A DNA stretch of 64,000 nucleotides from Selenomonadaceae bacterium (lineage in GTDB: Bacteria; Bacillota; Negativicutes; Selenomonadales; Selenomonadaceae), in contig JAUNIB010000005.1 of the NCBI GenBank assembly GCA_030523645.1, positions 1 through 64,000 on the forward strand, given 5' to 3'. Shown here in pieces: positions 1-64,000 of this stretch; the stretch's first letter is position 1, and every line of letters begins with the position of its first letter. Both the position numbers and the translations under genes were made by a program. The notes beneath the pieces were generated by a model. It worked only from the letters and a program-made list of their open reading frames with translations, was not told the DNA's origin and did no database searches.

Positions 1-590
1 TCCTCGCCCATCATCCATCGGAGCAAATCTATGCCATGAATGCACTGATTCATCAACGCACCGCCATCCTGTGCCCAGGTACCACGCCACTTTGCTTGGT
101 TGTAGTAGCCCTCATTTCTGTTCCAGCGTACATGGATAGAGCCGTGAGACAGTCTGCCGAAGCGACCGGCCTCCAAGGCTCCCCGCATTTTCTGCACTGC
201 GATGTTAAAGCGATTCTGGTGGCAGGCTGCTACCTTGACACCTTTCTCTTTAGCAAGAGCCATTATCTTTTCGGCATCGGCCATGTTCATAGCCATAGGC
301 TTTTCGATAATGACATTCACGCCGTTTTCAATGCAAAAAAGGGCGATTTCTGCATGGATACCACTCTCTGTGGCAATGGAAACAAGCTCAGGCTTTTCTG
401 CTCTGAGCATCTCCTTGTAGTCTATATATCGCTTTATGTCTTCTCTGTTTTCCCAGCCATGCTTAGCCAGTATCTGCTCCATCTTTTCCGGCATGATATC
501 ACAGACTGCTACAATATCCAGTTTGTTATTGTCTACGGCTATGAGATGGTTGACTGCTATACGCCCGCAGCCAATGAGTGCATATTTCAT
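1..590 (-). CDS. Gfo/Idh/MocA family oxidoreductase, C-terminal part outside window
   Basis: Partial gene; the minus-strand frame is open from an ATG at 590 to the window edge, about 196 residues. The product starts with a dinucleotide-binding motif (MKYALIGCGRIAVNH) and has the family's catalytic EKPMAM motif near residue 95, followed by a CHQNRF segment. These are hallmarks of NAD(P)-dependent sugar or inositol dehydrogenases. It lies downstream of a glycosyltransferase, a sugar transferase and a DegT aminotransferase on the same strand, so it probably oxidises a UDP-sugar for a surface glycan (WbpB-like). The exact substrate cannot be read from the sequence. The start is clear because the nucleotide-binding fold begins at residue 2. 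Confidence 0.85.
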   Translation of the reverse strand, partial: MKYALIGCGRIAVNHLIAVDNNKLDIVAVCDIMPEKMEQILAKHGWENREDIKRYIDYKEMLRAEKPELVSIATESGIHAEIALFCIENGVNVIIEKPMAMNMADAEKIMALAKEKGVKVAACHQNRFNIAVQKMRGALEAGRFGRLSHGSIHVRWNRNEGYYNQAKWRGTWAQDGGALMNQCIHGIDLLRWMMGE

Positions 591-682
591 AGTTATTTTT
601 TCCTTTTCATTACAATTACATTTTCATTACGTCTGCTTTATGTTTTATAGCATAAAGCTAATCAAAATATGCCGCGGCTTAT

Positions 683-1975
683 CTATTTGCCGCAGATTAA
701 CGAAATAAATTTATTAGCTAAAGCCTTATATTCGCAGTTATTTAATACCCATTCACGACCGCGATTTCCAATAACTCTTAATTCTTCACAAGATAGTTCT
801 GTTGCCTGTAATATATTTTCATAAATCAACTCTGCATCATCAGAAGGACTTACCCATCCACATCCTGCATCAGCCACTTCTTGATTTGGTGATGAAACAG
901 CGTATAAAACAGGCTTTGACGCCATCATATAGTCATAAACTTTATTAAGTCCTGCACCGTACTGTGTAATCGGTGAAGCTTCAGCTCCTACATAGAGGAC
1001 ACTACCATATGAAAGAAGCGTTGGTACCGCTTTTTTATTCACTGCAGGAAGAAAATAAACATTCGAACAATCTTTTTCTGCTGCAATGCTCATAAGCTTA
1101 TCTTTCTCCACTCCATTTCCTACTAAAACGAAGGCAATCTCCTTATGGTCACGAAGTTTTTCGGCTACTTCTATTAACAGTTCTAATCTATTAGAAAGTG
1201 CGTGTCCGCCCACATATAAAACAACAAATTTCCCCTGCAGCTTAACAAATATTTTTTTGTGCTCTTCCGGTAGTGTCTCAGGGTGCTCCCAATCTTCCAA
1301 TGCAACACCGTTAGGAATATGATGAAACCGCTTCATATCGGTAAACCCGAATTCCTTAAAATATTCATAAGCAAAAGGAAGCACGCACACAACCTCATCT
1401 GCTTGCTTTAAAGCCGATTTAAGCCCAGCCTCATTCAACAAGCAAAATGGATGTCGCGGATTCATTCCACCGATTGAAGTAAGTGTTAAAGGCCAAATAT
1501 CATGATTTTCGTGAATATATAGACAATGTGGCGAAGCTTTTCGGTTATTTAACGCTTTATCATCAGATTTACTTGACTTTTTTAGTTTATTACTAAAATT
1601 TCTTATCCTTTGGCACGGATATGTATCAAAGGTATATGTAGATGACCCAATAACTACATCTGGGCAAAATTCCTCTGCTATTTCTTCAGCGTGCCACAAA
1701 AGCTTTCCACAAAACTGAAACATTGATATTGCCCTAGCTACCCCATTATGACCATAGCTGCAGGTTTTCACCCATTGATACTCAATACCATCAATTCTTT
1801 GTATCTCAAAATCCTTACTCACCATAGGCTGTTTAACTCTAAGATGTGAAAAGCTAGCGCCTATAATTCTAACTCGATGTCCTGCCTTCACCCACTCCCG
1901 AGCAAGATAATATGGCCTAAATTCCATCCCTAAGCTCAACGAGCCCGCATAATGATTGACATATAAAATGTTCAT
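683..1975 (-). CDS. Glycosyltransferase, GT4 family (WbuB-like)
   Basis: 430 residues. The N-terminal segment (MNILYVNHYAGS, then a GxxFRPYYLAREW pattern) is the usual opening of WbuB-type GT-B enzymes. The C-terminal half has VVLYVGGHALSNRLELLIEVAEKL and, near residue 345, a nucleotide-sugar-binding segment GAGLNKVYDYMMASKP. Such enzymes transfer a sugar from a nucleotide donor to a lipid-linked glycan on the cytoplasmic face. It follows the sugar transferase by about 40 bases in the polysaccharide operon. The acceptor and donor are unknown. It has no signal peptide and no frame break. Confidence 0.88.
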   Translation of the reverse strand: MNILYVNHYAGSLSLGMEFRPYYLAREWVKAGHRVRIIGASFSHLRVKQPMVSKDFEIQRIDGIEYQWVKTCSYGHNGVARAISMFQFCGKLLWHAEEIAEEFCPDVVIGSSTYTFDTYPCQRIRNFSNKLKKSSKSDDKALNNRKASPHCLYIHENHDIWPLTLTSIGGMNPRHPFCLLNEAGLKSALKQADEVVCVLPFAYEYFKEFGFTDMKRFHHIPNGVALEDWEHPETLPEEHKKIFVKLQGKFVVLYVGGHALSNRLELLIEVAEKLRDHKEIAFVLVGNGVEKDKLMSIAAEKDCSNVYFLPAVNKKAVPTLLSYGSVLYVGAEASPITQYGAGLNKVYDYMMASKPVLYAVSSPNQEVADAGCGWVSPSDDAELIYENILQATELSCEELRVIGNRGREWVLNNCEYKALANKFISLICGK

Positions 1976-2014
1976 GATGGGCTACTTCCTTTAAGTTTGT
2001 ATTATGAAAAACAG

Positions 2015-2698
2015 CTATATAAATCTTTGCAAAAGCAAAGTTGCCATCTCTTGCTTTACATCATATTCAGCTTTTGTTATATCCCCTTTGTATAACAACC
2101 AGTCCCCATAATCCTCAGCAGTTTCCATGCCGTCAGTAGCGATGTCTTCTTGCGCGCTGACCTTGAATACGGTGTGATAGATAATCCGCATATCTTCCAA
2201 AAAATTTATATTCTTTATATATTGCAGATCGTATGCGAATTTTTCCTTCCAAGTTATATTGTTCCTGCCACAGATTTGAGCAAGACCTGTAAGCCCTGGA
2301 TAAACACTCTGTCTTTGTATCTCTTCTTCCGTGAAGAACACCATATCCCTTACCAGTTGAGGTCTTGGGCCAACTACACTCATATCTCCCTTTAGAATAT
2401 TTATCAGCTCTGGTAATTCATCCATTGATGTAGCTCGCAGCTTTTTCCCAAAGGGAGTCAAGCGTATTTCATCAGGCAACAGATTCCCATCTTTATCCCG
2501 CTCTTCTGTCATGCTACGAAACTTGTACATTTTGAACAGCTTGCCATCTTTACCAGGTCTTATCTGCGAAAATATCACCGGCGAACCAAGTCTTGTTTTG
2601 ACAAGCCACGCCACATAAAGAAGAATGGGAGATAATAGTATCAATGCTATTCCGGAGGATATAACATCAAATATCCTCTTGAAAAATTTACGATACAT
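2015..2698 (-). CDS. Initiating sugar-phosphate transferase (bacterial sugar transferase, PglC/WbaP C-terminal type)
   Basis: 227 residues, the size of the minimal PglC-like polyprenol-phosphate phosphoglycosyl transferases. A hydrophobic N-terminal segment (about residues 10-32) is followed by the family signatures SPVIFSQIRPGKDGKLF, MYKFRSM, a DELPELINILKGDMSVVGPRP block and PGLTGLAQ. The enzyme would load the first sugar-1-phosphate onto undecaprenyl phosphate at the inner face of the membrane, starting glycan assembly. It starts 4 bases after the end of the aminotransferase gene, so the two are co-transcribed. The C-terminal extension of about 40 residues after the core is unassigned. Confidence 0.92.
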   Translation of the reverse strand: MYRKFFKRIFDVISSGIALILLSPILLYVAWLVKTRLGSPVIFSQIRPGKDGKLFKMYKFRSMTEERDKDGNLLPDEIRLTPFGKKLRATSMDELPELINILKGDMSVVGPRPQLVRDMVFFTEEEIQRQSVYPGLTGLAQICGRNNITWKEKFAYDLQYIKNINFLEDMRIIYHTVFKVSAQEDIATDGMETAEDYGDWLLYKGDITKAEYDVKQEMATLLLQRFI

Positions 2699-2702
2699 CT
2701 TT

Positions 2703-3980
2703 TTACCTGAAGCAGTTCTTTATCACTTCGATTACGATATTCTGCTCTTCCTCTGTCATCTTGTTATCTGAGGGCAGGCACACCCCACGAGAAAAGATAT
2801 CCATGCCTACGTCTCGAGTTTTCCCTGAGATGTAGGCATTTGTTTTTGCCCGCAGGTTTCCAGTCCTTCCAATAAAGGGGTTCATGCGATACATTGGCTG
2901 CAGGTGCATTGGTTTCCAGATTGGTCTTCCCTCTGCGTTGATTCCTGCCAGTGCTTCCAGTATTTCTGAAGGGCAGCTTTTACCGGGTTCCGGTATGTAG
3001 GCTACGTCCTGTTCTCCCCGGACTTGTTTACACATTGCTTCTTCGTCAATAATCAACGCACTAAGCCAGTAGTTTGGTTTGCATTTCGTTTCATCGAAGG
3101 GGTTCATCTTTACAGGCAGGCCTTTTAGACCTTCCCTATATCTTTCGTAGATTGCTTTCTTTTGCGCAATATGCTCTTCCAGATATGGGTATTGTCCGCG
3201 GACTACACCGGCAATGACATTGCTCATGCGGTAGTTGTAGCCTACTTCTTCATGCTGATACCAAGGGGCATCTTCTCTAGACTGGGTAGCCCACTTACGA
3301 GCCTGATTTGCATCTTCAAGGCTGTTTGTCAGCAGGCAGCCGCCGGAGCTGCCGGTTATGATTTTGTTGCCGTTATAGGATATGGCTGCATAGTCACCGA
3401 AGGAGCCGCATTGCTGTCCTTCCCAGGTAGCGCCCATTGCTTCTGCGGCATCTTCTATCAGGAGTGCTCCATGACGTTCGCAGATTTCTTTTATCTGCTT
3501 GATGTCTCCACTAAAGCCGTAGAGTTCTGCACATACAACGAGCTTTACATCAGGGTAGATTTCAAAGGCTTTTTCTAAGGCCTTTGGATCCATGTTCCAG
3601 CTGTCATATTCGGTGTCAATGAATATCGGTATTCCGCCTTCGTATACAACAGGATTTAGCGTGGCATCGAAGGTCATATCGGAGCAGAAGACTCTCTTGC
3701 CTTCCACTGCGCCGTGACTAATGGGTGGCTTCCCGTAGAGCTTTTCTCCGGCCAGCTTGACACAAAGGTGCAAGGCTGCCGTACAGCAGGAGAGTGCTAC
3801 TGCATATTTCACCCCAGCCTTTTCTGCTGCGATACTCTCTACTTCATTGATGTTGGCTCCAACAGTAGACATCCAGTTGGTTTCGTAGGCTTCTTTTATA
3901 TATTCCATCTCTGGCCCGTGCATAGTGGGGCTAGAGAGCCATACTTTCTTTTCAAATGGCTTAATTGATCCGTTATACAT
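2703..3980 (-). CDS. DegT/DnrJ/EryC1/StrS-family PLP aminotransferase (PglE-like)
   Basis: 425 residues, typical for sugar aminotransferases. Visible features are the N-terminal substrate region (PTMHGPEMEYIKEAYETNWMST), the cofactor loop (VALSCCTAALHL), an ED-A pair (LIEDAAEAMGA) and the PLP lysine in SYNGNKIITGSSGG, then GYNYRMSNV. Enzymes of this type aminate a 4-keto sugar nucleotide, as in bacillosamine synthesis. No acetyltransferase or 4,6-dehydratase is in the window; they may lie beyond the left edge. It is preceded by a small XRE regulator ending 11 bases upstream. Confidence 0.9.
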   Translation of the reverse strand: MYNGSIKPFEKKVWLSSPTMHGPEMEYIKEAYETNWMSTVGANINEVESIAAEKAGVKYAVALSCCTAALHLCVKLAGEKLYGKPPISHGAVEGKRVFCSDMTFDATLNPVVYEGGIPIFIDTEYDSWNMDPKALEKAFEIYPDVKLVVCAELYGFSGDIKQIKEICERHGALLIEDAAEAMGATWEGQQCGSFGDYAAISYNGNKIITGSSGGCLLTNSLEDANQARKWATQSREDAPWYQHEEVGYNYRMSNVIAGVVRGQYPYLEEHIAQKKAIYERYREGLKGLPVKMNPFDETKCKPNYWLSALIIDEEAMCKQVRGEQDVAYIPEPGKSCPSEILEALAGINAEGRPIWKPMHLQPMYRMNPFIGRTGNLRAKTNAYISGKTRDVGMDIFSRGVCLPSDNKMTEEEQNIVIEVIKNCFR

Positions 3981-3991
3981 TAGCTTATTCC

Positions 3992-4258
3992 TTATAAGGC
4001 AGATTGTTTTGCTGTACGATCGAGAAGATAATCTATGGTCGTATTGTGGAAGTCGGCAAGCTTGATTAAGGTTTTCGTCGGTATATCCCGCTGCCCCAGT
4101 TCATAGCGAGAGTAGCAAACTTGAGTCACATTAAGAATTTTCGCAATCTCCTGTTGCGTCAGCTGTTTCGATTCCCGCAGCTCACGGATATGTTTGTATG
4201 CCAAATAATTCACCACCAAACCACAGTAACGGCATAGCAAGTCGCCCAAAACTATCAA
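3992..4258 (-). CDS. Small XRE-family helix-turn-helix regulator at the head of the polysaccharide operon
   Basis: Up to 88 residues. The Cro/C1-type HTH is clear (LTQQEIAKILNVTQVCYSRYELGQRDIP), followed by a short tail ending in TIDYLLDRT. The first 20 or so residues are poorly supported. A start at a TTG or GTG just upstream of the AYKHIREL segment (about 4204-4210), behind a GGTGGTG sequence, is equally likely. It reads into the aminotransferase gene and is divergent from the XRE gene at 4449, so the 180-base gap may carry operators for one or both. Its target is unknown. Confidence 0.8.
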   Translation of the reverse strand: MIVLGDLLCRYCGLVVNYLAYKHIRELRESKQLTQQEIAKILNVTQVCYSRYELGQRDIPTKTLIKLADFHNTTIDYLLDRTAKQSAL

Positions 4259-4448
4259 TTTTCATACGACAAGCCTCGGGCACGATGTAAAAAATCTTAG
4301 ATTCACAAAAAAACGCGCGGAATAAGTTATATAAAATCCTATATGGGAGATTATACGACTTTTAACATCTCATTGCAAGTTTATATATGACATCATACAT
4401 CCTAACAATAAACTCAATTGCCTTATAATAGCTGGTGAGGTGATTTCC

Positions 4449-4775
4449 GTGTATGAAGACTTTTTCGCCGAGCGATTAGCCGCCCTGCGAATGGAGCGCA
4501 AGATGTCCGCACGAGACCTGAGTCTCTCCATCGGGCAGAATGCCAGCTATATAAATCGCATTGAAAACAAAATCAATTTCCCTTCCATGCAAGCCTTCTT
4601 TTATATTTGTGAATATTTCGGTATATCGCCGCAGGACTTCTTCGACCATGCATCCCCTCCTCCGAAGAATTTGCAGCACGCCACAAAACTTTTGCAGGAA
4701 TTGTCCCCGGAACACATTGACCTGCTCATATCACTTATGGAAGCCCTTCCAAAGAAGAATAAAAAAGAGCGCTAA
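4449..4775 (+). CDS. XRE-family helix-turn-helix regulator
   Basis: About 108 residues from the GTG at 4449, chosen because GGTGAGG at 4434-4440 sits 8 bases before it; an in-frame GTG at 4440 overlaps that site. The HTH spans about residues 10-65 (MSARDLSLSIGQNASYINRIENKINFPS). It continues with FFYICEYFGISPQDFF, typical of SinR-like repressors, and a short amphipathic C-terminus that could dimerise. A TATAAT box lies at 4424-4429. The gene is monocistronic and ends inside its own terminator stem. Its function is unknown. Confidence 0.85.
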   Translation: MYEDFFAERLAALRMERKMSARDLSLSIGQNASYINRIENKINFPSMQAFFYICEYFGISPQDFFDHASPPPKNLQHATKLLQELSPEHIDLLISLMEALPKKNKKER

Positions 4776-4814
4776 ATCCTTCCGTTCCAGGAAAAGATTT
4801 AGCGCTCTTTTTTA
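4761..4814 (+). terminator. Intrinsic terminator of the XRE gene
   Basis: An 18-base stem, AAAAAAGAGCGCTAAATC against GATTTAGCGCTCTTTTTT, with a 17-base loop. The gene's stop codon lies within the left arm. A- and T-runs on both sides allow bidirectional use. Confidence 0.9.
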
Positions 4815-4963
4815 CAAATAATATAGAAACTCAAACCATCCTCTCACACCGTTCGGGATATAAGTCCCATTGTATTTATACCATAATAACAGTACCATTT
4901 AGACAAATATTATTATACATCTCTATCATATATTTTGTTTTATAAAACTAGAGTGAGGTATTG

Positions 4964-5536
4964 ATGATGAACAAATTCGGAAAACTATTCGTTGTTGGCG
5001 GTTTAGTTGCTGCCATGGCTCTCTCCGCCGGCTGCGGAGATGACAAGAAGGTCGCTGACACCAAGAAGCCGGCTGCTTCCTCCAGCTCTCAGAAGCCTGC
5101 CGAGAAGAAACCCGTCTCCAATGCTCCTGCCGTAAAGGCTCCGGCTAATGCCAACTGGCGTTACCCCAGCTACATCAAGACCGAGGCTGATACTCCGAAG
5201 ATGACCCCGGAGATTCAGAAAATTGTTGATGAATGCTTCGCTCAGATGACTCTCCATCCCTCCGAGAAGGGCAAGCTCCTGAACGACTCCAAGATCAGCT
5301 CCGGAGACCAGCGCAATGTTCGCGACCTCTGGTTCCACGCAAAGGGCGAGAATCACGACCCCAAGAACAAGTTCAAGAACTCCAAGGGCAAGGAAGTATA
5401 TGCTCAGGAGGCCTACCACATCAGAATTACCGTTGACAAGGACACCAGCGCTGTCAAGAGATGGAGATTTGAAAAGTATGTAATGTCTCCGGAAATGCCG
5501 GACGGAAAGACCATCGTCATCAAGGAAGTTAAGTAA
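4964..5536 (+). CDS. Predicted lipoprotein of unknown function
   Basis: About 190 residues. A lysine-bearing N-terminus and hydrophobic stretch end in the lipobox LSAGC (Cys at about residue 24), so it should be lipidated and anchored in the envelope. A low-complexity linker rich in Lys, Pro, Ala and Ser (about 30-70) precedes a compact domain with WFHAKGENHDP and a C-terminal strand region. Three consecutive ATG codons are possible starts (4961, 4964, 4967); GAGGT about 8 bases upstream fits 4964. No known domain was recognised. Unlike the next gene, it ends in its own terminator. Confidence 0.85.
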   Translation: MMNKFGKLFVVGGLVAAMALSAGCGDDKKVADTKKPAASSSSQKPAEKKPVSNAPAVKAPANANWRYPSYIKTEADTPKMTPEIQKIVDECFAQMTLHPSEKGKLLNDSKISSGDQRNVRDLWFHAKGENHDPKNKFKNSKGKEVYAQEAYHIRITVDKDTSAVKRWRFEKYVMSPEMPDGKTIVIKEVK

Positions 5537-5543
5537 TATAATA

Positions 5544-5577
5544 AAAACCAGGATGTTTTCGTCCTGGTTTTTTTCCT
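5544..5577 (+). terminator. Intrinsic terminator after the lipoprotein gene
   Basis: AAAACCAGGA and TCCTGGTTTT form a 10-base-pair stem followed by a T-run, a few bases after the stop codon. Confidence 0.9.
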
Positions 5578-5615
5578 ATCAATAATTGGGGCGATACCTA
5601 TGGGAAGGTTTGCAG

Positions 5616-6509
5616 ATGTTTGGCTTAATCGGTAAGGCAATTTGTGCCGTCCTGTCCGTTCTTTGTTTTGGTTATTCCGGTGTTTGCCTGTTTACCAATA
5701 CAAGCAAACAGGCAGAGTCCATCGTTGAAGCTGTGGATTACAATGTCCACCCGGAAAATGAGGGTAAGCTGGTCATGATGCGCGGCAAGCTCACCTATAA
5801 AGGGACCATCACAGAAGACCCGGAGCTGGGCGTAAAAATTAAATCCCCTATTCTTCAGCGTCATACAGAAATGTTTCAGTACATCCCCAGCAGTAACGAC
5901 GAGAAGGTCAGAACTGCCAAAAAAGGATGGGATAAAAACAGCCATCCCTCCTTTGATGACAAATACAAGCACCGATATAACAATCCTCCCTTCCCCGAAG
6001 GCATTCCCAGGACGAAGGATTTTGCCTGCGACCTGACCATGGGAGACGGTAATCTCAAGATTGACAGCGACTTTGTCAAAGCCCTGAGCTACCGCCAATA
6101 CGTTGACTTCAAGGATTACTATGATCACAAGATGGTAGGCGTCAAAAAGCTGCCGTCCGGTAAGCTCCCGGAGCACTTCAGAAATCTTGACAACAGCTAC
6201 TACCGCAGTCACCGCTCCGAGGATAATTCCATTCTTGAGCAGCCCAGTCTGGGCAAGCGGGACAGCCGGATCGGTGATATCCGCATCTATTACAAGGCCT
6301 TTAAGTGGTCTGATGACCTGCCGGAATTTACCGTCATCGGTCTGCAAAAGGACGGCAAGCTGCTGCGGCAGGAAGGCGCTCTCTTCTTTGATTACCGGAT
6401 AAATGACCTGCAGGAGCTGAAGCGCGAGATGCGAAGCTCCAACCGTTCTGCCATGTTCGGCTCCTTCGTCTGCGGTCTGGTACTGGCCGCTTTTGCACTA
6501 TTTATTTAA
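5616..6509 (+). CDS. TMEM43 (LUMA)-like membrane protein, paralog A
   Basis: About 297 residues from the ATG at 5616, which has GGAAGG 8 bases upstream; an in-frame TTG at 5586 is a less likely start. A transmembrane segment lies at about residues 4-26 and a second at the C-terminus (FGSFVCGLVLAAFALFI). Between them is a large extracytoplasmic region with the TMEM43 pattern: GKLVMMRGKLT, a LQRHTEMFQY block, a W-K segment, PSGLK/PFPEG-type prolines, and GDIRIYYKAFKW near the end. The gene at 11268-12095 is a clear paralog. The family's role in bacteria is not established. It starts a run of plus-strand genes with three exported proteins. Confidence 0.82.
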   Translation: MFGLIGKAICAVLSVLCFGYSGVCLFTNTSKQAESIVEAVDYNVHPENEGKLVMMRGKLTYKGTITEDPELGVKIKSPILQRHTEMFQYIPSSNDEKVRTAKKGWDKNSHPSFDDKYKHRYNNPPFPEGIPRTKDFACDLTMGDGNLKIDSDFVKALSYRQYVDFKDYYDHKMVGVKKLPSGKLPEHFRNLDNSYYRSHRSEDNSILEQPSLGKRDSRIGDIRIYYKAFKWSDDLPEFTVIGLQKDGKLLRQEGALFFDYRINDLQELKREMRSSNRSAMFGSFVCGLVLAAFALFI

Positions 6510-6533
6510 CAGTTCAGCTTTAGAGGGATTGAT

Positions 6534-7283
6534 ATGAAATTTTATAAGCTTACCAAGGGGCTGCTCCTCGGCGCGCTTTTCTCCGCCGGTTGTTTCTGCA
6601 TGGCGGCCACTGGTTTTGCCGAAGCAAAGGCCTTTGAGTACGATTCTGTCCTGCGGGGCAGCTATGCTCACATTTTCCGGGATGAATTCTTTACCAGAAG
6701 CGCCAATGTGTACAATTCCGCTAATCAGATTAACAGCTGGGGCGAGGTAATCTCCCGTGAAGAAAGCGGCATGGACGGCAGTGTAAAGAAATGCTGGATG
6801 ATAGGTGATCTCACGCGTGACAGCAGCAACAAATTTACTCTCAATGTCAGGCGTCATGTTATTCAGAAGCTGGACAACCGTGGTAAAATACTGATGAGCA
6901 AGGTTGAAGATGTAGACTACGAAATAAATGTCTATCACCGCATGGAATCCGGTCTGCGTCTTGAGTGGCCCCGCACCGGTGACGGCCCCTGCTCGGATAT
7001 AGACGGAGAATACACTGTCTCCAGAGAGTACCCCATGATGAGCCGTGAAGCCGCCATGTATGTTTTGGGCAAAACTCTGAACAGTCTTCCCGAGTATCGC
7101 GACAAGCTGCCGGGGGCAGCTATGACTGTTGATGGGAATGATATGGCAGAGACCTATATCATCAGAGTACTCGAGCATCATCCCGACCATGTTGTCACGA
7201 GAGGTACCTATCAGGTCAGTGCCAGCGGCAATGTGCTGGAGTATGATGTTGTCCGGGACAAGTGGCAGGAGCTTGTGCATTGA
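6534..7283 (+). CDS. Exported protein of unknown function
   Basis: 249 residues. The N-terminus (MKFYKLTKGLLLGALFSAGC, then ...MAATGFAEA) is a signal peptide with probable cleavage after the AEA around residue 31; the internal Cys in FSAGC could alternatively be a lipobox. The mature part is a mixed alpha/beta domain with repeated polar strands and no motif I recognise. It starts 24 bases after the TMEM43-like gene and is likely in the same transcript. An extracytoplasmic location is well supported; function is unknown. Confidence 0.78.
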   Translation: MKFYKLTKGLLLGALFSAGCFCMAATGFAEAKAFEYDSVLRGSYAHIFRDEFFTRSANVYNSANQINSWGEVISREESGMDGSVKKCWMIGDLTRDSSNKFTLNVRRHVIQKLDNRGKILMSKVEDVDYEINVYHRMESGLRLEWPRTGDGPCSDIDGEYTVSREYPMMSREAAMYVLGKTLNSLPEYRDKLPGAAMTVDGNDMAETYIIRVLEHHPDHVVTRGTYQVSASGNVLEYDVVRDKWQELVH

Positions 7284-7314
7284 TTGAACACCGTTAACGA
7301 AAAGGAGGACGAGG

Positions 7315-8160
7315 ATGAACAAGAAAATTATACTGGGAGTTCTGCTGTGTGCCGCCGGACTTTCCGCATTATTTGACTCCGGTATCGGCTCAGCCTTCAG
7401 CCTGTTCGGTAAATCAGTCATTGATTCCCCGCTGAAGGGCGTGTCCTTTACCCGCGGCGGCGATATGCAGGGCAGCTTCCATGCTATGTCCGTCCGCATC
7501 ATAGACGAGCAGACCGCCATGGTCTGCTATGAGGATGCCAGCTGGCACCATGAAGCGATCGCCGTGAAGGAATACCTCGTACCGATCTCTGTCCTCGATG
7601 ACATAAAGACTATCTTCAACAGTAATAAGCTTGTTCGCTGCGAAAAAGCCTCCGCCTCCAAATTCATAGTGCTGGACGGTGCTACCAGCAGCTACTCCTT
7701 CTCCTTTGAGAACCGACATGTTCACTTCAGCTCTACTCAGGACATATCCCGTGACAGCTATCAGGCACTGCGGGACATCAGCGACTGCGTGGCTGCGGCC
7801 TGCAAAAACGGCCAGCTGCTGCCGGGGCTCCTGCTGGAAAAGGACGAGCAGGGCAATATGCCCACGAGAAACGCTGTGGTGAAAGATGCTGTCGGAATCA
7901 AAGTCGTCGGCTACAAAAACAAGACCCTGCAAATATCAATCGGAAACGGTTTTGATGAAGAGAAAACCGTATCTCTCCGCGCACTGATTACCCCATCGGA
8001 TGACCCGGAAAAGATACTTTTTCTTAAGGATACGAAAGATACCGTCAAGCTCCCGCCCCGATACAGCGACGACTATAGATGGACTCTCGAAAAAAGGCTG
8101 GAGCCGGGAAAGTATTGTCTGACCCTGGGCGGCTGCACTGCCGAATTTGAAATCAGATGA
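7315..8160 (+). CDS. Exported or membrane-anchored protein of unknown function
   Basis: 281 residues. An N-terminal hydrophobic segment (KIILGVLLCAAGLSALF) acts as a signal or anchor. The remaining ~250 residues look like two beta-rich domains: one around 40-160, and a C-terminal Ig-like strand set ending in GKYCLTLGGCTAEFEI. A strong AAGGAGG site lies 6 bases before the ATG. It lies 31 bases after the previous gene and 17 before the next, so it is probably co-transcribed. I do not recognise the family. Confidence 0.76.
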   Translation: MNKKIILGVLLCAAGLSALFDSGIGSAFSLFGKSVIDSPLKGVSFTRGGDMQGSFHAMSVRIIDEQTAMVCYEDASWHHEAIAVKEYLVPISVLDDIKTIFNSNKLVRCEKASASKFIVLDGATSSYSFSFENRHVHFSSTQDISRDSYQALRDISDCVAAACKNGQLLPGLLLEKDEQGNMPTRNAVVKDAVGIKVVGYKNKTLQISIGNGFDEEKTVSLRALITPSDDPEKILFLKDTKDTVKLPPRYSDDYRWTLEKRLEPGKYCLTLGGCTAEFEIR

Positions 8161-8177
8161 AGCGGAGGTAATATTAT

Positions 8178-8831
8178 ATGAAAAAGAAACTCATCGCCGG
8201 CCTTGTCCTTGGTCTCACCGTCATGGCCAGCACCTGCTTCGCCCATGTTTTCGACCGGGTAGAGCAGTATAAGGGCAACGAGCTGAAAATTCCCCAAGTG
8301 GCAGGAATCGAGGAAAAAGCTGCCAAGCAGATAAACAACTACATTGTAAAAAATGTAGCCTCCGACGCCAAAAAATTCATTGATAAGCACGGCGCAGAGG
8401 GCGGCACGGCATGGCTCTACACCACGGTTGTGAGAGATGACGAGAAATACCTTTCCCTGCGGATTGCCAGTGCCAGCTATTTCAAAGGGGCGGTCCATCC
8501 CAATGCCTACGTCTTCGGTCTGGTGTTTGACAAGGCCACAGGCAAAAGGCTGCCCCTAAGTTACTTTGTCAATATCCCCTCTGCGGCTTTCCTGGAAGAA
8601 AATGTCCGCAATAATGTTTTCAAGTTCTACGCTTCCGGAGACACTCTGCTGGAGCTGGAAGCCAGCTCCCATATCACCCATATAAGCGAGCAGTACACCC
8701 TTGATGCCAACGACAATCTCGATCTGTACTATCAGCAGTACGAGCTGGGGCCCTACGCTATCGGCTCACCATATATCCGGCTTGACAAGCTGTATGTAGA
8801 CCGCAACGGCACCGTCCTGCCGAAAGGCTGA
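8178..8831 (+). CDS. Exported DUF3298/RsiV-like protein
   Basis: 217 residues. A signal peptide (MKKKLIAGLVLGLTVMASTCFA) should be cleaved after CFA at residue 22. The body has the DUF3298-type pattern: KQINNYIV, then SLRIASASYFKGAVHPN followed by a VFDKATGKRLPLSYF segment. This fold is found in the extracytoplasmic part of RsiV-type anti-sigma factors, which bind lysozyme, and in free-standing exported proteins. No anti-sigma domain or sigma factor gene is adjacent, so an independent wall-related role is more likely. Last gene of the plus-strand run, followed by a strong terminator. Confidence 0.8.
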   Translation: MKKKLIAGLVLGLTVMASTCFAHVFDRVEQYKGNELKIPQVAGIEEKAAKQINNYIVKNVASDAKKFIDKHGAEGGTAWLYTTVVRDDEKYLSLRIASASYFKGAVHPNAYVFGLVFDKATGKRLPLSYFVNIPSAAFLEENVRNNVFKFYASGDTLLELEASSHITHISEQYTLDANDNLDLYYQQYELGPYAIGSPYIRLDKLYVDRNGTVLPKG

Positions 8832-8877
8832 GCCAGCTCTCTTACCAATTGTAAATTAACCCGCCGCTCTTAGCTGC

Positions 8878-8927
8878 AAAAAGGGACTGTGAAAAAATGA
8901 GCACTCATTTTTTCACAGTCCCTTTTT
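8878..8927. terminator. Long bidirectional terminator hairpin
   Basis: A 24-base-pair perfect stem with a 2-base loop, A-run on one side and T-run on the other, lying between convergent genes (DUF3298 gene and L,D-transpeptidase). Its core GGGACTGTGAAAAAATGAG is almost repeated in the hairpin at 60604-60651. Confidence 0.93.
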
Positions 8928-9546
8928 AGTCTTCTAAAATAATAACTCTGACACCGATACCTTTGTTTTTAGAAGCAATCAGCTTCTTCAGCTCGGCAAC
9001 ATCCTTGTTATGCAGTCTGATGCAGCCCTCGGATGCATTAGTACCGATACTGCCGGGATCATGGGTACCGTGTATTCCGATTCCGTCCCATCCGGTGTTC
9101 AGAGAAATGAACCAGGGGCCGTAGGCACCCTTTATCTCACTCTTCCCGTCACCGAAATCGTGTGTCCAATTCCGGGCATTGTCAATCTCCTCCACAACAA
9201 AGGGAATCTTAGAAGATTCTGTTTTCGGTGCTGCTCCCGGAATGGACGGAAGAACGCCTCCCCAGCTGGTAGGGGTTGTGTTATCCCCTGCCCTCTGTTT
9301 GTCACCCGTATTTTTTCCCACGGCACACTTATATGTGCGAATAGGGTTAGCTTCTCCCCTTTTGAAAAGCTCCAAGGTATATGACAGCTTGTGGACACAG
9401 ATAAAATAATCCTGCTCGCCAAAAACCTTTGTATATGCTGAATCCGCCGCCGAGGTTTTTATTTCAAAGGCAAACGCCGCTGCCGCTATTATCAGCATCA
9501 GCATAAAGAGTCTTGGATAAGATGATTTACTTCTGTCGTTAAGCAT
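8926..9546 (-). CDS. L,D-transpeptidase (YkuD family), exported
   Basis: 206 residues. An N-terminal membrane segment (LFMLMLIIAAAAFAFEI, about 14-30) acts as signal or anchor. The catalytic region is intact: IGIHGTHDPGSIGTNASEG followed by CIRL, with His about 159 and nucleophile Cys about 175. Such enzymes form 3-3 peptidoglycan cross-links or attach proteins to the wall. It follows the zinc-ribbon membrane protein by 62 bases on the same strand and may belong to the mutM-coaE-SLT transcript. Its stop codon overlaps the terminator. Confidence 0.92.
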   Translation of the reverse strand: MLNDRSKSSYPRLFMLMLIIAAAAFAFEIKTSAADSAYTKVFGEQDYFICVHKLSYTLELFKRGEANPIRTYKCAVGKNTGDKQRAGDNTTPTSWGGVLPSIPGAAPKTESSKIPFVVEEIDNARNWTHDFGDGKSEIKGAYGPWFISLNTGWDGIGIHGTHDPGSIGTNASEGCIRLHNKDVAELKKLIASKNKGIGVRVIILED

Positions 9547-9608
9547 ATATTCACCTCTGCTATCCTGTGCGGGAACTAAATCGTATACGCCTTATACCAG
9601 CCTGTCTA

Positions 9609-11255
9609 TCAGTCCAGTATCGCCCCTACGCAGCCTAAAAGCATAAATAGGATAAACAAGGCAATCCAGCACACCGGCGGCGTGGCAAGTATTCCAAATA
9701 TGCCGCGGATGCTTATATCCGCATCATTTGTTCCCTCTACCTTCACAGCAGAGCCGTCCGGCAGAATGCGATACAGCACCGGGAAGGAGAAGACATCTCT
9801 GCGGACTACTGCCAGCCACAGGACAAAGAGACAGGGAATCGTCAGGGACCACCATGCCGCCGCATAGAAGTGATGTACCTGATTGAACCGCTCCGCCGGG
9901 TCACCGTTCACATACACATCGTAGGCTACTGCGCCCATGGCGATGATGTTCGGCAGGAAGGCCGTAATCAGGGCAAATATCCCCGCCTTTACGGCTCGCA
10001 TTACGGTGTAGAACTTAATCTTCACCGGCACCATATCCCCGTCCACAAGCTCGAAGAATATCGGCACCTTCGCCGGATTATCCACCAGCTCTTTGCCATC
10101 GGTGAAGCTCAGTGTTCGCTTGACACGGACCGCCATCTGTTTTTTGCTTTGCAGGTACACGGCCTTTTTTACGGTCCTTGTCCCATGATATGCCGCCCAG
10201 ACAATGATGCCTACGACACCGCTCAAAGCGCAGGTTAATTCAAAAACGGGATGGAAATGAAGCAGCAGGGGGACCGCCTCGCAGAGTCCGGCGATAAAAA
10301 GCACCGTCAGCAGGGGCTCCAGCCAGGCTCTTTGCACAGTTTCCTTCTTCAGCGGTGTTACGGAAACCCTGCCGGTCTGTCCATTGACAGCGCACTGCAC
10401 CTGACCTCTGGTGATAACATATACCGGCATCAAGGCCGGAATCTGCAGTACATTTCCTACTTCGATGGAAGTATCCAGATCCGCGCTTTGCAATGTTTTT
10501 TCTATGGTCGGCAAGTATGTGGCCTTTACCTCCTCACCAATCCGGTAGGAAATCCCCGCCTCCTCAGTGTCCTGCAGCTTTGTCCGCATACCGGCAATAT
10601 AGCCGTACTCAAAGGGGCGTATTTCCCGCCAGTCAAATGGCTCCATAGCATCCAGCAGCAAATTGTCAAGCTGACTGGAGGTATTGACCGCCACCTCGTC
10701 GATAAAGCCGCCGTAGGTATACTGCCGGTCGCTGCGGGCGCGGAAGGCCGTTCCCCGTACCGGGCCCTTGACAATCTGATAGGGCAGATAATATCCCTGC
10801 AGTTCATTTATCCGGCCCTGCAGCTTCTTAGCTTCCTCTTTTGAGGAGTTCTTCGAGAGCCACTTCTCCAGCTCCGCCTTTGCCTCCTCCAATGTCAGCT
10901 TGAAGGGGATAATCAGCTCCGGGAATGCATCGCTGTCCACGAAGTCGCTGTTGACCATCTTCGTACCGCAGAAGCCGCAGTCTGCCGTTGCCTCGGTGGT
11001 ATCCTGCACCACCACTGCACCGCAGTTGGGACAGTTGTACTTGCGGCACTTGTCCTGAGACTGCTTTGCCTTCAGCTCCTTCTCATGGAGCTGGCGGTAC
11101 CTCCGCACCGCCAGCAGCGGTGCCTTCAGCTCTGTTACGCTGCCGCAGTACTGGCAGTGGTAGTTCTGATGAATAATATCGTATTCCGCCGGAGCACCGC
11201 AGCCGTCACAGGTTATATTGAAAGGATTTGTAAAGGTTTCCTGATTCTCTCCCAT
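9609..11255 (-). CDS. TFIIB-type zinc-ribbon multi-span membrane protein
   Basis: 548 residues with an AGGAGG site before the ATG. Two zinc ribbons sit at the N-terminus: CDGC...CQYC (about residues 15-37) and CPNC...CGFC (about 74-96). A central cytoplasmic domain rich in charged residues follows. At least four hydrophobic helices occur in the last ~240 residues, including the extreme C-terminus. Proteins with this layout are annotated as zinc-ribbon membrane proteins without known function. The gene lies 12 bases after TMEM43-like paralog B, suggesting a joint role in the envelope. A role in replication, suggested by similar ribbons in other proteins, is not supported. Confidence 0.78.
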   Translation of the reverse strand: MGENQETFTNPFNITCDGCGAPAEYDIIHQNYHCQYCGSVTELKAPLLAVRRYRQLHEKELKAKQSQDKCRKYNCPNCGAVVVQDTTEATADCGFCGTKMVNSDFVDSDAFPELIIPFKLTLEEAKAELEKWLSKNSSKEEAKKLQGRINELQGYYLPYQIVKGPVRGTAFRARSDRQYTYGGFIDEVAVNTSSQLDNLLLDAMEPFDWREIRPFEYGYIAGMRTKLQDTEEAGISYRIGEEVKATYLPTIEKTLQSADLDTSIEVGNVLQIPALMPVYVITRGQVQCAVNGQTGRVSVTPLKKETVQRAWLEPLLTVLFIAGLCEAVPLLLHFHPVFELTCALSGVVGIIVWAAYHGTRTVKKAVYLQSKKQMAVRVKRTLSFTDGKELVDNPAKVPIFFELVDGDMVPVKIKFYTVMRAVKAGIFALITAFLPNIIAMGAVAYDVYVNGDPAERFNQVHHFYAAAWWSLTIPCLFVLWLAVVRRDVFSFPVLYRILPDGSAVKVEGTNDADISIRGIFGILATPPVCWIALFILFMLLGCVGAILD

Positions 11256-11267
11256 AGCTGCGCCTCC

Positions 11268-12095
11268 TTACCTTTCGCCCTTGAATACGCCCAATACAAT
11301 GAAGAAGGTTCCAAAAAATACTGCTGCCAGTGCTGCATGAGGGGAATCCTGAGTATAGGTTTTTACTATCTCATCCATCGTCACATCACGGTCATAAAAG
11401 CGGCAGTCATCATTGGAGTATATTACCTTGCCGTTTTTCTGCTGGCCGAGGATTGTCAGCTCCGGCAGGTCGTCATATTTCAGCACCTTGTAGTATATCC
11501 GCACATCACCGATACGGTTCTTTTTACCTGCAGACTTGAGATAATAGCTGTCCTTCCATTCAAAGTCCTTCACTCTGCATTCCTTGGGCAAGTTTTTCAG
11601 ATAGTAAAAGCTGTCCTTGTACTTTTCCTTGTCCAGTTTCTGCTGCAGGAACCTGTGGGAGATGGGAAGATTTCCCTCCCCCAGCAGGAAGTCATGATAA
11701 AAGGTTTTGCTTTTCAGCCCGGAGGGGAAGTCGGGATTTTTCCATTCCCTGCCTTTGCTGTCCTTGAAGCTCTTTATCTGATGGTCCTTCCAGCCCATCA
11801 TGGTCTTTTCCCCGTCAGGAAAGTACTGGTACATCTCTACTACCCGCTTCATGATGGGATACCTGCTTTTTACGCCGGTAGAGTCGTCCTCCACAGGCTC
11901 CTTCACCTTCAGCTTTCCCTTGACCATTACCAGCTTGACAGTGCCGCTGCCGTCGTCAGTATTTTCCACATGGTAGTTATTATCCGACACCACGGCGATT
12001 TCCGGCGGATTCAGAAAATTGTTATACAGATAATAGCCGACCCCGAAGCAGGCAATACCAACAGCAATCAAAATCCCTCTCAGCAGCTTTTGCAA
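11268..12095 (-). CDS. TMEM43 (LUMA)-like membrane protein, paralog B
   Basis: 275 residues with transmembrane segments at about 5-25 and at the C-terminus (AALAAVFFGTFFIVLGVF). The extracytoplasmic region matches paralog A at 5616-6509: VKLVMVKGKLK, KRVVEMYQYF, a GWKDHQI segment, PDFPSGLKSKTF, GEGNLPIS, then GDVRIYYKVLKYDDLPELTILG. It lies between the lytic transglycosylase and the zinc-ribbon gene with short gaps (32 and 12 bases), so the three are likely co-transcribed. Both copies are complete. Confidence 0.82.
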   Translation of the reverse strand: MQKLLRGILIAVGIACFGVGYYLYNNFLNPPEIAVVSDNNYHVENTDDGSGTVKLVMVKGKLKVKEPVEDDSTGVKSRYPIMKRVVEMYQYFPDGEKTMMGWKDHQIKSFKDSKGREWKNPDFPSGLKSKTFYHDFLLGEGNLPISHRFLQQKLDKEKYKDSFYYLKNLPKECRVKDFEWKDSYYLKSAGKKNRIGDVRIYYKVLKYDDLPELTILGQQKNGKVIYSNDDCRFYDRDVTMDEIVKTYTQDSPHAALAAVFFGTFFIVLGVFKGER

Positions 12096-12127
12096 ATTCT
12101 TCAGCCTCCCTGTAAATCTCCGGCGTT

Positions 12128-12814
12128 TTACTTCTGCTCTTTTTTCTGTGGGTGGTAGAGCTTCCTGTATCGGTCTCTGTCTGCCAGCACCCTTTTCACA
12201 TAGTGCTTTGTTTCCTCATAGGGTATCTTATCTGCCTCGGCGAAACGGTCGTCCCAGCCGTTGCTTTCCATCCAGTCATGTACTACAGTTGTCCCGGCAT
12301 TGTAGGCGGCCAGCGCCAGGGTTTCATTTCCCTCAAAAAGCTCCAGCAGGTAAGCAATATACCATGTGCCGTAGCGAATGTTCAAATCCGGCTCCGACAG
12401 CCTCTCTTCACTGTAGTTCTTGTCTTCCAGCCTTCCTGCTATCCAGGCTGCCGTTTCCGGCATCAGCTGCATGAGCCCCTTCGCTCCGCGGTGAGAGGAT
12501 ACTCCCTGTCGGAACTTGCTTTCGTTGTTGATTATCGCCGCAACCAGATACTCATCCACTCTCCGCCGCTCTGCCTCCCGCTCGATGGTCAGGTAGTAGG
12601 GATATGGGGCAGAGCTGCGATACTGCCGCTCAAAGAAGGGCAGGTAATACATATAGGCGCCGATGCAGACTGCTGCCAGGAAGAAAATCAGGGCATACTT
12701 AAAAGAGCTCCATCGTTTCTGACGGCGCTTTTCCCGGCGGCCGGGTCTCCCGGTACCGGTCTTTTTTGTTCTCTTTTTTCCCTTGTATTTTGCTTCTCCC
12801 TTAGTCAAACGCAT
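12128..12814 (-). CDS. Lytic transglycosylase, SLT domain, membrane-anchored
   Basis: About 228 residues from the ATG at 12814; an in-frame GTG at 12838 is an alternative. A very basic N-terminus precedes one transmembrane segment (KYALIFFLAAVCIGAYMYY). The SLT domain follows, with catalytic Glu in NNESKFRQGVSSHRGAKGLM and MQLMPETAAW, then a NIRYGTWYIAYLL and AYNAG motif typical of Slt70/MltC-type folds. It cleaves the MurNAc-GlcNAc bond to give 1,6-anhydro ends. The start overlaps the end of coaE by about 10 bases, indicating translational coupling. Confidence 0.92.
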   Translation of the reverse strand: MRLTKGEAKYKGKKRTKKTGTGRPGRREKRRQKRWSSFKYALIFFLAAVCIGAYMYYLPFFERQYRSSAPYPYYLTIEREAERRRVDEYLVAAIINNESKFRQGVSSHRGAKGLMQLMPETAAWIAGRLEDKNYSEERLSEPDLNIRYGTWYIAYLLELFEGNETLALAAYNAGTTVVHDWMESNGWDDRFAEADKIPYEETKHYVKRVLADRDRYRKLYHPQKKEQK

Positions 12815-13413
12815 GCAGCCGGGTTCAGCCTTTCCCACGCCGCCAGTACCAGACTGCGTGTTTCCTCTATTGTTCCTGAATTATCTATTACCGTATCTGC
12901 CCGCTTTGCTTTCTCTGCAAGGGACATCTGACTGTTTATCCTGTCCTTGGCCAGCTTCTCCGGCAGTCCGTTTCTCTTTATCAGCCGGTCAAGCTGTACC
13001 TCCGGGGACACCGAAACAACCCATACTCTGTCGCAGATATCGTCCCAGCCCACCTCGTACAGCAGGGGAACATCAATGACAGCTATAGCCGCTCCCTCAT
13101 CGGCCAGCTTCTTCAGGCGGGCTTCCATCTCCCCCTTGATGATGGGGTGAGTAGTGCTGTCCATCCAGCGGCGCTCTTCCTTGTCCCGGAATACTACCTC
13201 GCCGATTCCGGCCCGGTTCAGAGAGCCGTCCTCCAGCAAAGCCACCGCCGCCCCGAAATGCTCCAGAAAAGCATTATACAGAGGCTGCCCCTTCTCGGCC
13301 AAAGCTATGGCTATGGCATCTGCGTCCACAATGGGCGCCCCAAGCTCCCGCAGGTAGCTGGACACGGTAGATTTTCCGCAGGCAATGCCTCCGGTCAGTC
13401 CCAAAATAATCAT
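12805..13413 (-). CDS. coaE: Dephospho-CoA kinase
   Basis: About 202 residues from the ATG at 13413, preceded by AGGGAG and 11 bases after mutM ends; an in-frame start at 13437 would overlap mutM. The P-loop GLTGGIACGKST is at the N-terminus, followed by the family's VDADAI, HPII and DVPLLYE motifs. It catalyses ATP-dependent phosphorylation of dephospho-CoA, the last step of coenzyme A synthesis, in the cytoplasm. The gene is normally essential and single copy, which matters for the nature of this replicon. Confidence 0.96.
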   Translation of the reverse strand: MIILGLTGGIACGKSTVSSYLRELGAPIVDADAIAIALAEKGQPLYNAFLEHFGAAVALLEDGSLNRAGIGEVVFRDKEERRWMDSTTHPIIKGEMEARLKKLADEGAAIAVIDVPLLYEVGWDDICDRVWVVSVSPEVQLDRLIKRNGLPEKLAKDRINSQMSLAEKAKRADTVIDNSGTIEETRSLVLAAWERLNPAACV

Positions 13414-13424
13414 TATTGTCTCCC

Positions 13425-14255
13425 TTACTTCTGGCACTTCGGGCAGAAATGCGCGCTCCGTCCGCCGATAACCAGCCGCTCGATTGCAGTCCCGCAGCCC
13501 TTGCAGGGCTTTCCTGTCCGCTGATAGGCATAGAGATTTTCCTGGTGATGACCGCTCTCGCCATGGGCATCCCGATAGTCGCTGAAGGTAGTGCCGCCGT
13601 CGGCTATTCCGTCACCGATTACTTTATTCACGGCCTTATACAGCTTGTGAATCTCTTTTTCTGTCAGCGTCTTTGCCTTCCGCTCGGGATGGATGCCGGA
13701 CAAATACAGTGCTTCGTCAGCATATATATTACCCAGTCCGGCAATGGCAGATTGGTCTAGTAATAGACTTTTTATCTTCGTCTGCCGGGCGGACAGATAC
13801 TTCCGCAGATACTCCTCGGTAAACGCCTCCGTCAAGGGCTCCGGCCCAAGGGTATGCAGTCCCTTTATCTGCGGTATTTCCGAGGGTGCCACCAGATACA
13901 GTGCACCCAGTGTCCGCAAATCCGCAAACAGCAGGGCACTTCCGTTGTCCAGAGACAGAGCCAGCCTTGTATATTTCCTGTCGGTGGACCCATCCTCGCT
14001 GAAATAGAGCTGCCCCGTCATCCGCAGGTGAACAATGAATATATCCCCCGCGCCGTCAAGCTGAAAGCACAGATACTTACCACGGCGTGAAAGAGCCGTT
14101 ACCTGACGGCCTTCCAGCCGGCTCACGAAATTCTGCGGGTCGTCCGGCACCTTCACCAGCCTGTCCAGCCGCAAATCTACTTTTGTTATTCTCCGCCCTT
14201 CGATGTGAGGGGCAAGGGTTTTTCTTATAGTTTCTACTTCCGGCATTTCCGGCAT
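13425..14255 (-). CDS. mutM: Formamidopyrimidine-DNA glycosylase
   Basis: 276 residues beginning MPEMPEVETI, the canonical start in which Pro becomes the catalytic N-terminal nucleophile after Met removal, with Glu next to it. A conserved Lys is in SRRGKYLCF. The helix-two-turn-helix (LLLDQSAIAGLGNIYADEALYLSGIHP) and the C-terminal zinc finger (two Cys pairs, CKGC and CPKC) are complete. It excises 8-oxoguanine and ring-opened purines. It forms the usual polA-mutM-coaE arrangement, although a repeat element separates it from polA. Confidence 0.97.
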   Translation of the reverse strand: MPEMPEVETIRKTLAPHIEGRRITKVDLRLDRLVKVPDDPQNFVSRLEGRQVTALSRRGKYLCFQLDGAGDIFIVHLRMTGQLYFSEDGSTDRKYTRLALSLDNGSALLFADLRTLGALYLVAPSEIPQIKGLHTLGPEPLTEAFTEEYLRKYLSARQTKIKSLLLDQSAIAGLGNIYADEALYLSGIHPERKAKTLTEKEIHKLYKAVNKVIGDGIADGGTTFSDYRDAHGESGHHQENLYAYQRTGKPCKGCGTAIERLVIGGRSAHFCPKCQK

Positions 14256-14348
14256 ATTGTCACCTGCTTTTATGTGTATATCGCTGAATATAAAGTCAGT
14301 AAAAATCGTCTATTGACCAAACTCATAGGCGGATACCCCAGTTAGCCA

Positions 14349-14463
14349 TTACCCCTCCGGCCTCGCCTTGCTCGGCCACCTCCCCTAGAGGGGAGGCTGG
14401 ATTACCGTCAACCCATAAGGCTCCCCTTCAGGGGAGCTGCCGCCTAAGGCGGCTGAGGGGTAA
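14349..14463. repeat. Intergenic repeat, family A (TTACCCCTC...GAGGGGTAA), MITE- or REP-like
   Basis: A 115-base unit between polA and mutM, bounded by TTACCCCTC and its exact inverse GAGGGGTAA. It holds internal hairpins CTCCCCTAGAGGGGAG, GCTCCCCTTCAGGGGAGC and GCCGCCTAAGGCGGC. Related copies are at 19263-19359 and 25989-26156. It contains no reading frame. Confidence 0.8.
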
Positions 14464-14534
14464 AATCCGCAGGAGTGCGATTGCCATATCCGAGGGATTA
14501 TATTTCATCCTGTCTGGGCTGAGACCACTCTTCC

Positions 14535-17003
14535 TTACTTCGCTTCTGCCCAGTTCTCTCCGAAGTTCACATCTACCGGCAAAGGAACCTTCAGCTGCAC
14601 CACATTCTCCATCGCCCCGCGGATTACCGCCTCGACGACTTCCTTCTCTGCCGCCGGCACCTCCAGCACAAGCTCATCGTGTACCTGCAGCAGCAGCCGG
14701 CTCTTCAATCCCTTTTCCTTTATCGCCTTATCGGCGGCAATCATAGCCAGCTTGATTACATCAGCGGCGGTGCCCTGAATGGGCGTATTCATGGCCATGC
14801 GTTCTGCATTGCTGCGGCGGTTGAAATTGTTGCTGTGTATCTCCGGCAAATCTCTCTGCCGTCCGAAAGCTGTTTCCACTCTGCCGTTCTGATGAGCTGC
14901 CGCAACAGTCTCGTCAAGGAACCGTTTTATCCCCGGACACTTGGAAAAATACTGCTCAATGTAGGCTGCCGCTTCCTTCCGGCTGCAGCCGATGCTCTTG
15001 GCCAGACCGAAGTCGCTGATACCGTATACAATGCCGAAGTTTACTGCCTTGGCCCGGCTTCGCTCCTCAGAGGTGACCTCCTCGATGCTCTTACCGAAGA
15101 CCTCCGCCGCCGTCCGGGCGTGAATGTCCTCACCGCTGTTAAAGGCCGACAGGAAGCCCTCATCCTCCGACAGATGCGCCAGTATCCGCAGCTCTATCTG
15201 CGAATAGTCTGCCGACATCAGCAGGTCGTAGCCTGCCGCCTTATCCGGTCGGAACAGGCGGCGGATTTCCTTGCCGTCGTCGGTACGGACGGGGATATTC
15301 TGCAGATTGGGGGCCGTACTGGACAGCCGCCCTGTGGCCGCCACCGTCTGATTAAAGGTGGTATGTATTCTGCCGTCCGCCCCAATCAGCGGCTCCAATC
15401 CGTCCAAATAGGTGGATTTCAGCTTCGCCCAATGACGGAAGGTAAGGATTTTTCCGATTATCGGATGGAATGGGGCAAGATTTTCCAATACATCCACGCT
15501 GGTTGAGTAGCCGGTCTTGGTCTTCTTCTCCGCCGGCAGACCCAGCTTTTCAAAAAGTATTTCCCCCAGCTGCTTCGGGGAATTTATGTTGAAGCTGCCG
15601 CCAGCCAGCTCATAAATCTCAGACTGGAGCCTGTCCAGTCTTTCTGCGGCGGCAATACTGCCGGCCTTCAGTGCCTCCCGGTCTATCAGAATGCCCGCCT
15701 TTTCCATCCCGGCCAGGACTCCCGTCAGCGGCCGCTCCATTGTGGTATATACTTCCCAGAGCTTCGACGGACTGCTGCCTTCGGCACCCGTCAGCCTCTC
15801 ATATACGGCCCCGCCCAGCTTCTGCTGCAGCTCCGCCATATCGCCGTGAACGCCGTACCGGGCCGCCAGCCGCTCCATACTGTAGTCACCCTCGTTGGGG
15901 TTTACAAGATATGCCCCAAGGGTCAGATCAAGGACATCCTCGGCTTCCAGCTTTTCAGCCTCCGCCGGATTTTCATGGTACAGCGCCTTCAGGTCGTAGA
16001 CCACCGGCACCGGACAGGGAGGATACTCATTCTGCCCAAAGAGGTCGGCACCCATGTCGTCATCTGCGCCGTTATCAAAGAGACTTCCCGCCGCCTTTGC
16101 TTCCTTCTGCGCCTTTATTTCGGCTGCATACTGTCGGGCAAAGTTCTTCCCTACCGCATTTAGGCCGTACTTGCGGCAGAAGGCTTCCATCATTTCTCCG
16201 TTGGGTCTGATAGTCAGCTCGTCAAAACCCTTAAATATCTCCGCCATGGGAACATCCCGGACAATGGTGGCAAGTTCCTTGCTGAGCCGTGCCTGTTCCT
16301 CGTTGGCGCGCAGATTTTCCTGCAGCTTCTTTCCCTTTATGTCCGGTATATGAGCCAGCACATTCTCCACCGTACCATGCTCCTGCAGGAGCTTCAGGGC
16401 GGTTTTCTGCCCTACACCGGGGACGCCGGGGATATTATCCGAGCTGTCGCCCATCAGCCCCTTCAGGTCAATGAGGGCAATTGGCTTTAGTCCGCCGTAT
16501 TCCTCGGCAAATACCGCTTCATCATAGGTCACGGTATCGGAAATACCCCGCTTCGTGTAGATGACCTTGACCCTCTCGCCGATGAGCTGCAGGGAGTCAC
16601 GGTCGCCGGTGACGACACAGGTCTCTATTTCTCCGCTTTCCTCTGCCTGCTTGGACAGGGTGCCCAGTATATCATCAGCCTCGTAGTCATCCAGCTCAAG
16701 GAAGCTGATGCCCCAGGCCTCCATCATCTCTTCCAGTATGGGAACCTGACACTTGAATTCCTCCGGGGTCGCCCCACGGGTCCCCTTGTACTCCGGGAAA
16801 AGCCGGGTACGGAAGGTCTGACGGCTCTTGTCAAAGGCCACCGCCATCATGTCCGGCTGATGCTCCTTAATTATACGCAGAAGCATATTGGCAAAGCCGG
16901 TAACGGCATTGGTATATTCACCGCTTGGACCGGTCAGCAGCGGCAGCGCGTAAAAGGCACGGAACAGCAGACTGCTGCCGTCCAGCAGAAATAGTTTTTT
17001 CAT
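14535..17003 (-). CDS. polA: DNA polymerase I with reduced 3'-5' exonuclease domain
   Basis: About 822 residues from the ATG at 17003 (MKKLFLLDGSSLLFRAFYALP); an upstream ATG at 17015 is possible. The 5' nuclease covers about residues 1-290, with its helix-hairpin-helix (DNIPGVPGVGQKTALKLL). The polymerase domain covers about 430-822, with motif A (SADYSQIELRILAH), motif B (RSRAKAVNFGIVYG) and motif C (QVHDELVLE) intact. Only about 130 residues lie between them. The first exonuclease segment with its metal-binding DxE is missing, so proofreading is probably absent. The role is Okazaki fragment and repair synthesis. Confidence 0.97.
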   Translation of the reverse strand: MKKLFLLDGSSLLFRAFYALPLLTGPSGEYTNAVTGFANMLLRIIKEHQPDMMAVAFDKSRQTFRTRLFPEYKGTRGATPEEFKCQVPILEEMMEAWGISFLELDDYEADDILGTLSKQAEESGEIETCVVTGDRDSLQLIGERVKVIYTKRGISDTVTYDEAVFAEEYGGLKPIALIDLKGLMGDSSDNIPGVPGVGQKTALKLLQEHGTVENVLAHIPDIKGKKLQENLRANEEQARLSKELATIVRDVPMAEIFKGFDELTIRPNGEMMEAFCRKYGLNAVGKNFARQYAAEIKAQKEAKAAGSLFDNGADDDMGADLFGQNEYPPCPVPVVYDLKALYHENPAEAEKLEAEDVLDLTLGAYLVNPNEGDYSMERLAARYGVHGDMAELQQKLGGAVYERLTGAEGSSPSKLWEVYTTMERPLTGVLAGMEKAGILIDREALKAGSIAAAERLDRLQSEIYELAGGSFNINSPKQLGEILFEKLGLPAEKKTKTGYSTSVDVLENLAPFHPIIGKILTFRHWAKLKSTYLDGLEPLIGADGRIHTTFNQTVAATGRLSSTAPNLQNIPVRTDDGKEIRRLFRPDKAAGYDLLMSADYSQIELRILAHLSEDEGFLSAFNSGEDIHARTAAEVFGKSIEEVTSEERSRAKAVNFGIVYGISDFGLAKSIGCSRKEAAAYIEQYFSKCPGIKRFLDETVAAAHQNGRVETAFGRQRDLPEIHSNNFNRRSNAERMAMNTPIQGTAADVIKLAMIAADKAIKEKGLKSRLLLQVHDELVLEVPAAEKEVVEAVIRGAMENVVQLKVPLPVDVNFGENWAEAK

Positions 17004-17046
17004 CTGTATCACCATCTTTTAGTTTGTAATTTGCATAATCTTTTTA

Positions 17047-17052
17047 ATTATA
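17047..17052 (-). promoter_or_regulatory. Possible -10 box for polA
   Basis: Minus-strand TATAAT, about 45 bases before the polA ATG. No good -35 is visible at 17-base spacing, so this is tentative. Confidence 0.4.
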
Positions 17053-17128
17053 CCACAACAGCCTCATTATTTTAGAAAAATATCGCATTTAGGATAACGG
17101 ACGAGACATGGCTCTCTATGGAAAATTA

Positions 17129-17174
17129 AACGGGACCGGATCACAGGAATATGTCTGTAAACCGGTCCCGTTTC
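17129..17174 (-). terminator. Terminator after the acetyltransferase gene
   Basis: AAACGGGACCGG and CCGGTCCCGTTT form a 12-base-pair stem. On the minus strand it is followed by a T-rich run. Confidence 0.85.
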
Positions 17175-17240
17175 TCAATCTTCGGGGTTCTTCTATCGTA
17201 TTTACTTTGAGCCTTGCTTCATTACCGAAGCCCTTCATGC

Positions 17241-17747
17241 TCAAAACATCAGCCGCATCTGATGCCACAGAGTTCCCCCGTGGCGGCAGTCAGAAATCCC
17301 TTCATCAACTGCCCCGAAGGAAGCAAAATACGGCACCCGGTGTTCTTTGCAGATAAATACCATGCCGGTAAAGCGCTCACTCTGCCGCAACTCCTTCAAC
17401 GCATACTCCAGCAGCTTTCGGGCAGCTTCCTGCTTCCTGCAGGCGGGGGCAATGTCTATGCTTATCCCCATTACCCAGGGGCCCTCGGGCTTACAGAGGG
17501 AGAAATCGGTAAAAACCGCTTCGGTGTACTCTGCCTGCTCCGTGGGCATGCCGTTGAAAAAGCCGATTATCTCTCCTGTTCCTTTGTCAGCCGCCACCCA
17601 GAAGAAATCCGGACAGGTCTTTGCCCGGCAGAGGATTGTTTCCGGGCTGTCCTGCTCCGCCTTCGGGAAGCACATGTCCTCTATTGCGTAGACCGCCTGC
17701 ATTTCTGCCGCATTGTCTGCATTGATATGTCTGATTTCAATATCCAT
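17241..17747 (-). CDS. GNAT-family N-acetyltransferase
   Basis: 168 residues. The fold is recognisable from the N-terminal IEIRHINADNAAEMQAVYAIE, the motif-A strand VMGISIDIAPACRKQEAARKLLEYAL and a C-terminal YFASFGAVDEGIS segment like that of arylalkylamine-type acetyltransferases. The acetyl-CoA loop is degenerate (RKQEAA rather than the usual Q/RxxGxG/A). It would transfer an acetyl group from acetyl-CoA to an amine; the substrate is unknown. It follows pepD by about 30 bases and ends before a terminator. Confidence 0.75.
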   Translation of the reverse strand: MDIEIRHINADNAAEMQAVYAIEDMCFPKAEQDSPETILCRAKTCPDFFWVAADKGTGEIIGFFNGMPTEQAEYTEAVFTDFSLCKPEGPWVMGISIDIAPACRKQEAARKLLEYALKELRQSERFTGMVFICKEHRVPYFASFGAVDEGISDCRHGGTLWHQMRLMF

Positions 17748-17777
17748 AAAAGCCTCATTCCCTGAGCTAGTCTATGT

Positions 17778-19244
17778 TCATAGCTCCTCAATCGTCCCAG
17801 CTATGAGCTTTACCTCTGTAGGAACGGTATTTAGTTCAAGGGTTTCTCTCGGACTGTGAATGTCCCTTGTAGTCACGCCGATGGACACGATGTCCAGCTC
17901 CGGTGCTTTCTGTGCATGGAAGCCGCACTCCAGTCCGGCGTGGATTGCCCCCACCTTCATGGGTGTGCCGTTCTGCTCTGTATAGACACGGTTCATTACC
18001 TCTGCCAGCCGGCTGTTCGCTCTGGGTGCCCAGCCAGGAGAGGGTGCCTCTGCCGAAAGCTGCCAGCCGGTAGCTGCCGCCAGCAAAGCTCCGCTCATGC
18101 GGAACTCCGCCAATCTCTCATCAATGGAAGAACGGGGGAAGAATATCACTCGGGCCTTGCCGCCGGTCTCAGCCTCCGGCCAAAGCACCTGCCCGATGTT
18201 CGCCGAGGACTCCACCAGCCCCGGTACGACCGAGGACATGCTGTAGACTCCTGTGTGCAGACTGGTGATAAGTTCAATGAGGGCCAGTGTATCCTCTGCC
18301 CCTGCCGATGATAACGGCCGCTTTGCTGCCGCTACGGTCACTATTCCTTTATTATCTGCCGGATATAGCTGCTTCAGCTTTTTCGCTGCCTTGGCGGCAA
18401 TGCTCCGCAGCTCTCCCTCGGATGCTGCCGCTACAATGATGGCCGAAGCCTCATCGGGGATAGCGTTCCTGGCGTGGCCGCCGCGGAAGGAAGCCAGTCG
18501 GTAGTCGATGGCTGCCGCTGCCAAATCTGTAAGGAAGAACGCCAAAATCCGCAGGGCATTGGCCCGTCCCAGACCGATACACTCACCGGAATGTCCACCC
18601 AGCAGACCTGACACCTTTATCTCATACGCCGTACCTTCCTCCGGCCCGATTTCTTCAAATGAAATCTCCCGCAGGAAATCCATGCCGATGCTGCCGGCGC
18701 TGCCGATGGTAAGCTCGTCAATATTCTCGGAATCGCAGTTTATCAGGCACTGTGCGTCTGTCAGCCATTCGGCGGCCAGTGCCCCGGCTCCGGTCATACC
18801 CGACTCCTCGTCTACGGTGATAATTGCCCGGAGAGGACCGTGGGAAAATTCATCCCGATGCTTGAACAAATAGAGAATAATGGCAATACCGGTACCGTCA
18901 TCGCTGCCAAGACTTGTACCGTCGGCAGTAAGTGTGTCCTCTCCCCGAATGAGCTTTATGGGGTCGGTCAGCGGGTCAAATGCCAGACCCGGCTCGGCTA
19001 CACAGACCATGTCCATGTGGCTCTGGAGAATCACCCTCGGCTTGTTCTCGCAGCCTGCGGCGGCCGCCACATCGGCAGCAATGTTTCCTGTCTCGTCACG
19101 GCGGACTTCTGCGCCAAGCTCGCGGAAGCGGCCTTCCAGATAGTCCCCTACTGCCTTCTCATGTCCGGAGGGACGGGGAATCTTTGCCAGCTCCGCAAAT
19201 TCCGCAATTACCTCGTCGATTATTTCTGTGTTGTTCCAGTTCAT
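17778..19244 (-). CDS. pepD: Aminoacyl-histidine dipeptidase (M20C)
   Basis: 488 residues, the usual length for PepD. Metal-ligand and catalytic motifs of the M20 family are in order: QSHMDMV (about residue 73), SLGSDDGTGIA (about 112), TVDEESGMTGA (about 141), NCDSE, and a late HAGLECG motif near residue 428. It is a cytosolic zinc dipeptidase acting on Xaa-His and related dipeptides in peptide nutrition. It reads toward the GNAT gene. A family A repeat lies just upstream. Confidence 0.93.
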   Translation of the reverse strand: MNWNNTEIIDEVIAEFAELAKIPRPSGHEKAVGDYLEGRFRELGAEVRRDETGNIAADVAAAAGCENKPRVILQSHMDMVCVAEPGLAFDPLTDPIKLIRGEDTLTADGTSLGSDDGTGIAIILYLFKHRDEFSHGPLRAIITVDEESGMTGAGALAAEWLTDAQCLINCDSENIDELTIGSAGSIGMDFLREISFEEIGPEEGTAYEIKVSGLLGGHSGECIGLGRANALRILAFFLTDLAAAAIDYRLASFRGGHARNAIPDEASAIIVAAASEGELRSIAAKAAKKLKQLYPADNKGIVTVAAAKRPLSSAGAEDTLALIELITSLHTGVYSMSSVVPGLVESSANIGQVLWPEAETGGKARVIFFPRSSIDERLAEFRMSGALLAAATGWQLSAEAPSPGWAPRANSRLAEVMNRVYTEQNGTPMKVGAIHAGLECGFHAQKAPELDIVSIGVTTRDIHSPRETLELNTVPTEVKLIAGTIEEL

Positions 19245-19483
19245 TATGACTACGCTCCTTTATTACCCCTCCGCCCTTCGGGCACCTCCCCTACAGGGGA
19301 GGCTTTTAGAGGGATTTGCTGTTACCCCTCTGGCCTCGCGATGCTCGGCCACCTCCTACAAATATGCTAAGTTCATCCTTCGCTTCACTCGGATATCCCT
19401 AAGCAGTTTGCCTGGCTCGCATTAAATTCGCGAGCTTATTAAGTGCTCACTCTCACCTGAATGGAAGGCTCTTATTGAAAAAA
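19245..19483. repeat. Intergenic region with family A repeats
   Basis: Two tandem half-units beginning TTACCCCTC at 19263 and 19322 contain CCTCCCCTACAGGGGAGG and related arms, related to 14349-14463. The remainder, to 19483, holds no gene I can support. Confidence 0.75.
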
Positions 19484-19512
19484 CGAGGGTGCTGCATTTC
19501 GCAGCACCCTCG
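19484..19512 (-). terminator. Terminator downstream of sepF
   Basis: CGAGGGTGCTGC and GCAGCACCCTCG form a perfect 12-base-pair stem with a 5-base loop. It is followed on the minus strand by a T-run. The next 220 bases to the end of sepF hold nothing recognisable. Confidence 0.88.
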
Positions 19513-19736
19513 AAAATATCTGTCATAATCCGGCAATCACATTTCACGCAATTCACAATCAAAGTGATATCACTTGGGAGTCAACAGCAATACCACATTT
19601 TTTGAGGGTTCAAAAAAAGATACCTCAAGCCGACCCTTCATTTCTTGTGGTTTTTCGCCTCATTGCGACACAAGATATTGTGGTCAGCAGCCGAACAATC
19701 CCGGCCAAATATTATGCTTTCAGGCGGTGGCTTTTA

Positions 19737-20198
19737 TTACCGACGGTCCTCTACCTTCACAGAAGAAGGAGCGTAGAGAATAAGACCGGCGGAAATCATG
19801 GTAACATCGCCGCTCAGTACATAGCAGGCACCGTTCAGGAAATCGAAGATGCGCTGCTGTTCACGGGCATCGGTACGCTCGAAGTTTACGATGGCAGCAC
19901 GCTTCTCTTTGATAGCGTCAGCGATTGCTGCTGCATCCTCGAACTTCACCGGAGTGAACACGGCAACCTTCATCTCAGGAGCTGCAAAAGCGGGATTGGT
20001 GTGAACAGTCAGCTCGGGACGGCGGCTGACCGGCTGAGGATCGGTGATGAAAATCGGAGCACCGTTGGCTACCCGGCGAACCTCTGCGCGCTGTGCGGCA
20101 GTGTCGGCCTTCTTCTCGGCAACCTGAAGGGTTTCCTCCTCCTCATAGACTTCCTCCTGGGGCATTACCCAGTTGGTCACTTTTTCCAAAAGACCCAT
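19737..20198 (-). CDS. sepF: Cell division protein SepF
   Basis: About 153 residues from the ATG at 20198, chosen because of GGGAGGA 8 bases upstream; this gives the family's N-terminal amphipathic membrane-binding helix (MGLLEKVTNWVMP). An acidic linker follows, then the conserved C-terminal domain (VAVFTPVKFEDAAAIADAI, VNFERTD, RIFDFLNGACYVLSGDV). SepF tethers and organises FtsZ at the division septum in Firmicutes. Here it stands alone, downstream of typA on the same strand. Confidence 0.94.
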   Translation of the reverse strand: MGLLEKVTNWVMPQEEVYEEEETLQVAEKKADTAAQRAEVRRVANGAPIFITDPQPVSRRPELTVHTNPAFAAPEMKVAVFTPVKFEDAAAIADAIKEKRAAIVNFERTDAREQQRIFDFLNGACYVLSGDVTMISAGLILYAPSSVKVEDRR

Positions 20199-20398
20199 GA
20201 TGAAAATCCTCCCATGTTTAGTTGTGAATGTGTGCATGATTGTCGGCGTCAAATCCCTTTACGGATAAGAAGCCATATTCTCACAATTCGTTATATACAG
20301 GAAAACTCCTGCTAATTGCAAGAACTTTTTTGTATTTTTTGTATTTTTGTCCCTTTCTCCCACGAATGCAGGACAAAACTACTACAAAATTTATGTAT

Positions 20399-22231
20399 TT
20401 ATTTGTCTGCTGCCGCCTTGATGGCATTCTTGCGGGCGCGGCCGCGGGTAGTATGGTCGAGAACAGCCTTGCGGAGACGGACATTCTGCGGAGTGACCTC
20501 TACCATCTCGTCATCATTGATGTATTCGAGAGCCTGCTCAAGGCTGAGAATACGGGGCGGTACAAGGCGGATAGCCTCATCGGAGGAGGAGGTACGCATA
20601 TTGGAAACATGCTTTGCCTTGCAGGGGTTAATATCGATATCCAGCTCACGGGTGTTCTCGCCTACAATCATGCCCTCATATACGGACTGACCCGGGGAGA
20701 TGAACATGACACCGCGATCCTGGAGAGTGAAGATACCGTAGCCGGTGGTCTCACCCTGCTCGAAGGCAACGAGGGAGCCGTGAGTACGGCCCGGGATGTC
20801 GCCCTTGTAGGGTACATAGCCGTGGAATACATGGTTCATGATGCCGTTGCCCTTGGTATTGGTAAGAAGGGCGGAGCGGAAGCCGATAAGGCCGCGGGCC
20901 GGGATAACGAACTCCATGCGGATGTAGGAGGATACCTCGGTCATGTTCAGCAGCTCAGCCTTGCGGCGTCCCAGCAGATCCATAACGGTACCCATGTACT
21001 CCTGCGGCACCTCAACAGTAAGGTTCTCAATAGGCTCGCAGAGCTGGCCGTTGATGGTCTTGTAAATAACCTCCGGCTTGCCTACCTGCAGCTCATAGCC
21101 TTCACGGCGCATAGTCTCGATAAGGATGGAGAGATGCAGCTCGCCGCGGCCGGATACCTTGAAGGTATCAGCGGACTCAGTCTCCTCTACCCGGAGGCTG
21201 ACATTGGTCTCTACTTCTTTGAACAGGCGGTCACGGATGTGACGGCTGGTAACGAACTGGCCTTCCTGACCGGCAAAGGGGCTGGTATTTACACCGAAGG
21301 TCATGGAAAGGGTCGGCTCATCGATATTAATGGTAGGCAGAGCCTCCGGAGCATCGGCATCGGCAACAGTCTGGCCGATGGATACATCGGTAAGGCCGGT
21401 GAAGGCAACGATGTCGCCCATGGAAGCGGTCTCAACCTCAACGCGCTTCAGACCCTGATAAACGAAGATTTTGCCAATCTTGGCCTTCTTCTCATGGTCG
21501 CCGTCGGTGAGGATGACATTCTGGTTTACCTTGGCAGTACCGCGGATGATGCGGCCGATAGCTACGCGGCCTACATACTCGTCAGCCTCGAGGGTAGTTA
21601 CCATCATCTGAAGCGGGCCGTCGGCATCGCCCTTCGGCGCCGGCAGCTCCTTGACCATCATGTCAAAGAGCGGGGTGAGGTCCTTGTTGTCATCTGCCAT
21701 ATCCAGCTTGGCGATACCGTCACGGGCAGCGCAGTAGATAGCCGGGAAATCCAGCTGGTCGTCATCGGCGCCCAGCTCCATGAACAGCTCCAGAACCTCG
21801 TCATAGACATCGTCTACACGCTGGTCGGGGCGGTCAATCTTATTGATAACAACGATAGGCTTCAGCTTCTGCTCGAGAGCCTTGCGGAGAACGTATTTCG
21901 TCTGAGGCATGGGGCCTTCAAATGCATCAACCAGAAGGAGAACGCCGTCAACCATGTTCAGTACGCGCTCTACCTCGCCGCCGAAGTCGGCATGGCCCGG
22001 GGTGTCAACGATGTTAATCTTTACATCCTTATACATGATGGCGGTGTTCTTGGAAAGAATGGTAATACCGCGCTCGCGCTCGATGTCGCCGGAGTCCATA
22101 ACGCGCTCGGCTACCTGCTCATTGGCGCGGAATACATGGCTCTGCTTCAGCATGGCATCGACCAAAGTGGTCTTGCCGTGGTCAACGTGGGCAATAATGG
22201 CAACATTGCGCAAATTTTCCCTGGTGGTCAT
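20399..22231 (-). CDS. typA: Translational GTPase TypA/BipA
   Basis: About 610 residues from the ATG at 22231 ([13 protein letters not shown]), preceded by AGGAGGAAGG; an upstream in-frame extension to 22339 lacks family similarity. G motifs are complete: [34 protein letters not shown]. Elongation-factor-like domains II, III and V and the TypA C-terminal domain ([17 protein letters not shown]) follow. It is a ribosome-associated GTPase involved in 50S assembly and stress or cold adaptation. Long frames on the opposite strand here are antisense artefacts. Confidence 0.97.
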
Positions 22232-22394
22232 TTGAAAATCCTTCCTCCTGTTACTTTCTACAATTAATACTACTCTTACGCCAAAGCGTTGTTTAACAAA
22301 TAAACCTCTGCCCGAAAAAGGCGCACCAAAAATAGACAAACAACGGCCCTTCTCGTGTCAGTAACTTCCATAATATTATAATATCCTGTTGGTG

Positions 22395-23825
22395 TCAATC
22401 TTTTTCTGTATAGTTACGGTGCAGCCGTACTACCTCTCTGCTTATCAAACCGATGGCCTCTGTTATCTGCTCCCCGGACAGGGATGAGTAGTTTATAAGG
22501 AAGTCATGCTGATTCCTGTTCTCCTCCTGCCAGTAGTACTCCGACAGCCCCCGGAGCTTCACGCCCCGCCGCTCCATGATGCCGGAGAATTTCTCATCGG
22601 TACAGGGAATATCCATCCGCAGCAGGAAATGCAGTCCCGCATCCTCCTCCAGTATCTCCGCGAAGGCCGCCATGGGGCTGGCTTTTATTGTTTCTATCAG
22701 CAGGTCTCTCTGCTTCCGGTAGAAATTCCGCATCCTGTTGATGTGCTTCTCAAAGTATCCCTTCTCCAGAAACTTCGCCGCCGTCAGCTGAATCAGTGTC
22801 GTTACCGGGCAGGAATAAAAGGACAGCCGCCGGTAATACTCATTCATAAGGTGCCTCGGCAGCACCATATAGCTCATTCGTATCGTGTTGGAAATTGACT
22901 TGGAGAAAGTATTCAGATATATGACCCGCTCATTCACATCAATGCTCATGAGCGTGGGGATTGGCTTCCCCGTCATCCGGAATTCACTGTCGTAATCGTC
23001 CTCGATGATATACCTGCCCTCTCCCTTAGACGCCCAGCCCAGCAGCTCATACCGCCGGCTGATGGGCGTTATCCTCCCTGTAGGGAACTGATGGGAGGGG
23101 GATATGTGCGCCACCTGCACCTGCTCTCTCTCAAGCTGCTCCACACATATTCCGCTGCCGTCCAGCGGGATGTGCCGCACCTTTGCTCCGCAGGCCTCAT
23201 AGACCCGGGCCGTCTTGGAGAACCCCGGGTTCTCTACTCCGTAGATTTTATTCTGCCCCAGCAGCTGCACAAGCTGACCGTACAGGTACTCCGTCCCCGC
23301 TCCGACGATTATCTGCTCCGGGTCCACCGTCATATTGCGAAAAGCCAGCAGATGCTCGGCAATGGCCCGTCTCAGGACAAGCGCGCCGCCGCTTGGCGGC
23401 ATCACCAGCAGCTCCTCCTGATAATCTGTCAGACATTCCCGCAGCAGCTTCGACCATACGGTGAAGGGAAACATCTCAATATTTGAACCGTTGCCGGAGA
23501 AATCTGCCAGATACTTCCGGCCGCCCTCCGTCATGGCTACATTTTCCCCGGTGACACTCCCCTGCTTCTTTGCCGTCACGCTGCTTATATCTGCGGCGAA
23601 AAAGCCCTTCTTGGGGATTGAATAGATATATCCCTCGTCAATGAGCTGATTGTAGGCATTCTCCACGGTAATGACACTTATACCCAGATTCTTTGCAAAG
23701 CTCCGCTTTGAGGGCAGCTTCTCTCCCGGCTTTATCCGGCGGGAAATTATGTCCTTTTTCACACATTTATACAGATGCTCGTAGAGCGAATCTGACCCTA
23801 TATCGGCAAATGAATATGTCAGCAT
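22395..23825 (-). CDS. pdxR: MocR/GntR-type transcriptional regulator PdxR
   Basis: 476 residues. An N-terminal GntR winged helix (LPSKRSFAKNLGISVITVENAYNQL, about 38-65) is fused to a fold-type-I aminotransferase domain, with the PLP lysine in YLNTFSKSISNTIRMSY (about residue 300). It is divergent from pdxS and separated by 118 bases containing an inverted repeat. In known cases PdxR activates pdxST and represses its own gene when PLP is scarce. The context makes this assignment strong, although MocR proteins with other targets look alike. Confidence 0.92.
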   Translation of the reverse strand: MLTYSFADIGSDSLYEHLYKCVKKDIISRRIKPGEKLPSKRSFAKNLGISVITVENAYNQLIDEGYIYSIPKKGFFAADISSVTAKKQGSVTGENVAMTEGGRKYLADFSGNGSNIEMFPFTVWSKLLRECLTDYQEELLVMPPSGGALVLRRAIAEHLLAFRNMTVDPEQIIVGAGTEYLYGQLVQLLGQNKIYGVENPGFSKTARVYEACGAKVRHIPLDGSGICVEQLEREQVQVAHISPSHQFPTGRITPISRRYELLGWASKGEGRYIIEDDYDSEFRMTGKPIPTLMSIDVNERVIYLNTFSKSISNTIRMSYMVLPRHLMNEYYRRLSFYSCPVTTLIQLTAAKFLEKGYFEKHINRMRNFYRKQRDLLIETIKASPMAAFAEILEEDAGLHFLLRMDIPCTDEKFSGIMERRGVKLRGLSEYYWQEENRNQHDFLINYSSLSGEQITEAIGLISREVVRLHRNYTEKD

Positions 23826-23866
23826 TTATCCATCATCCTCATTTCTGACATTTCTGAATATATACA

Positions 23867-23892
23867 AACTGGCCATTTTAATATGGTCAGTT
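23867..23892. promoter_or_regulatory. Candidate PdxR operator between pdxR and pdxS
   Basis: Inverted repeat AACTGGCCAT - 6 bases - ATGGTCAGTT with one mismatch. It lies just downstream of the putative pdxR -10 box and about 60 bases upstream of pdxS, fitting autorepression of pdxR and activation of pdxS. Confidence 0.7.
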
Positions 23893-23894
23893 TT

Positions 23895-23923
23895 ATTATA
23901 GTATCTCATCAACCGGTTGTCTA
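23895..23923 (-). promoter_or_regulatory. Putative pdxR promoter
   Basis: Minus-strand TATAAT (plus 23895-23900) with TAGACA 17 bases upstream (plus 23918-23923). The inverted repeat lies immediately downstream. Confidence 0.6.
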
Positions 23924-23924
23924 C

Positions 23925-23930
23925 TATACT
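23925..23930 (+). promoter_or_regulatory. Putative -10 box of pdxST
   Basis: TATACT about 20 bases before the pdxS start. There is no good -35 box, as expected for an activator-dependent promoter. Confidence 0.5.
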
Positions 23931-23949
23931 ATGAAATGAGGATATGAAA

Positions 23950-24825
23950 ATGACGAATGAACGCTACGAGCTGAACAAGAACCTCGCCCAGATGCTGAAG
24001 GGCGGCGTAATAATGGATGTAACTACTCCGGAGCAGGCAAGGATTGCCGAGGCCGCCGGCGCCTGTGCCGTCATGGCGCTGGAGCGGATCCCCGCCGACA
24101 TCCGTGCTGCCGGCGGCGTCTCCCGCATGAGTGATCCCAAGATGATACGGGGCATCCAGGAGGCTGTCTCCATCCCTGTCATGGCGAAGTGCCGTATCGG
24201 TCACTTCGCTGAGGCGCAGATTCTTGAAGCCATCGAGATAGACTACATCGACGAGAGCGAAGTCCTCTCCCCTGCCGACGATGTGTACCATATCGACAAG
24301 ACAAAGTTCAAGGTTCCCTTCGTCTGCGGAGCCAGAGATCTGGGCGAAGCTCTCCGCCGCATAAGCGAAGGCGCCTCCATGATTCGCACCAAGGGTGAGC
24401 CGGGTACCGGCGACATTGTACAGGCTGTCCGTCACATGAGAATGATGAACAGTCAGATTGCAAAGATTACCGCCCTGCGGGAAGACGAGCTGTTCAACGA
24501 GGCCAAGGAGCTGCAGGTCCCCTATGACCTTGTACTGTATGTCCACGAGAACGGCAGACTCCCGGTAGTAAACTTTGCCGCCGGCGGCGTGGCTACCCCT
24601 GCCGATGCTGCCCTCATGATGCAGCTGGGTGCCGAGGGCGTATTCGTCGGCTCCGGCATCTTCAAATCCGGCAACCCGGAGAAGCGGGCCAACGCCATCG
24701 TAAAGGCCGTCACCAACTACAAGGACGCCGCCATGCTGGCCGCTCTCTCCGAGGATCTGGGCGAAGCAATGGTAGGCATCAACGAAAGTGAGATTCAGCT
24801 GCTGATGGCTGAAAGAGGCAAATAA
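23950..24825 (+). CDS. pdxS: Pyridoxal 5'-phosphate synthase, PdxS subunit
   Basis: About 291 residues from the ATG at 23950, 8 bases after GAGG; the ATG at 23944 is too close to the site. Family landmarks: [22 protein letters not shown], the active-site Lys in MAKCRIGHF, the second Lys in [19 protein letters not shown], and the phosphate-binding [23 protein letters not shown]. It builds PLP from ribose 5-phosphate, glyceraldehyde 3-phosphate and ammonia. It overlaps pdxT by one base (TAATG). Confidence 0.98.
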
Positions 24826-25385
24826 TGACCATCGGGATTGTGGCTGTTCAGGGGGCCTTCCTTGAACACGAAAAAATGCTGGACAGACTGGGGGTTGAGT
24901 ATGCAGAGCTTCGCCAAAAGTCCGACCTTGAGAGAGAATACGACGGCCTTATCCTCCCCGGCGGCGAAAGTACCGTACAGGGAAAGCTGCTGAAAGAACT
25001 GGATATGTTCGACACCCTGAAGAAGTGGATAGATGGCGGAATTCCCGTACTTGCCACCTGTGCCGGTATGATTCTTCTGGCGGACAAACTCTCCAATGAC
25101 GACAAGCATTATTTCCAGTCAATCCCCATGACTGTCAGGCGGAACGCCTACGGCCGTCAGATGGGCAGCTTTCATACCAGCGCCCGCTTTGGTGACAAAG
25201 GAAATATTCCAATGACCTTCATCCGGGCGCCCTTTGTCGAAGCTGCCGCACCGGAGGCAGAGATTCTGTCTGTTGTAGACAGCCATATCGTCGGTGTCAG
25301 GTACAAAAATCAAATTGCTCTGGCCTTTCATCCGGAACTGGATGATGACCTGACCGTTCACAAGACATTCTTGGAAATGATATAA
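24825..25385 (+). CDS. pdxT: Pyridoxal 5'-phosphate synthase glutaminase, PdxT subunit
   Basis: 186 residues. The class I glutaminase is complete: LPGGEST (about 44-50), nucleophile Cys in LATCAGMILLA (about 79), and the C-terminal His/Glu pair in LAFHPELDDD. It hydrolyses glutamine and channels ammonia to PdxS in a 12+12 complex. Its start codon overlaps the pdxS stop, indicating translational coupling. A terminator hairpin follows. Confidence 0.98.
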   Translation: MTIGIVAVQGAFLEHEKMLDRLGVEYAELRQKSDLEREYDGLILPGGESTVQGKLLKELDMFDTLKKWIDGGIPVLATCAGMILLADKLSNDDKHYFQSIPMTVRRNAYGRQMGSFHTSARFGDKGNIPMTFIRAPFVEAAAPEAEILSVVDSHIVGVRYKNQIALAFHPELDDDLTVHKTFLEMI

Positions 25386-25391
25386 AACACG

Positions 25392-25440
25392 AAATCACCG
25401 TTGTGCAGGAATTAAGCGTCCTGCGCAACGGTGATTATTC
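25392..25440 (+). terminator. Terminator of pdxST
   Basis: AATCACCGTTG...CAACGGTGATT outer stem with an inner TGCAGG/CCTGCG pairing, followed by a short T-rich stretch. Confidence 0.85.
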
Positions 25441-25545
25441 ATTCTGTGTCCATAGAAAATTTCTGTAGGCACAACAGACAATATAGGGTAAAATAAAAAT
25501 GTCTTGTAATACATAATAAGAGCGAATTGCAATCGGAGGACTAAA

Positions 25546-25980
25546 ATGTTCATTCTTGTAATAGACGGTCAAAGCGGCGGCATCGGCCGCAGCCTTATCG
25601 AAAAGCTGAAGGCCGCCCTGCCGGATGATGCGGATGTCACCATCGGCGCCGCCGGCACCAACTACGGAGCTACTGCCAACATGGTGAAGGGCGGTGCCTC
25701 TTTCGGCGCCACCGGCGATAATGCTATTGTGTTCAATGCCGCCAAGGCCGACATCATCCTGGGGCCGGTGGGCATCGTTATGGCCAACGCAATCCACGGA
25801 GAGATAAGTCCCGCTGTGGCAGCGGCCATCACCTCCGGCGATGCGAAGCTGATACTGGTCGCTACCAATAAATGGCGGGCACTGCTGGCCGGACTGCCGG
25901 AAAAAAAGATATCGGAATATGTGGCAGATGCTGTACAGCTGACGCTGAATGCTCTGAAAGAAAAGTCGGGCCTCTGCTAA
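25546..25980 (+). CDS. DUF3842 family protein
   Basis: 144 residues with GGAGGA before the ATG. The sequence opens with a Rossmann-like nucleotide-binding pattern (ILVIDGQSGGIGRSLIEKL), then IGAAGTNYGATANMVKGGA and a glycine-rich GPVGIVMANAIHGEISPAVAAAI. This matches the conserved DUF3842 family found in anaerobic Firmicutes. No function has been shown. It stands alone between the pdxST terminator and a family A repeat whose last hairpin may terminate it. Confidence 0.85.
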   Translation: MFILVIDGQSGGIGRSLIEKLKAALPDDADVTIGAAGTNYGATANMVKGGASFGATGDNAIVFNAAKADIILGPVGIVMANAIHGEISPAVAAAITSGDAKLILVATNKWRALLAGLPEKKISEYVADAVQLTLNALKEKSGLC

Positions 25981-25988
25981 AAACAAAA

Positions 25989-26156
25989 GGCCCCCATTTA
26001 GGGGGGCTGTCACCGAAGGTGACTGGGGGGTAAATGACGCTCGGCTTATTACCCCTCCGCCCTTCGGGCACCTCCCCTACAGGGGAGGCTGCTAGAATGA
26101 TTAGCAGTTACCCCTCCGGACTGCTTCGCAGCCCACCTCCCCTAAAGGGGAGGCTT
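25989..26156. repeat. Family A repeat cluster with terminator-like end
   Basis: Three sub-units: CCCCCATTTAGGGGGG at 25991, TTACCCCTCCGCC at 26048 with CCTCCCCTACAGGGGAGG, and TTACCCCTCCGGA at 26108 ending in CCTCCCCTAAAGGGGAGG plus a T-run. The last can act as a rightward terminator. It fills the gap between the DUF3842 gene and the ABC ATPase gene. Confidence 0.78.
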
Positions 26157-26184
26157 TTTTATTATGCGATAGCCTCTTTTTTAT

Positions 26185-26955
26185 TTACAGACTAAATCGT
26201 CTCGCCTTGGCCAACAGATAGCGGGTATATTCATGCTGTGGATCGGTCAGTACCGTTTCCGGTGTGCCCGCCTCCACTACAACACCTTTGTCCATGATAT
26301 ACATATAGTCGCATATCTGCTGCAGGAAGCCCAGCTCATGAGAAACGATGACGATAGCCGCTCCGGCTGTCTCCTCCGACGCTTCCTTGAACCGCAGGAA
26401 TTCTTCCAGCACCATATCCTGTGCCACAACATCAAGACCGCTGGTCGGCTCATCGGCCAGCAGCAGCCTTGCCTGCTGCAGCAGGCACATGGCCAGACAC
26501 ACCCGCTGATTCTGCCCGCCGGACAGTTCAAAGGGATATTTCTCCAGCACAGCTTTCGGTTCCGGCAGATTCAGCTTCGCCAAGGCTTCGGCTGCCGCTT
26601 CTTCGAGTTCCTTCTTGTTCATTCCCTGACAGACGCCCATATTGGCAAACTGCTGTCGAATAGTCGCCAGCGGGAAGAGACTGCCCTGTGGATTTTGCGG
26701 CATGAAAGCCATTTCCCTGCCTTGCAGCTGACGGTGAAGCTCACTTGTCAGAGCCTCGCCCTGCCAGAGCAGCTGACCGCTGACTGTCGCCGCCGTCGGC
26801 AGGATTCCGGCCATAGCGTTCAGCAGAGTAGTCTTGCCGCAGCCGGAGGCTCCGGCAACACCGACTATTTTCCCTGCCTCAACGGACACATTGACCTGCT
26901 TAAGCACGGCGACTCCGTCATAGGCAACAGACAAGTCCTTCGTTTCTAACAGCAT
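26185..26955 (-). CDS. ABC transporter ATP-binding protein, nickel/peptide (Opp/Nik/Dpp) type
   Basis: About 256 residues from the ATG at 26955 (GGAG 6 bases upstream). All ATPase motifs are present: Walker A GASGCGKTT, Q-loop FMPQNPQGSLFPLA, signature ELSGGQNQR, Walker B LLLADEPTSGLD and the switch His in IVSHELG. The PQNP Q-loop is characteristic of the peptide/nickel subfamily. It is the last gene of the transporter operon. Related transporters usually have two different ATPase genes; only one is present here, so it may form a homodimer or pair with a distant subunit. Confidence 0.92.
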   Translation of the reverse strand: MLLETKDLSVAYDGVAVLKQVNVSVEAGKIVGVAGASGCGKTTLLNAMAGILPTAATVSGQLLWQGEALTSELHRQLQGREMAFMPQNPQGSLFPLATIRQQFANMGVCQGMNKKELEEAAAEALAKLNLPEPKAVLEKYPFELSGGQNQRVCLAMCLLQQARLLLADEPTSGLDVVAQDMVLEEFLRFKEASEETAGAAIVIVSHELGFLQQICDYMYIMDKGVVVEAGTPETVLTDPQHEYTRYLLAKARRFSL

Positions 26956-26972
26956 AGATGCTCCTTGAGTTT

Positions 26973-28529
26973 TCATTCTTTCTTGTCGACAGCAGCATTG
27001 ATTTCATAATAGTCAGAGGGGTGTGCCGCAAAGCCGCTGACATTCTTCTGCATTACCAGATTCATCTTCAGATGTGAGGCATAGAATATCGCATGGTCAT
27101 CCAGTACCTGCTGGGAGAGCTTCAACGCCAGCTCGCGGCGCTTCTTCGGGTCGAACTCATGGTGCAGTTCATCCAGCAGAGCCGTCACTGCCGGACTGCT
27201 GTAATGTCCTCTGTTATAAGCAGACTCCGGCGCCACATGGGTATTGAAGTAGTATTCCGGGTCACCGGTAGGGGCTGCTACAAAGGCCATCGCAAAGATG
27301 TCCCATTCGCCTTTTTTAAGGAAGTCATTATAGCTGTCGGTAGCATTTACACTGACCTTTATCCCTATATCCTTCAGATAGCTCTGAGCTGCCTCTGCCA
27401 AAAGCGGCAGCTCCTGACGGAGGGTATAGGTGAGCCAGCGAAGCTCCAGATTCCTGCCGTCCTTATCCACATATCCGTCGCCATTGGTATCCCTGTAGCC
27501 CGCCTCTGCCAGCAGCTCTTTCGCCTTGGCCGGGTCATATCCGGCCTCCTTCAGCTTGTCCGGGCCATAGCCCATAAATGTCGGGAAAGGCCCCACCGCC
27601 GGATATCCGTTTCCTCGCAGGAGGACAGAGGTGAACTTATTTTTATCAATAGCCATGCTGACCGCCTGACGCACCTTGTCATCCTGCAGCGCCGGAGTCT
27701 CGTAGTTCATTGCCGCCTGGAAGACGCGGGATGTCGCCGCGGAGCTGATGGAGAAATCTTTATTCTCTTGGAAGAGCTTCAGGCTGGCATAGGGCAGACC
27801 CTGCGCTGCGTCCAGCTCCTTGTTCTGGAGAGCCAGAGTCAGTGTGTCTCCGTCGGGAATACTGCGGACGATGACCTCATCCAGCTTTACCTCCCCGCCC
27901 CAGTAGCTTGGATTCTTCTTCAAATGCACCTCGGTCGGAGTGAGACTTGCGGCAATGAATGGGCCGGTACCGCTTATCTTCAGATTGTCGGCAGTACCCG
28001 CCTCCATATCGATAATACAGCCATAAGGGTCGCAGAGGGCATTGATCAGCGCCGGGGATTTTTCCTTTGTCTTGATGGTCACAGTCTGACCATCAGCCGT
28101 TATTTCCTCTAGCTGGAGGGCTGCCGCCGCCCGCTTGTGATTCTTCATCAGGTCTTCCAGGCAGGCTTTTACCGCCGCTCCGGTGAGTTTGTGTCCGTTG
28201 CTGAAGATTATCTTGTCCTTCAGGTATATCTTCACTGTCTTCTCATCTATCTGCTCGTACTTCTCTGCCAGCCAAGGCTCCGGCTGCATCTGGTCATTGA
28301 AGCGGAACAGCGTCTCTCCTACGCCATAGCGCAGGGTTGTCCAGCCGTGATAGCTGAAATGAGGATTCAGTCCGGCATTCTCGTTGCTGGTACTGTAGGC
28401 AACGGTACCATACCGGAATACCTTATTACCGGCCGCCTGCTGCTCCGGTGCTTTATCACCGCCGCCGCAGCCGCCAAGCAGCATTGACATGGACAGCAGC
28501 GAGGCCACGATTACATTCTTTTTCAGCAT
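26973..28529 (-). CDS. ABC transporter solute-binding lipoprotein, SBP family 5 (NikA/OppA-like)
   Basis: 518 residues. Signal sequence with lipobox LLGGC (Cys about residue 21). Family 5 hallmarks: a region with NPHFSYHGWTTLRYGVGETLFRF, SNGHKLTGAAVKACLEDL, an AMNYETPALQDDKVRQAVSMAIDK block, and AKELLAEAGY with a DGYVDKDGR insert. The anchored protein delivers nickel chelates or peptides to the permeases. It sits between the permease genes and the ATPase gene. Whether the ligand is nickel or a peptide cannot be told from sequence alone. Confidence 0.92.
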   Translation of the reverse strand: MLKKNVIVASLLSMSMLLGGCGGGDKAPEQQAAGNKVFRYGTVAYSTSNENAGLNPHFSYHGWTTLRYGVGETLFRFNDQMQPEPWLAEKYEQIDEKTVKIYLKDKIIFSNGHKLTGAAVKACLEDLMKNHKRAAAALQLEEITADGQTVTIKTKEKSPALINALCDPYGCIIDMEAGTADNLKISGTGPFIAASLTPTEVHLKKNPSYWGGEVKLDEVIVRSIPDGDTLTLALQNKELDAAQGLPYASLKLFQENKDFSISSAATSRVFQAAMNYETPALQDDKVRQAVSMAIDKNKFTSVLLRGNGYPAVGPFPTFMGYGPDKLKEAGYDPAKAKELLAEAGYRDTNGDGYVDKDGRNLELRWLTYTLRQELPLLAEAAQSYLKDIGIKVSVNATDSYNDFLKKGEWDIFAMAFVAAPTGDPEYYFNTHVAPESAYNRGHYSSPAVTALLDELHHEFDPKKRRELALKLSQQVLDDHAIFYASHLKMNLVMQKNVSGFAAHPSDYYEINAAVDKKE

Positions 28530-28557
28530 TTTTCATCGTTCCTTTCGTATAAAGCTT

Positions 28558-29376
28558 TCAATCTATACTCTGCTGCGGTGCAAGTGCATCCCGCAGGGCA
28601 TCTCCTAACAGATTAAAGACGCTGACCGTAATAAATATCGCCGCGCCGGGAGCAAAGAGCGCCCAAGGCGCCAGCTGCAGCAGGCTGCGTCCTCCGGCCA
28701 TCATCAGACCCCACTCCGCCTCCGGCGGCTGAACACCAAGCCCAAGGAAGCTCATGCCCGCCAGCTCCAGCAGCATAGTTCCCAAATCATTGCTCCCCAT
28801 GATGAGCAGCGGACGTACAGCAATGGGCAGGATATATTTCACCAGCAGCCTCATTCCCCGCAGTCCGTTGAAATGAGCCAGACGGATATATGGCTCATTT
28901 TTCAGCTGCAGTACCTGACTGCGCATGAGTCTGGCATATTTCGGCCAGGAGATGCAAGTGAGCGCTATCACCGCACTGGCCAGCCCGCCGCCCAGCACAC
29001 TGGCCACCGCAATGGCGAATACCAGCCCCGGAAACGACAGGAATATATCGGCCAGCCTCATCAGCAGATTGTCCGCTCTGCCGCCCAGCCAGCCGCCGAC
29101 CATGCCGACAATGCCGCCCACAACGACCGAGCAGCCCACGAGAGCCAGTGCCGCCAAAACGGAAACCCTCGCTCCGGCTATTACTCTGGACAGGACACAT
29201 CGTCCATAGCGATCCGTCCCCAGAGGGAAATCCCCGCCCGGCGGCAGCAGCGCCGCGTCAAGATTGACCTGATACGGATCGTGCGGCGCAATACCCGCCC
29301 CGGCAGCCGCCATCAGCAGGAGCAGACAGGCGGCGGCCGCCGTCCAAAGCAGTCTCCCCTTGACCTTTCTAGTCAT
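28558..29376 (-). CDS. ABC transporter permease, NikC/DppC type
   Basis: 272 residues. N-terminal membrane segment, then the DppC-type periplasmic region (GIAPHDPYQVNLDAALLPPGGDFPLGTDRYGRCVLSRVI) and five further membrane helices. The EAA loop reads GLRGMRLLVKYILPIAVRPLLI. It overlaps the nikB-like gene by 8 bases, so the two permeases are co-translated and pair as a heterodimer in the inner membrane. Confidence 0.93.
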   Translation of the reverse strand: MTRKVKGRLLWTAAAACLLLLMAAAGAGIAPHDPYQVNLDAALLPPGGDFPLGTDRYGRCVLSRVIAGARVSVLAALALVGCSVVVGGIVGMVGGWLGGRADNLLMRLADIFLSFPGLVFAIAVASVLGGGLASAVIALTCISWPKYARLMRSQVLQLKNEPYIRLAHFNGLRGMRLLVKYILPIAVRPLLIMGSNDLGTMLLELAGMSFLGLGVQPPEAEWGLMMAGGRSLLQLAPWALFAPGAAIFITVSVFNLLGDALRDALAPQQSID

Positions 29377-30319
29377 CAGCCGCCACCTCCTTCCCCTGAT
29401 AGCGGATGCGAGGATCCAGCCAGTGATAGGCTATATCGGCAAGGAGATTTACCAGTGTGAAGATAAATGATGTCCAGATGACATAGGCCTGAATGACGGG
29501 ATAGTCCTTCATACTGATGGCATCTACTGCCATCTTCCCTATTCCCTCGATGGAAAATATCATTTCAACTATAGCTGTACCACCCAGCAGTGAGCCAAGG
29601 GACAAGGCCAGCAATGTCGTAAGCGTCAGCAGATTTGCCTTCAGCACATACTGCATCAGTACCCGACGGAAGCTTATCCCTCGCATTTTCGCACAGGCCA
29701 CATAGGGCTGCGCCAGCTCGCTGATAGTCCCTTCCCGCACATACCGGGTATATTTCGCCGTCATAGGAAGGGCCAGCGTCAGGCAGGGCAGGATGTAAGA
29801 GCCGGCACTGCCGTCACGCATTACCGGCAGGAGTCTCAGCCTCAGGGCAAAAACATACAACAGGATAAAGGCGATAAAGAATCCCGGCAGCGAGTTTCCC
29901 ATAAAGGTAAGACAGCGCAGCAGGTAATCTATCGCTCCGTTGCGCCGCACCCCGCAGAGCAGCCCAAGCGGTATGGAAAAGAGCAGCGTCAGAAAAAGAG
30001 CCCCTGTCGTTATAACGACCGTCGCCGGCAGCCGCTGCCAAAACATCCCACTGACCTCCTGTCCCGAGATGAAAGAACGACCCGCATCTCCGGTCAGAAT
30101 GTGGCCAAGCCAGCTGATATACTGTACGGCCACCGGCTTATCCAGTCCCAGCTCTGCCCTCGCTGCCGCCTTTACCTCCTCCGATACCGCGCCGCTCTGA
30201 CGATACATCATGTCCACCGCATCATCAGCAGGCAGCTGCATCAGCAGGAAAGTCAGCAGCGTTATCCCCAACAGTACCGGCAGCAGATACAGCAGCCGCT
30301 GTCGTATATATTGCTTCAT
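29369..30319 (-). CDS. ABC transporter permease, NikB/DppB type
   Basis: 316 residues with six membrane segments. DppB/NikB features: the opening RQRLLYLLPVLLGITLLTFLLM, the sequence LGLDKPVAVQYISWLGHILTGDAGRSF, and the EAA loop KMRGISFRRVLMQYVLKANLLTL. First gene of the transporter operon. Upstream lies a terminator-like structured leader (30345-30407). The start ATG at 30319 has GAAGGG 8 bases before it. Confidence 0.93.
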   Translation of the reverse strand: MKQYIRQRLLYLLPVLLGITLLTFLLMQLPADDAVDMMYRQSGAVSEEVKAAARAELGLDKPVAVQYISWLGHILTGDAGRSFISGQEVSGMFWQRLPATVVITTGALFLTLLFSIPLGLLCGVRRNGAIDYLLRCLTFMGNSLPGFFIAFILLYVFALRLRLLPVMRDGSAGSYILPCLTLALPMTAKYTRYVREGTISELAQPYVACAKMRGISFRRVLMQYVLKANLLTLTTLLALSLGSLLGGTAIVEMIFSIEGIGKMAVDAISMKDYPVIQAYVIWTSFIFTLVNLLADIAYHWLDPRIRYQGKEVAADD

Positions 30320-30327
30320 ATAAGAAT

Positions 30328-30407
30328 CCCTTCGTAAAACACCATAAAAAAAGAAAACGCCACGAAAACCGGGCCCGGCATCTGCCAGGCTGCAGCCTTC
30401 GTAGCGT
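30328..30407 (-). promoter_or_regulatory. Structured leader / attenuator upstream of the nik-type operon
   Basis: On the minus strand, ACGCTACGAA (plus 30398-30407) and TTCGTGGCGT (plus 30357-30366) form a closing stem followed by a T-run, as in an intrinsic terminator. Three palindromes lie inside: GGCTGCAGCC, GGCAGATGCC and CCGGGCCCGG. The ACGAAGG string recurs at the ribosome-binding site (plus 30328-30334), so the terminator's TTCGT could pair with either copy. No known riboswitch class was recognised. This may be metal- or protein-controlled attenuation. Confidence 0.6.
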
Positions 30408-30480
30408 GCAATTCGAAAAATATAAAGTTGTCCGCAAACAACAGAGTAAATCGGATAATGTGGGAGCAGTTCTCCGCTCC

Positions 30481-30663
30481 TCAGCCGCTCTTGCGTCTTT
30501 TTTTATTGTAACAAGCACCTGTGATTGAGTCAAGTTTTGATTTTTCCTTACTATGATAAACCACCAACGGTTCGCCGTTTTCATCAACGATTTTTGACAC
30601 ATCACTATCATTGACAGAGTTGAAATATTGTGCTGACACTATTGTCAATAAAAGGTTTCTCAC
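30481..30663 (-). pseudogene. Fragment of a phage- or toxin-type protein (MuF/ADP-ribosyltransferase-like C-terminus)
   Basis: A 60-residue frame contains NDSDVSKIVDENGEPLVVYH followed by a short basic tail. This string is characteristic of the linker before ADP-ribosyltransferase-like domains in phage head (MuF) and polymorphic-toxin proteins. Nothing of the long parent protein precedes it, and the domain expected downstream is absent, so it is a decayed remnant. It lies between the transporter leader and the DUF4160/DUF2442 pair. Confidence 0.5.
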
Positions 30664-30822
30664 TTGTTTCAGCTCGCCTATATCTATTTTGTTTATAAAG
30701 GTGTGGTATGCATAAATGTTTAGATGCTATCTATACCCTGCTTTTCAATACACACCGAATAAGCACCCGTTGATATTTAATTGCCATTATGCTATATTTT
30801 AATTATCAAAGGAGATGAGAAA
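30664..30822. promoter_or_regulatory. Intergenic region with promoter for the DUF4160-DUF2442 pair
   Basis: A consensus-like promoter is visible: TTGATA at 30770-30775, a 17-base spacer, TATATT at 30793-30798, about 25 bases before the ATG at 30823. The rest of this AT-rich stretch holds no recognised feature. Confidence 0.6.
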
Positions 30823-31083
30823 ATGCCCACAATATCTATGTTCTTCGGCATAATTATCCGTATGTTCAACAACGGTGAGCATAATCCTCCTCACTTTCAT
30901 GCATCCTATCAAGGCTACAACGCTGTCTTTAATTTTGAAGGTGAGTTAACGGAAGGCGATATGCCCAAAAGGCAACAGAAATTTATTTCCGCTTGGGCAG
31001 AGCTACACAAAGATGAGCTTCTAGCCAACTGGGAACTTGCTATGACGGAGCAACCTTTATATAAAATCGATCCTCTTCGATAA
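30823..31083 (+). CDS. DUF4160 domain protein, putative toxin-antitoxin partner
   Basis: 86 residues from the ATG at 30823, preceded by AAAGGAGATGAG. It has the DUF4160 signature: MFFGIIIRMFNNGEHNPPHFHA, then FNFEGELTEGDMPKRQQKFISAWA and a W-aromatic C-terminus. DUF4160 genes are found with DUF2442 genes as small pairs often listed as putative toxin-antitoxin modules; no activity is established here. The partner starts 39 bases downstream. Confidence 0.85.
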   Translation: MPTISMFFGIIIRMFNNGEHNPPHFHASYQGYNAVFNFEGELTEGDMPKRQQKFISAWAELHKDELLANWELAMTEQPLYKIDPLR

Positions 31084-31121
31084 AACAGCTGTTGTTTAGA
31101 TTAGAAGGGAGATGGCACAAA

Positions 31122-31367
31122 ATGAAAACTCCCGTATGGGTAGTAAGAGAAGTCCAACCACGAGAAGATTACACATTGCTTCTAACCTTTGCTGATGGAG
31201 CCCAAAAAATATACAATGCTCGTCCTCTTCTGGAAAAGGAAATCTACTCTCAGCTTAGAAGCCCTACTTTTTTCCTTGGCGCCAAAGCAGAGTGTGGCAC
31301 CGTCGTCTGGAACGATGATGTTGACATAGCCCCAGAGCATTTGTATGAATGCTCTCAGCCAGCATAA
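31122..31367 (+). CDS. DUF2442 domain protein, partner of DUF4160
   Basis: 81 residues from the ATG at 31122 (GGGAGATGG upstream). It has the compact DUF2442 fold: VWVVREVQPREDYTLLLTFADGAQKIYNARPLL, then GTVVWNDDVDIAPEHLYE, the family's most conserved region. It follows the DUF4160 gene in one transcript and ends before a strong terminator. It could be the antitoxin, but the division of roles is not known. Confidence 0.85.
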   Translation: MKTPVWVVREVQPREDYTLLLTFADGAQKIYNARPLLEKEIYSQLRSPTFFLGAKAECGTVVWNDDVDIAPEHLYECSQPA

Positions 31368-31388
31368 GCATTAACGAACAATAAACGA

Positions 31389-31445
31389 AATCGCCCGCTG
31401 ACGCATTATCGGAGTTATTCCGACAGGTGCTGTCAACGGGCGATT
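31389..31445. terminator. Bidirectional terminator between DUF2442 and DUF1015 genes
   Basis: AATCGCCCGCTGAC and GTCAACGGGCGATT form the outer stem with an inner TCGGA/TCCGA hairpin, between convergent genes. Confidence 0.85.
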
Positions 31446-31459
31446 GTTGTCTATGGTTA

Positions 31460-32692
31460 TTACTTTATTTTTCTCGCTTCCAAATAGTAGCGCTTTTCCT
31501 TCGCATGACCGATGGAGAAGGTTTTCCGGGGAAGTGCCCCCTGCGCCTGAATGGAGTCGAAGAGAGCTCCCTTATCGAAAGGCGGCAGGATAAGACCGAG
31601 GGTATCCGGCGCCTGAGCCAGAGACTCCACGGTATCCTCTCCGTGGATGTAGTCTATATTTCCTTTGTTCTTTGACAAGTAATCGTCAAGGAAATCCTGC
31701 ACGGTCTTGACCGTCAGCTTGCCCTTAGTCGGGTCAATATTTATCGTGCCGTGCTCGGCTCCGGCCACCCATGCCAGCGGATAGCCCTCCGCCGCACCGA
31801 TTTCAGCCTGCAGCTTATCCAGCAGTCCCTTCACATCACAGTTGGCAATGACACGATGGATAGGCTCAAATTCCTGCGCCTCATCCTGAATATTTTCGAT
31901 TTCAACCATAGCGTAGCGGGAGGGATGCTTGGCGGCCTCCTCTGGGCTCAGCTTAGCCTTTACCGCTTCATAGCAGGCCTTGGCCGTTGCCAGAGAGTGG
32001 TTGCCGTCACCTACAGCCAGCACCACAGGAGCCTGTCCCTGATACTTGTCCCGACACTTTGCCTCATATCCGGCGAAGATGTCATCTACCGCCGCCTTTG
32101 CCTCGCCGCTGATGAGCCAGCCGGTGATATGGCCGCCGCCGCACATCAGGTCGAAGTCGTACAGTACCGGGTAATTGTCCTTGTTCGCCTCACAACTTCC
32201 CAGCAGAGTGTCCTCCGCCTCATCGCAGAACAGGATGATATGGGGCAGCTCCACCGGTGCATTCTCACGGATAGCCACCCGGGGCGGTATACGCTCCAGC
32301 ACGGTCTGCTCCGTTGCCCGGATCGAGCAGCTGGCATCGGACTCATAGCTGTACTGCTCCAAATCAACCACGCCAAGCAGGCCGCGGCGAATTTTGCCAT
32401 TCAGCAAAGTCCGCTCTACATATACATAGCTGTCGGCGCAGCACCGGAACATCCCCTGCTCCAGATAGCGCTCCATATTGGCATTAATCTGGGGAATCAG
32501 CGCCTCATAGCCCGGCTGCAGCCTGCACTCCGGCAGCACCAGTCTCAGTGTGCTGGGGGCGTCCCCCACATTCTCCTCTACCTCCTGCCAATACTCCGGC
32601 TGGGAGGTGAACTGGTCGCAGGCAATAACCGACCAGCGGGAAAAATCTTCTGCCTTCGGCAAAAGAATATCGGTTGCAGTAAACAAATTCAT
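31460..32692 (-). CDS. DUF1015 family protein of the serine operon
   Basis: 410 residues. Matches the DUF1015 family: FSRWSVIACDQFTSQPEYWQ near the N-terminus, an RATEQTVLERIPPRV motif (about 120-135), and VVLAVGDGNHSLATAKACYE (about 225-245), which has a conserved GDGNHS. The gene is third in the serC-serA operon, 32 bases after serA. This linkage is common in Firmicutes and suggests a link to serine metabolism, but biochemical function is not established. Confidence 0.87.
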   Translation of the reverse strand: MNLFTATDILLPKAEDFSRWSVIACDQFTSQPEYWQEVEENVGDAPSTLRLVLPECRLQPGYEALIPQINANMERYLEQGMFRCCADSYVYVERTLLNGKIRRGLLGVVDLEQYSYESDASCSIRATEQTVLERIPPRVAIRENAPVELPHIILFCDEAEDTLLGSCEANKDNYPVLYDFDLMCGGGHITGWLISGEAKAAVDDIFAGYEAKCRDKYQGQAPVVLAVGDGNHSLATAKACYEAVKAKLSPEEAAKHPSRYAMVEIENIQDEAQEFEPIHRVIANCDVKGLLDKLQAEIGAAEGYPLAWVAGAEHGTINIDPTKGKLTVKTVQDFLDDYLSKNKGNIDYIHGEDTVESLAQAPDTLGLILPPFDKGALFDSIQAQGALPRKTFSIGHAKEKRYYLEARKIK

Positions 32693-32724
32693 TGACTTAC
32701 CTCAAATTCACGAACTGCTGATTA

Positions 32725-34317
32725 TCAATGACGGCAGTCGATGAGCTTAACATCGAGGATGCCCTCTATGCCGCGGAGCTGCAGCATGATATTGTTGGGA
32801 ATGTCATCACCCACGGCAATAGCCATGATATTGGTGCCGTCCTTGATGGTCTTGCCTACTACCATGCCGTTGATATTTATTCCGGCACCGCCGAGAATGG
32901 TCGCCATCTGACCAATCATGTTCGGGCGGTCGGCATGAGGTAGAAGCAGGAGAATACCCTTGGGGGAGAAGTCTACATGATAGTCATCAATGCGGACAAT
33001 CTTCGGCTCCTTGCCGTCGAAGAGGGTACCCATGACAGTATGCTCGCCCTTGTTGGTAACGACCTTCAGCTTGATGGTGGTGCTGAAATAGCCCTGCTTA
33101 TGGGATTTGATTTCCCGGACATCGATATTGCGGCGCTTAGCAAGCTGCGGAGCGTTGACGAAGTTTACGCTTTCCTGCAGGATCGGATTAAGCAGACCCT
33201 TTATGACGGCGGTGCTGAGAGCCTGTATCTCGGTCTCGGCCAACTCGCCGGTGTACTCTATCTCTACCTCGCTGATGGGGCCCTCGGCAAGATAAATACC
33301 GATGTTGCCGATGCGCTCTGCCAGCGGGAAATACGGCTGAATAACCTGTGCGACCTCGCGGGGAATCGGGCTCATATTTACGGCGGTCATGACCGGACGA
33401 CCCTCCAGCGCCTCGATAACGCCGTGGGCACCGTCTACGGAAACACTGATCTGTGCCTCGACAGTGGAAGCACCGAGATGGGGAGTCTGAACTACATTGA
33501 ACATACCGAGAAACGGATTGCTCTCGGCAGTCAGCGGCTCCTTCGGATAAACATCGATAGCCGCACCGGCGATTTTACCGGACTTCAGAGCAGCCGCTAC
33601 AGCATCTGCATCCATGCACTTGCCGCGGGCAACATTGATGAAGCGCACGCCGTCCTTCATCTTGGCGATGGCTTCAGCGTTAATCATATTGGTGGTCTCT
33701 TTGGTCAGCGGAGTGTGAATGGTGATATAGTCGGAGGTGGCCAGCAGAGTGTCAAGGTCTACCAGCTTTACGCCTACCTGGTGGGCGCGCTCCTCGGTGA
33801 TGTACGGGTCATAGCCGATGGTGGTCATTTCCATAGCCTGCATACGCTTTGCTACACGGCTGCCGATACGGCCGACACCGATGATACCCAGAGTCTTGCC
33901 CTGAAGCTGGATGCCGTCAAAGCTCTTTCTGTCCCACTTGCCCTCCTGAATGGACTGATGAGCCTGCGGTACATGGCGGGTAATAGCCATAATCATGGCA
34001 CAGGTATGCTCGGTAGCGGCAATGGTATTGGACTCCGGAGTGTTGCAGACTACGATGCCGCGGGCGGTAGCGGCCGGAATGTCGATATTGTCTACGCCGA
34101 CACCGCAGCGGCCGATGACCTTCAGATTCGTGCCCGCATCAATCAGACGCTTGGTGAAGCGAATCTGGCTGCGGGTCAGCATGGCATCGTAATCGCCGAT
34201 AATCTTGACCAGCTCATCCTCACTGAGGTTGGGCATTACATCTACCTGAAACTCAGGATGCTTCTTCAGGACTTCAACGCCGGCCGGGCTTACATCATTC
34301 GATACAAATATTTTCAT
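32725..34317 (-). CDS. serA: D-3-phosphoglycerate dehydrogenase
   Basis: 530 residues, the type I form with an intervening ASB domain and a C-terminal ACT domain. The NAD-binding Rossmann motif is GIIGVGRIGSRVAKRMQAM (about residue 145). Catalytic Arg lies in INVARGKCMD (family Arg about 235) and the Glu/His pair is in KEPLTAESN and TPHLGAST. The ACT domain starts at LLLPHADRPNMIGQMATILG (about 457), probably for serine feedback. It catalyses the first step of serine synthesis and follows serC by 36 bases. Confidence 0.97.
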   Translation of the reverse strand: MKIFVSNDVSPAGVEVLKKHPEFQVDVMPNLSEDELVKIIGDYDAMLTRSQIRFTKRLIDAGTNLKVIGRCGVGVDNIDIPAATARGIVVCNTPESNTIAATEHTCAMIMAITRHVPQAHQSIQEGKWDRKSFDGIQLQGKTLGIIGVGRIGSRVAKRMQAMEMTTIGYDPYITEERAHQVGVKLVDLDTLLATSDYITIHTPLTKETTNMINAEAIAKMKDGVRFINVARGKCMDADAVAAALKSGKIAGAAIDVYPKEPLTAESNPFLGMFNVVQTPHLGASTVEAQISVSVDGAHGVIEALEGRPVMTAVNMSPIPREVAQVIQPYFPLAERIGNIGIYLAEGPISEVEIEYTGELAETEIQALSTAVIKGLLNPILQESVNFVNAPQLAKRRNIDVREIKSHKQGYFSTTIKLKVVTNKGEHTVMGTLFDGKEPKIVRIDDYHVDFSPKGILLLLPHADRPNMIGQMATILGGAGININGMVVGKTIKDGTNIMAIAVGDDIPNNIMLQLRGIEGILDVKLIDCRH

Positions 34318-34353
34318 TTTATTTTCCTCCTATATAACATGGGCAATCTCAGA

Positions 34354-35427
34354 TTACTGATTGTCCTTCATATACTGCTTCATAAATTCGGCCAGTGCCT
34401 CGCAGGCTTCCATCGGCACCGCATTGTAGGTGCTGGCCCGGCAGCCGCCTACCAGACGGTGACCGCCGATTCCCACGAAGCCCGCAGCCTTTCCCTTGGC
34501 CACGAAGTCTTTCTCCATTTCCGCATTGGCAAGATTGAAGGTGATGTTCATCTTGCTGCGGTATTCCTTCTCTGCATGGCCCTTGTAGAAGCCGTTGCTG
34601 TTGTCGATGACGTCGTAGATGACCTTTGCCTTGGCCTCGTTGCGCTTGGCGATAGCGTCTACGCCGCCCATAGCCTTTATCCAGTGCAGGGTCTTGTTGA
34701 CCATATAGATGCAGAAAACCGGCGGAGTATTGTAGAGAGAATCGTTGTCCGCGAAGGTCTTGTACTTCAGCATGGTGGGCAGATTCTCCCTGGCAGTCGC
34801 CAGGAAGGACTTCTTCACAATGGCCAGCACCACGCCGGCAGGAGCAAGATTCTTCTGCGCACCGGCATATATCAGGTCGAAGTCGGCTACATTGATTTTC
34901 CGGGACAGGATATCGCTGGACATATCGCAGATGACCGGCACATCGAACTTCGGGAAGCTCTGCCACTCGGTACCGTAAATGGTGTTGTTGCTGGTGAGAT
35001 GCACATAGGAAGTGTCCGGCTCCAGCTTGTAGCTCTGGGGTATATAGCTGTGATTCTTGTCTGCGGAGGACGCCGCCTCATAAGCCTCACCGTAGAACTT
35101 GGCCTCGGCCATAGCCTTCTTTGCCCAGACGCCGGTATTCACATAGGCGGCCTTTGCCTTGGTGTGGAAGTTTGCCGCCGCCATCAGGAACTGGGTACTG
35201 CCGCCGCCCTGAATAAAGAGGATTTCGTAATCCTCGGGAATCTCCATCAGCTCCCGCAGCAGCTCCTTCGTCTCCTGATGGAGCTTGCTGTACTCGGGGC
35301 TGCGATGACTCATCTCGATGATGCTCATCCCCGTACCGGCGTAGTCGGTAAACTCAGCCTGCGCCTCCTCCAGCACCTCCAAGGGCATTGCCGAAGGACC
35401 GGCGTTAAAATTATATGCTCGACTCAT
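34354..35427 (-). CDS. serC: Phosphoserine aminotransferase
   Basis: About 357 residues from the ATG at 35427 (MSRAYNFNAGPSAMP), 10 bases after GGAAG; the earlier ATG at 35439 is too near the site. PLP-binding Lys is in YAGAQKNLAPAGVV (about residue 195), with IQGGGSTQFLMAA and the C-terminal GGCRASTYNA motif. It converts 3-phosphohydroxypyruvate to phosphoserine with glutamate. First gene of the serine operon, behind a T-box leader. A phosphoserine phosphatase gene is not in the window. Confidence 0.97.
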   Translation of the reverse strand: MSRAYNFNAGPSAMPLEVLEEAQAEFTDYAGTGMSIIEMSHRSPEYSKLHQETKELLRELMEIPEDYEILFIQGGGSTQFLMAAANFHTKAKAAYVNTGVWAKKAMAEAKFYGEAYEAASSADKNHSYIPQSYKLEPDTSYVHLTSNNTIYGTEWQSFPKFDVPVICDMSSDILSRKINVADFDLIYAGAQKNLAPAGVVLAIVKKSFLATARENLPTMLKYKTFADNDSLYNTPPVFCIYMVNKTLHWIKAMGGVDAIAKRNEAKAKVIYDVIDNSNGFYKGHAEKEYRSKMNITFNLANAEMEKDFVAKGKAAGFVGIGGHRLVGGCRASTYNAVPMEACEALAEFMKQYMKDNQ

Positions 35428-35474
35428 AAATATATTCATCTTCCTTTCACTGATAACCCACAGAAGACAGTCCC

Positions 35475-35722
35475 ACTATACCTGCGGACTGTTCGCCCAA
35501 CAAAAAAAGCTCCCGTCCCACATGGGACGAGAACTGCTCGCGGTGCCACCCAAATTCAGCTACAAAAATAGCTATCTCTTGTCTCTGTATCGGGAGCACC
35601 CGTTGAACTCATCGCTCAAAGCTCCGGAGCGGAACGACAGTGGTCATCTGCTGGCTCGCATCAACCGCCAGCTTTCTGAAAGCATTGCACTGCGCTTCTC
35701 TTTCATCGCCGAAATATAAAAT
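35475..35722 (-). promoter_or_regulatory. T-box riboswitch, serine-type, upstream of serC-serA
   Basis: On the minus strand the leader has the T-box core GGGTGGCACCGCGAGCA (plus 35535-35551). A stable terminator with GGGACGGGAGC and a T7 run follows at about plus 35500-35535. A Stem I can be drawn around AGTG/CACT, with a probable UCC specifier, followed by G, in the 3' loop (TCGTTCCG). UCC is a serine codon, fitting a transcript encoding serine synthesis. Uncharged tRNA-Ser should favour antitermination. The specifier assignment is by eye. Confidence 0.85.
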
Positions 35723-35729
35723 TGAAGTT

Positions 35730-35757
35730 AGTGTATCATAATCCCCCGGTTTGTCAA
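35730..35757 (-). promoter_or_regulatory. Promoter of the T-box serine operon
   Basis: Minus-strand TTGACA (plus 35752-35757), 16-base spacer, TACACT (plus 35730-35735), a few bases before the predicted T-box Stem I. The 100 bases beyond, to the kinase terminator, hold nothing recognised. Confidence 0.65.
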
Positions 35758-35858
35758 TAGTTACAGGCCCATTCTGTAATGTATACAATAGCAGGCAGTC
35801 GTCTGATAGATTCCCGATGACACCTTACCCCCTGTCCAGCCTGCTCCGCACAGGAAAA

Positions 35859-35897
35859 GGCACCCATCGTCAGCTATACTGACGTTGGGTGCCTTCT
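35859..35897 (-). terminator. Terminator of the hybrid histidine kinase gene
   Basis: AAGGCACCC and GGGTGCCTT enclose a second stem ATCGTCAG/CTGACGTT, four bases after the kinase stop codon. Confidence 0.88.
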
Positions 35898-35901
35898 AAT
35901 G

Positions 35902-38007
35902 TCATCCGATATTATTTTCCCTGTTCATACAGGCTGCAATAGTGGTCAAAATTTTCGGCAGGTCGAGGGGCTTAGCCAGATGACCGTTCATGCCGGCTTC
36001 CTTTGCGTATATCACATCATCGGCGAAGGCATTGGCACTCATGGCATAGATGGGGATAGCTTCTCCGTCGGGGCGGGGCAGCGCGCGGATAGTACGGGTC
36101 GCCGCCAGTCCGTCCATCACCGGCATCTGAATATCCATCAGGATTATATCGAAGGTACCCGGCGGATTATTCGAAAACGCTTCCACCGCCGCCTCTCCGT
36201 CTGCAGCCGTCGTGACCACAGCGCCCGCATCCTCCAGCAGCATGGTGGCGATTTCCATATTCAGCTCATTGTCCTCCACCAGCAGGACCCTGGCGCCGGT
36301 AACATCCGGAGCGGAGAGACTTTCCTGCCGCGGCTCATCCTTATGATTTTTATCAATAGTAAACGGTATCATAAAGCGGAAGCAGGTACCCTCATTTTCC
36401 TTGCTCTTTACATCAATGGTACCGCCGAGACGGTCAATGATCTGCTTGACGATAGCCAGTCCCAGTCCGGTACTTTGGAACTTCGGCTTGGCCTGCTTAT
36501 GCTCCTGCTCAAAGGGATTGAACATGTGCTGCTGGAACTCCTCGCTCATGCCGATACCGTCATCTGTAACTGTACAGTCCACATAGGCGGTGTTTTCATC
36601 CGAGTGAGTTTCCCTGATAACGGTGATTACCTTGCCGCCGGGATGGTTGTATTTCACAGCATTGGTAAGGATATTTACCACCAGCTGCCGGATATGCAGC
36701 GGACTGGAAATTACATACGGATGGATGATATCCACCTCCGGCATGGACAGGAACACCTTTGCTTCCACCGCCAGCGGTTTGACGATAACGCCGATTTCCC
36801 TAATGACATCAAGCAGATTAAACGACTCTTTGGCCAAAACCATTTTGCCGCTCTCCAGCTTGTTCAAATCCAAAACATCGTTAATCAGGGTAAGCAGATG
36901 ACGGCTGGCAACATTTATATTCTCCAGACATTCATCCACAACAGGCTTCTCGTCATGATGATTTTTCGCAATGGCCAGCAGACCCATTATCCCGTTCAGC
37001 GGTGTGCGGATATCATGGGACATATTGGAAAGGAAGCGGCTCTTCGCCGCACTGGCCGCCCGCTCAGCCTCCAGCTGAGCCATTGTATCCATCTTCTCGG
37101 TTTCCGCGGTAACATCGCGTCCGAGAATATTTGCGATAGGATTGCCATTCTCGTTAAAGCCCATAAAGAGATGGGCCTCGTACCAATGCAGTCCGTCCGG
37201 CTCGGGATTATTGTAAACCACCCTGCCGATATAGCCCGTCACGCCGGCCAGCTTCTTAAGAGCCGGTATGCCGACGAGAGAATTGACCCTTTCCCGGCTC
37301 TCCGCAGGCAGAGCATTGATCATCGCACGATTCAGCTCTTCATAGTCTGCGAAGCGCTTCATCTGCTCTACCGCCGGATCCATACCGATACCGGCAATAA
37401 GCTCATACTGCATATTGGCAAGGTTGACGGTGACATTGTAGCCAAACAGCTGCTGTATCAGCTGTGAAAGGGTGCGGTCAGTACTTTTCTCATGGTGAAT
37501 CAGCCACTTATTGTAGCTCTTTTCGATAAAGGTTTCGACAATCGAGCTGAGAAGCTCACGGGAAGCTTCCATTTCTTTCCGGGATTTATAAGAAATAGCC
37601 TTATAGCCTGCTCGGAGCTTCGCCTCCTGCTCCGGTATACCGCATCGCTCTGCCATTTCCCGGAAATCGGGGGATGCAGCCCCGGGGGATTTGGTCTGTC
37701 CGCAAATAATTTTTCCCAGCGGCCTGCCATCCGGAAGACATACCATAATTGTAAACTCATTCAGACCCGCATGACAAGACAGATTGAAATCAGTCTTGCC
37801 GGCATTTTCCTTGCAGCCAAGCCGCCCCGCCGGTCCACTATAAATAAGGTGGCAATAGGCCGGAAAACCATGGGGACCAATGAGGGTTCCGTTATCCTCG
37901 CCAAAGAGAATAACGCCCATGTTGGTAGCCTGTGCCCAGTTTTTCAAAATATGCTCCAGGGCTTCCATATCGCAGAAGTCCTGCAGTCTATTGATTTCAT
38001 CTCTCAC
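35902..38007 (-). CDS. Hybrid sensor histidine kinase with PocR-type N-terminal domain
   Basis: 701 residues, no membrane segment, so cytoplasmic. Residues about 1-150 resemble the PocR sensory domain (GPHGFPAYC, GCKENAG, LSCHAGLNEFTIMV). A PAS-like region follows. HisKA with phospho-His in SNMSHDIRTPLNGIM lies near residue 325, then HATPase_c (NILTNAVKYN, DDGIGM, STGLGLAIVK) and a receiver domain (VLLVEDNELN, phospho-Asp in IILMDIQMPVMDG, Lys in GHLAKPLD). No HPt domain, response regulator or partner is adjacent. PocR domains bind small hydrophobic or propanediol-like ligands in known cases; the ligand here is unknown. Confidence 0.88.
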   Translation of the reverse strand: MRDEINRLQDFCDMEALEHILKNWAQATNMGVILFGEDNGTLIGPHGFPAYCHLIYSGPAGRLGCKENAGKTDFNLSCHAGLNEFTIMVCLPDGRPLGKIICGQTKSPGAASPDFREMAERCGIPEQEAKLRAGYKAISYKSRKEMEASRELLSSIVETFIEKSYNKWLIHHEKSTDRTLSQLIQQLFGYNVTVNLANMQYELIAGIGMDPAVEQMKRFADYEELNRAMINALPAESRERVNSLVGIPALKKLAGVTGYIGRVVYNNPEPDGLHWYEAHLFMGFNENGNPIANILGRDVTAETEKMDTMAQLEAERAASAAKSRFLSNMSHDIRTPLNGIMGLLAIAKNHHDEKPVVDECLENINVASRHLLTLINDVLDLNKLESGKMVLAKESFNLLDVIREIGVIVKPLAVEAKVFLSMPEVDIIHPYVISSPLHIRQLVVNILTNAVKYNHPGGKVITVIRETHSDENTAYVDCTVTDDGIGMSEEFQQHMFNPFEQEHKQAKPKFQSTGLGLAIVKQIIDRLGGTIDVKSKENEGTCFRFMIPFTIDKNHKDEPRQESLSAPDVTGARVLLVEDNELNMEIATMLLEDAGAVVTTAADGEAAVEAFSNNPPGTFDIILMDIQMPVMDGLAATRTIRALPRPDGEAIPIYAMSANAFADDVIYAKEAGMNGHLAKPLDLPKILTTIAACMNRENNIG

Positions 38008-38164
38008 GGCATACCCTCCTCTCTGTACAGGGCTGAGATTTTGTCGAAGTTTCTTCCTCGCATTCTACCATGCGCCGGCATATATTGTCCATAAGGATAG
38101 TTAACCAAAATTTCTCATTATCAGCCGTGACGATTTTTTGCGGCAGTCATTGTTACACCCTATT

Positions 38165-38187
38165 AAAAGAGGCGGCCAACGGCCGCC
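38165..38187 (-). terminator. Terminator of the FTR-like operon
   Basis: GGCGGCC-AAC-GGCCGCC hairpin followed by a T-run on the minus strand (plus AAAAGA before the stem). Downstream of the small cysteine-rich gene. Confidence 0.82.
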
Positions 38188-38193
38188 CCATGC

Positions 38194-38394
38194 TCATTCA
38201 TTGCTCTTATAGTACAGCATACAGTGACAAAACCCTTCAAAGTCCGGGTCGGCCATCTGCTCCCGAAATTCCCTGCACATACACTTTGTATCCTCAGTCC
38301 GCTCCAAGCGGCAGGGACAGTAGCCTCCTGTCCTTTTCAATCCTTCCCTCACCACTTCGGCGATTTTCTCATCCGGATTGACAGAAATCTTCAT
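38194..38394 (-). CDS. Ferredoxin:thioredoxin reductase catalytic-subunit-like protein
   Basis: 66 residues with six cysteines spaced as in the FTR catalytic subunit: CPC at 26-28, CMC at 38-40 and CHC at 56-58, the latter two in CMCREF and FEGFCHCMLYY. These would bind a 4Fe-4S cluster next to a redox disulfide that passes electrons from ferredoxin to a thioredoxin. It is much shorter than plant FTR catalytic subunits. No thioredoxin or ferredoxin gene is adjacent. It follows a hypothetical gene by 16 bases. Confidence 0.85.
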   Translation of the reverse strand: MKISVNPDEKIAEVVREGLKRTGGYCPCRLERTEDTKCMCREFREQMADPDFEGFCHCMLYYKSNE

Positions 38395-38410
38395 GGCTCG
38401 TCCCTCCCTC

Positions 38411-38956
38411 TTACAGCACCCTTATCAGTGCATCCTTCTGTCGGGCATCGTTGTATATATCCCGGAATTCTTTCTTCAGGTCTTCCTCGTAGGTAATATT
38501 CATCAGACCTATCAGTCCGTCAGTGATTATCACATCCCGGAAGGGAATGAGGGTGGCGGTAAGCGCCATCGGCATCGTCCTGCCGGCAAACATGGTCTCG
38601 AAGGCAACACTCGTCCCCTTGACGATATATACCTCTCTGTCCTGATTGATGAATACGGCTCCCTCCGGAAGCTGCCGCTCGAAGATGAAGTTGTCTGTCT
38701 TTGCCCGCTTCCAGGAAAGCAGCAGCTCCTTCTCCGCCTCCGTCAGTCCGGTATTCTCCTCTATATAGTCATCTATGACCGAGACATCCGCCCAGAGCCG
38801 CTCCGCTATACCGCCGGCCACCTGCGGCAGCATCTTTGCCCCGATATTCATGGCATCCAGCTGCGGAAAAAGCCCCTTCCGCTTATTCACATAGCCCAGA
38901 AGCGGCAGCCATGTATTAAAAAACTCATTTGCTTCATTTGCCGAAAGATGAGACAT
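38411..38956 (-). CDS. Conserved hypothetical protein
   Basis: 181 residues, no signal peptide or membrane helix; mixed alpha/beta. It opens with an acidic helix (LSANEANEFFNTWLPLLGYVN). Mid-protein there is an Arg-rich segment and a strand-rich C-terminal half (AVFINQDREVYIVKG, MPMALTATLIPFRDVIITDGLIG). I recognise no family. It is upstream of the FTR-like gene in the same operon and probably related in function. Confidence 0.7.
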   Translation of the reverse strand: MSHLSANEANEFFNTWLPLLGYVNKRKGLFPQLDAMNIGAKMLPQVAGGIAERLWADVSVIDDYIEENTGLTEAEKELLLSWKRAKTDNFIFERQLPEGAVFINQDREVYIVKGTSVAFETMFAGRTMPMALTATLIPFRDVIITDGLIGLMNITYEEDLKKEFRDIYNDARQKDALIRVL

Positions 38957-39124
38957 CGCCCATTCCCCCTGTATCTGCTTGCTGCATTTTCTCTTTTATC
39001 TATTCGACAGCGCTCCCATATTCTCCTTTTATCTGTACTCCCCGAAGAAAATAAATATCGTCAGCGGCTCACCGTCCATAGAAAAAGCCCCGGCAAAAGC
39101 CGAGGCTCAGACTGACTCAAAATA

Positions 39125-39757
39125 TTACCTTGCACGGAAAAGCAGATGAGCGCCCTGCTCCACGCCTTCCTCAAAGGCCTCTACCAGCGCCCGGTCGCGG
39201 CTGCGGCTGCTGTCGCCCTCTGTGGTGTACTCATACTTTCTGATGACACCACTCTTGTCCGCAAGGACGACAACGAAACGCTGGCTGACGGTATACTTCG
39301 TCTTGAACTTGCCATCGTCATATACCCGCTTCTGGGAATCGGTAATATCCTCAGTAGCGTAGATAAAGAGAACGGGCTGCGCCTGCTGAGCGGCAAAGTC
39401 TGCCAGCTGGTCCGGCTGGAGAATATGCTCACCGGTGTGAAGGACGCTGTTGCAATACTCAATCCATTTTGCCTGTACACCCTTATCACAGACCACCGCC
39501 GGCGTACCATACTTCCGGTCTTCGTTCATCTCATCAGTGATAATCTCGAAGAACAAATCCTGCCGGTCGAGATATTCAGCCTGGGCGCCAATCAACACCG
39601 CATTATAGGCATTTGCCTCCTTGTAGCTGGAGCTGGACTCCTCTACCGCTGCTCCGGGATTGTAGCGGTCATAGCGGTCATCACTCTTGGACGCAAAGGC
39701 CGTACCGGCGCAGAGGGTCAATGCAGTCAAAGCCATGGCAACAGATTTCTTAAACAT
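39125..39757 (-). CDS. Exported protein of unknown function
   Basis: About 210 residues from the ATG at 39757, a few bases after a TTG that could also initiate. A signal peptide (MFKKSVAMALTALTLCAGTAFA) is cleaved after AFA at about residue 22. The mature part is acidic, with a YDRYNPG segment, then a compact alpha/beta domain (AVLIGAQAEYLDR, VLFIYATEDI, RFVVVLADKSGVIRKYEY) and a C-terminal amphipathic helix. No family is recognised. Monocistronic. Confidence 0.76.
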   Translation of the reverse strand: MFKKSVAMALTALTLCAGTAFASKSDDRYDRYNPGAAVEESSSSYKEANAYNAVLIGAQAEYLDRQDLFFEIITDEMNEDRKYGTPAVVCDKGVQAKWIEYCNSVLHTGEHILQPDQLADFAAQQAQPVLFIYATEDITDSQKRVYDDGKFKTKYTVSQRFVVVLADKSGVIRKYEYTTEGDSSRSRDRALVEAFEEGVEQGAHLLFRAR

Positions 39758-39766
39758 AGTCAACAC

Positions 39767-40382
39767 TCCTTTTTATCAAAAAACACATGATGGATATTCA
39801 TATTTGCTAATTATAGTTTACAACATTTAGTCCCCTAATACAATTAGAACAAAATTAAAAATTAATTTCTATCGTCCTCTGCCGCCGTTTTATTTCCCCT
39901 ATTACCCGTAGGGGTCGCCCGCTGGCGACCCGAAAGGAAGGTCATCTTAGTCCGACAGCGGGGCGGATGCGATTATCTCCTCGGTCTAATGACCTTCCCC
40001 CTTGGGGAAGATGGCTCGCGAAGCAAGACGGATGAGGTATGTCCGCCCTTCTTGAGCTGTGTCCGCCCGTTCTAATGGCGTTGACAATCGCCACTGGTTT
40101 TCCAGTCCGCCTTTTCTAAGGGCGTTGACGATCGACACCGTTTTTCCAGTCCGCCCTTTCTAAGGGCGGGGGACCGCCGTCAGGCGGTGGTGGGTTCGTC
40201 TCATCAATGCTTCGTTATTCTTCGCCGGCGTACCCTCCACCATGCTGCGCATGGTTCCCCTCCCTGGGCGCCAGGGAGGACAGACGCCAAAAAATCTACA
40301 GCAGAGGATAAGCACTATATCCTCTGCCATCCACGCTGTCCTTGTGTTATAATTAAGAAAAAACATTTAAGGAGCAAATACT
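39767..40382. repeat. Gene-free repeat region with family B repeat and a 44-base tandem repeat
   Basis: A family B unit (GACCTTCCCC...GACGGATGAGGT) is at 39991-40038 and recurs at 60524-60571. A 44-base unit beginning GTCCGCC and ending TTTTTCCA or GTTTTCCA is repeated twice in full (40061-40104, 40105-40148) with a partial third copy from 40149 and a partial unit before it. GC-rich hairpins occur around 39905-39940 and 40160-40200. No gene is supported. Confidence 0.75.
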
Positions 40383-40925
40383 ATGAGCAAAAAAATCCTT
40401 GTCATATCCTCCAGCTTCCGTCAGGGCAGCAACTCCGACATGATGGCTGACCGCTTCATCGAAGGCGCGGCCGAAGCTGGCTGCGACACAGAGAAAGTCA
40501 CCCTTTATGACAAAGGTATAGCCTTCTGCGAAGGCTGCCTTGCCTGTCAGAACATCGGTCACTGCATCATCGAGGACGACGCGGTGGAAATCGTCGAAAA
40601 AATGCTCCACGCAGATATTATCGTCTTTGCCGCACCGGTCTACTACTACAGTATTCCCGGTCAGCTCAAGACCATGCTGGACCGGGCCAATCCCCTGTTC
40701 TCGCTTGACTATCAGTTCCGTCAGATATATTTCCTCACCTGTGCCGCCGAGAACGAGGAATACACTCCTTCCGGTGCCAAGACTGCCATTCAAGGCTGGG
40801 TAGACTGCTTCGAGCAGGCTGAGTTCTGCGGCACAGTCTTCGCCGGCGGTGTGACCGCCCCGGGAGATATCGAGGGACACCCCGCACTCCTGCAAGCCTA
40901 CGAGCTGGGCAAATCCCTCGGCTGA
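40383..40925 (+). CDS. NADPH-dependent FMN reductase / flavodoxin-like protein
   Basis: 180 residues. Flavodoxin fold with the FMN phosphate loop VISSSFRQGSNSDMMADRF at residues 6-24. A CEGCLACQNIGHC cysteine cluster (about residues 49-61) is typical of the iron-sulfur flavoprotein or WrbA-related subfamily, followed by FAAPVYYYSIPGQLKTMLDR. It would reduce FMN or quinones using NAD(P)H in the cytoplasm. The CxxCxxC spacing may bind a cluster. Single gene with AAGGAG before the ATG and its own terminator. Confidence 0.9.
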   Translation: MSKKILVISSSFRQGSNSDMMADRFIEGAAEAGCDTEKVTLYDKGIAFCEGCLACQNIGHCIIEDDAVEIVEKMLHADIIVFAAPVYYYSIPGQLKTMLDRANPLFSLDYQFRQIYFLTCAAENEEYTPSGAKTAIQGWVDCFEQAEFCGTVFAGGVTAPGDIEGHPALLQAYELGKSLG

Positions 40926-40966
40926 CAGCCCGCTCCGGCCACTGGGCAATAACTTCCTGCAAACAC

Positions 40967-41006
40967 AAGCTCCCCAGCACCGTCACAAGACGGACCGGGG
41001 AGCTTT
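40967..41006 (+). terminator. Terminator of the flavoprotein gene
   Basis: AAGCTCCCC and GGGGAGCTT pair across an inner GTC/GAC hairpin, followed by a T-rich run. Confidence 0.8.
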
Positions 41007-41024
41007 GCTGTATGTATTTCTTTT

Positions 41025-41104
41025 TGTGTCAGTTGGGGACGGTTCTGTTTGACACAATTTCCTTACTTCTAAAATGTGTCAACTGGAACCGTCCCCGTTG
41101 ACAC
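41025..41104. repeat. REP-like palindromic pair (RAYT-type)
   Basis: Two ~30-base arms, 41025-41056 and 41075-41104. Each has TGTGTCA...TGACAC ends and the core GGGGACGGTTC or its complement GAACCGTCCCC. Pairs with this core are known near REP-associated tyrosine transposases in Firmicutes. No transposase gene lies next to it. Bases 41105-41245 hold a short hairpin (GAACGAC/GTCGTTC at 41111-41138) and no gene. Confidence 0.7.
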
Positions 41105-41245
41105 TATGTTGAACGACACACTATTTTTGTAGGTCGTTCAATAAATCTCACCGGATACGGAGACCTTGATTTTGGACGAACCAGCGCCTGCATGCTCTGG
41201 GATAATGGGTAGAAATCATCAGAAAGCAGGTAAAAAATAAGCCCC

Positions 41246-41419
41246 TTATACAAGAGGCCCAAGCTCTTTGTTTTCCGAGGGGAAAAACTCAGTTTTTATA
41301 AAACAGCAAACGAACATAATTGCTATGATACCGCCTATTACGAACGGCGCAATAATAGAAAAAAATGCAACGAACCATTCCAGCACAATAAAAGGAACCA
41401 AAAACCATAAAATATCCAT
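41246..41419 (-). CDS. Small hydrophobic membrane protein
   Basis: About 57 residues from the ATG at 41419 (MDILWFLVPF), 5 bases after GAGGTG. A hydrophobic stretch covers residues 3-42 with a GG break (APFVIGGIIAIMFV), enough for two short membrane helices, then a charged C-terminus. There is no family assignment. It lies close to the CRISPR array but on the other side of two small reading frames; function unknown. Confidence 0.5.
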   Translation of the reverse strand: MDILWFLVPFIVLEWFVAFFSIIAPFVIGGIIAIMFVCCFIKTEFFPSENKELGPLV

Positions 41420-41551
41420 AAGTATCACCTCACAAAGTGATTATAACACGGAAACTTGTTTATAGAAAGGAGGAAAAGATTAAGTTGTACGATACATCAT
41501 TTTTAGTTGATTGTTCAACTAATAAAACCATCAAATAACGGAGGGGGGCGA

Positions 41552-41683
41552 ATGATAGATAAGGAGGACATCGAATGGCTGTTATCGCTAATTGTGCCGA
41601 TACTCCTTGATTGGAAGAACAGCCGAAAAAAGGAAAAGCCCTCAAAGCGCCCGAAACCTACCAAGAAACGGAAGCGCAGATGA
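41552..41683 (+). CDS. Small basic-tailed protein of unknown function
   Basis: 43 residues preceded by GGAGGGGGCGA. An acidic N-terminus and amphipathic hydrophobic helix (EWLLSLIVPILLDW) are followed by a tail of lysines, arginines and prolines. This architecture resembles small membrane-active or phage-encoded proteins. No homolog is recognised. A GGGGCGA/TCGCCCC hairpin at 41695-41712 follows. Confidence 0.5.
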   Translation: MIDKEDIEWLLSLIVPILLDWKNSRKKEKPSKRPKPTKKRKRR

Positions 41684-41751
41684 GAGCGGGGGAGGGGCGA
41701 GAAATCGCCCCAACCTTAAATCATTATATCAGGTAAAGGAGTACACGGCAA

Positions 41752-41831
41752 TGGGGAAAAATAAAGTAATTAGGGCGATTGCCTCGGCTTATAGCTGCCG
41801 CCTATGCGGCGGTCTACCTGTTGCTGTTTGA
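41752..41831 (+). CDS. Tiny reading frame running into the CRISPR trailer repeat
   Basis: ATG at 41752 after AAAGGAGTACACGGC, with 26 codons (MGKNKVIRAIASAY...) whose last third is the degenerate CRISPR repeat at 41790. Possibly a gene truncated when the array or its flanking DNA was placed here; translation is uncertain. Confidence 0.3.
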
Positions 41832-42902
41832 TACAGTGTGGACCTATCATTTCTAAGCCGCCTATGCGGCGGTCTACGACATGGGACGACTCCTGCGACG
41901 GGGCCTTTCATTTCTAAGCCGCCTATGCGGCGGTCTACTAACTAAGGGAATGGTGTTAGTTATCACTGAATTTCTAAGCCGCCTATGCGGCGGTCTACGA
42001 AGCGCTGGGCGGAACGGCTCGGATATGAGGATTTCTAAGCCGCCTATGCGGCGGTCTACAAGGTAGGCGGTATCAAACGCCTCACCAACATTTTCTAAGC
42101 CGCCTATGCGGCGGTCTACGGCCACTCTCTGTGTCGGGTCGCCGTTCCTCCATTTCTAAGCCGCCTATGCGGCGGTCTACGGCTCGGAGCTTATTTTTAC
42201 ACGAATGAAAATTTTCTAAGCCGCCTATGCGGCGGTCTACATTGTATTGAGCGGTGACCGCGTAGGGTGAGATTTCTAAGCCGCCTATGCGGCGGTCTAC
42301 AAACAGCGTTGGCAGGAGCGTCAACAGCAACATTTCTAAGCCGCCTATGCGGCGGTCTACGAATGAGTACTGGGACAAGTACGATGCGTATGATTTCTAA
42401 GCCGCCTATGCGGCGGTCTACTAATCTGACAAGCTGGCCACCCCGCCGAGCTATTTCTAAGCCGCCTATGCGGCGGTCTACGCTCGCTGTCCTTGCCTCC
42501 GGCCACCATCACATTTCTAAGCCGCCTATGCGGCGGTCTACATCTCACGGGTCAGCGTGTCAGTCACCTGAATTTTCTAAGCCGCCTATGCGGCGGTCTA
42601 CCGCCAGAATCTGCATAAGAGACGACCTCTGTATTTCTAAGCCGCCTATGCGGCGGTCTACGTTCGCAAGAGTGCTGACGGGCAATTTCTGCATTTCTAA
42701 GCCGCCTATGCGGCGGTCTACTGTATGTCTCGTATCATGCTCTCGGCGGTAATTTTCTAAGCCGCCTATGCGGCGGTCTACGTTATCGGACTGACGACCG
42801 GCAATCGCTGTTCTTTCTAAGCCGCCTATGCGGCGGTCTACGTCGTAAATGGTGAAGACGGTTGCCGGGGTGGTTTTCTAAGCCGCCTATGCGGCGGTCT
42901 AC
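41790..42902 (-). CRISPR. Type I-F CRISPR array, 19 repeats and 18 spacers
   Basis: 28-base repeats at 41790, 41850, 41911, 41971, 42032, 42092, 42153, 42213, 42273, 42333, 42394, 42454, 42514, 42574, 42634, 42694, 42754, 42814 and 42875, with spacers of 32-33 bases. In the transcribed (minus) sense the repeat starts GTAGACCGCCGC, has stem-loop GCCGC-AUAG-GCGGC and ends in the 8-base tag CTTAGAAA, the I-F layout cut by Csy4 after the stem. The copy at 41790 diverges at its minus-strand 3' end, marking the distal (trailer) end. The other copies are identical. Confidence 0.98.
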
Positions 42903-42967
42903 TGCATTATTATCCCTTGTCATCCCCCTCAAATCAAGTCTGTCGAGTCCGACAAAAGAATAATGCA
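42903..42967 (-). promoter_or_regulatory. CRISPR leader with putative array promoter
   Basis: 65 bases between the csy4 terminator and the first repeat. Minus-strand TTGATT (plus 42932-42937), 17-base spacer and GATAAT (plus 42909-42914) form a promoter whose -10 box ends 6 bases from the first repeat. Inverted repeat TGCATTATT (42903-42911) and AATAATGCA (42959-42967) flanks the leader. A second inverted repeat TGTCG-AGTC-CGACA is at 42941-42954. Confidence 0.6.
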
Positions 42968-43027
42968 AAAATCCCCCTGTGCTGCCGCCCCTTGAAAATA
43001 CTGGGGCGGAAAGCACAGGGATTTTTT
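42967..43027 (-). terminator. Terminator at the end of the cas operon
   Basis: Outer arms AATCCCCCTGTGCT and AGCACAGGGATT enclose a GCCGCCCC/GGGGCGG stem and are followed on the minus strand by a T-run. It lies about 75 bases beyond the csy4 stop codon, ahead of the CRISPR leader. Confidence 0.85.
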
Positions 43028-43100
43028 GGTTTTTCTAGAATTCCGGAACGGTAGCCGTATCGCTAAGGCCATAGGTACTGTAGTTTCCGTTCATCTGCTG

Positions 43101-43619
43101 CTATTCCTCCGTCTTCCGGATAAAGAGCAGCATTTTTTGTCCGGTGCTGCTGCTGTCCAGTCTTATATACGGCTCTTTGAGCGTAATGGTATTTGGCGGA
43201 AACAGCTTTTCTGCTTCATCTACCGATATATCATGTCTTCTAGCATATCTTCTGGCTTTTGCCGAGCCGTTTGCCTCCTGATGAAGTCTGCTATAGCAGC
43301 TATATCCTCTGACTTCTTCGGGAACTGTACGAGGTCTGCGTACTACATGAACATAGTCTTCCAGTCTGCTAAGTTTTTTGTGCAGTTCCAAGCCATCCAG
43401 CATTTCTCCGTCGGGAGAAAAGACACGCAACTTGTTGCCGAGGCCTATATTGCCATCTTCCATCGTATAGCCTGGAAATGACACGCCAAACGGTATACGG
43501 CCTGCTTCGTCTGCCGCATTTGCAAAGGCAAGGTGCAGCTGGTGAAAGACCTTCGACCAGATGAAGTTCAGGGATATTTCCTGATCGGGTAAGAGAGTGA
43601 TTTCCTGATAGTATTTCAT
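43101..43619 (-). CDS. cas6f: CRISPR endoribonuclease Cas6f (Csy4)
   Basis: 172 residues. Aligns by eye with Csy4: opening YYQEITLLPDQE, catalytic His in VFHQLHLAF (residue 29), FGVSFPGY, an Arg-rich helix (KARRYARRHDISVDEAEKLFP) that would bind the repeat major groove, and STGQKMLLFIRK near the C-terminus, matching the catalytic Ser region. It is slightly shorter than the 187-residue Pseudomonas enzyme because the C-terminal tail is missing. It cuts pre-crRNA at the base of the repeat hairpin and stays bound. Three bases after csy3. Confidence 0.95.
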   Translation of the reverse strand: MKYYQEITLLPDQEISLNFIWSKVFHQLHLAFANAADEAGRIPFGVSFPGYTMEDGNIGLGNKLRVFSPDGEMLDGLELHKKLSRLEDYVHVVRRPRTVPEEVRGYSCYSRLHQEANGSAKARRYARRHDISVDEAEKLFPPNTITLKEPYIRLDSSSTGQKMLLFIRKTEE

Positions 43620-43622
43620 GGC

Positions 43623-44654
43623 TTAACCCTTTTCTCCAAAAACACCGCCTCGAACCAGTACCGCCATGACATAGTTTTCCTGGTCTTCTTTTCCCAGTCC
43701 TCCGTCAAGCACATATTCATTGAAAAGTGTATAAAAATCTTCTTTCCCTGAGGATTGACGGTAGGCGACCCCTTGATTTGTCACAGCACCATACGGGTCA
43801 ATTGCAATAGGCTGACTTTCACCATTATTATACCAAGTATCTATCGTCCTAATAGCGTTGCCGATTTTCTGGGAATGCATAGCTGCTACCCCATCAACTT
43901 GGTAAAGGACTTTACTCTTAGAACCAATCTTTTTGTTTTCAAGAGCCGTCTTGTCCATTATGAGCTCTTCACTGGGATAGACTTCCTGCCCTCTGCCAAC
44001 GAGAGCATAGGTCTTAACTTCAAAAAGCAGATATTCCCTCTTGCCGCAAAGGGCATCGGCAATCAGGGCTGCAATTTCCGCTATTGCAGTTTCATATTCA
44101 CCGCAGTCATCAAATTCCCGCAATTTCAATGAGAGTGCATTATCAATGACCCATGGCTTATCACCGGCTGTGATTACGACCTTCAGTTTTTCCACGCCGA
44201 CACGATTGCGCCAAAGGCCACGGCCATTGGCAAGATTAATAGCATAGCGGCGGGAAAGTTCTTTAAAGCCGTTTTTGGCGATGAAATTTTCTGCCACGGT
44301 CTTATATGCCTCTGCAAAGGCAGGACTGTTGCAAGCGGAAGGGGTTTCAACTCCACCAAGAACTTTCACGGTGAAGGACAGTACCAATGTATCCTGCTCC
44401 ATGCCAAGGCTGCAAGCATCTACGGTTTGTAAATTTGCCTCACTCACGTCTCCACTAACTTTTTTGCTCGACTTTGTACCTCGGACAGATTTCTCTCTAA
44501 TCTGCAATGGTGCCATATCTTCTTGCCACTCAGTCCCCTCTGCACCCCACTTTGCTCCGTAAAGAAGTCCGTGAGATACAACCAGCTTTTTCTCAAATGC
44601 TAATACAGAAGGGTATGCTATTTTATTCTGTTCCTTGCTTTTCCCATTTGACAT
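43623..44654 (-). CDS. csy3: CRISPR-associated backbone protein Cas7f (Csy3)
   Basis: 343 residues, the usual length. N-terminus IAYPSVLAFEKKLVVSHGLLYG, a YAINLANGRGLWRNRVGVE segment, and a late IRTIDTWY plus AIDPYGAVTNQG stretch are characteristic of Csy3. Six copies line the crRNA spacer in the I-F surveillance complex. A strong AGGAGG site precedes the start, and a 16-base gap from csy2 is the largest within the cas operon, fitting high expression of this multicopy subunit. Confidence 0.95.
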   Translation of the reverse strand: MSNGKSKEQNKIAYPSVLAFEKKLVVSHGLLYGAKWGAEGTEWQEDMAPLQIREKSVRGTKSSKKVSGDVSEANLQTVDACSLGMEQDTLVLSFTVKVLGGVETPSACNSPAFAEAYKTVAENFIAKNGFKELSRRYAINLANGRGLWRNRVGVEKLKVVITAGDKPWVIDNALSLKLREFDDCGEYETAIAEIAALIADALCGKREYLLFEVKTYALVGRGQEVYPSEELIMDKTALENKKIGSKSKVLYQVDGVAAMHSQKIGNAIRTIDTWYNNGESQPIAIDPYGAVTNQGVAYRQSSGKEDFYTLFNEYVLDGGLGKEDQENYVMAVLVRGGVFGEKG

Positions 44655-44670
44655 AATATTTTCCTCCTAT

Positions 44671-45576
44671 TCATTCGGCGATTTTATTCTGATTTGTGCA
44701 AAGATAAAGACCGTCATCTACATATGATGCATCGTATTGCCACATAATACTGTCTATGCTATCAAAGCGATACGGCATCTTGAATTCACCCAGAGTTACC
44801 ACGCTCTCAGCAAAGCAATGAGGCGTTTCCGGGTCTCTCTGATTGGCGACCTTCCCCAGCGGGGATATTGCTTTGTAGCCTACTGCCAAGGGAACAATCC
44901 AGCCGGGAGCCTTCTTTGTATATTCCCATTCCGGCTTTTCTCCGTCCGGGTTTACGTCCACGGCGTTTATCTTCAGGTAGTCGAGCAGCCGGTCCAGTGC
45001 GTCACCCTCACTGTCCTCTTTCATCATCAGGTCTCGGCGTTCTATGGGGACATAGCCGGGCATCAGCCGGCGCAGTAGCTTCTTTTCTGCGGCTTCGCTT
45101 TCTTCATCAACGTATTCAACAGACAGCTTCCCAATTCCCATAATATCACCGGAGGCCATTTTTTGCCGGAAGAGAAGACTCTCGGTTACCCTCAAGAATT
45201 CATCTTCATTGTCGCCGTTGATTCCCCGTATTTCTATCAGCAAGGAAATATTCATGTCGCATCTGGGTTCTTCAATAAATGATGGCTGCGTCCATATCCC
45301 CTTTGAATTCTTACGAATCGGCTTAGCTACGCCTACTATCATTCCATACCTGTCCCCACGGCCTTTGTACGTATGAAGAGAAAAGTGATGACAAGAAACT
45401 GCTAAACTTGTAAGTCGCACATCAACCCCCGCTACTCGCAGTCGCCGTTCAAGTGCATGAATGCCCCCTAGCCAGGCGGTCATCGCAGGAAATCCAACTG
45501 TGTACGGACTGCTCATGGCGTTGGCGTTATGTATTTCCATTTTTTGTATGAGCAGATATGTTTTCGTGATATTCAC
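44671..45576 (-). CDS. csy2: CRISPR-associated protein Cas5f (Csy2)
   Basis: 301 residues. Opens with TYLLIQKMEIHNANAMSSPYTVGFPAMTAWLGGIHALERRL, characteristic of Csy2. It continues with a SCHHFSLHTYKGRGDRYGMIVGVA region and a C-terminal VPLAVGYKAISPLGKV. It forms a heterodimer with Csy1 holding the 5' handle of the crRNA. Its start overlaps the csy1 stop by four bases. Confidence 0.94.
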   Translation of the reverse strand: MNITKTYLLIQKMEIHNANAMSSPYTVGFPAMTAWLGGIHALERRLRVAGVDVRLTSLAVSCHHFSLHTYKGRGDRYGMIVGVAKPIRKNSKGIWTQPSFIEEPRCDMNISLLIEIRGINGDNEDEFLRVTESLLFRQKMASGDIMGIGKLSVEYVDEESEAAEKKLLRRLMPGYVPIERRDLMMKEDSEGDALDRLLDYLKINAVDVNPDGEKPEWEYTKKAPGWIVPLAVGYKAISPLGKVANQRDPETPHCFAESVVTLGEFKMPYRFDSIDSIMWQYDASYVDDGLYLCTNQNKIAE

Positions 45577-46790
45577 CCCCTGTCATATTTAAGCACTTCT
45601 TTGACTTCGGCCTTTATGGTCAGCATTTCTTCCTGGCCCATTTTTACATGGTCATCCTTATGCAGCTTCTCATAGGTGCGGAAGAACCAGCGGGCAAAGT
45701 CTGTCGATACTTCCTCTATCCATGAGTCGTCCTGATTTCTTTGCTCCTCATACTTTTTATCAAGCCAAATCTTTTGACTGCGGGGAAGATGGTTATGCTC
45801 TCTGTCTGACCAGTCCTTTTCGCATTCTCTGAGGGCATATACAAATTGCATTACCTTGTCAATAATGTCAGCGGTTAATTCTCTCCTGAGCTTCCTTATC
45901 TTTGCATTATTTCGTTCCTTAGTAAATATTGCGTGGAGACGGTCAAACTCGTTCCGAAATTGCCACCGTCTTAGGGTGTTGTAAAAGAAGTCACTTCGAG
46001 GAATTATTATATCTCTGGGAGCTATGATAGGCGGACTTGAACTGAGTAAATAGGCAAATCCCCCGCCAGGATTTATTCTTAATGTGACATTATTTAATTC
46101 TTCCGCATAGATATCTTCATAGCCACCTTTTGTATTTAGGCTGCTTATATTTTGCGGCTGAGTTCCTCCGAATTTTATAGCAGTTAAATCTTTTATGAGA
46201 CTGTACTGTTTCCTGTATAGCTCATTTTTTGAGTCTTTGGCCTTCTCTGAAACTGATTCTTGTTGCTGTATAACCGCTTTCATTTTATATAAGACAGAAG
46301 ATGAGGTGAGCAGCGACAATAGATGATATCCTTCTCCTACCGGAAAATATACCTGTCGTATATTTCCTGTCGTCTCCCCCGGGGCTGCTCCGGCGATAGC
46401 CCTTACGATTTTCCCTTTTATTTCCTCAAAATTCTCAACATATTGTTTTAATTCATTTAAATAGTCAGATCCCGTTGTAAAATGCTCGGAAACTTTCCTT
46501 CCATCTTCCAGGATCAGATTCAAAAATTTTGCCGCTGGCAAGTCCTTTGCATCTGAAATCGCTATATCCGATTTATGTTTTGTAGTTGCTGTGCATACAT
46601 AGCCCCGATTTTGCGGGCGTTCTTCGCTTTTATCAAGTATTGATATGCTCCCATTTGTGCTAGAGTGTGTATATTTTCCTACATGCGTTGCTTCTCGGCA
46701 ATTCGATACATGAGCTAAAATATCATTTACCCATTTTTGTGTATTATTTGACCCTGCTTGTTCCTTTATGTAGTCCCCAAGTGTACTCAT
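45573..46790 (-). CDS. csy1: CRISPR-associated protein Cas8f (Csy1)
   Basis: 405 residues. Csy1 is divergent, so the call rests on position between cas2/3 and csy2, length, and features such as ARWFFRTYEKLHKDD near the C-terminus and GGTQPQNISSLNTKGG mid-protein, which is close to the family's GGTKPQNIS region. It is the large subunit that recognises the PAM (CC in type I-F) and contacts the crRNA 5' handle. It overlaps both neighbours by four bases. Confidence 0.93.
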   Translation of the reverse strand: MSTLGDYIKEQAGSNNTQKWVNDILAHVSNCREATHVGKYTHSSTNGSISILDKSEERPQNRGYVCTATTKHKSDIAISDAKDLPAAKFLNLILEDGRKVSEHFTTGSDYLNELKQYVENFEEIKGKIVRAIAGAAPGETTGNIRQVYFPVGEGYHLLSLLTSSSVLYKMKAVIQQQESVSEKAKDSKNELYRKQYSLIKDLTAIKFGGTQPQNISSLNTKGGYEDIYAEELNNVTLRINPGGGFAYLLSSSPPIIAPRDIIIPRSDFFYNTLRRWQFRNEFDRLHAIFTKERNNAKIRKLRRELTADIIDKVMQFVYALRECEKDWSDREHNHLPRSQKIWLDKKYEEQRNQDDSWIEEVSTDFARWFFRTYEKLHKDDHVKMGQEEMLTIKAEVKEVLKYDRG

Positions 46791-49700
46791 CTTTTCTCCC
46801 CTCTCTTTTTATATAGTCCCAGCTGGTCTGAGTAATAATACTTCCCTGTATAATTCTCTGGTATAGAGATTTCGCCATATCTCAGAGAAATCTTCTTTAA
46901 AGCCTTATCTCTCCTTTCTTCATCAATGACGCTACTACCTCTATTTTTCTCCAGAGCATCTATATAACTTCTGTCAAGCCACCAGGCACAGGCTTCGCTG
47001 TCATCTTCCTCTACGGTTATTCCGAGAATACCTGACCTGTCAGAATCTATCCATTCCCCATGCACATCCTGTTCGGAGAATATAAAGTCTCCGTCTTTAT
47101 ACATCCGGCAGAGTTTGATTTCCTGTCTGCCGTCGCGGAATTTGTTGATACTCTGAGGGAATGCGGTCAGCCACCAGTATTCCTGCAGCCAGCCCCGCAT
47201 TGCCTGCGGCCCGGGTACTGTAGTATCCTGAAAACGCTCCATAGTGAGGTGTTCTATCCCTATGAGGCTGTCCTTATCCATGTCCGGTTGTTTTTCTATT
47301 CGCGGTACTGCGTCTATCCGGCGTTCCAATTCGTTCACATCGGCAATTTCCTTGAAGTCGTGACTTCTCAGCGGGCAGGACGGTGTTTCAAAGCCTGGCT
47401 TAGTATAGGCCCGTTTATCGCCACGCATGCCCCTGACATTGTATTGGAGGATTGCCACATTCGGCTGCTCGATGGATTTCTCGCTGGGTCGATGACGCTG
47501 TACTCGGCCTGCCAGCTGAATAATGGAGCGATAGGAGGATGGCTCTACCACCGCCCAGTCAAAGTCATGGTCTCGTCCAACTTCTTCTACCGGGGTAGCC
47601 ACTACCACGAACAGCACATTCTCCCCTGCCGCATTGTCAATATGATGTCGGAGCACGGGGTCTGTAATTGCTACTGTCTCCTTTTCCCCTTTTCTTTTCA
47701 GTACCGAATCAAGATACTTCTCCTGCTCATGGCGCATGAGCAGCACCTGTCGGCTGTGGTATACCATTACCTTGACCGTATACCCATCCGGCCATTCATT
47801 ACCGGCCAGATATTTTCCGAGCGCTGCACATGGGTCAATATTTGCCATTCTGACAAGTCCGAGGGAAATCTTCTTGCCGGTTACTCTATCTCTTACATGG
47901 TGGTCATTGTGAAGACTGATTATACTGTCAGCGATTGCCCGGTAATACCCGGTTTCTCCTGAGTCCTCCAGATTTTTAATCTCACCACAGTCGATTACTG
48001 TTCCTTTTCTCCGGACTGCTTCTGTCCGGAGCTTTTTTATACGCTTTTTTACAAAAAGATTGTGACTGTTTTCAAAGGCTGTACCGGCTTCCTCCAAACT
48101 CCTTTCCGAAACAGTCTCCGCTTTCGCTGAGAATTCGTCACACCAGAGGACGGACAGCTTCGCAGATGCCGACATATATTGGGCAAAGCAGTTCCATCCT
48201 GAGCGGTATGCTTTGAATAGCCCCTTCGCCAAGTCCGGCGGAATAGTGGCCGAGGATATGGCGACACTGCGGCCAAGCATACCCGCCAAATGGACAAGCC
48301 GGGAAATGGCCATGAGGTCTCCTGGGGAGAAGTCATCTATCTCATCTATGACCAGATCAGATGACATGAGCCGCAGGAAAGGCAGTATATATCGTCCGCC
48401 GCGCTTCGTCTCTGTAGCGCCCATCAGATGGTCGATGGTACTTACAAGTACCGGCCGATACAGAAAAGCCCGATTCTTCTTCGATTTATTTCCCAGAGAT
48501 TTGCTGAAAAATATGTCAAGGAACTCATCAGTATAGCCTTCATAGTCTGCCAGCTCTGCTCCCAGCAGGTCTTCTTCGCTGCTATCCGTTTCTTCCATCG
48601 CCTTTTTATGCAGCTCACTCACCGCTGTGGAGCCGATGATTACCGCCATTTTTTCGGCATCAAGCCCTATTCTCTGTCTATATTCGTCACCGGTCTGCAG
48701 GGTCAACGACCTGAGTCCGAGAGCCAGAATGTAGCGCAGGGAATCACCGTCAGGAGATATGGCTCGCATTATTTTTGCATTGGCGTAGGTTTTGCCGCGG
48801 CCTGTACTGGCAAGGTTGACAATAAACCAGCCACTATGATTGCTGTCTGTCAGGTCATTCTCCTTGCGGTGCAGACGAATAGCACTGACTGCATCATCCT
48901 GCCAGGAGAAGTCCGCCGGACTGCGATGCCTAAGAGTTGATACATTATCAGCCTTTTCCATTTTCTCGGCAAGCCTCGGCAGGGCGTGGACTATTTTTAA
49001 TGCCTGCTCCGCTACCAGAAGCAGATGTTCATCAAGCTGCTGTTTCAGGGTTCCATGTTTATCCGTATTGGCAAAGAGTTTTCCTTTTCCCTCCGGAAAT
49101 TCCCTCTTTTCCTGTGAGGAAGCATAATAGTCTCCCAACATAAGGGCAAGGCGGCAGTAGCTCAGAAATGGTCTTATTTTTTCAAGGCTCTGTATTTCTT
49201 TGACGGCAGCCTGTTCTTTCAAGAGGCGTGCTGACCACTTCTTCAGCTGCTTCATCCATGGCTCAGAGTCCTGCAGCAGTCCATTTGAGAACTTTCGGCA
49301 TTTATCACCGGGCTCATCCGGTCTGCTGTAGCCCCAGTCTGCATCAATGCTGGCGAGCATTGATGCCATTGTCTCTTTTGTTGTTTTACCGCTGCTGTAG
49401 CTGTCCAGCTTCTCTTCGCTCAGGGGAAGTCTGTGATGGGACAGTATCAGCCAGCAAACCATTTGTGCTAAGGGCGGCATATTTTCAAGCTGTGGTCTTT
49501 CCATTTTTGACACAGCTTTTACGAGTCCGCTGTCAGTCCATGTTCCTTCCGCCAGCTTTGTCAGCCAGTCATTATCCGTATCACAGTCCTGTGCCTGACC
49601 GATAAGGGCAGCTATTAGGCAACAGGACATCCATTCATGTCGGAGCGGGTCTGCCAGCTTTTCTTTCTTTTTCAGTTTCTCCTGAAAGTGGTCATTGGCT

Positions 49701-50080
49701 TTTCCCCAATCATGAAGCAATCCTGCCACGGCTGTGACTGCTTTCATAAGAGGAAGGTATTCCCATGCATTTTCCCAGTCTCCGTGCCGCAGGTCTTTAC
49801 TGGTAGTATTTACCGGGACTATGCCATCCGAATTAAATTTGTCCTTATTCCCGACAATCCACAACAGCTCACTTCTGCTGCGAGAGCGTATCCAATGACA
49901 TGCCACGGCTGTGCTTTTGGTAGCGTTTTTGCGGAGCAGATTCTTTACCATAGCCAATCCAGCCTCAGTAATTATGGTTTTCCATGTATCATTCCCTATG
50001 CGGTCGGCAAATGAGTCCAATATACGACGGGTAGATGCCAAGGATTTTTTCTCACTGCGGCTGGTAAATATAACCATCAT
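46787..50080 (-). CDS. cas3f: Cas2-Cas3 fusion nuclease-helicase, type I-F
   Basis: 1097 residues. The Cas2-like adaptation domain covers about residues 1-95. The HD nuclease domain has VAGLLHDWGKANDHF (His123, Asp124). A superfamily 2 helicase follows: nucleotide loop in NLASTGRGKTYANA near 420, DEID box in LVIDEIDDFSPGD near 580, and motif VI QLAGRVQRHRP near 850. The Cas2-Cas3 fusion is diagnostic of type I-F. It degrades target DNA after recruitment and works with Cas1 in spacer integration. It overlaps cas1 and csy1 by four bases each. Confidence 0.97.
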   Translation of the reverse strand: MMVIFTSRSEKKSLASTRRILDSFADRIGNDTWKTIITEAGLAMVKNLLRKNATKSTAVACHWIRSRSRSELLWIVGNKDKFNSDGIVPVNTTSKDLRHGDWENAWEYLPLMKAVTAVAGLLHDWGKANDHFQEKLKKKEKLADPLRHEWMSCCLIAALIGQAQDCDTDNDWLTKLAEGTWTDSGLVKAVSKMERPQLENMPPLAQMVCWLILSHHRLPLSEEKLDSYSSGKTTKETMASMLASIDADWGYSRPDEPGDKCRKFSNGLLQDSEPWMKQLKKWSARLLKEQAAVKEIQSLEKIRPFLSYCRLALMLGDYYASSQEKREFPEGKGKLFANTDKHGTLKQQLDEHLLLVAEQALKIVHALPRLAEKMEKADNVSTLRHRSPADFSWQDDAVSAIRLHRKENDLTDSNHSGWFIVNLASTGRGKTYANAKIMRAISPDGDSLRYILALGLRSLTLQTGDEYRQRIGLDAEKMAVIIGSTAVSELHKKAMEETDSSEEDLLGAELADYEGYTDEFLDIFFSKSLGNKSKKNRAFLYRPVLVSTIDHLMGATETKRGGRYILPFLRLMSSDLVIDEIDDFSPGDLMAISRLVHLAGMLGRSVAISSATIPPDLAKGLFKAYRSGWNCFAQYMSASAKLSVLWCDEFSAKAETVSERSLEEAGTAFENSHNLFVKKRIKKLRTEAVRRKGTVIDCGEIKNLEDSGETGYYRAIADSIISLHNDHHVRDRVTGKKISLGLVRMANIDPCAALGKYLAGNEWPDGYTVKVMVYHSRQVLLMRHEQEKYLDSVLKRKGEKETVAITDPVLRHHIDNAAGENVLFVVVATPVEEVGRDHDFDWAVVEPSSYRSIIQLAGRVQRHRPSEKSIEQPNVAILQYNVRGMRGDKRAYTKPGFETPSCPLRSHDFKEIADVNELERRIDAVPRIEKQPDMDKDSLIGIEHLTMERFQDTTVPGPQAMRGWLQEYWWLTAFPQSINKFRDGRQEIKLCRMYKDGDFIFSEQDVHGEWIDSDRSGILGITVEEDDSEACAWWLDRSYIDALEKNRGSSVIDEERRDKALKKISLRYGEISIPENYTGKYYYSDQLGLYKKRGEKR

Positions 50081-51048
50081 AATGCATCACCATCGCTGTC
50101 CGGCCTATATAGCAGACTGTATCGCTCTATTTCCTTAAACATGAAATCAAGCGCTTTGTGCTGGACAAATTTTTCGAGGCAATTATTCCTGAATGCCTGT
50201 TGATTAAAGCCTTTGGACGCACATACAAACGCCCACGGCAGAATAAGAGCGTCTTTTACCAGATCTGCCACATCAAAGACCAATGCGCCCCGCCGTGTCT
50301 TGCCGTGCATTACTGCAAATCCGTGGGGAATACCCAGTACCCAAAGGGTCACTGCGCCAAGTCCATAGGCCAGGTAGTTGCCGTGATTCAGCAGTTCATT
50401 TGCTCCGTCTCCGTCCGCATCTCTTACAAATTCCCCGTATTCTGTTACCGTAGCTGCATATTTATATAACGCTTTTGTAAAATGCGCTTCTGCGGTGAGC
50501 AGTTCCGTAACATTTGACGCTTTCTGAATCTTTTTTCTGAATGTGTCCAGAGCTGCTTCCACTTCTGCATCATCAGAATATATTCCGGCGTCCTGAAGTT
50601 CTCTGTCTTTATCCCACACGCGCTGGAGGAAGTCACATCTTGATTGCTGCATTCCCTTTGCTACAGCAAGTCTTCTGCTCTCGTCAAACCACATGGACAG
50701 CCATCCCTGTACATATTTTGTCGGACGGTATTCACTCTGCGGAGTCATCCACTCTATCTCACAGCCTGCAAAAAGGGGTGTTGCACCAGTCCCGCAAAAG
50801 CCAACCAACACACCGGCTGACGCTAACATTCTCATGGCAGCCTGCGTAATGGAAGTACCTGTCCCCAGCATAATTACTGTGGTGTTCGCCAGAGGAATAT
50901 TCCAAAACATATTCTCCTTTGATGTTTCAGATAAGTATAGAACTCTGCCGTCCTTCTGCATTACACGGCATTTCTCCAGATAATATATATTAGCCCGATG
51001 AGAATGAAGGATTGCTTTTAATTCCGTAGGAGTAAAGCTCTTTCCCAT
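50077..51048 (-). CDS. cas1: CRISPR integrase Cas1, type I-F
   Basis: 323 residues. Metal-ligand and catalytic residues: Glu187 in TAEAHFTKALY, His248 in VMHGKTRRGAL and Asp259 in VFDVADLVKDA. The opening HRANIYYLEKCRVM and the C-terminal helix set match the Cas1f subtype. First gene of the cas operon. It integrates new spacers at the leader end with Cas2-3. Confidence 0.97.
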   Translation of the reverse strand: MGKSFTPTELKAILHSHRANIYYLEKCRVMQKDGRVLYLSETSKENMFWNIPLANTTVIMLGTGTSITQAAMRMLASAGVLVGFCGTGATPLFAGCEIEWMTPQSEYRPTKYVQGWLSMWFDESRRLAVAKGMQQSRCDFLQRVWDKDRELQDAGIYSDDAEVEAALDTFRKKIQKASNVTELLTAEAHFTKALYKYAATVTEYGEFVRDADGDGANELLNHGNYLAYGLGAVTLWVLGIPHGFAVMHGKTRRGALVFDVADLVKDALILPWAFVCASKGFNQQAFRNNCLEKFVQHKALDFMFKEIERYSLLYRPDSDGDAL

Positions 51049-51103
51049 AATGACACCTTTTCTTTCTCAACTTAATTTACATTATTTACAATGTGCCTTT
51101 CAT

Positions 51104-51109
51104 ATTATA
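51104..51109 (-). promoter_or_regulatory. Putative -10 box of the cas operon
   Basis: Minus-strand TATAAT, 55 bases before the cas1 ATG. The -35 match is poor, which would suit regulation. The 332-base divergent region to the WYL gene has no other feature, apart from a TATATT at about 51312 that may serve that gene. Confidence 0.5.
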
Positions 51110-51380
51110 CATCAAATCCAGTATAATACTCTAATCACCTCAGCGCCATATCGCTGCCTATATTTTGTGTTTTAGGGGTATTTCATTTCCTTATGTCCGA
51201 TTTTACAACAACAGTATATACTATAAATAGTACTCTCACCAGTTTTCCCATTGCTGAGTCAATTATGGTACTTTATCCCCATTTTCATTGATGGGTATCA
51301 GAGATTATGTTATATTGGTAACAGTATCACTGAGGGACGATACAACTTTTGATAGATAGTTTCTTCAAGGGGGTATACAA

Positions 51381-52379
51381 ATGGCAAAGCAAAACGGCCA
51401 GAAGCTAAAGCTCATTCACCTTCTGAACATCCTGAAGGAGTCTACCGACAAGGATCATGGCATTACCATGAGCGAGATCATTTCCAAGCTAGAGAAGTTC
51501 GATATTCCGGCAGAGAGAAAATCTATCTATGCGGATATTGACCGGCTCATTGATATAGGCTACGGCACGGAAAAGATAAAGAGGGACAAGAATGTCTTCT
51601 ATCACCTGACCCGTCCCCCGCAGGATTTGACTCTCCCCGAGCTGAAAATCCTGGTAGATGCCGTCCTTGCCTCCCGCTTCGTCTCGGAGAACAAGTCCCG
51701 GGAGCTCATCAATAAGCTGGGCAAGCTGACCAGCCGCTATCAGGCAAAGCAGCTTCAGCGTCAGGTCTACCATTCTGACCGTGTGAAAACTATCAATGAC
51801 AGCGGCTTCAAAAATATCGATAAAATCTATGAGGCCATCAACAGAGACAGGATGATTTCCTTCACCTATCTCCAGTGGACGATAAAAAAGGAGCTGGAGC
51901 CGCGTCGCAGCAACAAGCTGTACAAACTCAGCCCCTGGACCATTGCCTGGGTGAATGACAACTACTATCTCATTGCCTTTGATTCTGCCGCGCAGAAGAT
52001 AAAGCATTTCCGCATCGACAAGATGCAGAACATCACCATCCTTGATTTGTCCTGCCGCGAGGGCAGCGACCACTTCACTCAGCATGATATGTCCAACTAT
52101 TCCGAGCGGCATTTCGGCATGTTCGGCGGCCGCGAGTGTCATGTGAAGCTGGAATGTCACAATTCCCTTGTCGGCGTTCTCCTTGACAGATTCGGCAAGG
52201 ATATACCCATCATGAAGAAGGATTCGGAGCATTTTGAAACAACTGTCAAAATCTTCATGAGCAATCAGTTCATCGGCTGGATTGTCGGTCTCGGCGACGG
52301 CATCAAGGTCGTCGGCCCTGATGAGATTGTCGCGGAAATGAAGCAGGCGGTAGAGCATCTCCGACAGACTTATTTATAA
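51381..52379 (+). CDS. WYL-domain transcriptional regulator, divergent from the cas operon
   Basis: 332 residues with AGGGGG 8 bases before the ATG. A winged helix at about residues 10-75 (LKLIHLLNILKE, ITMSEIISKLEKFDIPAERKSIYADIDRLIDIGY) is the usual DNA-binding part. A WYL domain follows from about 140, with SPWTIAWVNDNYYLIAFD, and a WCX-like C-terminal extension ending at VEHLRQTYL. WYL domains sense nucleic-acid-like or other ligands and occur often next to CRISPR-Cas loci. Its divergent position suggests control of the cas genes; this is an inference. Confidence 0.9.
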   Translation: MAKQNGQKLKLIHLLNILKESTDKDHGITMSEIISKLEKFDIPAERKSIYADIDRLIDIGYGTEKIKRDKNVFYHLTRPPQDLTLPELKILVDAVLASRFVSENKSRELINKLGKLTSRYQAKQLQRQVYHSDRVKTINDSGFKNIDKIYEAINRDRMISFTYLQWTIKKELEPRRSNKLYKLSPWTIAWVNDNYYLIAFDSAAQKIKHFRIDKMQNITILDLSCREGSDHFTQHDMSNYSERHFGMFGGRECHVKLECHNSLVGVLLDRFGKDIPIMKKDSEHFETTVKIFMSNQFIGWIVGLGDGIKVVGPDEIVAEMKQAVEHLRQTYL

Positions 52380-52426
52380 TCAGCTATTAGCCAATTTTTT
52401 AACTTGACAGAGAAAGGAGCTTTGCA

Positions 52427-52879
52427 ATGCTTGAAATCGGTTCTGTTGCCCCCGACTTTACTCTCCCCGACCAGAACGGGGTAAATCATACTCTTTCCGA
52501 GTATCGGGGCAAGAAGGTCATCCTCTATTTCTATCCCAAGGATAATACCGCCGGCTGTACGAAGCAGGCCTGCGGCTTCGCGGAGCGCTATCCGCAAATC
52601 ATTGAGAAGGGCGCTGTCGTCCTCGGCGTCAGCAAGGACAGCGTAAAGTCTCACAAGAATTTCGAGACGAAGCAAAATCTTCCCTTCACTCTCCTTTCCG
52701 ATCCGGAGCGGACTGTCATCGAGGCCTACGGTGTCTGGCAGGAGAAGAAGAACTACGGCAAGGTCTCTATGGGCGTAGTCCGCACCACCTATCTCATCGA
52801 TGAGCAGGGTATCATCATCAATGCTGTCGGCAAGGCAAAAGCCGCCGACAATCCGCAGCAGATGCTGGAAATGCTCTGA
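52427..52879 (+). CDS. bcp: Thiol peroxidase, Bcp/PrxQ type
   Basis: 150 residues. Typical peroxiredoxin Q: APDFTLPDQNGVNHTLSEYRGKKVILYFYPKD, then peroxidatic Cys in GCTKQACGF (about residue 45), with a second Cys 5 positions later as the resolving residue, and a C-terminal TYLIDEQG. It reduces hydrogen peroxide and alkyl hydroperoxides using thioredoxin. AAAGGAG is well placed before the ATG. A bidirectional terminator follows. Confidence 0.96.
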   Translation: MLEIGSVAPDFTLPDQNGVNHTLSEYRGKKVILYFYPKDNTAGCTKQACGFAERYPQIIEKGAVVLGVSKDSVKSHKNFETKQNLPFTLLSDPERTVIEAYGVWQEKKNYGKVSMGVVRTTYLIDEQGIIINAVGKAKAADNPQQMLEML

Positions 52880-52892
52880 CAAAACTGCACAC

Positions 52893-52946
52893 AAAAAGAG
52901 CCGGCAGGACGGGGTCAGCATACCACCGTTCCTGCCGGCTCTTTTT
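52893..52946. terminator. Bidirectional terminator between bcp and the GGDEF gene
   Basis: AAAAAGAGCCGGCAGGA and TCCTGCCGGCTCTTTTT form a 17-base-pair stem between convergent genes. Confidence 0.92.
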
Positions 52947-54312
52947 AGGTTTCTTCGTAGAAGTGATGATTTGCCCTGCCGTGTTCCTTCACATAGTAGA
53001 GGGCTTCATCGGCATGCCTCATAAGGTCTTCCGTATATCCGGCCTCTGAGAACGCCACGCCCATGCTCACGGAGAGGGGCATTTCATTCTCTCCGGGCTG
53101 CTTCAGTCTTTCGTTTATTTCTTTAAGGGTTCTTTCCAGTACCGCTCTTTCCTTTGCTGCCATATCCACCAGCAATACTACGAATTCGTCACCGCCGAAG
53201 CGGGCGATAATGTCTGTGCCGCGGAATGACTGCTTCAGCAGAGTTGCGACTCTGACCAGTGCGGCATCTCCGGCCTCATGTCCGTACTTATCATTAACGG
53301 ATTTGAACTGGTCCACATCCACTATCAGGAAGCCCATCGGCTTGGGGCTTCCCTCCAGCAGGCTGCGGCATTCCTCAAAGGCATGGCGGCTCAGCACATT
53401 GGTAAGAGCATCATGCTCCATCTTGTATCTGAGCTGTGCCTGTGCGGCTCTGTTTATCTCAAAGATATTGTTATAGGTCAGTGCGAGGTATTTGACCTCG
53501 TATGCTCCTGTTACCTCGAAGGCCTTGCCTGCCTTTATAGCCTTCACATAGAGATTCAGCGGCCGCAGAATGAGGATGGCAATACCGCCGAACAGCGCCA
53601 CCAGTATAATCAGTGATATGAACTGCAGCAGCTTGAGAGTCGTTATGGACTCTTTCAGGGCTACGGTGCTTTCGATAGAGTCTCTGTTCATGGCACTGCC
53701 CAGCGTGGCCAGAGATTCCTGTATGTTTTTATCTATTTTTCCTTTGTCCCGAAGATACTTTTCTCCGTAAATCAGTTCAAAGGCCAGATTTCTTTTTGCT
53801 TCATCGGATAAATTCTGCTCTGCTTCCGGCAGCTTGTATGCCGATACGCTGGGAGGCAGCTTTTCTCCGGTATAGGATTTCATCTGGGAAATCAGCTTCA
53901 TGGCGTGAAGCTCATATTCCATCAGGGCATTTGATTCATTAAATGCGGTACGGACTGCGCTGAGTGCCGCCTGATAACTCTCATTGTCCCCGATAAGCCT
54001 GGTCAGATTTCTTACAGCTTCATTTCTATATTCTCCGTCTACTGTCTTGAAGTAGCGGGTCATATATTCCCCGTTCTGGGTCACGACAAAGAGCCTCGTC
54101 TGCGCTGTCATGTAGTCGGAGCCTCGCTGCAGGTCGGCGAGGTATCCCTGTGACTCGCTGTACAGCTTTATCCGTCCTTCCAGCTCATCATAGCTGTTCT
54201 CTATCTTTGATATGCTGAAGATGACCAGTATAAAGATGACAAATCCAACGAGGACACCAATCCTTGATGCTGTCTTTATTCTTATCCCAGGGCTGTTATT
54301 CTCATTGCTCAT
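52945..54312 (-). CDS. Membrane-bound diguanylate cyclase
   Basis: 455 residues. One transmembrane helix at about 16-32 and a second at about 230-250 (LLQFISLIILVALFGGIAIL) enclose a helical extracytoplasmic sensor of about 195 residues with no named family. The GGDEF domain covers about 290-455, with intact active site ARFGGDEFVVLL and an upstream RGTD inhibitory site, and a later DEALYYVKEHGRA. It should make cyclic di-GMP from GTP in response to an extracellular cue, with product feedback. It is monocistronic. Confidence 0.93.
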   Translation of the reverse strand: MSNENNSPGIRIKTASRIGVLVGFVIFILVIFSISKIENSYDELEGRIKLYSESQGYLADLQRGSDYMTAQTRLFVVTQNGEYMTRYFKTVDGEYRNEAVRNLTRLIGDNESYQAALSAVRTAFNESNALMEYELHAMKLISQMKSYTGEKLPPSVSAYKLPEAEQNLSDEAKRNLAFELIYGEKYLRDKGKIDKNIQESLATLGSAMNRDSIESTVALKESITTLKLLQFISLIILVALFGGIAILILRPLNLYVKAIKAGKAFEVTGAYEVKYLALTYNNIFEINRAAQAQLRYKMEHDALTNVLSRHAFEECRSLLEGSPKPMGFLIVDVDQFKSVNDKYGHEAGDAALVRVATLLKQSFRGTDIIARFGGDEFVVLLVDMAAKERAVLERTLKEINERLKQPGENEMPLSVSMGVAFSEAGYTEDLMRHADEALYYVKEHGRANHHFYEET

Positions 54313-54413
54313 ATTTCTCTCTTCTCCTGTGGGATTCTTCTATTTCTTTATCTATTTTGATTATATCATGCTGATGACTTTCCCGTAATCGGTCTTTCTT
54401 CCCAGAAAATTCT

Positions 54414-55349
54414 TTACAGGATACTGAACAGGTTCATTTCCCGATTTTTCCAGCTTTCCTGCTTTGCTTCCTTTATTATGTCCCCCGGCATTTCCCTGCC
54501 GATTAAAAAGGGAGATTTCGGTTCATGCCTTTTTCTGTTTACGGCTACCGCATCCCTGTCGGTATTGGCATAGCAATATCGGCACAGGTGTCCGCAGCTA
54601 TCGTAGGCCCCTATATCTGCACCGAGGTAGCAGCTGCATTCTTTCCGTGACTTGTTTATCTTCGGCATCACCAGACCGGCCCCCGCCGCACGCTCATAGA
54701 CTTCTGCAGTCAGGCAGCCGTCACAGTCTATGCCGTATTTCTCCAGTTCCCTACCTTCCCCGCAGGCTTTTATCCTGATTCCGTACTCCGCACCGATTTC
54801 TGCGAGTTTCTTCCCCAGCTCCAGTCTGGTGTTCCGCTCTACTTCACGAGCCTGCGGAAAATTTCTTCTCACCTTGTTATACAAGTCGATGAAGCTGATA
54901 ACACATACTTCCGTATATCCTGACATGGCTTTTGCCATCTTTTCAAACTCTTCTATATGCCGCTGGAGGGTATACTCCCCATTCAGAAGTATCGGGTCGT
55001 ATCTCCATCCGACCGCAGCCGGCCCGATTTTCAGTGAGAGTTTTTTGAAGGAGGTTATCACTTCTGCCACGGCAGGGACATTCGGCTCTATTTCTTTCCC
55101 ATAGGGCGTTATCGTCACATACCAGAACTGTCTGAATTCCTTCAGCTCCTGCAGATACGGCAGCATGGGAGCCGGATTTTTCGTGCAGAAGCCCAGCACA
55201 TCTACCACATCGGGGTTAAGCCGGTACCGAGTGACCAGCTGAGGATTATAGGGGCTTCGTACCAGGACATAGCCCTCTCTTACCCTGTTCATAAACCATT
55301 CGGCATAGAATGCCGGGATATCCGTCCGCATTCCTGTATTTATTATCAC
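54414..55349 (-). CDS. DUF1848 protein with cysteine cluster
   Basis: About 311 residues from the GTG at 55349, chosen over the ATG at 55415 because GAGGTGA is 4 bases before it and DUF1848 proteins start with a strand then RTDIPAFYAEWFMNRVREGYV. A late Cys cluster (CSCYLGADIGAYDSCGHLCRYCYA, about 260-285) resembles radical-SAM-type iron-sulfur ligands, with C-GHLCRYCYA as core. Function is not established; annotations as a DNA repair photolyase-like protein are unproven. The next gene upstream on the same strand is the Rep initiator. Confidence 0.85.
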   Translation of the reverse strand: MIINTGMRTDIPAFYAEWFMNRVREGYVLVRSPYNPQLVTRYRLNPDVVDVLGFCTKNPAPMLPYLQELKEFRQFWYVTITPYGKEIEPNVPAVAEVITSFKKLSLKIGPAAVGWRYDPILLNGEYTLQRHIEEFEKMAKAMSGYTEVCVISFIDLYNKVRRNFPQAREVERNTRLELGKKLAEIGAEYGIRIKACGEGRELEKYGIDCDGCLTAEVYERAAGAGLVMPKINKSRKECSCYLGADIGAYDSCGHLCRYCYANTDRDAVAVNRKRHEPKSPFLIGREMPGDIIKEAKQESWKNREMNLFSIL

Positions 55350-55381
55350 GCTTTCACCTCGCTTTTGTCCGTGCTTTCGAC

Positions 55382-55437
55382 ATTCGTCTATTAGTAGACG
55401 AATTTGATTTACCAATTTGTCTATTAATAGACGAATT
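55382..55437. promoter_or_regulatory. Two candidate centromere palindromes near rep
   Basis: ATTCGTCTATTAGTAGACGAAT at 55382-55403 (22 bases) and a longer copy at 55414-55437 with core GTCTATTAATAGAC. Perfect or almost perfect dyads, separated by 10 bases. A third copy lies at 60485-60510 beside parB. Confidence 0.65.
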
Positions 55438-55460
55438 GTCGCTGCTCATCAAATCTCAAA

Positions 55461-55493
55461 ATGGGGACTGCTCAGATTTCACGCAGTCCCCAT
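55461..55493 (-). terminator. Terminator after rep
   Basis: ATGGGGACTGC and GCAGTCCCCAT form an 11-base-pair stem just 3' of the rep stop codon (minus strand), with a weak T-rich tail. Confidence 0.7.
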
Positions 55494-55496
55494 TCA

Positions 55497-56594
55497 TCAT
55501 TCTTTATACGGATTTTTCAGTCTGTCGTCCCGCTCTTTCATCCGGGCAGCGGCGTCTATCTCTGCCCAGTATTTCTTCTGCTTCTCGTATTCCTCTTTGT
55601 CCTCTATCATTTTCCGGACAAATCCACCGGGATTGCTGTAGCGGCCTTCCTTCAGCAGCGGGTCTGCCCGCATCAGAACATGCTCTATCCATCGCTCACC
55701 ATAAGTCTGGATGAGTTTATCTGCCACATAGTCCGGCGTGATACCGATCTGCCGGAGCCGATATGCAAGGAACGAGCGATTTTCGTCCGGTGTCGTCTCT
55801 GCCCTTTCAGCTTCGATTATCTCATCGGAGCGTTCCATGGTGATAGTGTAGCCAGCCGTCCGGCCGCCTTTCAGCAGAGTCTTTGCTGAGACTTTATACT
55901 TCGTCTTTTTATTGATTTCTTCGATTGGCTTATCGATGACATTTTTCTTAAAGGACGATACCTTCAGCTTGCCGTCTATCATATAGGCATCGTCTTTGAG
56001 ATTAAGGTAGCGGCGCAGCTCCTCAATGGTGAAATTGCGGACGATTTTTTTCGTGGGCATATTCTTGTGCTGCAGCAGCAGCTCCAGCAAACGGAGAGCA
56101 TGCGTGCTGCTCACCTGGAATGCTGCATTGAGCGGGAACTTGGTATACGGTATATCCTCCAGCTCCAACAGATACGGCTTTGTCTCGATATTGAAGCAGA
56201 TTGTCAGTCCTTCCGACGCACGGAATTCGATTTTTCGAAATACCGGTACGACACGGAAATCAGGTTTGTTTTTATCCGAGGAGACATTTATATCCTTGAT
56301 GGCTTTGGTACCCATATTCTCACAGGTCTTCCTCAGCTCGGTATAAAAACGCTTGTTGCCGCCGAAGAGGTCTATTATCTCTTTTGTATCAATGTGAATT
56401 TCCGGGAATTCATCATCAAAATATTTTGCATTAGGCAGATGCGGACGGAGACGCTGCAGACCCAAGAAGAAAAGTCTGCTCTCGTTCATGGAAAAGGTTT
56501 TTCTGGATTCGATAAGGGGATTCGCCTGGTATACCATTACATCCTTAAGATGTTCGTAGTTTGTCTGCTGCTCTTCTTCCTTCTTCTTTGCCAA
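55497..56594 (-). CDS. Plasmid replication initiator, Rep_3 (RepB) family
   Basis: 365 residues. The family opening is clear (VMVYQANPLIESRKTFSMNESRLFFLGLQRLRP), with two winged-helix domains: the first includes IDTKEIIDLFG, the second includes HALRLLELLLQHKN and FTIEELRRYLNLKD. A C-terminal extension from about 275 is charged (KQKKYWAEIDAAARMKERDDR). The start is TTG at 56594, with GAGGAGG 7 bases upstream; this keeps initiator levels low. It binds the iterons immediately upstream and loads the replisome with DnaA. Its presence beside core genes is unusual. Confidence 0.93.
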   Translation of the reverse strand: MAKKKEEEQQTNYEHLKDVMVYQANPLIESRKTFSMNESRLFFLGLQRLRPHLPNAKYFDDEFPEIHIDTKEIIDLFGGNKRFYTELRKTCENMGTKAIKDINVSSDKNKPDFRVVPVFRKIEFRASEGLTICFNIETKPYLLELEDIPYTKFPLNAAFQVSSTHALRLLELLLQHKNMPTKKIVRNFTIEELRRYLNLKDDAYMIDGKLKVSSFKKNVIDKPIEEINKKTKYKVSAKTLLKGGRTAGYTITMERSDEIIEAERAETTPDENRSFLAYRLRQIGITPDYVADKLIQTYGERWIEHVLMRADPLLKEGRYSNPGGFVRKMIEDKEEYEKQKKYWAEIDAAARMKERDDRLKNPYKE

Positions 56595-58379
56595 GAGTAT
56601 ACCTCCTCACCTTGCTTCATCATCAGCATATCAGTTTCCCGGGATAGTTATTTGATACCGTCCCCAGTCCACTTGTTCTGCGGGCCGTTCAGAGTTCCTT
56701 CCGGGATAGTTTTTCGAGTCTTCGGTATAATTTTACTATTACTTCTCAGTCGTCTGCGGCGACAGCTTCCATTAAGGGGCACCCAATTATGTTTCTGCTG
56801 CCCGCCCTGACCGTGAACAGTAATTCACCGGGATAGTTATTTGATACCTTTGAAAAGGCCCTTGTATCCCGCCCTGTCCAGCCACGCTTCCGGGATAGTC
56901 TCTCGATACTCTGTCGGTATCTAATTTCTATCCCGACGCACGAGATAAGTAATCATCTATCGAAGCTGCTTCAGAATACATTCCGCATCAATGATAACGC
57001 AGCACTCTATTGCCGTCTTCCGTCAGGATAGCTTTTCGATACCAGCAAAAGCCGTTTCCTTTGACCAGCTTCCATCTTCAAGCAACCGATTCTTTGTCGG
57101 GATAGTCTTTCGACACTTATTGATTCATCCACGACAGCCGCGGCTTTTCGGGGCAGCTGCGGGATAGCTGTTCGACACTTTTTCCTGCCTCGTCTGCTCC
57201 ATCGCGTTAGCTGACTTTCGTCCGGTTTCTGTCCAGGATAGTTCTTCGATACCTGACAAAATCATCACGACAGTTCATCTTCTGCACTATGCCTCCGGGA
57301 TAGCTTTAAGATACTTTTCTTTCCATCCGGATATTGCAGGATAGCTTTTTGATACTTTATTGCCGTCAATCGCAGTAATCGAATTTCTCTCCTTTGGTAT
57401 ACTACCACATTCCTTTCGTATCGGCAAGCATTCCTTCAGTATCGATTCTCTATCCTGCAGTATTTATTTCCTATCCCGCTTAGTATCGGATTTCTATCCC
57501 ACCAGTTATAATCCATCAGAGCGACACCCTAAATAGGCTTCCCATAATGTATCCCTGCGCTGTCCTTTAGTATCCGATGCCTCTCCTTGAGTATCTTATA
57601 CCTTTTCCTCCGTATCGAAGTCCTATCCTCCATTATCTTTTTTCTCTCCCGAAATTCGATACGGAACAGCAATAAGGCTGCAAATAAGGACAGATAAGAG
57701 ACAAGGAAACCGAACAATCTCCGGCAAAGGGTATTCAAAGTATCGAAATACTATCCAGATAGCCGGCTTTTCACACCGTTCTATAGGTTATTCACAATTT
57801 TCCCGGCTATTTTCCCATAAATCATAGGGCTTATGAGAGTTATTCACAATCAACTCCCTGTTATCCACAGAGTTATCCACAGACAAAGTATCAAAGAACT
57901 ATCCCACAAGTATCTATCTGCTACGCTGACAGTATCAAACAACTATCCCTGCAGTATCTTTTTTCTCTCCCAAAGTATCTAATTGCTCTCTCAAAGTATC
58001 ACATGACTATCCTGAGATTTCCGTCAGGCCTTGATATCTAAGGCTTCCCATAATGCCAAAGCAATAATAAAGCATATAAAAAGCAATATATAAAAAATCA
58101 AAAAACAAGGATTGATATTCTTTTTGTATAGAAAAAAACTGAATGAGTACGGAATCAACGGAGAATGCCGCAGTAATAGCGTACTGTATATTAAAAGATG
58201 GGCAGTAATCCGATCATTCAGTATCGAAAAGCTATCCTGACAGCTGACAGGCGTATAGAAATATGACAAGAGCAGGATAGAAAAAAGATACTCGAAAAAT
58301 ATCGCATATTGACCGTAAAAGATACGGATGATAATATAAAATTTATAAAGTATTTAACTGCTGTGCCGAGGAAAAAATT
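56595..58379. other. Plasmid-type replication origin with ~25 iterons and DnaA boxes
   Basis: 1.79 kb without a supportable gene. 19-base iterons with consensus GGGATAGYTWTTYGATACY occur in forward sense at 56641, 56703, 56830, 56892, 57025, 57099, 57161, 57235, 57297, 57338 and 58274. In inverse sense they occur at 56916, 57438, 57459, 57482, 57569, 57611, 57632, 57739, 57887, 57931, 57953, 57974, 57995 and 58220. DnaA boxes: TTATTCACA at 57788 and 57840, TTATCCACA at 57861 and 57873. AT-rich DNA at 58070-58150 and 58300-58370 could be the unwinding element. Reading frames here overlap iterons and have no family. Confidence 0.9.
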
Positions 58380-60464
58380 ATGGGACAAGCAATAATTGAC
58401 AGTATGGGAATCACATCATTTCAGCAGGATATTCCTCAGATACTGAAGGTGGCAAAAATCGGTCTGTGGAAGCTCCTGCTGGGTGACGGTATACCCAAAT
58501 TATATATCGATGATCGGATAGCTAAGCTGCTGTCTGTACCGGCCAATTTGTCTCCGGAAGATATATATGAAAAGTTCAAGAAGGGTATCGCCCCGCAGGA
58601 TTGGGCGAAGTTCTTACTTTATAAGAAGGACTTGCTGGATGGAAAACCGGCGGAACTGGAATATAGACATGGCACACCTTCAGGCGAGGTAATGGCTGTC
58701 AGATGCGGCGGCGTGATAGATACGGACTATAAAGGCCCGGGAAATCTTATATGCGGATACCTCCAGGATGTAACACCGGTCAAGCGGGTTTTGCATGAGA
58801 CGCAGCAGCAGCTCGAAGAGGAACATAGAAAACTTCAGGACGCTCAGCTCGTATCCAGTGTATTAACCCATGAATTTGCCAATGTCTATCTGGTCAATAC
58901 CTACAATAAGACGATAGAGGTCAGGAAACAGGATGGCTTCGAAGTCGAAAATGTGGAGAACGGTGACTATCTGAGGCTGGGCTATGATGATGCCTGGGCA
59001 TACTATATAGAATCATGCGTTCATCCGGATGACAGGGAAGCCTTGTTCCGAGCCGGGCAGCTGGAAAATATCATCAAGGAGCTTGAAACAAAAGACGAGT
59101 ACACCTACAACTACAGATCAATTCAGCACGGCCTTCGTCATTTTCAGAGCGTCTACCATAGGTTGGACGAGGATAGAATAATTGTAGGCTTTAGAAATGT
59201 TGATGCTATCGTTATGCAGGAGCAGCGGCAGCGTCAGATAATCGAAGATGCTCTGCTGCAGGCGGAAAGTGCCAACAAGGCAAAGACTGCCTTCCTGAAC
59301 AGCATGAGTCATGACATCCGGACGCCGCTGAATGCTATTATGGGCTTTACGCGGATGGCGGCCGTAAATCTTGATGACAGGGAAAAGATAACCCGATGCC
59401 TCGATAAGATTGAGATTTCGTCAGAGCATCTGCTGGCTCTTATAAATGATGTTCTTGAAATGAGCCGAATCGAGTCGGGAAAGGTTCAAATCGAACTCGG
59501 TACAGTCAGCCTGCGAAAAATAATAAACGGACTACAATGTATGTTTGAAGAGCAGGCAGGGAAAAAGAAGCAGATACTGATATTCGATACTGATAATCTT
59601 GAGGACAGCAGCGTTCTGGCGGACGAATTAAGGCTGAATCAGGTGCTGTTTAACTGTGTAAGCAATGCGATAAAGTATACTCCGGAAGGAGGCACGATAA
59701 CAGTAAAGGTTTCACAGTCAGCCGGGAGCAGGGCAGGATACGGATTGTATACCTTTACCGTCCGCGATACGGGAATAGGGATGAGTCCCGAATTCATGAA
59801 GTCTATATTCAAGGCTTTTTCCAGAGAGCAGGCATCTACTGTCAACAGCGTGCAGGGAACCGGACTAGGGATGGCTATCGCGAAGAACCTTGTTAATTTG
59901 ATGGACGGAACGATTACCGTTTCCAGCGAAAAGAACAAGGGAAGCGAATTTGTCGTATCTCTGGAGCTGGAGATAAATGACTATAAGAAAAACGAGCTGG
60001 ATGTCTCACCGGAATCTATTACAAAGATGATTGAATGTGATATGAACCCGGATGTAAAGTCACCGTTAGAGGGTCTGTCCATTTTACTGGTTGAGGACAA
60101 CGAACTTAACCGGGAGATTGCAGAGGTATTGCTGTCGAGTCTTGGGGCAAAAGTCGAACTGGCAGAGGACGGAGACGTAGCTGTCGAAAGGATAAAGCAG
60201 GAGCCGACCTGCGTATACGATGTGATACTTATGGACATCCAGATGCCCAAACTGAATGGGTACGAAGCAACTGCAGCCATAAGGAAACTCACGGATCCTC
60301 AAAAGGCGGGTGTGCCAATCATTGCGATGTCGGCGAATGCTTTCCTGGAGGATAAAAAGGCGGCTTTGGCGGCAGGGATGAATGACCATGTAGCAAAGCC
60401 GATAGATGTGAAGGCGCTTGTTGCGGCAATACAGAACATCAGAAAAGGAAGGAATAATAGCTGA
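58380..60464 (+). CDS. Hybrid sensor histidine kinase with PAS-like N-terminus
   Basis: 694 residues, no membrane helix. Two PAS-like regions (about 20-135 and 155-270, the second after a coiled coil at 138-155) precede HisKA with phospho-His in NSMSHDIRTPLNAIM near residue 315. HATPase_c motifs follow (LFNCVSNAIKYT, DTGIGMS, GTGLGMAIAKNL) and then a receiver domain (SILLVEDNELNREIAEVLL, phospho-Asp in VILMDIQMPKLNG, Lys in DHVAKPID). No HPt domain, response regulator or output gene adjoins. It lies between the origin and parAB, reading away from the origin. A GAGG site is 8 bases before the ATG. Confidence 0.88.
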   Translation: MGQAIIDSMGITSFQQDIPQILKVAKIGLWKLLLGDGIPKLYIDDRIAKLLSVPANLSPEDIYEKFKKGIAPQDWAKFLLYKKDLLDGKPAELEYRHGTPSGEVMAVRCGGVIDTDYKGPGNLICGYLQDVTPVKRVLHETQQQLEEEHRKLQDAQLVSSVLTHEFANVYLVNTYNKTIEVRKQDGFEVENVENGDYLRLGYDDAWAYYIESCVHPDDREALFRAGQLENIIKELETKDEYTYNYRSIQHGLRHFQSVYHRLDEDRIIVGFRNVDAIVMQEQRQRQIIEDALLQAESANKAKTAFLNSMSHDIRTPLNAIMGFTRMAAVNLDDREKITRCLDKIEISSEHLLALINDVLEMSRIESGKVQIELGTVSLRKIINGLQCMFEEQAGKKKQILIFDTDNLEDSSVLADELRLNQVLFNCVSNAIKYTPEGGTITVKVSQSAGSRAGYGLYTFTVRDTGIGMSPEFMKSIFKAFSREQASTVNSVQGTGLGMAIAKNLVNLMDGTITVSSEKNKGSEFVVSLELEINDYKKNELDVSPESITKMIECDMNPDVKSPLEGLSILLVEDNELNREIAEVLLSSLGAKVELAEDGDVAVERIKQEPTCVYDVILMDIQMPKLNGYEATAAIRKLTDPQKAGVPIIAMSANAFLEDKKAALAAGMNDHVAKPIDVKALVAAIQNIRKGRNNS

Positions 60465-60484
60465 GTTCAAATGGCTGGGCCGGA

Positions 60485-60510
60485 AGATTCGTCTATTAAT
60501 AGACGAATCT
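60485..60510. promoter_or_regulatory. 26-base perfect palindrome, candidate parS site
   Basis: Centred on GTCTATTAATAGAC with arms AGATTC and GAATCT; perfectly self-complementary over 26 bases. Copies lie at 55382-55403 and 55414-55437, so the set brackets the replication and partition genes. Confidence 0.65.
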
Positions 60511-60523
60511 TAATCGGGTTAAA

Positions 60524-60571
60524 GACCTTCCCTTATGGGGAAGGTGGCTCGCGAAGCGAGACGGATGAGGT
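60524..60571. repeat. Family B intergenic repeat
   Basis: GACCTTCCC...GGGGAAGGTGGCTCGCGAAGC...GACGGATGAGGT, matching 39991-40038 with few differences. It contains a CTTCCC...GGGGAAG hairpin and a GCTCGCGAAGCGAG hairpin. No reading frame. Confidence 0.75.
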
Positions 60572-60603
60572 CGTTGTAAGATTACATTCACATCACCGAC
60601 ATT

Positions 60604-60651
60604 AAAAAGGGACTGCTAAAAATGAGTACTCATTTTTAGCAGTCCCTTTTT
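60604..60651. terminator. 48-base perfect palindrome, parB terminator
   Basis: A 24-base-pair perfect stem with no loop base, with A- and T-runs at its ends. It abuts the parB stop codon and can stop transcription from both sides. The core GGGACTGCTAAAAATGAGT resembles the hairpin at 8878-8927. Confidence 0.92.
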
Positions 60652-61637
60652 CAGTCTTCGTCCGGGGAAAGGATAAATGTTTTTTCTTCTCCGGACTGAA
60701 GCTTTATCTTTACTTGCAGTTTAATAGGAGATTGGGAGATAACCTTGGTAATCTTCATGGGGAAAGAACAGCCGACATTAAGACCGTCGGTAAGGAAGAC
60801 CTTCTTCGATATGTATTTTTCCTTTATCTCAGGCGGCTTCATCGATACCCAGTCATCTTTGAGAAGCTCACGCTGTACGTCAGGGGAGAGAGAAGAGATG
60901 ACGCGGGCTTTGGTGGTAGCCAGCCGAAGACCGTATTCTTTCTGGAACTCAGGAATCAGCTTCTTGGCAATCTGAGTGTAGATACCGGCCTGGCTGCGGG
61001 AGATACCAAAGGTGTTGGCGACACGCTGGAGAACATCACCGTCACCGTAGTAGGAGTGAGATTTTTCCAGCTTGACCATTTCAAGTACCGACTTGAGCTG
61101 AAGCTGGGGAGCTTCCTTTGCGCGGCCGAGACCGTTGTTTAATATGCAGATACGGCGGGCATCTGCTTCAGCGATTGCTCCGTATGCATAAACCTTAGCC
61201 GGTATGGAGGAATAAAAAGCGGATTTTATCCCGTCACCTTCGGCAACGGCTTTCTCTAAGAGCCGTTTGTAAGCGCGGAAGCGTGTGTGGCCTCCGAGGA
61301 TTATATATCTGCCGTTTGGTCTTGCCCAGACAACGATAGGACACCACAGGCCGTCCTTCTCGATGCTGGCGACAAGCTCCTCGAACCGGTTGTCCTCAAG
61401 GGGAGGGAAGAAGTTCCACTCTTCGGGAGCGGGGTCAAGCATATCCAGCTTGATGACAGCATCGGTGCAGTTCTTATAAATCTTTCGGTAGTTTTCGTCA
61501 GCCTTTATAGCCTCCTGCCGGGCATTCTCCCGGGAAAGAATACCGCTGGCTCCGATTTCCGGAGCGGCCTTGGCATCAATGTTAAAGTCGATAGCGCCAA
61601 GACCGAGAAGGCTTTTGCCTTTAATTTTTTCAGCCAA
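60651..61637 (-). CDS. parB: Chromosome/plasmid partition protein ParB
   Basis: 328 residues with TTG start at 61637, 9 bases after GAGGTGG. The ParB/Spo0J nuclease-like domain (DNRFEELVASIEKDGLWCPIVVWA, then GGHTRFRAYKRLLEK near residue 120) holds the CTP/ParB box. It is followed by an HTH region (DVLQRVANTFGISRSQAGIYTQIAKKLI) and a C-terminal domain for dimerisation. It should bind parS, spread on DNA and stimulate ParA. The start overlaps the parA stop by 8 bases. Confidence 0.92.
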   Translation of the reverse strand: MAEKIKGKSLLGLGAIDFNIDAKAAPEIGASGILSRENARQEAIKADENYRKIYKNCTDAVIKLDMLDPAPEEWNFFPPLEDNRFEELVASIEKDGLWCPIVVWARPNGRYIILGGHTRFRAYKRLLEKAVAEGDGIKSAFYSSIPAKVYAYGAIAEADARRICILNNGLGRAKEAPQLQLKSVLEMVKLEKSHSYYGDGDVLQRVANTFGISRSQAGIYTQIAKKLIPEFQKEYGLRLATTKARVISSLSPDVQRELLKDDWVSMKPPEIKEKYISKKVFLTDGLNVGCSFPMKITKVISQSPIKLQVKIKLQSGEEKTFILSPDED

Positions 61638-62610
61638 GTCTTGTCACCACCTCTTTAGCAAGGTTCATGTACTCAAGGGAGATTTTATCTTTGGGACGGC
61701 GTACCGTGAGCAGCTCGGAGCGAAGCTCTGACTGGCGGGCAACCTGACCGCGGGATATCTGAGTCTTGAAAATCATTTCGGGAGGGAGCGTGTCGGTGAC
61801 ACCCTCATAGGCCAAATCGGTGGACTGGGTACCCCGCTCAACGATATTGAAGAAGACGCCGAGAAGGGTCAGCTCCGGAGAAGCAATCTGGATTTTTTTC
61901 ACAAAGCGGATCATGCGGATAATCGCCTTGATGGAGCTTTTGTCGAGAGTAGTAGGAACGAGTACGCAGTCTGCGGCAAGAAAAACAGAGCTGGTATCTT
62001 CATTAAGGTCAGGATGGGTATCGACAATGATGTAGTCATACTTATCCAAATCCTTAACAGCCTGAATAATGCGCTTCAATATATTGATGCCGTAGTCGTT
62101 CTTGTAGCTGCGGATTTCCTTGCAGGCATTGATTAGTCCGTCATCACCGGCGATAATGTCAAGATTGTCAACAGAAGTGCTGAGGATGAAGTCCTCGATG
62201 GAGCCGGGCTCATCCTTGGTATATTCAAAAACTGCGTCGGTAAGGGTGATGTGATGGGGGAGACTGGAGCCGGTCATCCGGGCCTGATAGTTGTACTCCG
62301 GGTCATACTGGAGCAGCTCGGAGAGACTGCCCTGATGGTCGAAGTCGATGAGAAGAACCTTGTTGCCGAGCTTTGTCAGGCTATGGCCGAGGCAGCCTGC
62401 GGCAGTAGTTTTGCCGATGCCTCCCTTGTCACTGGCAATTACAATGGCTTTGGCAGTAGGTTTTCTGAGCTTGGCAACCATTTTTATACCCTCCTCAATA
62501 ATAGAAGTCTGGGTTCTACCTGATGCGGTGGCGAGTTCATCCAGCCTTTCCTTGGCCTCCTTAGAGACCCGGCTGGGGATGCGTCCGATGTCTTCCGATT
62601 TTTTTGCCAT
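61630..62610 (-). CDS. parA: Partition ATPase ParA with ribbon-helix-helix N-terminus
   Basis: About 326 residues from the ATG at 62610, preceded by GGGAGGA; the upstream start at 62667 falls within the operator. Residues about 10-40 (RIPSRVSKEAKERLDELATASGRTQTSIIEEGI) form a ribbon-helix-helix DNA-binding domain. The deviant Walker A motif is SDKGGIGKTTAAGCLG (about 61), Walker A' LIDFDHQGSLSELL and the Walker B VDTHPD. It is an ATP-dependent partition motor; the RHH fusion suggests autoregulation at the operator upstream. Confidence 0.93.
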   Translation of the reverse strand: MAKKSEDIGRIPSRVSKEAKERLDELATASGRTQTSIIEEGIKMVAKLRKPTAKAIVIASDKGGIGKTTAAGCLGHSLTKLGNKVLLIDFDHQGSLSELLQYDPEYNYQARMTGSSLPHHITLTDAVFEYTKDEPGSIEDFILSTSVDNLDIIAGDDGLINACKEIRSYKNDYGINILKRIIQAVKDLDKYDYIIVDTHPDLNEDTSSVFLAADCVLVPTTLDKSSIKAIIRMIRFVKKIQIASPELTLLGVFFNIVERGTQSTDLAYEGVTDTLPPEMIFKTQISRGQVARQSELRSELLTVRRPKDKISLEYMNLAKEVVTRLG

Positions 62611-62625
62611 ATATTGTCCTCCCTG

Positions 62626-62657
62626 TGACGCAAAATTTGACGTCAATTCTTGCGTCA
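62626..62657. promoter_or_regulatory. Putative ParA autoregulatory operator
   Basis: Three dyads in register: TGACGCAA and TTGCGTCA at the ends and TGACGTCA in the middle of a 32-base block, palindromic except for the AT-rich spacers. It lies right after the -10 box of the promoter and before the ribosome-binding site, as expected for an RHH repressor. Confidence 0.75.
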
Positions 62658-62686
62658 AATATATCATTGCACGAACATAATGTCAA
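62658..62686 (-). promoter_or_regulatory. Strong sigma-70-type promoter of parAB
   Basis: Minus-strand TTGACA (plus 62681-62686), exactly 17 bases, then TATATT (plus 62658-62663). It is a near-consensus promoter just upstream of the operator. Confidence 0.8.
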
Positions 62687-62855
62687 TAGAAATCCCATAA
62701 TGACGGGGATTTTAAGGATAATTGTTTTATGAAATTTCCCGTTGAAAAGTGGGATTTTTCGCTGAAAAACTGAAATAGCGAACGGATAAATGTCTGTACC
62801 GGCTCATAAAAGTCTGATAAAATATAGAAAAATGGGAATGAAAAGGAGCGATAAT

Positions 62856-63374
62856 ATGCGCCGCAAGGATAGAGAAATAAAGGATACAAGTAAAATAAAG
62901 GAAATATTGGAGGAGGCAAAGGTCTGCCGACTGGGCTTCTATGACGAAGAGGCGCAGGAGGTCTACATCGTGCCGCTTAATTACGGCTGGAGCTGGCAGG
63001 AGTCCGGCGAGGAGCTGTCCGGGAGCGGAGAGACGCAGGGGACACTGCGTCTGTATTTTCACGGGGCGAAGGAAGGCCGGAAGCTGGAGCTGATAGCAAA
63101 GGCCAAGGGGACTAAGGGTATCGGCTTCGAGATAGAGACAGGCTTTGAGCTTCATCCCAGCGATATGGCCTGCAGCCACAGTGCGGCGTTCAAGTCTATT
63201 ATCGGTACAGGAGCGGTGAATGTCGTGACGGACATTGAAGAAAAGATTGTCGCTCTTACGAGCATCATGCAGCACTATACCGGACGGCATTGGGATTTCA
63301 CCGATGAGCAGGCAGCCTCCGTGGCTGTATTCTGCCTCACCGCTGCGAAGCTCTCCTGCAAGGAGCATAAATAA
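62856..63374 (+). CDS. Pyridoxamine 5'-phosphate oxidase-related (NimA-like) flavin-binding protein
   Basis: 172 residues from the ATG at 62856, with AAAGGAGCG upstream; longer in-frame starts lack a site. The pattern MRRKDREIKDTSKIKEILEEAKVCRLGFYDEEAQEVYIVPLNYGW is characteristic of the NimA/split-barrel family. Later come GTKGIGFEIETGFEL, a CSHSAAFKSIIGTGAV segment and a C-terminal HYTGRHWDF. Members bind FMN or related cofactors; NimA reduces nitroimidazoles, but activity cannot be read from sequence. The metallo-hydrolase gene follows 12 bases later. Confidence 0.88.
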   Translation: MRRKDREIKDTSKIKEILEEAKVCRLGFYDEEAQEVYIVPLNYGWSWQESGEELSGSGETQGTLRLYFHGAKEGRKLELIAKAKGTKGIGFEIETGFELHPSDMACSHSAAFKSIIGTGAVNVVTDIEEKIVALTSIMQHYTGRHWDFTDEQAASVAVFCLTAAKLSCKEHK

Positions 63375-63386
63375 GGAAGAAGAAAA

Positions 63387-64000
63387 TGAAACTGACAATG
63401 CTTGGCACAGGCAGTGCGCTGGCTACAGAGTGCTACAATACCTGTTTCCTGCTGGATGATGACGGGAAATATTTCATGGTTGACGGCGGCGGCGGGAATA
63501 CGATTCTGCGCCAGCTAAAGGCTGTCGGCCGTAACTGGACAGATGTGAAAGACATATTTGTTACTCATAAGCATACGGATCACATAATGGGGATAATCTG
63601 GATGATACGGATTTTTTCCCAGTTCATTGACGAGGGGATGTATGACGGAGAGGCAAATATATACGCTCACGATGAGGTCATATCCATTCTCCGTGACACA
63701 GCGAAAAGGCTGCTGAGGGAGAAGGATATAAGATTCATTGATAGTCGTGTGCATCTGATAGAGGTGCATGACGGTGAAACAAGGAAGATTGCCGGGCATG
63801 AGGTGACTTTCTTCGACATTCATTCCACTAAGGCGAAGCAGTTTGGCTTCACGATGGACATCGGGTCGGGAAGGAAGCTCACCTGCTGCGGGGATGAGCC
63901 CTTTGCAGACTGCGAGAGAGAATACGCTGCAGGGAGCGACTGGCTGATGCATGAAGCCTTTTGTCTCCACTCTCAGGCAGATATTTTTAAGCCCTATGAG
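63387..64000 (+). CDS. Metallo-beta-lactamase-fold hydrolase, C-terminus beyond window
   Basis: The frame is open from ATG 63387 (AAGGAAGAAG upstream) to the window end, about 204 residues. The start KLTMLGTGSALATECYNTCF and the motif FVTHKHTDHIMGIIWMIR with zinc ligands HxHxDH near residue 58 are typical of the ribonuclease Z/arylsulfatase-like subgroup. A later GDEP (about 172) and LMHEAF (about 192) with Glu/His ligands fit the same subgroup. The substrate is unknown. It follows the NimA-like gene and probably shares its transcript. The 3' end is not seen. Confidence 0.9.

Follow-up and report, generated by a model that had tools for sequence, protein, structure and literature searches.

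Homologues of TMEM43 (LUMA) have already been noted in bacteria; how TMEM43 works at the molecular level is poorly understood, and one human variant leads to the severe inherited heart disease ARVC5 (PMC9307560). In its canonical form (PF07787), the protein has four transmembrane (TM) segments, one N-terminal and three C-terminal, with a large extracytoplasmic domain following the N-terminal anchor. In YdjG, from the pspA-ydjGHI operon of B. subtilis, two zinc ribbons are combined with an NTF2-like domain related to YpeB and with a TM segment (PMC11237479). In that organism YdjG and YdjH are required for the membrane recruitment of YdjI and PspA, and wall synthesis is mislocalised under stress in YdjG/YdjH mutants (PMC8581546).

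The genes listed below are located in the window, i.e. the whole 64 000 nucleotide stretch of DNA that was analysed.

4961..5536 (+), LP4961, lipoprotein with an LSAGC lipobox
5616..6509 (+), T5616, second short TMEM43-domain paralogue, 297 aa, PF07787 match just below the cut-off
6534..7283 (+), X6534, exported protein without a Pfam family
7315..8160 (+), Y7315, exported protein without a Pfam family
8178..8831 (+), Z8178, exported protein with weak, sub-threshold Pfam matches to DUF3298/PdaC
8926..9546 (-), YkuD L,D-transpeptidase, PF03734
9609..11255 (-), ZnR, YdjG-like double zinc ribbon, YdjG core and about five TM segments, 548 aa (hhalign, alignment, hydropathy)
11268..12095 (-), T11271, short TMEM43-domain protein, 275 aa, PF07787, leading the T11271-ZnR pair
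12128..12838 (-), SLT transglycosylase, PF01464, in a polA-mutM-coaE-SLT run

A sequence-only reading of this DNA had described two TMEM43-like paralogues, at 5616 and 11268, and had grouped them with the genes around them as an undescribed envelope-maintenance system. Both ORFs were found to be real, and the lipoprotein, L,D-transpeptidase and SLT transglycosylase were present as claimed. Three exported proteins of unknown fold had also been proposed, a description that suits X6534 and Y7315 and is weakened for Z8178 by its DUF3298/PdaC matches. The word 'undescribed' applies to the connection between TMEM43 and a YdjG-type protein, of which the literature searched (open-licence papers only) gave no report; it does not apply to the components, since ZnR belongs to the YdjG superfamily and bacterial TMEM43 homologues are on record. 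In the same open-licence literature, TMEM43 and a zinc ribbon were named together only in a leukaemia proteomics study, and the word TMEM43 is absent from the PSP survey PMC11237479.

T5616 starts with ATG and T11271 with TTG, the latter with GGAGG upstream. The Pfam TMEM43 profile (PF07787; curated cut-off 23.3 bits) matched T11271 above the cut-off (29.1 bits, E 8e-7) and T5616 slightly below it (22.8 bits, E 7e-5). When a profile of the class's short TMEM43 forms was compared with the canonical TMEM43 profile, a match with an E value of 6e-21 and a probability of 99.3 was obtained (hhalign), so that the proposed profile check came out in favour of the TMEM43 assignment. The two proteins are 33% identical over their full length, and each has a single hydrophobic segment at either end, in agreement with the two membrane anchors and common block predicted for them. 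Alignment revealed a core motif, NEGKLV..G....D...G........R.VEMYQ, common to the short forms and canonical bacterial TMEM43; it is situated N-terminal to the Pfam-matched stretch, and the family-wide motif, which continues after R.VEMYQ with GD.RI.Y, is partly outside that stretch.

Judged by alignment and hydropathy, T11271 and T5616 are of a two-anchor TMEM43-domain type and are not standard TMEM43, because the short forms are without the extra C-terminal hydrophobic segments of their canonical relatives. The likeness to canonical four-TM TMEM43/LUMA consists of the core motif, the large extracytoplasmic domain behind an N-terminal anchor, and the profile match; T11271 and T5616, however, have one C-terminal TM segment instead of three. 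They differ also in that one of them, T11271, shares an operon with a YdjG-like protein, and in that a lipoprotein version is present in the same genome. This third TMEM43-like protein has no TM anchors and is encoded at L050:8574-9353 (G000:C9, ~409.6-410.35 kb), with close copies in genomes G515 and G516. The short TMEM43s make up one supported clade together with the lipoprotein form of these three genomes, and both paralogue types, T11271-like and T5616-like, are common to two families.

ZnR follows T11271 on the same strand at a distance of 12 bp. The presence here of a double-zinc-ribbon membrane protein, as earlier claimed, was confirmed: eight Cys are conserved in the alignment, the first 300 residues match a YdjG-like profile with an E value of 3.5e-31 (hhalign), and the remainder contains about five hydrophobic segments. 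ZnR resembles YdjG in having the YdjG core behind two CxxC-CxxC zinc ribbons and in its membrane anchoring. It differs in being extended at the C terminus, to a total of about five TM segments, whereas YdjG, like the YdjG-like paralogue in the window's own genome, has a single C-terminal one. In contrast to pspA-ydjGHI, neither a YdjH (TPM) nor a YdjI (SPFH) gene adjoins ZnR in the window, and PspA/IM30 (PF04012) was not found in its genome or in 13 others, with E. coli and B. subtilis controls positive. A separate YdjG-TPM-SPFH set does occur in the genome (G000:C9, ~427.6-431.1 kb); as usual, its partners are TPM (YdjH-like) and SPFH (YdjI-like), TMEM43 is missing from it, and its zinc-ribbon protein is paralogous to ZnR (27% over 333 aa). 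Since another gene of the YdjG type is thus present in the genome, next to TPM and SPFH genes, sequence comparison identifies ZnR as an enlarged paralogue or relative of YdjG. A further multi-TM zinc-ribbon paralogue of the genome, at L055:7279-8889 (G000:C9, ~717.3-718.9 kb), is distant from ZnR (22% identity).

The distribution of these genes was surveyed next to that of their neighbours. With PF07787 alone, TMEM43 was detected in one of 100 relatives and in two of 398 phylum genomes, counting one weak extra match; the profile is insensitive here, because T5616 was missed as well. A profile built from the genome's own three TMEM43-like proteins found relatives in seven of 380 class genomes, namely the genome itself and six in family f15. 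Matches in G028:C48 and G253 were dropped as chance-like, and a scan of the genome collection with T11271 alone gave no match. Full-length ZnR is encoded by 16 of 59 genomes of f15 and by about nine genomes listed in the same genus or the same family (f1) as the window. Among 26 ZnR loci, TMEM43 is directly upstream of ZnR in five: the window and G515, G517, G533 and G529, which represent two genera of f15. A profile search revealed no TMEM43 near the other 21, and ZnR therefore does not require TMEM43.

Where the pair does occur, its order is kept. T11271 orthologues are directly upstream of ZnR in G515 and G517, with spacing as tight as that in the window, and the same order with wider spacing is seen in G533 and G529. 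In G515, T11271-like, ZnR and T5616-like genes follow one another on one strand, the T5616 orthologue coming directly after ZnR. Nine short TMEM43 genes were detected in the class, six of them as direct neighbours of ZnR; two of the remaining three are at contig edges (G516, G527), and the third is T5616, approximately 3 kb from ZnR. In G519 (L117), genes for YdjG, TPM and SPFH, together with X-Y-like genes, are found within a few kb of ZnR; this is the only locus at which tight linkage of ZnR to YdjG/TPM/SPFH genes was observed.

TMEM43 relatives were also found in twelve genome-collection records, from Bacilli, Gammaproteobacteria, Saccharibacteria, Verrucomicrobiales, Spirochaetes and others. 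In one Bacilli metagenome-assembled genome (MAG), a short two-anchor TMEM43 abuts a TPM-YdjG pair; the orientation is convergent, and the genes are therefore not an operon. A TMEM43-YdjG neighbourhood common to Bacilli at large was rejected, as 14 other TMEM43 loci of the same order share no neighbourhood. For this reason, only within the window's class can TMEM43 be firmly linked to YdjG-type genes.

A neighbourhood survey had been suggested as a check on the grouping, and in it the TMEM43-ZnR pair, the lipoprotein and X/Y recurred, while the SLT and L,D-transpeptidase genes did not. LP4961 is likely to be associated with the TMEM43-ZnR module; homologues are found a few kb from ZnR at five f15 loci (L074, L111, L112, L115 and L116). 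The same association is likely for X6534 and Y7315. Genes like these two are mutually adjacent in G516 and G519, and in G516 they adjoin the T5616-like gene, which is directly followed by the Y homologue. The association of Z8178 is uncertain: it is retained beside X in a genus mate, and no homologue was seen at other ZnR/TMEM43 loci. The L,D-transpeptidase and the SLT transglycosylase are probably neighbours and not module members. No homologue of the former was observed at any other ZnR/TMEM43 locus examined, and none of the latter at the loci examined in other genera. The single system once proposed is accordingly narrowed to TMEM43-ZnR, the lipoprotein and X/Y, and the TMEM43-ZnR grouping may have an envelope role. 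Beside ZnR in genus g333, genes were also noted whose products have a signal-like segment at the N terminus and a zinc ribbon at the C terminus (L076:12085-13221, L112:5622-6749).

In the genus mate mentioned above (G001; L047, L048; genome 83% complete), T11271 and most of ZnR have been deleted behind SLT. A decayed remnant of ZnR and a short C-terminal remnant of T5616 persist, and X, Z and SLT-coaE-mutM-polA are intact. The module is dispensable, given this decay, and SLT can be assigned to the coaE-mutM-polA run, because that order is kept without TMEM43. ZnR of the window groups with the G515 copy (69% identity, support 95) and not with the ZnRs of its own family (34-39% identity). Between G515 and G517, members of the same genus, ZnR is 58% identical, as against 86% for ThrRS. 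Judged from these comparisons, the history of ZnR is not one of simple vertical descent, and includes transfer or hidden paralogy, plus loss. The G+C and GC3 contents of the module are similar to those of neighbouring genes, so base composition does not support a recent foreign origin. A phage or plasmid carrier was likewise rejected: viral contigs contained no relatives, and nothing in plasmids matched T11271.

Structure searches were of limited reach. The AF2 model of T11271 was moderate (pLDDT 74.9, pTM 0.61), and that of ZnR, predicted from a single sequence, was unusable (pLDDT 39.5). When the T11271 model was compared with PDB folds, nothing matched at E<=1e-3. VIA comparison of the model reached at most a Z of 8.5, for 66 residues, and CDC50A scored 8.4 across 56 residues; fold kinship of the CDC50A type was rejected, the resemblance being one of two-helix topology at most. 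Sequence searches of the PDB found no usable relatives of T11271, T5616 or canonical bacterial TMEM43, and only weak zinc-ribbon matches for ZnR.

By analogy with YdjG, it is tentatively proposed, at a little short of an even chance, that T11271-ZnR is related to the YdjG membrane anchor but works independently of PspA, TMEM43 proteins being its extracytoplasmic partner. The core would be the two-gene operon, joined by the second paralogue, T5616, which in a relative is situated on the opposite flank of ZnR. The zinc ribbons and YdjG core of ZnR would be on the cytoplasmic side, with about five helices anchoring the protein in the membrane; T11271 and T5616 would each cross the membrane twice, with a beta-rich TMEM43 domain outside. 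The TMEM43 proteins would bind ZnR as the extracytoplasmic part, sensing or stabilising the envelope, and ZnR would relay the envelope state to cytoplasmic partners, in parallel with the anchoring of YdjI and PspA by YdjG/YdjH in B. subtilis, here without PspA. We infer the physical complex of T11271/T5616 with ZnR, its topology and its envelope-stress role from the observed homologies, gene order, recurrence and lack of a PspA match.

This anchor reading is preferred because of the TMEM43 and YdjG homologies, the 12 bp spacing, the T-ZnR-T order in G515, the six of nine short TMEM43s that adjoin ZnR and the presence of both paralogue types in two families. Also counted in its favour are the proximity of ZnR to YdjG/TPM/SPFH genes in G519, the Bacilli MAG in which TMEM43 abuts TPM-YdjG, the separate YdjG-TPM-SPFH set and lack of a PspA match in the same genome, and the role of YdjG/YdjH in B. 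subtilis (PMC8581546). Counted against it are the absence of TMEM43 from most ZnR loci, the convergent orientation in Bacilli and the 14 loci there without a common neighbourhood, the single-locus YdjG/TPM/SPFH linkage, the decay in the genus mate and the unusable ZnR model.

Several of these points bear on other explanations. The patchy distribution, the genus-mate decay, the non-vertical history of ZnR and the 21 of 26 ZnR loci without TMEM43 would suit genes hitch-hiking in a variable region that encodes exported and membrane proteins, their adjacency reflecting joint transfer and not joint function. This is considered rather unlikely, however, in the face of a 12 bp spacing and T-ZnR order kept across two families at 42-54% protein identity, the T-ZnR-T order in G515 and the more divergent T-ZnR pairs in genus g333. 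The operon evidence would also fit a complex for membrane-protein quality control or lipid handling, and not a stress sensor, in which ZnR would serve as the scaffold of TMEM43 proteins that bind lipids or misfolded membrane proteins. Two anchors and a large outer domain suit an accessory subunit, and PMC9307560 mentions a change of cardiac lipid metabolism with TMEM43 p.S358L; yet at the loci examined the pair has no recurrent neighbour among lipid, chaperone or protease genes, the weak CDC50A match spans just 56 residues, and such a complex is held to be unlikely. It is very improbable that the genes form a wall-maintenance system with SLT and the L,D-transpeptidase as effectors: the enzymes are physically close in the window, but neither gene is present at any TMEM43/ZnR locus examined in other genera, and in the genus mate, which has lost TMEM43, SLT is still found with coaE-mutM-polA.

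If the YdjG-like anchor reading is true, the YdjG family would extend beyond PspA-dependent stress responses. The recurrence of the TMEM43-YdjG-type pairing in a second family makes it a possible place to learn the function of TMEM43-type proteins, and a bacterial operon of a minimal TMEM43 and a YdjG-type protein offers a concrete partner that is testable in a simple system. A broader proposal is distinctly unlikely: a YdjG-type zinc-ribbon protein would be the base of a membrane-surveillance complex that is independent of PspA, TMEM43-domain proteins would supply its extracytoplasmic subunit, and this bacterial role would mirror a wider function of the domain, in eukaryotic TMEM43 too.

Two further arrangements were observed outside the window's class. 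In Saccharibacteria, a short TMEM43 gene is located between two FemAB-family genes, which encode peptidoglycan cross-bridge enzymes, all on one strand (L089:8861-11757). Two Bacilli TMEM43 genes adjoin, on the same strand, a gene for a zinc-ribbon-domain protein (L151:8011-8838, L156:5220-6146).

Follow-up and report, generated by a model that had tools for sequence, protein, structure and literature searches.

A plasmid-type Rep_3 origin at the fork divergence point of a core-gene contig is probably the main chromosomal origin of Schwartzia

A captured replication origin of plasmid descent, with a Rep_3 initiator, is probably the main chromosomal origin of the genus Schwartzia, with oriC silent or subsidiary. 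With slightly less assurance, we favor a natural and stable takeover in this genus, in which the Rep_3 origin, having an enlarged field of iterons and a partition system of its own, replaced oriC long ago and dnaA was kept as a helper or regulator. The takeover is favored because in two species the skew changes at the iterons, both arms carry core genes, a sharp switch at dnaA is lacking, and the count of contig ends agrees with it. Physical linkage between the origin contig (C13) and the contig carrying dnaA (C11) is something we infer here, as no assembly joins the two.

Setting and assembly integrity

The window analyzed spans 64 kb at the start of contig C13 (152,318 bp), which belongs to a 2.31-Mb genome in 15 contigs with a completeness estimate of 100%. 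The host is a rumen or gut negativicute of the Selenomonas family, genus Schwartzia. Two genomes represented the genus: the one carrying C13 and its nearest relative, the Schwartzia sp. MAG RGIG250 (G009, hereafter the congener), whose Rep protein is 94% identical.

A sequence-only reading of the window had offered three explanations for a plasmid-type origin within core-gene DNA: a chromid, an integrated plasmid with a retained origin, or a chimeric assembly. What stood was an origin that is active, with the main chromosome as its favored location and a chromid with core genes as the other candidate; the chimera fell to the gene order of the congener, and a silent integrated origin is opposed by the skew and the conservation of the iterons. 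A join between a plasmid contig and a chromosomal contig is conceivable in a draft of this kind. We nevertheless rejected a chimera at the Rep_3 locus because the congener, an independent MAG, carries the same gene order, with coaE, polA, typA, Rep_3, kinase, ParB, and ParA collinear with C13 on one 47.7-kb contig. Skew and gene orientation were also coherent across all 152 kb of C13. A chimera is thus extremely unlikely, the least credible of the explanations considered.

Components of the Rep_3 origin

The initiator gene (55497–56594, minus strand) is an intact open reading frame encoding 365 aa with two winged-helix domains (WH1 and WH2). Its identification as Rep_3 was confirmed by Pfam matches to Rep3_N (3.9e-22) and Rep3_C (5.6e-9), both over the cut-off. 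Among solved structures, the protein is closest by sequence to RepE of F and pi of R6K. On comparison of the two Schwartzia species (dN 0.039, dS saturated), rep is under strong purifying selection. The closest plasmid relatives were found in Selenomonas ruminantium TAM6421, with 36% identity for Rep and 32% for ParA. The Rep protein had zero matches in a phage collection, and a phage source was dropped on that ground.

Iterons were located by an iterated position weight matrix (PWM) scan with a 19-bp unit (GGGATAGnnnnnnGATACT). The scan yielded 28 iterons at 56,641–58,292 (1.65 kb), plus two weak sites beyond, and most sites scored 20–28 bits. At the same loose threshold, C13 (152 kb) had just 25 hits outside this field, and the dnaA contig (176 kb) had 20. 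The earlier estimate of about 25 iterons in both orientations over 1.65 kb therefore holds, the number being far above chance, and so does the remark that such a number is unusual, as known plasmid origins carry 2–7 iterons (review, PMC4980987).

The iterons fall into two arrays. Array A (56641–57356, plus strand) consists of 10 sites of the form GGGATAGnnnnnnGATACY and one reversed site, about 62 or 74 bp apart; it sits between rep and array B, with its first site 47 bp upstream of rep. Array B (57375–58013, minus strand) has 15 sites in the opposite orientation, mostly 21–22 bp apart. Two outlying iterons, at 58220 (minus) and 58274 (plus), extend the field to 58292. Both arrays are conserved in the congener, as are both outlying sites. 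Identity between the two species is 74.5% over the iteron columns and 38% over the spacers (56,595–58,020), and in a control with shifted patterns only one of 1860 shifts was as good. The takeover is supported by this difference between iterons and spacers together with the purifying selection on rep.

Four DnaA boxes lie inside array B on the plus strand (57788–57881), as the sequence-only reading had reported: two at 57788 and 57840 (TTATTCACA) and two at 57861 and 57873 (TTATCCACA). They form the densest DnaA-box window of C13, and the positions of both exact boxes are largely conserved in the congener. An AT-rich stretch at 58060–58180 is a candidate unwinding element, proposed from the sequence only. 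Iteron-type origins have direct repeats of 17–22 bp beside rep, often whole helical turns apart. Here, both Rep_3 domains occur with a 19-bp unit, a spacing of 21–22 bp in array B, and DnaA boxes nearby.

Partition genes and palindromes

A ParA/ParB pair, absent from the earlier note, was found beside the origin. The plasmid-type ParB-like partition protein is encoded at 60651–61637 (minus strand; Pfam ParB_N, phrog ParB-like) and the plasmid-type ParA partition ATPase at 61630–62667 (minus strand; Pfam AAA_31). In a tblastn search of plasmids, the nearest relatives of ParA were on Selenomonas ruminantium megaplasmids. A hybrid histidine kinase (58380–60464, plus strand; Pfam HisKA, HATPase_c, and Response_reg) separates the origin from the par genes, and in both species it lies between the iterons and parB.

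A genome-wide search revealed two 20-bp palindromes (TTCGTCTATTARTAGACGAA) at 55383–55435 as candidate centromere (parS-like) sites, with a third copy downstream of parB at 60488–60507. Allowing up to three mismatches, the palindrome TTCGTCTATTAATAGACGAA has five sites in the genome, four of them on C13 (55383, 55416, 60488, and 70120) and the fifth on C8 (C8:148096; L066, 18096). All three palindromes of the congener are on its Rep_3 contig. None were found in four other genera, and a reversed control had no sites in Schwartzia. The palindrome appears to be genus-specific and clustered around the Rep_3 origin, possibly as a new partition site, and the linked ParB may use the copies in a parS-like role.

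Core genes on C13

The claim that normally chromosomal genes share the sequence of the origin was upheld by NCBIfam matches and could be extended. Within the window, all on the minus strand, are coaE and mutM (12805–14255), polA (14535–17015; DNA polymerase I, 7e-290), which is on the leading strand of the left replication arm, typA (20399–22339; 2e-287), and serA and serC (32725–35388). Beyond the window, to the right of the origin, C13 carries miaB, mutS, mutL, polC, and dnaE, so that core genes flank the origin on both arms. GC bins of C13 are mostly 0.4–0.55, like those of the other contigs.

In closed relatives, the genes of C13 are scattered widely on the chromosome, several of them in the half across from dnaA. 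The terminus skew switch of S. ruminantium (G128) coincides with polA and polC. In g20 and g21 genomes with a distant Rep_3, C13-type core genes and Rep_3 are on different contigs. In one relative (G072), of another Selenomonadaceae genus, a distant Rep_3 is exactly centered, at about 81 kb of its own contig C9 (L096), in a 173-kb V-shaped skew; this replicon is probably a large plasmid or chromid.

These comparisons bear on the reading in which a second chromosome, separate and carrying core genes, is replicated from the Rep_3 origin, and the main chromosome uses oriC near dnaA. A plasmid-type Rep_3 and ParAB, core genes, and a GC content near that of the chromosome are what a chromid would have, and the palindrome is nearly confined to C13. 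Relatives, moreover, seem to have Rep_3 replicons without these core genes, as on the V-skew contig of G072, and the second chromosome of Prevotella intermedia is noted to carry a Rep_3 gene, although neither iterons nor a clear skew accompany it (PMC4755523). Against a chromid, at least five blocks from distant chromosomal sites would need to have been relocated, including polA, polC, dnaE, and mutSL. A takeover of the main chromosome is supported because the gene blocks of C13 lie far apart in relatives and because relatives with a distant Rep_3 keep them off the Rep_3 contig.

As a side observation, the polA–coaE–polC operon is kept in S. ruminantium (G128) and in G020; in Schwartzia, polC is separated from polA (L006, 349–4131, versus 14535–17015 for polA).

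Strand asymmetry at the Rep_3 origin

Plotted along C13, the GC skew has the shape of a clean V and goes from minus to plus. The change point, located by cumulative sums (CUSUM) and taken as the point of fork divergence, fell at 56277–58106: at 58,106 when all bases or intergenic bases alone were used, and at 56,277 for fourfold sites corrected for gene strand. In the congener, the change points were at 27,606–27,659 and 25,879, beside its Rep. A classifier of leading- and lagging-strand genes was trained on the other contigs and assigned 37 of 39 samples correctly; along C13, it fell steadily to a minimum at the rep gene and then rose.

Selection has conserved the origin, and replication forks have diverged from it, because the skew switch, the classifier minimum, and the conservation of iterons and rep coincide there. 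Since skew is a long-term average of fork direction and not a measure of present activity, we say only that the Rep_3 origin looks active. The sequence-only reading had proposed a skew check around 57.5 kb, with a flat skew, together with a depth equal to that of dnaA-bearing DNA, pointing to a silent integrated origin; the check found a sign change inside the iteron field. An integrated plasmid whose origin no longer fires would account for plasmid-type genes within core DNA. It is opposed by skew that diverges at the iterons in two species and by the selection on iterons and rep, and is therefore very unlikely.

The dnaA locus

The single copy of dnaA is on C11 (176 kb). The genes dnaA, dnaN, and recF are intact, and gyrB, recF, dnaN, and dnaA are in the usual order; mnmG–rsmG is inverted relative to G007. 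A sharp skew switch occurs at dnaA in the relatives G007, G128, and G072, and is absent at dnaA of C11. There, both skew and classifier are neutral for 58 kb around dnaA and then rise; on the dnaA contig of the congener, the skew is near neutral too.

Weaker DnaA-box clusters are present near dnaA. The strongest cluster of C11 is at C11:69.32–69.40 kb (L010, 9320–9400), between trkA and rsmG and 28 kb from dnaA; it is possibly a displaced oriC. The sole two parS-like sites near dnaA, C11:28709 and C11:34457 (L008, 8709 and 14457), are altered at the same base (TGTTTCATGTGAAACA), and this holds for both species. Relatives have perfect parS sites and Spo0J near dnaA; in Schwartzia, Spo0J is on C6. 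The changed parS base and the moved Spo0J may reflect an altered ParB specificity.

With dnaA, dnaN, and recF intact, and with DnaA boxes and the two altered parS-like sites still present, oriC may still work. It is possibly displaced or weakened, and since DnaA and its boxes remain, it may act as a minor second origin. A takeover accounts only in part for the neutral zone of C11.

Two further readings turn on this locus. In the first, one chromosome has two comparably active origins, as in V. cholerae NSCV1, and the neutral zone of C11 is where forks from the Rep_3 origin and from oriC converge. The zone does extend over 58 kb and then turn positive close to the 69.3-kb DnaA-box cluster, the contig-end count (see below) balances as well, and there is a precedent (PMC6284228). 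Neither dnaA nor the displaced cluster shows a strong minimum, however, and the switch at Rep_3 is far cleaner; moreover, if oriC fires rarely, the reading merges into a takeover. We judge two comparably active origins to be improbable. The second is the chromid already mentioned, with which the persistence of dnaA, DnaA boxes, and altered parS-like sites on C11 would agree; nonetheless, the strong left arm that relatives show is missing from the locus.

Origin and terminus count

Skew was sampled by stretches covering about half of the genome. In the sampled stretches, it was positive throughout on C2, C5, C6, C10, C12, and C15 and negative throughout on C1, C3, C4, C7, C8, and C14. The only terminus-type switch in the sampled half, from positive to negative, was near 525–560 kb of C9. 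The tally of contig ends at which forks enter or leave balanced exactly with one origin, on C13, and one terminus, on C9. If a separate replicon started at dnaA, another terminus would have to be concealed where two contigs join, so the end count speaks against a second replicon as an argument of parsimony, not as proof. With the required terminus placed exactly at a junction, a chromid is unlikely, although it is the most credible of the rival readings.

The right end of C13 runs into a promoter repeat that is also on C1 and that, by its sequence, looks like an rrn promoter. A main chromosome replicated from the Rep_3 origin is supported because of this shared rrn-like repeat and the clustering of the palindromes on C13. 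Linkage of contigs by shared ends gave rrn flanks and a 42-bp overlap between C2 and C9, but no unique path from C13 to C11; gene order in the relatives was too scrambled to link contigs. A search with a dif pattern gave no convincing dif even in closed relatives and was hence uninformative for the number of replicons.

Proposed mode of initiation

In F, P1, and RK2, Rep binds iterons cooperatively, DnaA helps, AT-rich DNA melts, and helicase is loaded (PMC4980987). At the Schwartzia origin, Rep_3 monomers would bind the tandem iterons of array B, and Rep together with DnaA on the four boxes would melt the AT-rich DNA near 58.1 kb. Helicase would then be loaded, and forks would leave both ways. 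Array A, by the rep promoter, would limit initiation through Rep titration or handcuffing and through repression of rep; by analogy with the split ori2 of V. cholerae, it is likely a control array (PMC6090056). ParA and ParB would segregate the region via the GTCTATTAATAGAC palindromes, and the former oriC next to dnaA would either stay silent or serve as a second origin of minor importance.

Relation to known systems

The origin resembles those of F (RepE), P1, and R6K (pi) in its two-winged-helix Rep_3 protein, 19-bp iterons, DnaA boxes, AT-rich DNA, and linked ParA/ParB. It differs in having about 28 iterons in two opposed arrays rather than 2–7 (PMC4980987), on a contig with polA, polC, and dnaE. 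The Rep and ParA matches in S. ruminantium TAM6421 are on different replicons, are distant in sequence, and have no core genes seen around them.

Vibrio cholerae Chr2, with ori2 and RctB, and other iteron chromids share a plasmid-type initiator, numerous initiator sites divided between core and control arrays, their own ParAB, and core genes. Unlike these, C13 has a Rep_3 rather than an RctB initiator and carries replicative polymerases, and a single terminus was found in the sampled half of the genome. Reviewed iteron chromids come from beta- and gammaproteobacteria (PMC6090056), whereas the host of C13 is a negativicute. The V. cholerae strains NSCV1 and NSCV2 combine plasmid-type and oriC-type origins in one genome, possibly on one chromosome (PMC6284228), but they are strain-level fusions; the Schwartzia arrangement is common to two diverged species, and its skew tracks the plasmid-type origin.

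A plasmid origin can drive a chromosome, as in the fused V. cholerae strains (PMC6284228), in integrative suppression in E. coli (PMC4287441), and with an integrated plasmid in delta-dnaA Synechococcus elongatus (PMC7198777). The latter two arose by laboratory selection in mutants of dnaA or oriC, whereas in Schwartzia dnaA is intact and the arrangement is natural and old enough to have shaped the skew. Among open-licence papers, we found no natural, conserved, plasmid-derived main-chromosome origin with an intact dnaA, and no paper describing a chromid in Selenomonas or the Negativicutes.

So far, a plasmid origin in place of oriC has been a matter of laboratory suppressors and a few fused Vibrio strains. 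If it has occurred in Schwartzia, the main-chromosome origin would be exchangeable in nature with dnaA still present, genus-wide, and with the strand asymmetry reset. One could then test how once-per-cycle control is maintained by an iteron origin on megabase DNA, perhaps via the roughly 28 iterons in opposed arrays, and how partition shifts from parS and Spo0J to plasmid ParAB. Even on a chromid, polA, polC, and dnaE under plasmid-type control would be unusual in a negativicute.

Other features of the contig

A complete type I-F CRISPR-Cas system (cas1f, cas2-3f, cas8f, cas5f, cas7f, and cas6f) with about 19 repeats was observed at 41790–51048, 5 kb from the origin. Beyond the window, a DUF3800-VIII RNA motif scored over the Rfam gathering score at C13:124.5 kb (L005, 475–537).
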